Virus record (IMG/VR): IMGVR_UViG_3300013127_000027
Span: 1-25,519 of that record
From: a virus
Length of the DNA: 25,519 bases
Strand: one strand, 5' to 3'
This document shows, in pieces, positions 1 to 25,519 of this stretch. Below the pieces are notes generated by a model, which worked only from the letters and a program-made list of their open reading frames with translations, was not told the DNA's origin and did not search any database. The position numbers and the translations under genes are program-made. Every line of letters begins with the position of its first letter. Position 1 is the stretch's first letter.

Positions 1-1
1 C

Positions 2-2440
2 AGGCACGAGCACGAGCCGTCACACGAGGACGGGTGCGAACACGAGCCTGAGACGCGCTCGTTGGGGCGCGTGCGCGTCGAGGTGCCCGTAGGCGTCGAT
101 CCGCTGCTCGTCGCGCAGGTCGTCGTCGGCGAGGGATGGCTGCTCAAGGCGGAGCGCGCGAAGCCCGCGGGGCGCAACCCGTTCCTCAACCACGGGCTGC
201 TCGCGGAGCTATGGGACGACGCGGCGAAGCAGTACCGCGCGCAGTTCGAGAACATCCTCGCTGCGATGGAGCGCTACGTCGAAGAGCACGCGGGCTTGGA
301 GATCGCGAAGGCGCGCGTCGTGCGTCCGCTCTTCAAGCCGGAGCAGGTGCGCGCGCTCGCGCAGATCATTCGCGACGGGCACACCGCGCTCGCGATCGGA
401 ATGCTCGGCGAAGAGACCGCGACGAAGATGGAGATCGAGCGGCTCATTCGCATGGGCATCTTGCCGAAGAGCAGCGCGAAGATCATCGACGACGCGTTCT
501 CGTACGGGATGTTGCTCACCGAGCTTCGCACCGTCGTCGCTGCGGGCACTGCGCGCGTCGAGAAGGTCACGCTCGACGCGATGAAGAAGCGTCTCAAGGC
601 GCGACCGACACCGCTCACGCCGCACGAAGAGGCAGCGCGCTCGAATGCCCGGCAGCACGCGGCGACGTACATCCGCGGGCTCGGCAACAAGGTCGCCGAC
701 GACTTCACGACGCGAGCGATCGAAGCGGACAAGACGCTGCGTCGCAAGTACGCCGCGATGATCAGCGAGACGGTGAGCGAGGGCATCGAGCGTCGCAACG
801 CGTGGCGCAAGATCAAGAGCGACCTCGGGCACAAGTCGGGCGATTGGGCGCGCGACTTCGATCGCATCGCAGCGACCGAGAAGCAGCGCGCCGTGCAAGA
901 GGGCTACGCGACGCGTCTGCGTGACCGCGAGGGCGAGGATGCACTCGTCGCGAAGGTGCCGACACCGAGCGCGTGCGAGCACTGCGTGCGCTTGCACCTC
1001 ACCGAAGGCGCGGGCTCACGTCCGCGCGTGTTCCGGCTGCGTGACCTCGAAGCGAACGGCACGAACGTCGGTCGCAAGGCAGGCGCGTGGCGCGCAGTCG
1101 TGGGACCGACGCACCCGTGGTGCGAGTGCGCGCTCGTGCACGTGCCGCCAGGATGGGGCTTCGACAAGAACGGCGACCTCGTGCCGCAGCGCACGCGCAA
1201 GTCGTGGACGCTCGCAGAGGATCTCCGCAAGGCGATGACGTTCGGCGACTCGGTGCCTGAGAAGGGCGTCGTCGTGCGCGTGGGCGACCCCGAGAAGGTC
1301 GCGATCATCGAAGAGGTGATCCGTCGCACGCCCGTCGCGCTCTTCACGCGGCAGACGGGCGTCACGCTGATCACGACCGACCATCCGAGCGAGCAGTCGC
1401 ACCTCGAAGCGCACGACTTCGCGTATTGGACCGGCAACGAGATCCGTCTGCTCGCGAGCACGCCGAAGGACAAGCTGCGGCGCATCGTCGAGCACGAGAT
1501 CGGACACGCGCTCAACGTGCACCTCATGCACCGCTTCGGTGGCGTGGATGCAGTTCGCAAGTGGCACGACAAGCTCTTCGCGATCTCGAAGGAGGAAGGC
1601 TTCGTCTCCGACTACGCGGAGAAGAGCCCGATCGAGAACGCAGCGGAGGTCTCGCGCCTCTACCTCTACTCGCGCGCCGCGCTCATGCAGCGCTGCCCGC
1701 GGCAGTTCACGTTCTGCCATCGCGACTACCGCGACCTCTTCCGGCGCGACCGGCTCGCTGACCTCGCAGGGCTCACGCCCGAAGCGCAGATCGACGCGCT
1801 CGACTTCCGCGCGTTCATGACGCGCCTGGGACGCGCGGCAGCGAAGCACGGGCTGCGCATGCAGGGGCTCACGAACGGCGCGGTCATTCTCACCTCGCCC
1901 GAGAGCGTGAAGGGGCCTCGCGTGGCTCTTCTGGCGGGCCTGCACGGCGAGGAGCGCGCAGGACCGATCGCGCTGCTCTCGTGGCTCGAAGGAGCCCGTA
2001 CGCTGCCCGCAGCGCGCTTCTGGATCTGCCCGCTGCTCTCGAAGATCACCTGGGAGACGCGCGAGCGTGCCCCAGGTGGCACGAACCTCAACCGGGTGTG
2101 GGGTGCGCAGGGTGCGCCCCCGATCGTGACAGACGCGGCAGCCTCGCTCCGCGCGTTCCGGCCCGAGGTGTTCCTCGACTTGCACGAAGCGTCGTCGGTC
2201 GTGGACGGGCAGTCCGTCGTGCGCTCCGAGCAGTCGAAGGGATGGGCGTCGTCGTTCGCGTCGCTGTTGAGCGTGAAGGTCGAGCACGACCCTCGTGAGC
2301 ACTCCGCCGAGAGCTACGCGCGCAGCATCGGATGCACTCGCACGGCGACGATCGAGACCGCGCAGACCGAGCCGCTCGAAGCGCGTGTCGCGTTCCACGT
2401 GCAGACGGTCGCGCTCGCATGCGACGAGGTGTCCCCGTGA
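2..2440 (+). CDS. Mu F-like head morphogenesis protein fused to a metallopeptidase and an M14-type carboxypeptidase (5' partial)
   Basis: The frame is open to the left edge, so the start lies upstream; residues here are numbered from the TTG at 62, the first possible start in the window. An alpha-helical N-terminal part leads into a Mu F-like minor head domain ending in Cys305-x2-Cys308 and the HPWCEC motif (351-356), a signature of phage head-morphogenesis proteins that act with the portal during DNA packaging and ejection. Next is a zinc metallopeptidase-like domain with HEIGH at 478-482 and a downstream ENAAE (525-529) that fits a gluzincin third ligand. The C-terminal 190 residues look like an M14/AspA-type zinc hydrolase: HGEE at 628-631, NLNR at 675-678, DLHE around His708, and Glu765 in TIET as the general base. 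The M14 part could trim peptidoglycan or process capsid proteins; the substrate is not visible. The stop overlaps the next gene's GTG. The Mu F and HExxH assignments are firm, the M14 assignment good. Confidence 0.85.
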   Translation, partial: RHEHEPSHEDGCEHEPETRSLGRVRVEVPVGVDPLLVAQVVVGEGWLLKAERAKPAGRNPFLNHGLLAELWDDAAKQYRAQFENILAAMERYVEEHAGLEIAKARVVRPLFKPEQVRALAQIIRDGHTALAIGMLGEETATKMEIERLIRMGILPKSSAKIIDDAFSYGMLLTELRTVVAAGTARVEKVTLDAMKKRLKARPTPLTPHEEAARSNARQHAATYIRGLGNKVADDFTTRAIEADKTLRRKYAAMISETVSEGIERRNAWRKIKSDLGHKSGDWARDFDRIAATEKQRAVQEGYATRLRDREGEDALVAKVPTPSACEHCVRLHLTEGAGSRPRVFRLRDLEANGTNVGRKAGAWRAVVGPTHPWCECALVHVPPGWGFDKNGDLVPQRTRKSWTLAEDLRKAMTFGDSVPEKGVVVRVGDPEKVAIIEEVIRRTPVALFTRQTGVTLITTDHPSEQSHLEAHDFAYWTGNEIRLLASTPKDKLRRIVEHEIGHALNVHLMHRFGGVDAVRKWHDKLFAISKEEGFVSDYAEKSPIENAAEVSRLYLYSRAALMQRCPRQFTFCHRDYRDLFRRDRLADLAGLTPEAQIDALDFRAFMTRLGRAAAKHGLRMQGLTNGAVILTSPESVKGPRVALLAGLHGEERAGPIALLSWLEGARTLPAARFWICPLLSKITWETRERAPGGTNLNRVWGAQGAPPIVTDAAASLRAFRPEVFLDLHEASSVVDGQSVVRSEQSKGWASSFASLLSVKVEHDPREHSAESYARSIGCTRTATIETAQTEPLEARVAFHVQTVALACDEVSP

Positions 2441-5400
2441 TCAACATCCGCAACCTCGCGCGGCTCGTGAAGGGCGGACCCTACATCGGGCCGAAGGGCG
2501 GTCTGTGGGCGGACCCGCAGCACACGATCGCGTGGCGAGACGACCACGAGGACGAGACCTCGCACCTGTTCCACTCCGCGCCCGCACACGCGATGAGCCG
2601 GATCAAGCGAGAGGGGCTCACGCCGCGCAAGGGCGCGGGGCTCTACCAGCACGGAGGCTACGCGGAGCACTCGCAGGGCAAGGTGTTCCTCTCGAACAAC
2701 CTCGCCGCCGCGAAGCAGTGGCACGGCAAGGTCGAGGATCAACTCTTCGATCAGCACGACGACGCGAAGAAGCACGTCGCGGTGATGCTACGCGTGAAGC
2801 CTCGCGAGACGCAGCGCGATGAAGTCGGCGACAAGGATGTGAGCGGCTCGCGCTTCGTGCGCGAGAACGTGCCTGCGAGCGACATCGAGTTCTTCCACGA
2901 GGGCACGAAGCGATGGAAGCCCGTGAAGGACTACGTGCACGGCACGCACGGTGCGCCCGAGGATCATTTCGAGGCGCACGCTGCGCGTGATGAAGCAGCG
3001 GATGCAGCCGAGAAGAAGGCGAAGCGCGACGCGAGTGCTGCGAAGCGCGAAGCCGAGAAGCAGGCATCGCGGGATCGTCTCGCGAAGATTCACGAAGAGA
3101 GCGCGAAGCGCGCCGCTGCCGAGGCGAGCGTGCACTTCCGCGACACCGACGAGGGGAAGGCGATCTTCACTCGGTACAAGGATCGCTCGCCCGAGGAGCG
3201 CGAAGCCAAGGCCAAGCGCATCATCGAAGCGCCGCGCCCGTTCCCCGGTGCTCCCTCGATGCTGTCTCTCGGGCAGCGTGGCGAGGTGTGGCGCGAAGCA
3301 CTCGGCGTGGACGAGAAGGGCAAGCTCATCGAGTCGAGGCACGAGCACGACAAGCTGCACGGGATGGTCGTGCGCCCGAACGGGTGGAACGCGACGAGCG
3401 AAGAGGCTCACGAGCACCTCTCGACGCTCGCGAAGAAGGACTCCGCGTGGCGAGGCATGACGCACGCGGAGTACGAGAACACCGTCGGGCGCGGCGAAGG
3501 CGTGCGCAGCACGGGCGCGTACTCACACGCGAGCGAGGGCACGCAGTTCTCGGAGGATCCTCGCGACGCAGAGAGTTACGCGAACTACGGGAAGGATGAT
3601 CCGCGCAAGTCGGGCAAGCCGACGTATCTCGTCGAGGTCGATCGCTCGAAGCTCACGAAGAAGCCGGATGGCTACTACGAGACGAAGGCAGGCGAGGGAC
3701 TCGCGCACGAGCACGTGCGCGGCGTGTGGAAGTTCGAGGCGAACGACAAGGGCGAGGTCGTCGCATCGCGCGTGTCGAAGGCCGCTCCGAAGATCAGCGT
3801 GGACATCCACGACTCGCATCACGGGCAGGACGACGGCACGGTGCGCACAGACGGCGGCAAGCTCGACTTCTCGATCTATCAAGGGCGCGCGCACATCCGC
3901 ATGGTCGAGTCGTCGCGCAAGCGCGCAGGTGTTGGCCGCGCGCTCGTGAACCGTCTCGCCGAAGAGGTGGGCGGCTACGACAAGATCGATTGGGGGATGA
4001 TGACGCCAGACGGCGTGGCGTTGCGCGATGCGCTCGATCGCGAGCACGGCTTCGATCGTACGGAGATCCCGATCGACGCGAAGAAGGTCGTGAACGAGCA
4101 CGAGGGCAAGCTGCTCTCACACGAGGATGGGCGACACGAGAACACGCAGCGCGTGTACGTCGAGTTCGATTCACCCGAGCGCGCGCAGAAGTTCGTCGCC
4201 AAGGTGCGCGAGATGAACAAGCACAACGAGGACGCGACCGAGCCTGACGTGCAAGAGATGGACGGCAAGGCGTGGGTCGAGGCGGAGATCCCAACGGCGA
4301 TCCCGAAGCGGCTCACGAAGTCGCAGCGCTTCGTGATCCCGCTCGTCGGCAAGGCACGCAAGCTCCACAAGCGGCGCGTGTTCGGCGGGCTCTCGATCAG
4401 CGTCGAGACGCGCAAGGGAGCGAAGCGTCACTGGCACGACCCGCACTCCGGCGAGTCGGGCTCGACGACGATGCTGCACGACTACGGCTACATCCGCGGC
4501 TCGATGGGCAGTGACGGCGACCATGTGGACGTGTACGTCGGTCCGCACGAGGACGCGACGCACGCCTACGTGATCGACCAGATGAGGAAGCCCGACTTCA
4601 AGAAGTTCGATGAGCAGAAGGTGATGCTCGGCTTCAAGAGCGCCGCGTCCGCGAAGAAGGCGTACCTCGCGCACTACAACGACGCGCGCTTCTTCGGGTG
4701 CATGAACGCGATCCCGTTCGCGGAGTTCGCGACGAAGGTGCTCGCGACGAAGGACGCAGCGATGAAGGTCATCACGAAGAAGAGCATCCCACTCGGCGGG
4801 CTCACGCTCTTGCTCAAGAGCGCGATGCCGAAGAGCGGCGGATGGCAGCCGATCCCCGGAGGCAAGCACGGAGGATGGCGTCGCTGGCGCGGCGGCAAGT
4901 GGGAGTACGACTACGGCACGCGCGAGAGCGGCGAGCACAAGCCGACGCACGATCACACGAAGTGGAAGTCGAAGGAGCAGTTCTCCGAGGAGGACTACCG
5001 CGAAGGCCGCTTCGACTACGACCCGCTGCACTGGCACCCGCGCGAGCACGCGGGCGGCGAGCACCGCGCGTGGGTCACTGGTGGCGTGGACCCGCACTCC
5101 CTCGCTCCGGTCAAGACGGGCGGGCGCATCGACAAGCTCTACCAGATCGAGAACCCCGAAGAGGACCGCGGCTTCGCGTTGCTGCGCGACCTCGCGACGG
5201 GCGAAGCGGTGATCATGCAGCACAACCGCATCTACGCGGTCGAGCACGATCCGCTCAAGTACAAGACGCTCGCGAAGCCCGAGAAGGAGCGCTGGGATCC
5301 GACGACGGGGCGCACGGTGCGCGCAGCGACGGGCAAGGGCCCGTCGTTCGAGGGCTCGCAAGCCGACAAGGAGAAGCAGCCGGGGCTCTACGCGATCGAG

Positions 5401-7257
5401 AACGGCGTCTACCCTGTGAAGGCAGTCTCGCGCCTCGAACCGGGCACCGAGCAGAAGGAGAAGCCCGTCGTCACGCTCGCAGTGACGGACCACGGCAAGA
5501 CGTTGCTCGTCTCCGAGTTCAAGGGGCTGATCGAGAGCCGCGTGAAGAAGTATCAGCGCGCGTACGGCGTGAAGGATGTGTACGAGCGCAACGACCGCGG
5601 CGCGCGTGCGACGAACGTCACGCAGCGCGAACTCGCGCAGGCTGGCGTCGAGGGACTGCTCGTCGCGATCGAGAAGTACCAAGTGAACAAGCCGTTCGCG
5701 GCGCACGTGACGCACTACGTGCAGAACTACATCCGCCTCGCGTGTGCCCGCGAGCGTGCGGGCGGCATTGAGCTACCGGACACGCATGCGAGGAACCTCT
5801 CGAAGTACCTCGCGGCGCGCGCGGAAGCGTCGCACGCGCTCGACAAGGAGAACCCGACACCCGAAGAGGTGCTCCCGTACTTCAAGCTGCTCAAGCGGCA
5901 CGTACATCCGAACCTCGACGCGGCGGAGGGCAGCACGCCCGTGCCGATGGAGAGCTACCGACTCACGGCGCACGAAGAGAAGGACGCGAAGGCACGCGAG
6001 GTGATCGAGCGCGAGCGTCGTCGCCTCATGGAGAGCATGCGAGCGTCGAAGAAGGCGGGGCACGCAGTCAGCGAGAGCGACAAGGAGAAGGTCGCGAAGC
6101 TCGACGAAGCGCTCACGAAGCTCGACGACAAGAAGATGCGCGACACGGAGACGCGTCCAGGCAGGCGCGAACTCGCCGAGTTGTACGACTCGTTCCTCAC
6201 GGGCGCGTCGAGCCCATCCGATATCTTCGATCTCGAAGAGGGCTTCGCGTTCCCCGGTGTCGAGGTGGGCGCAGGTCTCGACCCTGCCGAGCGCGTGCTC
6301 GTGCGCCGCTCGACGCAGCGCGTGCTCGACGAGATGAAGGACTTCCAGATCACGTCGGAGGGTCGCAAGAAGATCACCTACTCCGCCGACGTGGGCGAGA
6401 TGATCGCGCAGCGACTCGGGCTGCGCGGCGACGGCGAAGAGCGCACGACGGCGGAGATCGCGCGCGACGTGCCCATCCACGCGAACGGCAAGCCGCTCGC
6501 GCTGCGACAGGCGCAAGAGATCGCGGAGACGATGATCGAGCGCGGGCTCGCACACGTGCGCTCGAAGCTCGCCGACCACGACGACGTGACGAACGCGTCG
6601 CTGATCTTCGGTCGCGCTGCCGAGAAGCTCACGCCGCAACCGCGCGCGGTACCTGGCCCGACGTGGACCGAGATCGTGAGTACGCGAGCGCAGAACGTGA
6701 CGCCTACGCAGATCGCGGAGTGGCGCTCGACCGAGCGTCGCCGTCTCTCCGGCATCGCGGAGCGCATTCGAGCGCGCGCGGAGTATGAGCACGACGCAGC
6801 GTCGCGCGAGAAGCAGCACGCGCTCGCGCGAGACACGGATGCGGCAGCGTCGCGTGTCGCGCAGATCGACGAGAGCGAGATCCGCATGAAGATCGCGAGC
6901 GCGGTCTCTCCCGAGACGGCGGAGATGCGCGCGCTCGCGACGCGCTCGGTCGCGATCGAGGGCGAGTACCGCGGCTACGAGCGCACGACGACGCTCATGC
7001 CGATCACGGACATCCGCACGGGCGAGTCGCGCATGGCGCGCGTGCGCTCGCTGCGCGACCTGCGCGACCCCGAGGAGCTTCCGACGGGCGAACTCGGGCT
7101 GCGCAAAGCACGCTCGCGCGTCACGACCGGGATGGTCCGTGAAGCGCTACACTACCCGCGCACCATGCTACTGCTCACCTCGCCCAAGGGGTTCGCGAGT
7201 GCGCCGACGAAGGCGCGCGCGGCATTGGAGCGACTCACGCTCGGAGACTTCGGATGA
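2437..7257 (+). CDS. Polyvalent protein: two ART-like domains, GNAT, pyrophosphatase-like and sigma-70-like domains (1606 aa)
   Basis: I chose the GTG at 2437 because it overlaps the previous stop (GTGA) and has GAGG seven bases upstream. The N-terminus carries a GGPYIGPKGGLWADP motif, a type common in phage polyvalent proteins. Residues 40-165 resemble an ADP-ribosyltransferase (LFHSAP, I-x3-GL, VFLSNN followed by an A). A charged coiled coil follows, then a second ART-like domain (about 330-425: WRGMT, FSEDP, A-x2-Y). Residues 465-545 look like a GNAT fold with a G-x-G acetyl-CoA loop (RKRAGVGRAL, 494-503). Residues 655-775 match the inorganic-pyrophosphatase-like domain of polyvalent proteins (YGYIRGS, DGDHVDVYVGP, FDEQKVMLGF). 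After a Gly/Trp linker, residues 1030-1380 resemble sigma-70 regions 2, 3 and 4. The C-terminus is charged and helical. Family knowledge says such proteins are packaged and injected with phage DNA; that is inferred here from gene position between Mu F-like and capsid genes. Catalytic activity of each domain is unproven. Confidence 0.85.
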   Translation: MINIRNLARLVKGGPYIGPKGGLWADPQHTIAWRDDHEDETSHLFHSAPAHAMSRIKREGLTPRKGAGLYQHGGYAEHSQGKVFLSNNLAAAKQWHGKVEDQLFDQHDDAKKHVAVMLRVKPRETQRDEVGDKDVSGSRFVRENVPASDIEFFHEGTKRWKPVKDYVHGTHGAPEDHFEAHAARDEAADAAEKKAKRDASAAKREAEKQASRDRLAKIHEESAKRAAAEASVHFRDTDEGKAIFTRYKDRSPEEREAKAKRIIEAPRPFPGAPSMLSLGQRGEVWREALGVDEKGKLIESRHEHDKLHGMVVRPNGWNATSEEAHEHLSTLAKKDSAWRGMTHAEYENTVGRGEGVRSTGAYSHASEGTQFSEDPRDAESYANYGKDDPRKSGKPTYLVEVDRSKLTKKPDGYYETKAGEGLAHEHVRGVWKFEANDKGEVVASRVSKAAPKISVDIHDSHHGQDDGTVRTDGGKLDFSIYQGRAHIRMVESSRKRAGVGRALVNRLAEEVGGYDKIDWGMMTPDGVALRDALDREHGFDRTEIPIDAKKVVNEHEGKLLSHEDGRHENTQRVYVEFDSPERAQKFVAKVREMNKHNEDATEPDVQEMDGKAWVEAEIPTAIPKRLTKSQRFVIPLVGKARKLHKRRVFGGLSISVETRKGAKRHWHDPHSGESGSTTMLHDYGYIRGSMGSDGDHVDVYVGPHEDATHAYVIDQMRKPDFKKFDEQKVMLGFKSAASAKKAYLAHYNDARFFGCMNAIPFAEFATKVLATKDAAMKVITKKSIPLGGLTLLLKSAMPKSGGWQPIPGGKHGGWRRWRGGKWEYDYGTRESGEHKPTHDHTKWKSKEQFSEEDYREGRFDYDPLHWHPREHAGGEHRAWVTGGVDPHSLAPVKTGGRIDKLYQIENPEEDRGFALLRDLATGEAVIMQHNRIYAVEHDPLKYKTLAKPEKERWDPTTGRTVRAATGKGPSFEGSQADKEKQPGLYAIENGVYPVKAVSRLEPGTEQKEKPVVTLAVTDHGKTLLVSEFKGLIESRVKKYQRAYGVKDVYERNDRGARATNVTQRELAQAGVEGLLVAIEKYQVNKPFAAHVTHYVQNYIRLACARERAGGIELPDTHARNLSKYLAARAEASHALDKENPTPEEVLPYFKLLKRHVHPNLDAAEGSTPVPMESYRLTAHEEKDAKAREVIERERRRLMESMRASKKAGHAVSESDKEKVAKLDEALTKLDDKKMRDTETRPGRRELAELYDSFLTGASSPSDIFDLEEGFAFPGVEVGAGLDPAERVLVRRSTQRVLDEMKDFQITSEGRKKITYSADVGEMIAQRLGLRGDGEERTTAEIARDVPIHANGKPLALRQAQEIAETMIERGLAHVRSKLADHDDVTNASLIFGRAAEKLTPQPRAVPGPTWTEIVSTRAQNVTPTQIAEWRSTERRRLSGIAERIRARAEYEHDAASREKQHALARDTDAAASRVAQIDESEIRMKIASAVSPETAEMRALATRSVAIEGEYRGYERTTTLMPITDIRTGESRMARVRSLRDLRDPEELPTGELGLRKARSRVTTGMVREALHYPRTMLLLTSPKGFASAPTKARAALERLTLGDFG

Positions 7258-7571
7258 ATCGCAAGCAGGCAGCGCAGCACGTGTTCCACGTCGCGAAGAT
7301 GGCCGGTGGCTCCGCCGAGCACGCGTTCGACCTTCGTCGTCGCGACGACGGTGGTATCGGGATCAGCAACGTGAAGATCCCTCTCAGCGCAGCCGAGCGC
7401 ACGCTGCTCTTCGCGCACTTCGGCGCGTCGCTCGTCGCGCGCGATGGGACTCTCAAGGACGGGATGTTCGTCGAGCACCTCACGCCGCGCGAGCCCGGCA
7501 CGCCCGAGCACTTCCTCGCTGCGGTGCACCGACTGCCGCCGCCCTTCACCCTCATCGCCGTGGAGAACTGA
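7254..7571 (+). CDS. Hypothetical protein, 105 aa
   Basis: A small protein whose ATG overlaps the stop of the 1606-aa gene (ATGA) and which ends one base before the next gene's start codon, so it is translated within the same operon. The N-terminal part is basic (MNRKQAAQHVFHVAK) and the middle reads as a mixed alpha/beta domain (SNVKIPLSAAERTLLFAHFG). I see no signal peptide, membrane segment, metal site or catalytic motif. Its place between two giant predicted virion proteins suggests a partner or chaperone role for one of them, but that is only positional inference. I do not recognise the family. Confidence 0.75.
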   Translation: MNRKQAAQHVFHVAKMAGGSAEHAFDLRRRDDGGIGISNVKIPLSAAERTLLFAHFGASLVARDGTLKDGMFVEHLTPREPGTPEHFLAAVHRLPPPFTLIAVEN

Positions 7572-7572
7572 G

Positions 7573-10500
7573 ATGGCCTTCGTCGTTCCGTTGCGTCGCC
7601 TCGGCATCGCGCCCGAGGTTCTCTCGAAGGCGATCTCGCCGGGCTTCTCGCGTGGCGAGGTGGGCCCGCGCGCGCAGCACAAGTACGTGAAGCGCGAGTT
7701 CATCGGCTTCAAGGACGGCAAGCGGCTCTTCCGCTACTGGTACGCCGACGACGTGGCGCGCGAGCGCGCGGAGAAGGCAGCGACCGGTGAGGAAGCCGAG
7801 CACTACACGATCGAGACGATCCACAAGTTCTACGAGCACCTCGCGAAGAACCGCGTGAAGCCGTCGGAGGTCACGGAGGAAACGCTCCGCGCGATCCTCG
7901 GCGTCGAAGAGGTGCCCGTCGAGGTGCGTGCGTCGTTCCTCAAGAGCTACCACGCGCCGTTCATCCTGAAAGAGCGCGAAGCGGCGTTGAAGAAGAGCGG
8001 TGGCTACGACCCGCCGCGCTACCCGTTGCAGCGCGCACACCGCGCGTTCCAGATGATCCCCGACGCGATGCGCCTCGCGCTCGGCGACTCGCTCAGGAAG
8101 GTCGTGATCGCGAACCGCAGCGATCCCGACATCATGCAGATGTACGCGGGCGATGATGAGGACGGCAAGCCGAAGCGACGCCCCGCGGGCTTCTACGATC
8201 GCGAGAAGGGTGCCATCTTCCTGCTCGCGGATGGGTCGAGCGAGTTCGGCTCGCTCGACGGGCCGGGCGCGGAGACGACGTTCATCGAAGCGAAGGGATG
8301 GCCCCGCTTCGGCAGCCCGTTCACGTGGACCGAAGAGGTCGTGTGGCACGAGGCAGCGCACGCGCTGCACGACGTGTTCATCAAGGGCAACGACGACCAG
8401 AAGAAGGTCTGGAAGGACTGGCTCGAACTCGAACAGGTCGAAGCAGTGCGCGTGTCCGACTACGCGTACGGTCCTCCCGACAACCCGCGTGCAGGCCCCT
8501 TCGAGGATTGGGCGGAGAGCATCGCGTGCCTGATCTCGCATCCGAAGCAACTCGCGATTCAGTGCCCCAAGCGCTACGCGTTCCTGCGCGAGCACGTCAT
8601 TCCCGGCCCGTCGATCGAGGAGATCAAGGCCACGCCCGATGAGGCTCTCGCGTGGTGGGACGCGCAGCCGACGACGAAGGCTGCGAAGCTGCTCGCCGCG
8701 AGTCGTCGTCACGAGGGAGGTCCGCCGAACTACGCGGAGGCGTTCCACAGCGACAAGGATCAGTTCTACTCGCTCATGGTGGACGGCCGTTCGATCTTCA
8801 TGAGGATGGGCCCCGCCGACAAGGAGCAAGAGAAGGGCTGGGTTCCGATCCCCGAGACGATCGATCCCGAGACGGGGCTCCCCGTGTTCGATGCGGCGAC
8901 TGCGCTTCGCTGGAAGGCCGCAGAGGGCTTCAAGGAAATCTACGACGAGCACGGCACGCCGCTCACGAACGAGCAGGCGTTGCTCTACCTGCGTCAGAAC
9001 GACAAGGACTTCTCCGACAAGCAGCCCGAGGTCGAAGGCTGGGATGGGAAGTTCGACGCGACCGACAAGCTCTCGTACCAGATATACATCGCGCTCGGGC
9101 AGAGCACGGGCACGTTCGAGGAAGAGCGCGCACGCGTGCGTGAGGCGCGCTCGACGCCGCGCGAGAAGCTCGTCTCGAACGCGGAGTCGAAGCTCAAGCG
9201 TGCCGTGAAGGCGGGCGCGAAGGGCGACGAGACGCCCGCGGAGTACGAAGAGCGGCTCGCGGGCATTCGTGACGAGATCGAGACGCTCAAGAGCGGCAAG
9301 GGCGACCCCGCCGCCGTCAACCGGCACAAGTACGCGCCACATCCTCTCTCGAAGGAGGACTTCGAGCGCATCACGCCGACGTTCAAGTTCACGAAGGTCG
9401 CGAAGGCGGAGGTGCAGCCGCACGTGCGCCGCGTGTGGGACCGCGCATCGAAGAAGTGGGCAGCGAAGATCGGGAAGGACCCCGTGACGGGCAAGGACGC
9501 GCCCGTGCTCACGCGCACGCTCTACGAGATGCCGAACCCCGACGGCACGCGCACCGTGATCCCGGTGAACTCGCAAGAGCCGTTCGAGGTGGGGCAGATC
9601 ATCGCGGTGCCGCAGACGATCACGAAGCTCACGAAGCGCGGCGTGAAGTCGCTCGAACAGGCGTGGATCAAGTACAAGATCAACGCGGATGGGACGCTCA
9701 CGCCGCAAGAGAAGCGCACCAGCTACACCGAGGTGGACGGCAAGCGGAAGCGCGTCACCTCGGAGTGGCCGACGATCAAGTACACGAGCGTCGATGCGGT
9801 GAAGCTCGCTCGCGACTGCGGCACGAACGTCGAGAAGCTGCTCGAACGGAACGGCCGCTACGCTGCCGGGCAGATCACCGACCCGATGCTCGCGTCGCTG
9901 ATCAACCCGAGCGGTCAGCGCATCCGCAACGAGGGCGACCTCGCGGAACTCATGCGCAAGGCTGCGAAGGAGCGCACGAGCACGTGGATCACCGTGCAGG
10001 GTGAGGGCTCGGACCCCGAGAACCCGACCTTCGCGCACGTGAAGATGACCTTCGACGGCGGCGGCAACCCGCTGCTCGCGGGCGAGTATTGGAACCGACA
10101 ACTCGGTCTCTCGCACGGCGACCAGGCGCGCACGGACGCGCTGCTCGACGCAGAGGGGAAGATCCAGATCGAGAGCGTGCGCGAGGTGAAGCCGCGCAAG
10201 CTCGACTTCTACGTTGGCGGGCCCGCGCGCTACCGCGACCTCAAGACCGGCCACCTGATCTACGGCATCATCTCGAAGATCGACGAAGAGAAGGACGAGG
10301 ACGGCACGCCCACGGGCAAGCGCATGTTCACCGTCTCGCCGATCAAGGGGCAGGGTCACGGCTTCACGAAGCGGCAGACGATCTCCGAGGAGAAGGCGCA
10401 GCAAGCGCTCTCGTCGATCGACGTGGACAACATCCGCCGCACGCGACGCAACGTGCATCCGCTCAAGTCGCACCTCTTGCTCTACGCCGACAACCTGCGG

Positions 10501-13500
10501 ATCGGCGCGGACGGCACGCTGCGCGGCGCGACGATCCGCGTGAAGCTCCCGTCGGACGGATCGATCTCGTGGGAAGAGGTGCACCGTCTGCCTGCGATGC
10601 GGATGGACTCGAAGGGCATGATCACGGTCGATCTCAAGAACGTGAACCTGCTCCGCGACGTGTTCGGCGGCTTCGTGATGGACAAGTACGTCAACCGTCT
10701 GCTCGAAGCCCAGCAACGCGCCGAGAAGGTCACGGTCGAGCGCGCGTCGCGTACGGATGTGATCGCGACGACGCAACTGATCGCGCCCGATGGTGGCGTG
10801 AACGTGAACTCGAACGAGGGCGGTCTGCTCAAGGGGCTGCGCGAGTTCACGCCCGACGGCAAGCGCTTCAAGCTCGGCTCGCACCAGGAAGAGTTCCTGC
10901 GCTTCGCTGCACGCGCGCAAGGTCGCTGCATGGCCGCGCACTTCATGGGCACCGGCAAGACGGTGAGTGCCATCGCGGCGATCCAGATGTTCAAGAACGC
11001 GAAGAAGGAGGATGGCACTCCGATCGCGGGCGCACCGAAGAAGCGCGTCGCCGTCGTCGTGCCGCTCAACACCGCAGCGCAGTGGGAAGCCGCTGTCCGG
11101 TACTACACCGATCGCCCCGTCACGCTGATCGGTGCACCGTCGCTGCCGAACTCGCAGCAAGCGTACAACCCCGACAGTTGGCCTTCCGACGCGAAGGGTG
11201 AGGGCCCCGAGGCGGAGGCTGCCGCGGAGGCAGCGCGCAAGGCGTGGCTCGCGGAGAACCCGCGAGGCTGGGATCCCGAGCGCGACAAGGACACGGAGAT
11301 CGTGATCATCCCGTGGCAGTACTTCCAGAAGAACGAGCGCGACCTTCGCCAGCACGGCGACTTCGACGGCATCATCGTGGACGAGGCGCACGGCTTCGCG
11401 AAGGAGAGCGCGCGCTCGAAGGTGCTCGACTCGTGGAACCCGAACATGGAGATGATGCTTCTCCTCACGGGTACGCCGATCACGAACAAGCTCGACGACC
11501 TCCCGCGCTACCTCGATCTGCTCTCGAACGGCAAGAGCCCGCTCGGTACGCGTGAAGAGTTCGCGGAGCGCTTCCTCGTGAAGAGCGCCGCGCTGCGCGC
11601 GAATGGCAGCAAGAGCGCGGCGCTCACCGACCTCAACCCGAACCGCGCGAACGAACTCGGCGGCATCCTCTCCGCGTACCTGCACGTCGCGAACAGCGAA
11701 GACGTGAAGGGCAAGACGATGCCTGCGGTGCTGCTCGACGAGAACCAGCCCGCGCACATGATCGGCGTGCAAGAGCGCGTCTACCGACTCGCGATGGCAG
11801 CGCTCAACAGTGCGGATGTCGAGAAGCTCGAACAACTCGGAGTGCTCGGGCTCGACGAGAAGAGCGTCTTCCGCGGCAAGGACGGTGACAAGGCTCGCCG
11901 CAAGGTGAACATCGCTCGCGCGTTCGCGAACTCGCCCGGCTACAAGCCGCCGAACGACGAGAAGTTCGTCACGTGGATCCAGACCGACGAGGGTAAGGTC
12001 AACAAGAAGACCGGCGAGGTCGAGATCAAGGAGACGAAGCACGTTCTCGAACTCCCGAGCTTCAAGCGACTCACCGCGGCAGTGGCGGATGGTGGCTTCG
12101 ACGGCAAGTGGCCGAACAAGGCCAGCGTGCGCAAGGGGAACATTCACCTCGGCGAGTACGAGGCGTTCGTGTTCCACATCGGGAACATCCTCGGCGTGGA
12201 CTACGAGAAGAAGCTCGCGGGCAAGAAGGTCAGCGGCGCGCTGCTCGATCAGATCAGCAAGGGCAACGTCAACGGGAAGAAGTGGGGCACCGTCGAGAAC
12301 GTCGAGTACGGTCCCGAGGGCGCGATCTCTCGCGGCTGGATGGACGACGGCGGCGAGCACCACGAGATCGAGATCGAGTTCGAGGGCGAGAAGATCACGA
12401 TCCCGTCGTCGCTGCGCTTCATCCGCGACCCCAAGCGCAGCGCGCAGGGCGTCTACTACCACGAGAAGGATTGGGACTTCACGACGAAGTTCGGCACAGG
12501 TGTCGAAGAGGACGAAGAGGACGAGTCGGAGGACGAAGAGGACGACTCGGGACCGAGCGAGGACGACAGTGCCTACGGGCCGACCGGCGGGCTGATCGTC
12601 GGCGGCGTCGAAGAGACGCTCGAAGATCACGCGATGGAGATCGTCGCGGGCGGCGATGGGCACATCACGCCGAAGGAAGCGATGAAGCGCGCGAAGGCGG
12701 AGCGCGCTGCGGTGCTGCGTCGTCGTGAGGCGCGGAAGAAGAAGATCGCTGCGGGCGTCGCCGTCGAGGAAGAGGGCGGCGAGAGCGGCGAGAAGAAGAA
12801 GAAGGGCTACAAGCCTCTCTTGCTGAACGGCAAGGAGTACGACCCGTCGATCCAGCGCTCGCCCTTCCGGCGTCGCGAGCGCGCGATGTTCGACGCGGTG
12901 CTCACGACGCAGAACGCGAAGTGCGACGAGATGGAGCGCTGGATCAAGCAGAACACCTCAACCAAGACGGGCGGGCACGAGGATCAACAGTTCATCCTCT
13001 TCGGCAACCGCGTCGGATCGTCGTGCCGCACGATGGAGTCGAAGCTGCGCGCGATGGGCTACATGGACGTGAACGAAGCGCTCGGGAACGAAGACCGCGG
13101 CTACTCGAACGACGCGGACAAGGCGCGCAAGCCCAAGACCGGGAAGTACTTCGTCACCTACTTCGGCAAGAGCGCGAACCTCGGTGATCGCGATCTCAAC
13201 TCGGAGATTTTCCGCAAGGTGAAGGACCCGACGGGCCGCGACACGGACACGAGCATGTTCGTGCATCGCTGCCTCACCGGCAGCGTGGGCAAGCCTCCCT
13301 CGATCGATGAAAAGACGGGCAAGGCTCCGTTCGTCGAGGGATGGAGCCCGACGGAGCGCACGCGCATCATGCAGATGTTCGCGGGCTCGGGTCCGAAGGG
13401 CGCGCTCGAAGCGCCCATCCGCGTCACGAAGCGCATCGTCAATGGCGAAGAGCGCTTCATGTACGTGTACGAATCGAGCATGACTGCGGGCGAGCGGAAG

Positions 13501-14982
13501 CAGATCAAGGATCTCGAAGCGAAGCAGATCGTCGCGACCGACCTCGATCAGAAGAAGCACTACGAGAACCTGCTCACGCAGGTGTTCGAGCGACACCTCA
13601 CCGAGAAGCCCCCGCTCACGCAGAAGCAGATCGACGTGTTCAACAGGTGCCAGTTCATGGTCGCGAGCGACGCTGCGCAGGTCGGTCTGAACTGGGGCAA
13701 CGCGAGCAAGCTCGGGATGTACGATTCGCTGCACTCGCCGATGCAAGAGTGGCAGCGCATCACACGCGCAGCACGAATGCTCGACGCTGCGATCCCCGAC
13801 GCAGCACGCCCGCTCTTCGCCAAGCTCGACAAGAAGATCCGCGAACTCGAACTCGACGGCGCAGCGAAGCGGCTCAAGGCGACCGGCATGACGGACGCGG
13901 CCATCCAGGCGATGAAGGACCGCGGCGAACTGACGCACGACACGGCATCGCGCGCGGGCTTCATGGAGTACGACGGGCTCGACGCTGCGATGCCTCTTGT
14001 GCAGGAAGCGTGGGACTCGCTCGATCCCACCGAGCGCAACAACGCGATGCAAGCGCTCACGAACTCGAAGAACGCGGCATCTCACAACCCGATCGCTGCG
14101 GCGGAGGCGTACTTCGCGAACCGCGCGCTCGAACGGATCCGCGAACTGCGTCCGCTGATCACGGCGGAACTCAAGCAGCGCGGGCGCGCGCTCCCGCCGC
14201 AGCAAGTCGCGCAGGACGACGGCACCGTCAAGGAGGTGCAGCGCATTCTCAAGCCCGAGGAGATCACGACGAGCGACGTGACGAACGAGATCGTCGAGAA
14301 GCACCTCACCGACTTCGAGAGGATGTTGCTGCGCTCGCGCAAGTACCTCGTGGACGTGAAGCGCTTCACGACGAGCGTGAACATGCCCGTCATGGAGAAG
14401 CAGAAGGATCCCGTCACGGGCAAGACCATGATGGTGCCCACCGACGAGATCGTGCCCGAGGCTCCCGCGAAGGCGGAGCTTTCGCAGATGACCTCGGGAC
14501 GCGCGAAGATGGCCCCGTACGAGTACATGATGGATGTGACTCAGAAGGGTCTGCTCCCGCGCACGAACTACGATCACCTCGCAGTGAGCGCGTCGTCGCT
14601 CGCGTGCTTCTCTTCGACGGCGAGCCCCACTCCGGTGAAGGCGAAGCCGCCGAAGATCCGCGCAGCGGCAGCGCGCCCTGCGATCCCGCCGCCCGGTCCC
14701 CCGGTCGAACCCGCGCCGCTCTCCGAGTGGAAGAAGAAGAAGATCGCCGCGTTCGAGAAGTACATGGAGAAGCGCGAGGCGCAGAAGGCGAAGCTCGCCG
14801 CGCAGAAGGTGAAGTGGGACGCGGCGTACAAGAAGAAGCTCGCGAAGAAGCGCAAGGAGGCGGCGAAGAAGGCCGCGGCTACGCGTGCAGCGAAGAAGGG
14901 CACGCCCGAGAAGATCAAGAAGGGCTTCATGGTGCCGCTGAACACGTTCCTCTTCGGAGCGAGTCGGCGGGGGGAGGCGTGA
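7573..14982 (+). CDS. Giant protein with N-terminal metallopeptidase and SNF2-type helicase/translocase core (2469 aa)
   Basis: Starts at ATG 7573 with GGAG seven bases upstream; in-frame codons further left lie inside the preceding gene. Residues 225-345 hold a zinc metallopeptidase-like domain: HEAAH at 259-263 and FEDWAE with Glu311/Glu315 as candidate third ligand. Residues 345-1090 are not recognised. An SNF2-type ATPase follows: Walker A GTGKT (1126-1130), DEAH (1270-1273), TGTPITN from 1299, then a long insert with an acidic stretch (1645-1666) and Lys-rich segments. The second RecA lobe has QFILFGNR (about 1806), a GLNW motif near 2038 and the arginine-finger helix WQRITRAAR (2060-2068). 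The C-terminal 200 residues are Pro-rich, then Lys/Ala-rich and coiled, ending in KGFMVPL. SNF2 enzymes move along double-stranded DNA and remodel bound proteins. In a phage polyvalent protein this could strip host proteins from entering DNA or block restriction, as DarB-like proteins do; this role is inferred. The SNF2 call is firm. Confidence 0.87.
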   Translation: MAFVVPLRRLGIAPEVLSKAISPGFSRGEVGPRAQHKYVKREFIGFKDGKRLFRYWYADDVARERAEKAATGEEAEHYTIETIHKFYEHLAKNRVKPSEVTEETLRAILGVEEVPVEVRASFLKSYHAPFILKEREAALKKSGGYDPPRYPLQRAHRAFQMIPDAMRLALGDSLRKVVIANRSDPDIMQMYAGDDEDGKPKRRPAGFYDREKGAIFLLADGSSEFGSLDGPGAETTFIEAKGWPRFGSPFTWTEEVVWHEAAHALHDVFIKGNDDQKKVWKDWLELEQVEAVRVSDYAYGPPDNPRAGPFEDWAESIACLISHPKQLAIQCPKRYAFLREHVIPGPSIEEIKATPDEALAWWDAQPTTKAAKLLAASRRHEGGPPNYAEAFHSDKDQFYSLMVDGRSIFMRMGPADKEQEKGWVPIPETIDPETGLPVFDAATALRWKAAEGFKEIYDEHGTPLTNEQALLYLRQNDKDFSDKQPEVEGWDGKFDATDKLSYQIYIALGQSTGTFEEERARVREARSTPREKLVSNAESKLKRAVKAGAKGDETPAEYEERLAGIRDEIETLKSGKGDPAAVNRHKYAPHPLSKEDFERITPTFKFTKVAKAEVQPHVRRVWDRASKKWAAKIGKDPVTGKDAPVLTRTLYEMPNPDGTRTVIPVNSQEPFEVGQIIAVPQTITKLTKRGVKSLEQAWIKYKINADGTLTPQEKRTSYTEVDGKRKRVTSEWPTIKYTSVDAVKLARDCGTNVEKLLERNGRYAAGQITDPMLASLINPSGQRIRNEGDLAELMRKAAKERTSTWITVQGEGSDPENPTFAHVKMTFDGGGNPLLAGEYWNRQLGLSHGDQARTDALLDAEGKIQIESVREVKPRKLDFYVGGPARYRDLKTGHLIYGIISKIDEEKDEDGTPTGKRMFTVSPIKGQGHGFTKRQTISEEKAQQALSSIDVDNIRRTRRNVHPLKSHLLLYADNLRIGADGTLRGATIRVKLPSDGSISWEEVHRLPAMRMDSKGMITVDLKNVNLLRDVFGGFVMDKYVNRLLEAQQRAEKVTVERASRTDVIATTQLIAPDGGVNVNSNEGGLLKGLREFTPDGKRFKLGSHQEEFLRFAARAQGRCMAAHFMGTGKTVSAIAAIQMFKNAKKEDGTPIAGAPKKRVAVVVPLNTAAQWEAAVRYYTDRPVTLIGAPSLPNSQQAYNPDSWPSDAKGEGPEAEAAAEAARKAWLAENPRGWDPERDKDTEIVIIPWQYFQKNERDLRQHGDFDGIIVDEAHGFAKESARSKVLDSWNPNMEMMLLLTGTPITNKLDDLPRYLDLLSNGKSPLGTREEFAERFLVKSAALRANGSKSAALTDLNPNRANELGGILSAYLHVANSEDVKGKTMPAVLLDENQPAHMIGVQERVYRLAMAALNSADVEKLEQLGVLGLDEKSVFRGKDGDKARRKVNIARAFANSPGYKPPNDEKFVTWIQTDEGKVNKKTGEVEIKETKHVLELPSFKRLTAAVADGGFDGKWPNKASVRKGNIHLGEYEAFVFHIGNILGVDYEKKLAGKKVSGALLDQISKGNVNGKKWGTVENVEYGPEGAISRGWMDDGGEHHEIEIEFEGEKITIPSSLRFIRDPKRSAQGVYYHEKDWDFTTKFGTGVEEDEEDESEDEEDDSGPSEDDSAYGPTGGLIVGGVEETLEDHAMEIVAGGDGHITPKEAMKRAKAERAAVLRRREARKKKIAAGVAVEEEGGESGEKKKKGYKPLLLNGKEYDPSIQRSPFRRRERAMFDAVLTTQNAKCDEMERWIKQNTSTKTGGHEDQQFILFGNRVGSSCRTMESKLRAMGYMDVNEALGNEDRGYSNDADKARKPKTGKYFVTYFGKSANLGDRDLNSEIFRKVKDPTGRDTDTSMFVHRCLTGSVGKPPSIDEKTGKAPFVEGWSPTERTRIMQMFAGSGPKGALEAPIRVTKRIVNGEERFMYVYESSMTAGERKQIKDLEAKQIVATDLDQKKHYENLLTQVFERHLTEKPPLTQKQIDVFNRCQFMVASDAAQVGLNWGNASKLGMYDSLHSPMQEWQRITRAARMLDAAIPDAARPLFAKLDKKIRELELDGAAKRLKATGMTDAAIQAMKDRGELTHDTASRAGFMEYDGLDAAMPLVQEAWDSLDPTERNNAMQALTNSKNAASHNPIAAAEAYFANRALERIRELRPLITAELKQRGRALPPQQVAQDDGTVKEVQRILKPEEITTSDVTNEIVEKHLTDFERMLLRSRKYLVDVKRFTTSVNMPVMEKQKDPVTGKTMMVPTDEIVPEAPAKAELSQMTSGRAKMAPYEYMMDVTQKGLLPRTNYDHLAVSASSLACFSSTASPTPVKAKPPKIRAAAARPAIPPPGPPVEPAPLSEWKKKKIAAFEKYMEKREAQKAKLAAQKVKWDAAYKKKLAKKRKEAAKKAAATRAAKKGTPEKIKKGFMVPLNTFLFGASRRGEA

Positions 14983-14983
14983 G

Positions 14984-15268
14984 ATGAAGGCTCTCTACGC
15001 GTTCATGGGCAACGGGCTCACCGACGAGATCATCGAGAAGGGACTCGACCTCGGCTACTTCAAGGATCTGCCGAACGCATCGGCAGCGACGAAGGCACTC
15101 GACTACGTGAGTGACCCGAGCTTCATCGCGACCATCGCGCCGAAGCACACCGAGAAGGAGATCGCGGACCTCAAGCGTGCGGTCTACCGCGCGTGCGTCG
15201 CGCACGGCGTCCCGCTTCCATCACGCTGCGTGATCGAAGCGCGCCTGCTCGACGTGATCGTCCCCTGA
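14984..15268 (+). CDS. Hypothetical protein, 94 aa
   Basis: ATG at 14984 lies one base after the stop of the SNF2 gene and has a strong GGAGG Shine-Dalgarno at 14973-14977, inside the end of that gene. The product is mostly helical with a weakly conserved look: LTDEIIEKGLDLGYF near the N-terminus and a basic helix (IADLKRAVYRACVAHG) near the C-terminus, with two cysteines too far apart for a metal site. There is no signal peptide or transmembrane segment. The family is not recognised. Its location at the junction of the giant virion-protein genes and the capsid module suggests a small structural or assembly factor, but no direct evidence supports this. Confidence 0.75.
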   Translation: MKALYAFMGNGLTDEIIEKGLDLGYFKDLPNASAATKALDYVSDPSFIATIAPKHTEKEIADLKRAVYRACVAHGVPLPSRCVIEARLLDVIVP

Positions 15269-15270
15269 TC

Positions 15271-15510
15271 ATGACGACGCCTCTCGACTGCCCGCACTGC
15301 GGCAAGCAGTTGTTCCGCGCGAGCAAGGATGGCTCGCGCGTGAAGGCGCGCACGGCCATCCTCGTGCTGCACAAGGCGGGCGACGTAGAGATCAACTGCC
15401 CCGAGTGCCATCGCGGCGTGCTCGTGCCGCTCGTCGCGAGCAGCGCTCCGATCACGCTCCGCAAAGCGGATGCGCCTAAGCTCGTCGTGACTCGCAGACC
15501 CGGCGCTTGA
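15271..15510 (+). CDS. Small zinc-ribbon protein, 79 aa
   Basis: I start this gene at ATG 15271, two bases after the preceding stop, rather than at an upstream in-frame codon buried in the previous gene. The product has CPHC (Cys7, Cys10) and CPEC (Cys43, Cys46), a clear four-cysteine zinc ribbon, followed by a basic, beta-like tail. The layout resembles the Com-type zinc-ribbon proteins found in phage late regions, where Com of phage Mu regulates translation of the neighbouring mom gene; the resemblance is general and no mom-like gene is visible here. Nucleic-acid binding is plausible. The stop codon (TGA) forms part of a TTGACA element upstream of the capsid module. Existence of the gene is well supported, function is not. 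Confidence 0.78.
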   Translation: MTTPLDCPHCGKQLFRASKDGSRVKARTAILVLHKAGDVEINCPECHRGVLVPLVASSAPITLRKADAPKLVVTRRPGA

Positions 15511-15538
15511 CACGGGACGCGTGCGTCGCGCATAACAT
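15507..15538 (+). promoter_or_regulatory. Candidate sigma-70-type promoter ahead of the capsid module
   Basis: A perfect TTGACA box at 15507-15512, overlapping the zinc-ribbon stop codon, is followed by CATAAC (15531-15536, 18-base spacer) or TAACAT (15533-15538, 20-base spacer) as -10 candidates. It is in one of the few intergenic gaps of the window and faces the prohead protease, scaffold and capsid genes, which usually need strong late expression. The sequence match is direct; promoter activity is inferred. Confidence 0.5.
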
Positions 15539-15565
15539 CCCTCACTGGCCCGCCTAGCAAGGCAC

Positions 15566-15599
15566 GAGGGGCGCGAGACCGAGAAGGTCCGCGCCCCTC
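15566..15599 (+). promoter_or_regulatory. GC-rich hairpin in the leader of the prohead protease gene
   Basis: A ten-base perfect inverted repeat (GAGGGGCGCG at 15566-15575 with its complement at 15590-15599) is extended by a four-base inner stem (15577-15580 with 15586-15589) around a GAGAA loop, with one bulged A. It lies downstream of the promoter candidate and 18 bases before the protease start. Only a short TTT follows (15605-15607), so it is a weak intrinsic terminator at best. It could be an attenuator, a leaky terminator for the upstream operon, or an RNA-stability or translational control element. Confidence 0.55.
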
Positions 15600-15617
15600 T
15601 CGCGTTTCGGCACCACG

Positions 15618-16439
15618 ATGGAACTCGGCACGGACATCCTCACGCGACGCGGCGACTTCCGCTTCGAGACTGACTGCGAAGTCTTCTCGAAGTCGGATGG
15701 GTCCGATCACGAGCGTCGCATCGGTGGGATCTGCACGACCGATGATCTCGATCGACAGGCCGAAGTGATCTTGCAGGACGGGCTCGACTTCGCGCCGTTC
15801 CTCAAGAGCGGATGGTTCAACGACAACCACGACCCGAGCACCGACGCGCTCGTCGGCTACCCCACGACCGCGCAGTACCGGCAACTCGGTCTGCGCAAGG
15901 GCTGGTACGTCGAGGGCTACTTGCTCAAGGGCTCGCCGCGCGCCGACGCGATCTGGATGCTCGCGAACGCGTTGCAGAAGACCGACCGTCGTCTCGGCTT
16001 CTCCGTCGAGGGCGCGGTCGCTGCGCGCGACGCTGCGAACCCGCTCACCATCCGCAAGGCAGTCGTGCGCGAGGTCGCGATCACCCGCTGCCCGGTGAAC
16101 GCGAGCACCGCACTGCACGTGCTCGCGAAGTCGCTCTCCGCTGGTGCCGCGGTGCCCGTGCCCACGACGCCCGTGACGGGCGACGGCGCAGGTCGCGTGA
16201 TCGCGCGACGCAGCGTCGAAGCGGACGCGCAGGGCAGCGTGGACCCGCTCAAGAAGAAGCGTCGCAAGAAGAACGGTGCGCCGCTCTCGGAGATGGAATC
16301 TCGACTGGTCGAGAAGGCGGAGCGCGGCGAGCCGATCTCGCGAGGTGAGGCGAGTGCACTACTTCGTGTGCTCGCGCCTGGCCTCTCGCAGAAGCAGGCA
16401 GACGCGATCACCGACTACCACTTCCGCTATCGAGCGTGA
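15618..16439 (+). CDS. Prohead (capsid maturation) serine protease, 273 aa
   Basis: This is an HK97-type prohead protease, which cleaves scaffold and capsid-associated proteins inside the immature head. The visible signatures are the NDNHDPS box with catalytic His71, the Ser129 in LGFSVEG, and the following REVAITRCPVN strand, in the order and spacing of the family. The first 175 residues form the protease domain. The remainder is a basic linker (KKKRRKK) and a helical tail that may be its own processing or scaffold-interaction segment. No clear Shine-Dalgarno precedes ATG 15618; a stable hairpin ends 18 bases upstream, which may matter for control. It is directly followed by scaffold-like and capsid genes, the standard order. 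The call is confident. Confidence 0.9.
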   Translation: MELGTDILTRRGDFRFETDCEVFSKSDGSDHERRIGGICTTDDLDRQAEVILQDGLDFAPFLKSGWFNDNHDPSTDALVGYPTTAQYRQLGLRKGWYVEGYLLKGSPRADAIWMLANALQKTDRRLGFSVEGAVAARDAANPLTIRKAVVREVAITRCPVNASTALHVLAKSLSAGAAVPVPTTPVTGDGAGRVIARRSVEADAQGSVDPLKKKRRKKNGAPLSEMESRLVEKAERGEPISRGEASALLRVLAPGLSQKQADAITDYHFRYRA

Positions 16440-16462
16440 ACGAAGGACGAAGGAGAGATCAG

Positions 16463-17497
16463 ATGAGCAACGCGGCAACGACCCTCGATACCATGCAGGC
16501 ATCGCTCGACGAACTGCTCAAGGCAGCGGATGCGCACGGCACGATGCGCAAGGCGATGGGCGGCGTGGACATCGACACCTACGGGCACACGGACGAGCGT
16601 GGCAAGACCTCGGGCGGCTACGCCGAGGCGAGCGACGCGGGCAAGGGCGTCGATCTCTCCGACGAGGCGATCGTCGGCAAGATGAGCGAGGTCGGCCTCA
16701 ACGCGATGCAGGCGTCCGCGCTGCTCGGCTTCATGAAGCAGAACGGCATGATGGGCCGCGCCGACGGCGAGAGCGGCGGCAACTTCTTCGACCACGAGCG
16801 CCCGTCGCCGACCGGCAAGATGAAGGGCAAGGCGGGCGGCCCGCCGATGCCGCCCTTCAAGGGAGCGGCCGACGACGACATGGACGAGGACGAGGGCGAC
16901 GAGGACGAGGGCGACGAGGACGAGATGCCGCAGGTCGGCAAGCGCGGCATGCGCAAGTCGTTCTCCGACGACTTCTCCGCCGACTCCGACATCGCCGAGA
17001 CGGTGGATGTGTCGCCGTTCCTCGAAGCGGTCACGGCACGCACCGTCGATGCGCTCGACTCGCTCAACAAGTCGATGCGCCGCAGCGAGCGGAAGCAGGG
17101 CGAGGTCAACGCTGCGATGGCAGGCGCGATGTACCAGATGGGCACGCTGCTCAAGTCGCAGTCGCGCGTCATCGACGCGCTCTCGCAGCGTCTCGGGCTC
17201 GTCGAGCGTCAGCCCGCGCCCGCGCGTGGCGCGGTCACGCTCTCCGGCGCGCAGGCGATGCAGAAGTCGCTCTTGGGCGGCGGCGCGGGCAGCACGCTCA
17301 AGAAGAGCGAGATGCTCTCGACGCTCTCCTACATGCGCATCGAGAAGGGCATGAAGGAGATCAACGGCCGCGCGATCGGCGACGTGATCTACGCCTTCGA
17401 GGGCGGTGGGATCATCAACCCTGAGGACGCCTCGACGATCGAGCGCTTCCTCACCACGCATCCGGCCGAAGCGCAGAAGGCCAAGACGTTCGCCTGA
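16463..17497 (+). CDS. Scaffold-like / capsid assembly protein, 344 aa
   Basis: I start at ATG 16463, which has AAGGAGAG at 16450-16457; an in-frame GTG at 16436 overlaps the protease gene but has a poorer ribosome site. The protein is highly polar with low-complexity stretches: a helical start, a Gly/Pro/Lys segment, a run of Asp/Glu/Gly repeats (about residues 141-154), and a C-terminal half rich in Met, Gln and Ser with coiled-coil character. An acidic, helical, poorly conserved protein between the prohead protease and major capsid genes is the usual profile of a scaffolding protein, which guides capsid assembly and is then degraded by the protease. No catalytic motif is seen. The role is inferred from composition and position rather than from recognised homology. 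Confidence 0.75.
   Translation: MSNAATTLDTMQASLDELLKAADAHGTMRKAMGGVDIDTYGHTDERGKTSGGYAEASDAGKGVDLSDEAIVGKMSEVGLNAMQASALLGFMKQNGMMGRADGESGGNFFDHERPSPTGKMKGKAGGPPMPPFKGAADDDMDEDEGDEDEGDEDEMPQVGKRGMRKSFSDDFSADSDIAETVDVSPFLEAVTARTVDALDSLNKSMRRSERKQGEVNAAMAGAMYQMGTLLKSQSRVIDALSQRLGLVERQPAPARGAVTLSGAQAMQKSLLGGGAGSTLKKSEMLSTLSYMRIEKGMKEINGRAIGDVIYAFEGGGIINPEDASTIERFLTTHPAEAQKAKTFA
16883..16924 (+). repeat. 15-base tandem repeat coding for an acidic run
   Basis: The unit GACGAGGACGAGGGC occurs twice in full, followed by twelve bases of a third copy, within the scaffold-like gene. It encodes repeated D-E-D-E-G. Such a short tandem array can change length by slippage in steps of five residues without breaking the frame. 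Confidence 0.85.
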
Positions 17498-17545
17498 TCG
17501 GCGCGCGACGAACAGATCGAGAACACGAGAAGAGGAGACACGAAC

Positions 17546-18961
17546 ATGATGAGCAGCTTCGTCAGCGCGGCCCACTACCGCGACTTCCAGGGAGGCTGGG
17601 GCACGTCCTCGCCCGACGAGATCGCCGAGCTTCGCAAGGCACTCTTCGCGGGCGACAGCGTGAACGACCCCGGCGTGTCGCCCGGTCAGGGCTTCCCGCT
17701 GCGCACCGAGTCGCTCGAAGCGACCCTCAAGAACCTCACCTTCGAGATGGACGAGATCAAGCTCTTCAAGAGCATCCCGAAGGTGCCCGCGTTCAACACC
17801 GTCGAGGAGTACAACCGGCTGCTCTCCTACTCGAACGGCGGCGCGCGCCAGTTCGATCTCGGGTGGATGAGCGAAGGCGATCTCCCCGACGAGCAGGACA
17901 GCACCTATCAGCGCGTCACGGTGCTCATGAAGTTCCTCGGCGTCGTGGGTCGCGTGACCCACGTCGCGAGCGTCATTCGTCCCGCCCACGGCAACGTGGT
18001 CGCGATGGAGACGATGAACAAGACGATGTACATCCTCCAACAGTTGGAGAACGCGCTGTTCTTCGGCGACTCGTCGATCTTGCCGGAGCAGTTCGACGGG
18101 CTCTACACGCTGATCCGTCAGGGTGCGCCCGACAACGAGATCGATCTCCGTGGGCAGCCGCTCACCGAGGATCTCATGAACGACGTGCTGCTCCGCATCC
18201 GCGACAACTTCGGCACCGCGACCGACTTCTACTCGGCGACGGGTCCGTTCGGCGACCTCGCGAAGCAGGTCTACGACCGTCAGCGCTTCGGCATCGCGCC
18301 GCAGCCCGGCGTGCTCGGCGCGACCGTCTCGGCCTTCCAGGGGCAGCACGGGCGCATCAACCTGCACGACTCGATCTTCATCCAGCCCGGCGGCCTCGCC
18401 GTCGTGGCGGGTGTGGGGCTCGTGTCGAAGCGCCCCGGTCTGCCGACGATCAGCGTCGCTCCCGCGGCGGCACCGAGCGCGCTCTCGCAGTTCGCTGCGG
18501 GCGACGCGGGCACGTACATCTACCAAGTCGTCGCAGCGTCGCGCTACGGGCGCAGCGCTCCGGTGACGAGCGCTGCGGTCGCGGTCGTCGCGGGTGACGC
18601 CGTGACGTTCACCGTCACCGACGCGGGCCCCGGCACCTCGTACTACGAGGTCTATCGCACCGCGCCCGGTGGCGCGGCAGGCACGGCGAAGCTCATCACG
18701 AAGATCGCTCGCACGGGCGCGTCGCAGGTCATCACCGACCTCAACGCGGATCTCCCCGGCACCTCGAAGGCGTTCGCGCTCATGCAGAACCAGCGGTCGT
18801 TCTCGTGGTCGCAGCTTCTTCCGATGACGCGCATCCCGCTCGCGACGATCGACACGTCGATCCGCTGGGCGCAGGTGCTCTACGGCGGCGTGAAGGTCTA
18901 CACGCCCGCGAAGAACGTCGTGCTCAAGAACGTCGGTCGCGCCGCGGGCTCGCTGCCCTGA
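17546..18961 (+). CDS. Major capsid protein with Ig/FN3-like insert, 471 aa
   Basis: ATG 17546 is preceded by AAGAGGAG (17530-17537); a second ATG directly follows it. The protein follows the prohead protease and scaffold genes and has the look of an HK97-fold major capsid protein: an N-terminal helical arm, a central FNTVEEYN / FDLGWMSEGDLP region, the MNKTMYILQQLENALFFGDS helix, and a C-terminal RWAQVLYGGVKVYTPAKN strand region. Residues about 295-410 form an inserted beta-sandwich-like domain with FN3/Ig features (GTYIYQVVAASRYGRSAP, YYEVYRT, ITDLNADLPGTS). In phages such domains sit on the capsid surface and can bind host surfaces or stabilise the shell. Two strong inverted repeats follow the gene. 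The capsid call is confident; the surface exposure of the insert is inferred. Confidence 0.9.
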   Translation: MMSSFVSAAHYRDFQGGWGTSSPDEIAELRKALFAGDSVNDPGVSPGQGFPLRTESLEATLKNLTFEMDEIKLFKSIPKVPAFNTVEEYNRLLSYSNGGARQFDLGWMSEGDLPDEQDSTYQRVTVLMKFLGVVGRVTHVASVIRPAHGNVVAMETMNKTMYILQQLENALFFGDSSILPEQFDGLYTLIRQGAPDNEIDLRGQPLTEDLMNDVLLRIRDNFGTATDFYSATGPFGDLAKQVYDRQRFGIAPQPGVLGATVSAFQGQHGRINLHDSIFIQPGGLAVVAGVGLVSKRPGLPTISVAPAAAPSALSQFAAGDAGTYIYQVVAASRYGRSAPVTSAAVAVVAGDAVTFTVTDAGPGTSYYEVYRTAPGGAAGTAKLITKIARTGASQVITDLNADLPGTSKAFALMQNQRSFSWSQLLPMTRIPLATIDTSIRWAQVLYGGVKVYTPAKNVVLKNVGRAAGSLP

Positions 18962-18978
18962 CGTGACGACGAGATGAT

Positions 18979-19029
18979 CCTCGCGGAGTGAACGCGCCCA
19001 CCCCCCGCAAGCGCTGACACTCCGCGAGG
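18979..19029 (+). promoter_or_regulatory. 12-bp inverted repeat after the capsid gene
   Basis: CCTCGCGGAGTG (18979-18990) is exactly complementary to 19018-19029, with a 27-base loop containing a run of six C and a possible short inner stem. It starts 17 bases after the capsid stop. No T-run follows, so it is more likely an mRNA 3'-end stabiliser or pause/attenuation element than a standard intrinsic terminator. Confidence 0.6.
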
Positions 19030-19047
19030 GTCGCTACACAGCGACCC
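19028..19047 (+). promoter_or_regulatory. 8-bp inverted repeat overlapping the previous hairpin
   Basis: GGGTCGCT (19028-19035) pairs perfectly with AGCGACCC (19040-19047) around an ACAC loop. Its first two bases are the last two of the preceding 12-bp repeat, so the two stems either compete at that edge or stack end to end. It ends just before the Shine-Dalgarno of the next gene (AAGGAG at 19053). Confidence 0.6.
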
Positions 19048-19064
19048 ACTGCAAGGAGATCGAG

Positions 19065-19310
19065 ATGGCTTCCATCGCACCGACACTGCCCTCGCGCTCG
19101 CGCACCCGCACCGGGCGCATCGTGCGCTACTTCCCCACGGCAGCCGAGGCTGCGGTGGATGGCGCGGGCCCGTACGCCGCGCAGATCAGCGAGGTCAACT
19201 CCAACGGCAGCGCGGACCTGATCCTCGCGAAGCCCGTCTCGGGTGCCGCGGCGAAGGCGAGCGTGAGCAAGGGGAACCTCCCCGGCACGTTCGACTTCTT
19301 CGGGATCTGA
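19065..19310 (+). CDS. Small protein after the capsid gene, possible head decoration protein, 81 aa
   Basis: ATG 19065 has AAGGAG at 19053-19058. The product starts with a short basic Ser/Thr/Arg segment and continues with beta-prone, Ala/Gly-rich sequence (GRIVRYFPTAAEAAVDG, QISEVNSNGSADLILAKPV) ending in FDFFGI. There are no cysteines, signal peptide or membrane helix. A small beta-rich protein directly behind the major capsid protein is often a capsid decoration or stabilisation protein. The family itself is not recognised, so this is a positional guess. Two hairpins upstream and one downstream frame the gene, suggesting its mRNA level is set separately from its neighbours. Confidence 0.7.
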   Translation: MASIAPTLPSRSRTRTGRIVRYFPTAAEAAVDGAGPYAAQISEVNSNGSADLILAKPVSGAAAKASVSKGNLPGTFDFFGI

Positions 19311-19324
19311 TCAGCGCGCTCGAA

Positions 19325-19357
19325 TCGCGCTACGATGCGGGCGAGCGGGCACCTAGC
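19325..19357 (+). promoter_or_regulatory. Candidate promoter-like element (TCGCGC-TACGAT-CCTAGC)
   Basis: TCGCGC at 19325-19330 is followed at once by TACGAT (19331-19336, a 4/6 match to a -10 box) and, 15 bases after that, by CCTAGC (19352-19357). The same order appears before the prohead protease (TCGCGC 15526-15531, TAACAT 15533-15538, CCTAGC 15553-15558). No good -35 box is visible here, only TGA from the preceding stop. Support comes mainly from the repeated arrangement. Confidence 0.4.
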
Positions 19358-19367
19358 TCGCTCGCCC
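19339..19367 (+). promoter_or_regulatory. 9-bp hairpin followed by GTTTCGTTTC
   Basis: GGGCGAGCG (19339-19347) is complementary to CGCTCGCCC (19359-19367), with CCTAGC in the loop, followed by GTTTCGTTTC. It could work as a weak terminator for the capsid operon or as a leader hairpin for the next gene, whose Shine-Dalgarno (GGAGGA at 19378-19383) is 11 bases downstream. Confidence 0.55.
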
Positions 19368-19389
19368 GTTTCGTTTCGGAGGATCTCGA

Positions 19390-19749
19390 ATGCGGATCAG
19401 GAACACGACCTACGCCAGCACGCCGATCAACACACGCCTCGGCGTCTTCACGCCCGACGCGCAGGGCATCCTCGACGTGCCCGAGGACGCGGCGAAGCTC
19501 CTCTGCTCGCTCGCGAACTTCGTCTCGCTCGAACGCACGCCGCGCGTGCTCGCGTTCGTGGAACCCTCTCCGCCGCCCGTGGAGCCCGTAGGAACCGCGG
19601 ACACGCTGCCGCCCTCCCACGAGCCGCCCGAGCCGCTGCCGCCCGTCCTGGACGTTCCTGCGGCCCCCGAGGTCGAGTCGAGCCCTGCCGACGACGTTGC
19701 CGTCGTCTCATCGCGCGCCCGCAAGGGACCGCGCCCCAAGTCTTCGTGA
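19390..19749 (+). CDS. Hypothetical protein with Pro-rich C-terminal half, 119 aa
   Basis: ATG 19390 follows a GGAGGA ribosome site at 19378-19383. The first 55 residues form a compact domain (MRIRNTTYASTPINTRLG then a helix and SLANFVSLERTP). The rest is a Pro/Glu/Val-rich low-complexity tail ending in a basic segment (RARKGPRPKSS). Small proteins of this layout, a beta-like N-terminus plus disordered acidic/Pro tail, are common between capsid and neck genes in tailed phages. I cannot name a family. Its leader carries the second copy of the promoter/CCTAGC/hairpin arrangement, so it may begin its own transcript covering the neck genes. Confidence 0.75.
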   Translation: MRIRNTTYASTPINTRLGVFTPDAQGILDVPEDAAKLLCSLANFVSLERTPRVLAFVEPSPPPVEPVGTADTLPPSHEPPEPLPPVLDVPAAPEVESSPADDVAVVSSRARKGPRPKSS

Positions 19750-19757
19750 GGTGAACC

Positions 19758-20108
19758 GTGGCCGCGATCCCCGACGACCTGCTCGACTTCTACCAGAACG
19801 ACCTCGGCCCCGCGCAGAAGCTCGCGCTCGCTGGCGCGAGTGTAGCGACGCCCAAGCTCTTGCCGGGGAAGTACCTCGTGCAGTTCACGGGGCTCGGCGC
19901 GAACACGGCGTGGCTTCGCGCGGGACCGCACGGCCCGACACCGGTCGTGGCGGTTGCGGATGTGCCCAGCACGCCGTTCGTCGCCGCGTCTCCGCCGATC
20001 GAGATCGACGTGAGGCGCGGGCACAACGATCAGTTCGCCGCGATCATGAGCGCGGGAACCGGCACGATGTTCCTCACGCCGCGCTCGCGCGTGCCGAAGG
20101 CAGGGTGA
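19758..20108 (+). CDS. Hypothetical beta-rich structural protein, 116 aa
   Basis: Starts with GTG at 19758 behind the 13-base leader CGTGAGGTGAACC, which contains GAGGTGA as a ribosome site and includes the previous gene's stop. The product has a helical first 30 residues (IPDDLLDFYQNDLGPAQKLALAG) and then alternating hydrophobic strands (KYLVQFTGLGANTAWLRAG, IEIDVRRGHNDQFAAIMSAGTGTMFLTP) that suggest a small beta-barrel or sandwich. No motif for an enzyme is seen. It is probably a minor virion protein such as a capsid or neck accessory factor, by position only. Confidence 0.72.
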   Translation: MAAIPDDLLDFYQNDLGPAQKLALAGASVATPKLLPGKYLVQFTGLGANTAWLRAGPHGPTPVVAVADVPSTPFVAASPPIEIDVRRGHNDQFAAIMSAGTGTMFLTPRSRVPKAG

Positions 20109-20112
20109 CGCG

Positions 20113-21159
20113 ATGACGAATCCTCGACTTCTCACCGGCAACGCCGAAGCGATCGTCAACGACGGCAGCGTGCCCATGAGCGGCCCGTTCGCGATGCGCG
20201 GCAACCGCATCACCGGACTCGGCGCACCGCTCTCGCCGACCGACGCAGCGCGCCTCATGGACGCAGGCGGCGGTGGCACGGGAGTCGGCGAGTTCATCCA
20301 CGCCGACTTCGGCACGCAGGATGAAGCGCAGGGGCGCTACGTCGGCACGCAGGGCTGGATCGATCTCATGGCGAAGCTCGCCACGCTCCAACTCGGCGCG
20401 GCTCCCCGCGTGAGGTGCGCGTACCTGGGGACGCCGTTCGTCGTGCCCTCCACCGGCATGCCACCCAACGGATGGGACATGCGAGGCGGGGTGCTGACGA
20501 GCTTCTACGGCTCGACAGGATCGGTCGTGCTCGACATCCCGCCGGGCGTGAAGCTCGACAACCTGTTCGGCATCGGCTCCGGGGCGATCGGCGGCGAAGG
20601 GGCAATCGTGCTCAAGATCGCCCCGCCTCCCGGCGACTCGGTTCTCAACTTCTCCGCACTCCCACCGAGCGCACCGTGGATCTTCCAGATCGCAGGCGGC
20701 TGCGGCGTCGATCACTCGACCGACACGGGTCGGCTCATCAAGGGCGACGACACGTTCCGCACGATCGTGCTCTCGGCCTTCCAGCCGCAGCAGAACACAG
20801 GCATCTTCCCGCCTGCCGTCGCGCCTCTCGTGCAGGCCGGGAACACCGACAGTCTCGTGCTCGTCCAGATGGGGTTCAACGGGCTCCCGAATGACGTGGC
20901 GGACGGTGGCGGCCCCGGCTCGGCCCTCGTCATGATCTTCGACGCAAGCTCGAACCCCGACTCTGGCGACATTCCGACCTTCCTCCCCAACTGGACCGGC
21001 GGCGGCGGGGTGTTCTCCTTCACGTCGGTCTACCCCCAACTCGTCAACTACACGCCCTTGAACAGCGGCGATTGGAACGGCGACCCGACGAACATCCGAG
21101 ACGCGCTCGATCGAATCGCCGCCGCCGTCGCCGGTCTGCTCGGCGGCCCCATCCCGTGA
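20113..21159 (+). CDS. Fibre-like structural protein with tail-fibre-type N-terminal motif, 348 aa
   Basis: ATG 20113 begins four bases after the previous stop. Residues 14-50 match the repeat commonly seen in phage tail fibre and collar proteins: a 'DGSVPMSGPFAMRGNRITG' segment followed by LGAPLSPTDAARL. In fibres this motif helps form trimeric shafts or the attachment end. The rest is Gly/Pro-rich and beta-prone (residues 110-320) with no transmembrane segment, ending in a helix (IRDALDRIAAAVAGLLGG). The gene lies among head and neck genes rather than with a tail-fibre cluster, so it could be a head fibre or collar/whisker protein that adds to host binding. The fibre motif is clear; the place in the virion is inferred. 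Confidence 0.72.
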   Translation: MTNPRLLTGNAEAIVNDGSVPMSGPFAMRGNRITGLGAPLSPTDAARLMDAGGGGTGVGEFIHADFGTQDEAQGRYVGTQGWIDLMAKLATLQLGAAPRVRCAYLGTPFVVPSTGMPPNGWDMRGGVLTSFYGSTGSVVLDIPPGVKLDNLFGIGSGAIGGEGAIVLKIAPPPGDSVLNFSALPPSAPWIFQIAGGCGVDHSTDTGRLIKGDDTFRTIVLSAFQPQQNTGIFPPAVAPLVQAGNTDSLVLVQMGFNGLPNDVADGGGPGSALVMIFDASSNPDSGDIPTFLPNWTGGGGVFSFTSVYPQLVNYTPLNSGDWNGDPTNIRDALDRIAAAVAGLLGGPIP

Positions 21160-21167
21160 GGTGAACC

Positions 21168-21290
21168 ATGAAGCCATCGAAGTGCCCCGGCTGCTCGACC
21201 GCGCTCATCTACCTGCCCGGTATGTGGACGCCGCCCTACGCGCCGCTCTACTGCCCGTCGTGCAAGGTCATCGTCCCGAAGCAGAAGTGA
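21168..21290 (+). CDS. 40-residue zinc-ribbon peptide
   Basis: A short gene with ATG at 21168 behind the same 13-base CGTGAGGTGAACC leader found at 19745. It encodes a four-cysteine zinc ribbon: CPGC (Cys6, Cys9) and CPSC (Cys29, Cys32) separated by 19 residues, with a short basic tail (VPKQK). Codon use matches its neighbours and it fills the gap between two genes exactly, with GGAGGG for the next gene starting right after its stop. These points argue that it is real despite its size. Similar tiny zinc ribbons are frequent in phage late regions with unknown roles. Confidence 0.7.
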   Translation: MKPSKCPGCSTALIYLPGMWTPPYAPLYCPSCKVIVPKQK

Positions 21291-21299
21291 GGAGGGCGC

Positions 21300-21593
21300 G
21301 TGGCGACACTCGATCTCGATGACGACCTCACCGGGCAAGTGAAGAACGCGTTGTCGGAGCCGATCTCGAATCCCGAGAACTCCATCCGCCAACAGAAGGT
21401 GCTCACGTTGCTACTCGCGTCACGCATCGGGCGCATGGAGCGCGTCGCCTACTGGCTCGTCGCGACGATCGTCGCAGCGAGTGCGACGGTCGTGCTCTCG
21501 ATCATCGGCGCGAGCTACGCGCTCGGTGCGCGGATGCAGTCACTCGACTCGCTCGCGCAGCGGGTCGAAGCGCTCGAAGCGCGCGAGCGCTAG
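21300..21593 (+). CDS. Small single-pass membrane protein with C-terminal coiled coil, 97 aa
   Basis: GTG start at 21300, shortly after GGAGGG at 21291-21296. An acidic, polar N-terminus (about 45 residues) is followed by one strongly hydrophobic helix (residues about 49-76: VAYWLVATIVAASATVVLSI then IGASYALG) and a heptad-like helix (MQSLDSLAQRVEALEARER). This shape fits an Xkd/hemolysin-type small phage membrane protein or a single-helix holin-like protein, but no partner endolysin gene is visible. It could equally be a virion protein that contacts the membrane on infection. It is the only gene in the window ending in TAG. Confidence 0.72.
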   Translation: MATLDLDDDLTGQVKNALSEPISNPENSIRQQKVLTLLLASRIGRMERVAYWLVATIVAASATVVLSIIGASYALGARMQSLDSLAQRVEALEARER

Positions 21594-21602
21594 GATCGGC
21601 GC

Positions 21603-22685
21603 ATGTCGAACGGCGAGACGCTCACGAGCAAGGCACTCGGCCGGGTCATCAAGATCACGGTCACGGACGACGACATCGCAACGGTCGTCGGTGTCGGCTA
21701 CGACCGTCTCGTCGTAGAGCGCTCAACGAACCTCGGGCTCACATGGGCCGAGGTCACGATCCCGAACGACAGGCCCATCCTCAAGGCCGATCAGCGCGAC
21801 TACTCGTGGACCGATCGCGCAGGCGCACCCGCGTACCTCTACCGCACGCGCTACATGGACACGCGCCGCGCGTCGCAGACGCCACCTCCGGCCGACTGCG
21901 GCATGAGCGAGCCGAGCGATCCGATCGAAGGTGTCGGCATCGCGACCTCGTGCATTCTCACTGTGCCGCAGTTGAAGCAGCGCTACCTCTTCGGCGTGGA
22001 CTTCCGCGATGACGCGGGCGCGCTGCTCACCGATCAGACGTTTCAGTTCTACATCCTCTCCGCGATCGAGTGGTTGGAGCACGAACTCGACATCAAGATC
22101 CTGCCCACGTCGTTCATCGACTTGCAGGACTACAACCGCAACGATTACCAGGCGTACAACTTCATCCAACTCGACAACTACCCGCTGATCTCCGTCGAGG
22201 AGTTCAACGTGCAGTACCCCACGGGGCAGACCGTCATCACGTTCCCGCCCGAGTGGATGCGCATCGACAAGGAGCACGGGCACCTTCGCATCGTGCCGAC
22301 GGCGGGCACGCTCTCGGAGATCCTCATCGGGCAAGGCGGCTCGTACCTGCCTGCGATCTACAACGGGCTCATGTCACTGCCGCACCTGTTCGAGATCCGC
22401 TACACCGCGGGCTTCGATGAGTGCCGCGTGCCCACGAACATCCTCGACTTGATCGGCATGGCCGCGAGCCTCGGGCCGTTCAACATCTTCGGTGACTTGA
22501 TCGCAGGCGCAGGCATCGCGAACGTGTCGCTCTCGATCGACGGTCTCTCGCAATCGATCGGCACCACGTCGTCAGCGACGAACGCTGGCTACGGTGCGCG
22601 CATCATTCAGTACTCGAAGCAGATCAAGGCGCAGATCCCGCTGCTCCGCCGCTACTACAAGGGCATCCGCATGGCGGTTGCATGA
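21603..22685 (+). CDS. Head-tail connector (neck) protein with N-terminal FN3-like domain, 360 aa
   Basis: ATG 21603 has AGGA at 21592-21595. The first 115 residues read as an FN3/Ig-like beta domain (YDRLVVERSTNLGLTWAEV, DYSWTDRAGAPAYLYRTRY). Residues about 120-175 (LTVPQLKQRYLFGVDF, then FQFYILSAIEWLEHELDIKI) look like the helical start of gp6/gp15-type head-tail connector proteins, which form a ring under the portal. The middle is beta-rich, and a basic helix (LLRRYYKGIRMAVA) ends the protein. Being the first of four overlapping genes with neck-type features supports the call. The FN3-like extension is unusual for a connector and may be displayed at the neck. Confidence 0.72.
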   Translation: MSNGETLTSKALGRVIKITVTDDDIATVVGVGYDRLVVERSTNLGLTWAEVTIPNDRPILKADQRDYSWTDRAGAPAYLYRTRYMDTRRASQTPPPADCGMSEPSDPIEGVGIATSCILTVPQLKQRYLFGVDFRDDAGALLTDQTFQFYILSAIEWLEHELDIKILPTSFIDLQDYNRNDYQAYNFIQLDNYPLISVEEFNVQYPTGQTVITFPPEWMRIDKEHGHLRIVPTAGTLSEILIGQGGSYLPAIYNGLMSLPHLFEIRYTAGFDECRVPTNILDLIGMAASLGPFNIFGDLIAGAGIANVSLSIDGLSQSIGTTSSATNAGYGARIIQYSKQIKAQIPLLRRYYKGIRMAVA

Positions 22686-23653
22686 CGAGCCCGCGGATCA
22701 AAGGACCGACCCCGCTCGTCCCGAAGAGCACGGGCACGGGCTTCGCGCGCTCGCTCGATCTCCCTGCGACGAGCACGGCACCGGACGCGTACGCGCCGAG
22801 CACGAAGGGCGTGAGCGTGCGCCAGGGTCAGGAAGTGAGCACACGCAAGACGCGCTCGCAGTTCCGGCAGATCGAGTTCCAGCGAGTGATCTTGCAGCAC
22901 GGCTACTACCTCATGTGGAGCAAGGCAGTGATCTGCCCGTGCATGAACGCGGAGACCGAGCAGACGCGCGTGAACTGCACGACGTGCGATGGCTCGGGCT
23001 TCTACTACAGCGACCCGCTCATGGTGCGCGGCATCATGAGCAACCTCGAACGCAACGAGAAGATTTTCGAGAAGTTCGGATCGTGGGTCGAAGGCACGTC
23101 GCAAGTCACCGTCGAGCCGCAGTACCGGATGGGCTACCGTGATCGCATCGAGATGCAGGACACGGTGATGACGCACAACGAACTCTTCAAGAAGGGTGAT
23201 CGACGCGGCACGCGCTCGCGCCTCCCCGCGCGCACGGACTCGGTGCGCTACCGCATCGTGCGCCTCGTGAAGCTCGTTGTGTCGGTGGGCAACGTGAACC
23301 TCGAATGCTGCACCGAAGGCGCGATCCCCGAGGGCGTGGATCTCGACAACCCCGACGCGGTGTTCCCGCTCGAAGAGGGCTACCACTTCCGCATCACTGC
23401 GGATGGGTGGATCGAGTGGCTCTCGCGCGGCGACGACCTCGTGCCCGACGGCGCGTGGCTCTCGGTCCTCTACGAGTACGCGCCCGTGTACATCGTCGTG
23501 TCTCATCCGCACGCGACGCGCATGGAGACGCTCGAAACGAAGGTGCCGTCGCAGCAACCGTTCGCGCTGCCCGTGCAGGCACTCGTGAAGCTCGACTACC
23601 TCTCGGACATCACATCCCCTCTGCCGTCGATGACGACGACGCAGGTGAAGTGA
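22682..23653 (+). CDS. Neck/structural protein with CxC...CxxCxGxG metal-binding motif, 323 aa
   Basis: Translationally coupled to the previous gene through an ATGA overlap. After a low-complexity N-terminus the protein has Cys85-x-Cys87 and, 11 residues later, CTTCDGSGF (Cys99, Cys102), resembling half of a DnaJ-type zinc centre; this arrangement recurs in phage structural proteins near the neck. The remaining 220 residues are mixed alpha/beta with long strands (SVRYRIVRLVKLVVSVGNVN, WLSVLYEYAPVYIVVSHPH), which would fit a head-closure or stopper protein. No enzyme motif is evident. Structural role by context is fairly safe; exact position in the virion is not. Confidence 0.72.
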   Translation: MTSPRIKGPTPLVPKSTGTGFARSLDLPATSTAPDAYAPSTKGVSVRQGQEVSTRKTRSQFRQIEFQRVILQHGYYLMWSKAVICPCMNAETEQTRVNCTTCDGSGFYYSDPLMVRGIMSNLERNEKIFEKFGSWVEGTSQVTVEPQYRMGYRDRIEMQDTVMTHNELFKKGDRRGTRSRLPARTDSVRYRIVRLVKLVVSVGNVNLECCTEGAIPEGVDLDNPDAVFPLEEGYHFRITADGWIEWLSRGDDLVPDGAWLSVLYEYAPVYIVVSHPHATRMETLETKVPSQQPFALPVQALVKLDYLSDITSPLPSMTTTQVK

Positions 23654-24453
23654 TGCCGCTGCTCCGCGTAGACCTCGCACCGCTCAAGGCTGCGATCCTC
23701 GCTGCGTACCCAGGACCGAGCGAGGCGTCTCGCTTCCTCGGCGGGCTCGCGTCCGTCGCGCGCACGCGCATCATCACGGAGGCGCAGCGCGCGCTCAAGA
23801 CGAGCGCGCGTGACTACGTTGCGGGCGTGACCGAGGTCGAGATCAAGGGCAACGTCGCGCGCATCGTGCTGAACGGCATGGTGCCGAACATGGTCGAGAA
23901 CGGATGGCCCGAGACGGACCTCCGCACGACGCTGCTCGGGCCTGGCGCGAAGAACGCGAAGACCGCGCAGGACGGCTCTCGGTACAATACGGTCCCCTTC
24001 CGACACGGCACGCCGGGCACGAGCGGACGCAACGTCGGCAAGCAGATGCCGAAGTCGATCCACGCCGTCGCGAAGACGCTCGCACCGACGCTCTCGCGCC
24101 CCGGCAAGATCGAGGGCAAGGGCGGCTCCGTCGTCATGTACGGGCAACGACTCAATCCAGGGATGTCGATGAGCGGCGCGGCGCGCAAGCTGCTCACGAG
24201 CAAGCAGAAGCCGTGGCACGCCACGTCGATCTACATGAGCATGATCCGCGAAGAGAAGACCTACGCGAGCGCCACGCAGTCGAAGTACACGACGTTCCGC
24301 CGCATCTCGACGAACGTGCGTCGTGCCAAGCAGCACTGGCTTCATCCGGGCATCCGCGCGCGCAACTTCTTCCCGAAGGCCCAGCGTGACATCGAGCGCG
24401 TCGTGCGAGAGACTCTCGGGCGAACGCTCGCCCCGAAGGGCAGCACGCGATGA
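23653..24453 (+). CDS. HK97 gp10-like tail completion / head-tail joining protein, 266 aa
   Basis: The ATG at 23653 overlaps the previous stop (TGATG); longer in-frame extensions would run deep into the preceding gene. The product is basic and helical at both ends, with the C-terminal signature typical of gp10-like proteins: a histidine-proline-glycine turn (HWLHPGIRARNFFPKA) followed by a helix (DIERVVRETLG). Such proteins bridge the neck and the first tail ring. The centre contains an extended Gly/Lys-rich loop region (residues about 95-190) that makes it longer than the usual 120-150 aa family members. Its place between a connector-like and a terminator-like gene fits. Confidence 0.72.
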   Translation: MPLLRVDLAPLKAAILAAYPGPSEASRFLGGLASVARTRIITEAQRALKTSARDYVAGVTEVEIKGNVARIVLNGMVPNMVENGWPETDLRTTLLGPGAKNAKTAQDGSRYNTVPFRHGTPGTSGRNVGKQMPKSIHAVAKTLAPTLSRPGKIEGKGGSVVMYGQRLNPGMSMSGAARKLLTSKQKPWHATSIYMSMIREEKTYASATQSKYTTFRRISTNVRRAKQHWLHPGIRARNFFPKAQRDIERVVRETLGRTLAPKGSTR

Positions 24454-25292
24454 CCGATCTCCTTCGCAGGCAGCGCAGTCAGCGACAACTCGGCGGCACG
24501 ACCGGGAGCGGCATCGATCGCTCGGTGCCGAGCTTGGACTCGGCGCGCGCTGCGATCGTCAACGTCGAGCGCATCCTGCTTCGCTTGCTTCGCTCCGAAG
24601 TCGAGCGACTCTCGAAAGACGAAGCGTTGCTCCGCTACTACTTCGAGAGCGTGTTCGACTGCACGCTGCCCGAGCGCGAGACCGAGGAGTACATCGCGAA
24701 CTTCATGCGGCAGCCCCCGAGCATCGTGATCGGCTACCCGCGCTCGTCGGTGACGTTCCCCGTGATCGCGATCATCCTCACCGAAGAGTCGGAGACGCAG
24801 AGCGTCGTCGGCGACTTCCTTGGAGAGACGCTCGGCGACTCGTCCGACGAGGTGTACGCCGACTTCGTGGGCGCGATGTTCGAGGCGACGCACGGCTGCT
24901 ACGTCTACGCGGAGCACCCCGACGTGTGCCTCTACCTCTACCACTTCGTGAAGATGATCATGCTCGGGGGCAAGGATTGGTTGCTCTCGCAGGGCGTGAC
25001 CGAGGTCTCGATCTCGGGCGGCGAGCTTGCGCCGCAAGAGGGCTACCTCCCCGAGAACATCTTCCTCCGCACCGTGAACGTAAAGACCATCGCGCCGTTC
25101 GCAGTGCCGCGCCCCGCGCTCGCGGATGCGCGCAAGGCACGCGTGGTGGGACTCTACCAAGACGACGTGGTAGTAGATGGCGTGCAAGGCGGCGTACACT
25201 CGTACCCCACGAACTTCCCCGGTGGCGACTACAATGGCGAGACGATCACCTACGACGAGCGCAACGGTCCCGACGGTGACTCCGATGGATGA
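24450..25292 (+). CDS. Tail terminator-like / tail completion protein, 280 aa
   Basis: ATGA overlap with the previous gene. The N-terminal 90 residues are helical (SARAAIVNVERILLRLLRSE and an acidic helix). The centre is an alpha/beta domain with strands (SIVIGYPRSSVTFPVIAIIL, GCYVYAEHPDVCLYLYHFV) in an order like tail-terminator proteins, which cap the tail tube and join it to the neck. The C-terminus is acidic and polar (GETITYDERNGPDGDSDG) and overlaps the following short gene by eight bases. The assignment rests on position after a gp10-like gene and on the general fold pattern, not on a specific motif. Confidence 0.68.
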   Translation: MTDLLRRQRSQRQLGGTTGSGIDRSVPSLDSARAAIVNVERILLRLLRSEVERLSKDEALLRYYFESVFDCTLPERETEEYIANFMRQPPSIVIGYPRSSVTFPVIAIILTEESETQSVVGDFLGETLGDSSDEVYADFVGAMFEATHGCYVYAEHPDVCLYLYHFVKMIMLGGKDWLLSQGVTEVSISGGELAPQEGYLPENIFLRTVNVKTIAPFAVPRPALADARKARVVGLYQDDVVVDGVQGGVHSYPTNFPGGDYNGETITYDERNGPDGDSDG

Positions 25293-25488
25293 GCCGTCGC
25301 AGACGTTGCCCGACACGACGCCGCAGATCACGGTCGATCGTTTCGTGCGCTCGCGGCCCGTCGGAGGTACGGACGCGGAACTGCTCGGACCCTACGAGCA
25401 CACGCAGCGGCTCGCAGGCCCCTTGCGAAAGCGCACGCACGCGGAGTGGATGGACGACTTCATGAAGTGGCGCTCTGCGCCGCGTTGA
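25285..25488 (+). CDS. Hypothetical protein, 67 aa
   Basis: I start at ATG 25285, which overlaps the end of the previous gene by eight bases; an upstream in-frame start would lie wholly within that gene. The product is polar with an acidic N-terminus (MDEPSQTLPDTTPQ) and a C-terminal helix rich in Trp, Met and basic residues (THAEWMDDFMKWRSAPR). No known motif is seen. A small gene directly before a probable tail tube or sheath gene could be a tail accessory protein; the function is unknown. Confidence 0.68.
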   Translation: MDEPSQTLPDTTPQITVDRFVRSRPVGGTDAELLGPYEHTQRLAGPLRKRTHAEWMDDFMKWRSAPR

Positions 25489-25501
25489 CGGAGGCTGACG
25501 A

Positions 25502-25519
25502 ATGGCGACTGCGATCTTC
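25502..25519 (+). CDS. Start of a further gene, probably tail sheath or tube (3' cut by window edge)
   Basis: ATG 25502 is preceded by GGAGG at 25490-25494 with a seven-base gap and opens MATAIF, after which the window ends. Only six codons are visible. Position after a tail-terminator-like gene would suit a tail sheath or tail tube protein, but that is a guess from gene order. Confidence 0.5.

Follow-up and report, generated by a model that had tools for sequence, protein, structure and literature searches.

A methylase-free zincin-SNF2 polyvalent protein encoded among the head genes of phages whose capsid proteins are SPO1-like

Introduction

Phage polyvalent proteins that combine a zincin metallopeptidase (MPTase) with a SWI2/SNF2 ATPase, and whose genes lie in late operons, have already been described (Iyer 2017; PMC5512222). 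In that work the zincin of P1 DdrB was proposed to cut its own protein before packaging, and the SNF2 motor was tied to methylases, the adenine methylase being named as its usual partner. P1 DarB is a head protein that is present in about 40 copies a head and is packaged via its N-terminal 30 residues (PMC9024508). Dar proteins accompany the DNA on ejection and shield it from type I restriction, and DarA and Hdf demonstrate that Dar proteins can also act in head morphogenesis (PMC12810830). A DarB-like giant has been detected by mass spectrometry in JC1 virions (PMC9144972), and in jumbo phages an SNF2-type helicase has been linked to phage RNA polymerase genes (PMC7824862).

The protein considered here is encoded in a complete IMG/VR virus record of 25,519 bp, the whole of which is referred to as the window; the features of the window given below all lie on its + strand. 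The phage has a G+C content of 66% and is known from metagenomes only. A longer, 41-kb record of the same phage (G001) overlaps the window over 21,919 bp with four differences, none of them in the gene under discussion. The gene product is a methylase-free zincin-SNF2 polyvalent protein, which belongs to a clade of its own and has a conserved place in the head operon of phages whose capsid proteins are SPO1-like. Like the proteins of Iyer 2017 (PMC5512222), it carries a zincin and an SNF2 ATPase in one giant chain in a late, packaging-related context, next to proteins with pyrophosphatase-fold, GNAT and MuF-like domains; unlike them, it has no adenine methylase. As in polyvalent proteins generally, at least two unrelated biochemical domains are joined in one chain, and the gene is linked to portal and packaging late genes.

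The gene and its SNF2 motor

A first-pass annotation had placed an SNF2-family gene at 10780-13800. That span covers the motor alone, the full gene extending over 7573-14982 and encoding 2,469 aa, with relatives P0002, P0003, L003, L027, L028, L029 and L031. The likely start is the ATG at 7573, just past the stop of a 105-aa ORF (7254-7571), the stop is at 14982, and coding periodicity is uniform across the whole frame. The motifs reported in the annotation were indeed found intact in this single open frame: GTGKT at 10948 (aa 1126), DEAH at 11380 (aa 1270) and TGTP at 11467 (aa 1299) in the first motor lobe, and GLNW at 13684 (aa 2038) and WQRITRAAR at 13750 (aa 2060) in the second. Lobe 1, with motifs I-III, occupies 10882-11790 (PF00176, aa 1104-1406, and a fold match), and lobe 2, with motifs IV-VI, occupies 12988-13902 (PF00271, aa 2016-2069). 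Both Pfam matches (SNF2-rel_dom, E 5.8e-21; Helicase_C, E 3.7e-6) pass the curated cut-offs, and together with the motifs they exceed chance by far. With both domains and motifs I, II, III, V and VI in place, the protein classes as a SWI2/SNF2 ATPase.

AlphaFold models were of low mean confidence (44.8 for the N-terminal 806 aa and 49.0 for a 1,061-aa core) and only their zincin core and lobe 1 portions are usable. The predicted structure of lobe 1, for which pLDDT is mostly about 60-86, matched ALC1 (E 4e-9), Rad54 (E 1e-7) and also ISWI in Foldseek; the model of lobe 2 is poor. All seven relatives retain the motor motifs, GLNW occurring in every one and QRITRAAR in most, with variants in the most distant of them (DEVH in L029; GTGKS, DESH and QRLARVAR in L031).

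Regions outside the motor

The annotation had described the segments flanking the motor as being of unknown fold. This holds for the region between about aa 346 and 1103 (8608-10881), which has no Pfam match and low model confidence, but not for the N-terminal flank, which contains a zincin metallopeptidase-like domain at about aa 160-345 (8050-8607) with the signature HEAAH at 8347-8361 (aa 259). The model of aa 1-806 matched PPEP-3, a Pro-Pro endopeptidase (E 1.9e-4), and the lethal-factor peptidase fold (E 2.8e-4) in Foldseek. Because only the helical core of the zincin is modelled at pLDDT of about 70-80, this match is taken as a hint at the fold level, and the assignment combines that hint with the HEAAH signature. 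The protein thus resembles PPEP-3 and lethal-factor-type peptidases in its HExxH zincin and similar predicted fold, but identity to them is only about 14-16%, and one relative is without the site. The site is present in the window, G003, G004, L029 and L031; in L027 (L027:4664-11152) REVGR stands in place of HExxH and the SNF2 motor is intact. Since the motor is kept in all members and the zincin site is lost in L027, the motor appears, on this sequence comparison, to be more tightly constrained than the peptidase.

Parts of the spacer between zincin and motor are as conserved as the motor itself, aa 750-850 being highly conserved. Between the two motor lobes lies a long insert (11791-12987), in which an acidic and then Lys/Arg-rich low-complexity stretch (about 12502-12807) is mostly missing from the relatives. 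The C-terminal region (13903-14982) ends in an Ala/Lys-rich tail.

The N-terminus itself is conserved. The three full-length close members share M[KA][FY]V[VI]PxRRLG (7573-7605 in the window), and the pyrophosphatase proteins of G003 and G004, whose genes adjoin the SNF2 gene, start with M[KR]Y[VI]IP. When all predicted proteins of these contigs were scanned for an N-terminal M[KAR][FY][VI][VI]P, only SNF2 and pyrophosphatase genes were found (window 7573-7605, L014:7420, L018:17075 on the minus strand, and L014:3867). We hypothesize that the shared peptide is a candidate head-targeting peptide; by eye, that of the zincin-SNF2 protein is unlike the DarB N-terminus. A Tyr/Arg-rich hairpin motif (HKYVKR...FRYWYAD, aa 36-59, 7678-7749) follows, for which confident matches are confined to head-operon proteins. 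Copies of the form HKYxxRk..GGWxYxY lie at window 7678-7749, L013:17741-19828, L019:14258-15250 and L014:3867-7094; the pyrophosphatase protein and a protein whose gene precedes the portal gene both have the motif, with no confident match in the other genes of the contigs, and proteins that bear it may be found in the same place. With a leave-out profile, from which the SNF2 copies were omitted, possible further head-operon copies were detected in L029 (E 0.034) and at 54515-57271 of G004 (E 0.17), but the SNF2 copies scored E 1-17, no better than chance matches, so that the hairpin of the SNF2 protein is suggestive only and its head-targeting role is no more than a lead.

Relatives and the conserved head operon

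Relatives were gathered from viral contigs, for which the protein, alignments and the lobe 2 motif each served as queries. They comprise L002 (the same phage), L003, G003, G004, L027, L028, L029/L030 (one lineage) and L031; identity to the window protein is 65% for L003, 54% for G003 (a 69-kb contig) and 52% for G004 (a 100-kb contig), and the contigs span 42-66% G+C. A tblastn search of 50,697 phage genomes with the whole protein gave no match at 1e-5, and a plasmid search gave nothing beyond one weak SNF2 match. A pattern-based scan of bacterial and archaeal genomes, through which distant relatives could slip, found no relative, and for that reason no host is named. Simple counts of dN and dS between the window and L003 were set aside, because strong third-position G+C bias makes them unreliable.

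The annotation had placed the SNF2 gene between a polyvalent protein gene and the capsid operon. The order polyvalent protein, SNF2 protein, protease, scaffold and capsid is correct by Pfam and PHROG matches and recurs in the contigs of relatives. The window opens with the 3' part of a gene (2-2440, 5' end cut) for a MuF-like head protein, so assigned by inspection, with a zincin (HEIGH) and an aspartoacylase-like domain (PF24827, E 2.1e-6); its G003 relative has a weak head-morphogenesis match (E 0.005). The aspartoacylase/succinylglutamate desuccinylase-like domain forms the end of the window protein (1910-2386), and the G003 and G004 counterparts stop before it. Next comes the polyvalent protein (2332-7257, with 2437 a likelier start than 2332), which carries a pyrophosphatase-fold domain (about 4369-4734; PF18823, E 1.8e-33) and a sigma-70-like domain (about 5608-6132). 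The SNF2 gene is bracketed by two small ORFs with counterparts in relatives, one at 7254-7571 and the other, of 94 aa, directly after it at 14984-15268. Downstream lie the head maturation protease (15618-16439; phrog_1028, E 7e-46), the head scaffolding protein (16463-17497; phrog_15087, E 6e-10) and an SPO1-like major capsid protein (17546-18961; phrog_752, E 7e-85). Despite the 66% G+C of this phage, the capsid protein is 30-33% identical (tblastn) to those of Bacillus, Lysinibacillus and Bacteroides phages.

In both G003 and G004 the order is terminase, portal, MuF-like zincin protein, pyrophosphatase polyvalent protein, small ORF, SNF2 protein, a small ORF of about 97 aa, head protease, scaffold and major capsid protein, the last three being assigned by position and by likeness to the window genes. 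The G004 pyrophosphatase polyvalent protein (L014:3867-7094) has a GNAT acetyltransferase domain that the shorter G003 protein lacks, a gain or loss of a domain that is typical of polyvalent proteins. L027 and L029 retain this order beginning with the MuF-like protein or what is left of it, and L028 and L030 retain it over the stretch that their contigs cover, while L031 has the portal upstream and other small genes instead of the pyrophosphatase gene. The head-operon site of the SNF2 gene, for which the annotation had proposed a synteny check, is thus conserved wherever flanks are present. Its location outside a replication region, likewise claimed, was borne out in the 100-kb G004, where the DNA polymerase gene is about 42 kb away; elsewhere this contig encodes DNA polymerase A, RecA, an SbcC-like protein, a DnaB-like helicase and a UvsW-like helicase, so that replication there has helicases of its own. 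A single SNF2 gene is present in each of the three long contigs. Taken as context, these findings argue strongly for a late role tied to the head and against one in replication, although packaging is not thereby proven.

Kinship with DarB and with replication helicases

A tree of lobe 1 from 21 sequences, including eight members of the zincin-SNF2 family, was built as the SNF2-core phylogeny that had been suggested as a check. The family forms its own clade (support 99/99), apart from P1 DarB, the DarB-like giants and the phage replication helicases. The choice between a DarB-like and a replication-type placement is left unsplit, since AU tests rejected neither a topology in which the family was forced together with DarB (p 0.298) nor one in which it was forced together with the replication helicases (p 0.343). 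RapA is a long branch of unsure placement in this tree.

P1 DarB resembles the window protein in size (about 2.2-2.5 kaa), in its SNF2 motor and in the location of its gene beside head genes. It differs in that Pfam detects an N6 adenine methylase at its N-terminus but no zincin, and it acts together with other Dar proteins, whereas no other Dar gene was recognized in the zincin-SNF2 phages. The adenine methylase domain was absent by Pfam from all six zincin-SNF2 members scanned, the window protein included, and N6_Mtase, present in P1, was absent from the long contigs of the relatives; G004 has one separate small N6/N4 methylase in its early region. Because DarB's N6 methylase is absent from the members and contigs scanned, the family is not filed under DarB, and true DarB membership is rejected. 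By analogy, the protein would work at most "like DarB". The DarB-like or PLxRFG giants of JC1, SopranoGao, POI1126 and Mwe-JY07 are likewise giant SNF2 polypeptides in a clade separate from the zincin-SNF2 family; the annotation is DNA methylase for the Mwe-JY07 and POI1126 proteins and DarB-like for that of JC1.

The best PHROG for the zincin-SNF2 protein is phrog_62, a broad "DNA helicase" group that includes phage replication helicases. Such helicases of RcXuper, Sixama, Poludnitsa and the Listeria phage LWP01 share the motor superfamily and phrog_62 with it, but are only about 450-640 aa long and have no giant flanks, and three of the four loci are near DNA polymerase genes.

Possible functions

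The annotation had envisaged an injected DNA translocase similar in idea to DarB, which clears or protects incoming DNA. The intact motor of all relatives, the conserved head operon away from the replication block, and published precedent agree with this proposal, whereas close kinship to DarB is not supported, given the lack of a methylase, the separate clade and AU tests that rejected neither placement. The N-terminal peptide and hairpin, which are like those of other head-operon proteins, also speak for a head protein. An injected motor is plausible because the motor is kept in relatives, the head operon is conserved and the DNA polymerase gene is some 42 kb off, and packaging and delivery are probable because distant relatives keep the capsid-adjacent arrangement. 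By analogy with the described systems we infer packaging, ejection, translocation on phage DNA and a protective role. The favored reading, to which we assign a probability of roughly 0.55, is of a polyvalent internal head protein. It would be made late, would probably enter the prohead as this assembles, and would be ejected with the genome into the new host. There the SWI2/SNF2 motor would travel along the double-stranded DNA that comes in, displacing or blocking proteins bound to it such as restriction translocases, other complexes of defence and nucleoid proteins, while the N-terminal zincin would either process its own protein during head maturation or cut a host protein. The missing methylase suggests that movement by itself would do the clearing or blocking. 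If packaged, the protein would represent an SNF2 motor that virions deliver with no methylase fused to it and that distant phage lineages have retained, and the motor's own protective role would be separable from methylation; with DarB the two contributions are hard to tell apart because both domains share one chain.

The placement of the SNF2 gene directly upstream of the protease, scaffold and capsid genes, where flanks are present, would also suit a factor that acts in the producing cell only, as an internal core protein or packaging-linked motor that is not ejected. The giant size and Lys/Ala-rich tail would be in keeping with a core protein, and P1 DarA and Hdf provide a precedent for Dar proteins in head morphogenesis (PMC12810830). 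The zincin and the variable domains of the neighbors, on the other hand, fit delivered effectors. To our knowledge no head assembly needs an SNF2 motor, and the terminase large subunit has a gene of its own, so that a role restricted to assembly is considered unlikely. We regard as distinctly unlikely a RapA-like transcription helper, in which the motor would act on RNA polymerase and, with the sigma-like domain of the neighbor, redirect host transcription to the phage DNA as it enters. That sigma-70-like domain (RpoS, E 3.6e-6), the adjoining of the two genes in G003, G004 and L027, and the link of an SNF2-type helicase to RNA polymerase genes in jumbo phages (PMC7824862) argue for such a helper; RapA is, however, a long unplaced branch, no RapA-specific domain was found by Pfam, the sigma-like domain was undetected in the L029 neighbor and L031 is without that neighbor.

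A replication, recombination or repair helicase that lies in a late operon by happenstance would accord with the phrog_62 assignment and with the AU test, in which joining to the replication helicases was not rejected (p 0.343). Such a helicase is nevertheless very unlikely, given that the head-operon position is conserved in distant relatives, that G004 has a separate replication block, and that the zincin-bearing members measure 1.9-2.8 kaa vs 450-860 aa for the fetched helicases. Similar size, an SNF2 motor and a head-operon location are what a true DarB homologue, protecting by methylation plus translocation, would also display, but with no methylase in the six members scanned, and N6_Mtase absent from the relatives' contigs, this explanation is extremely improbable.

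The sigma-70-like domain of the neighboring protein

At the corresponding place in four relatives, the window included, matches to sigma factors are individually weak (E 6e-4 to 0.07), but a profile made from the four matched RpoS (E 3.6e-6) and SigA (E 5e-5) over about 80-100 residues when compared with the PDB, the match to a region 4-like tail being insignificant. SNF2 genes and pyrophosphatase/sigma-like genes adjoin in G003, G004 and L027 as well as in the window; in the pyrophosphatase neighbor of L029 the sigma-like domain was undetected. The word "sigma" is absent from the main text of the polyvalent-protein paper (PMC5512222), and a limited search of the open-access literature found no injected sigma factor, which is no proof of novelty. 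Judged by these profile matches, the domain is possibly a virion-delivered sigma factor, and it is perhaps a more interesting lead than the SNF2 protein itself. It would open the delivery of a sigma factor by virions to testing. A combined scheme, in which the SNF2 and sigma-like proteins would be packaged together as an injected kit, the sigma factor aiming host RNA polymerase at phage promoters during DNA entry and the motor clearing or recycling polymerases and bound proteins on the genome coming in, is quite improbable. Apart from the head operon, the early region of G004 holds a pair of adjoining genes (L012:443-2359 and L011:18410-20000), a sigma-70 region 2 match (4.5e-6) lying next to a CobT-like VWA protein (7e-7).
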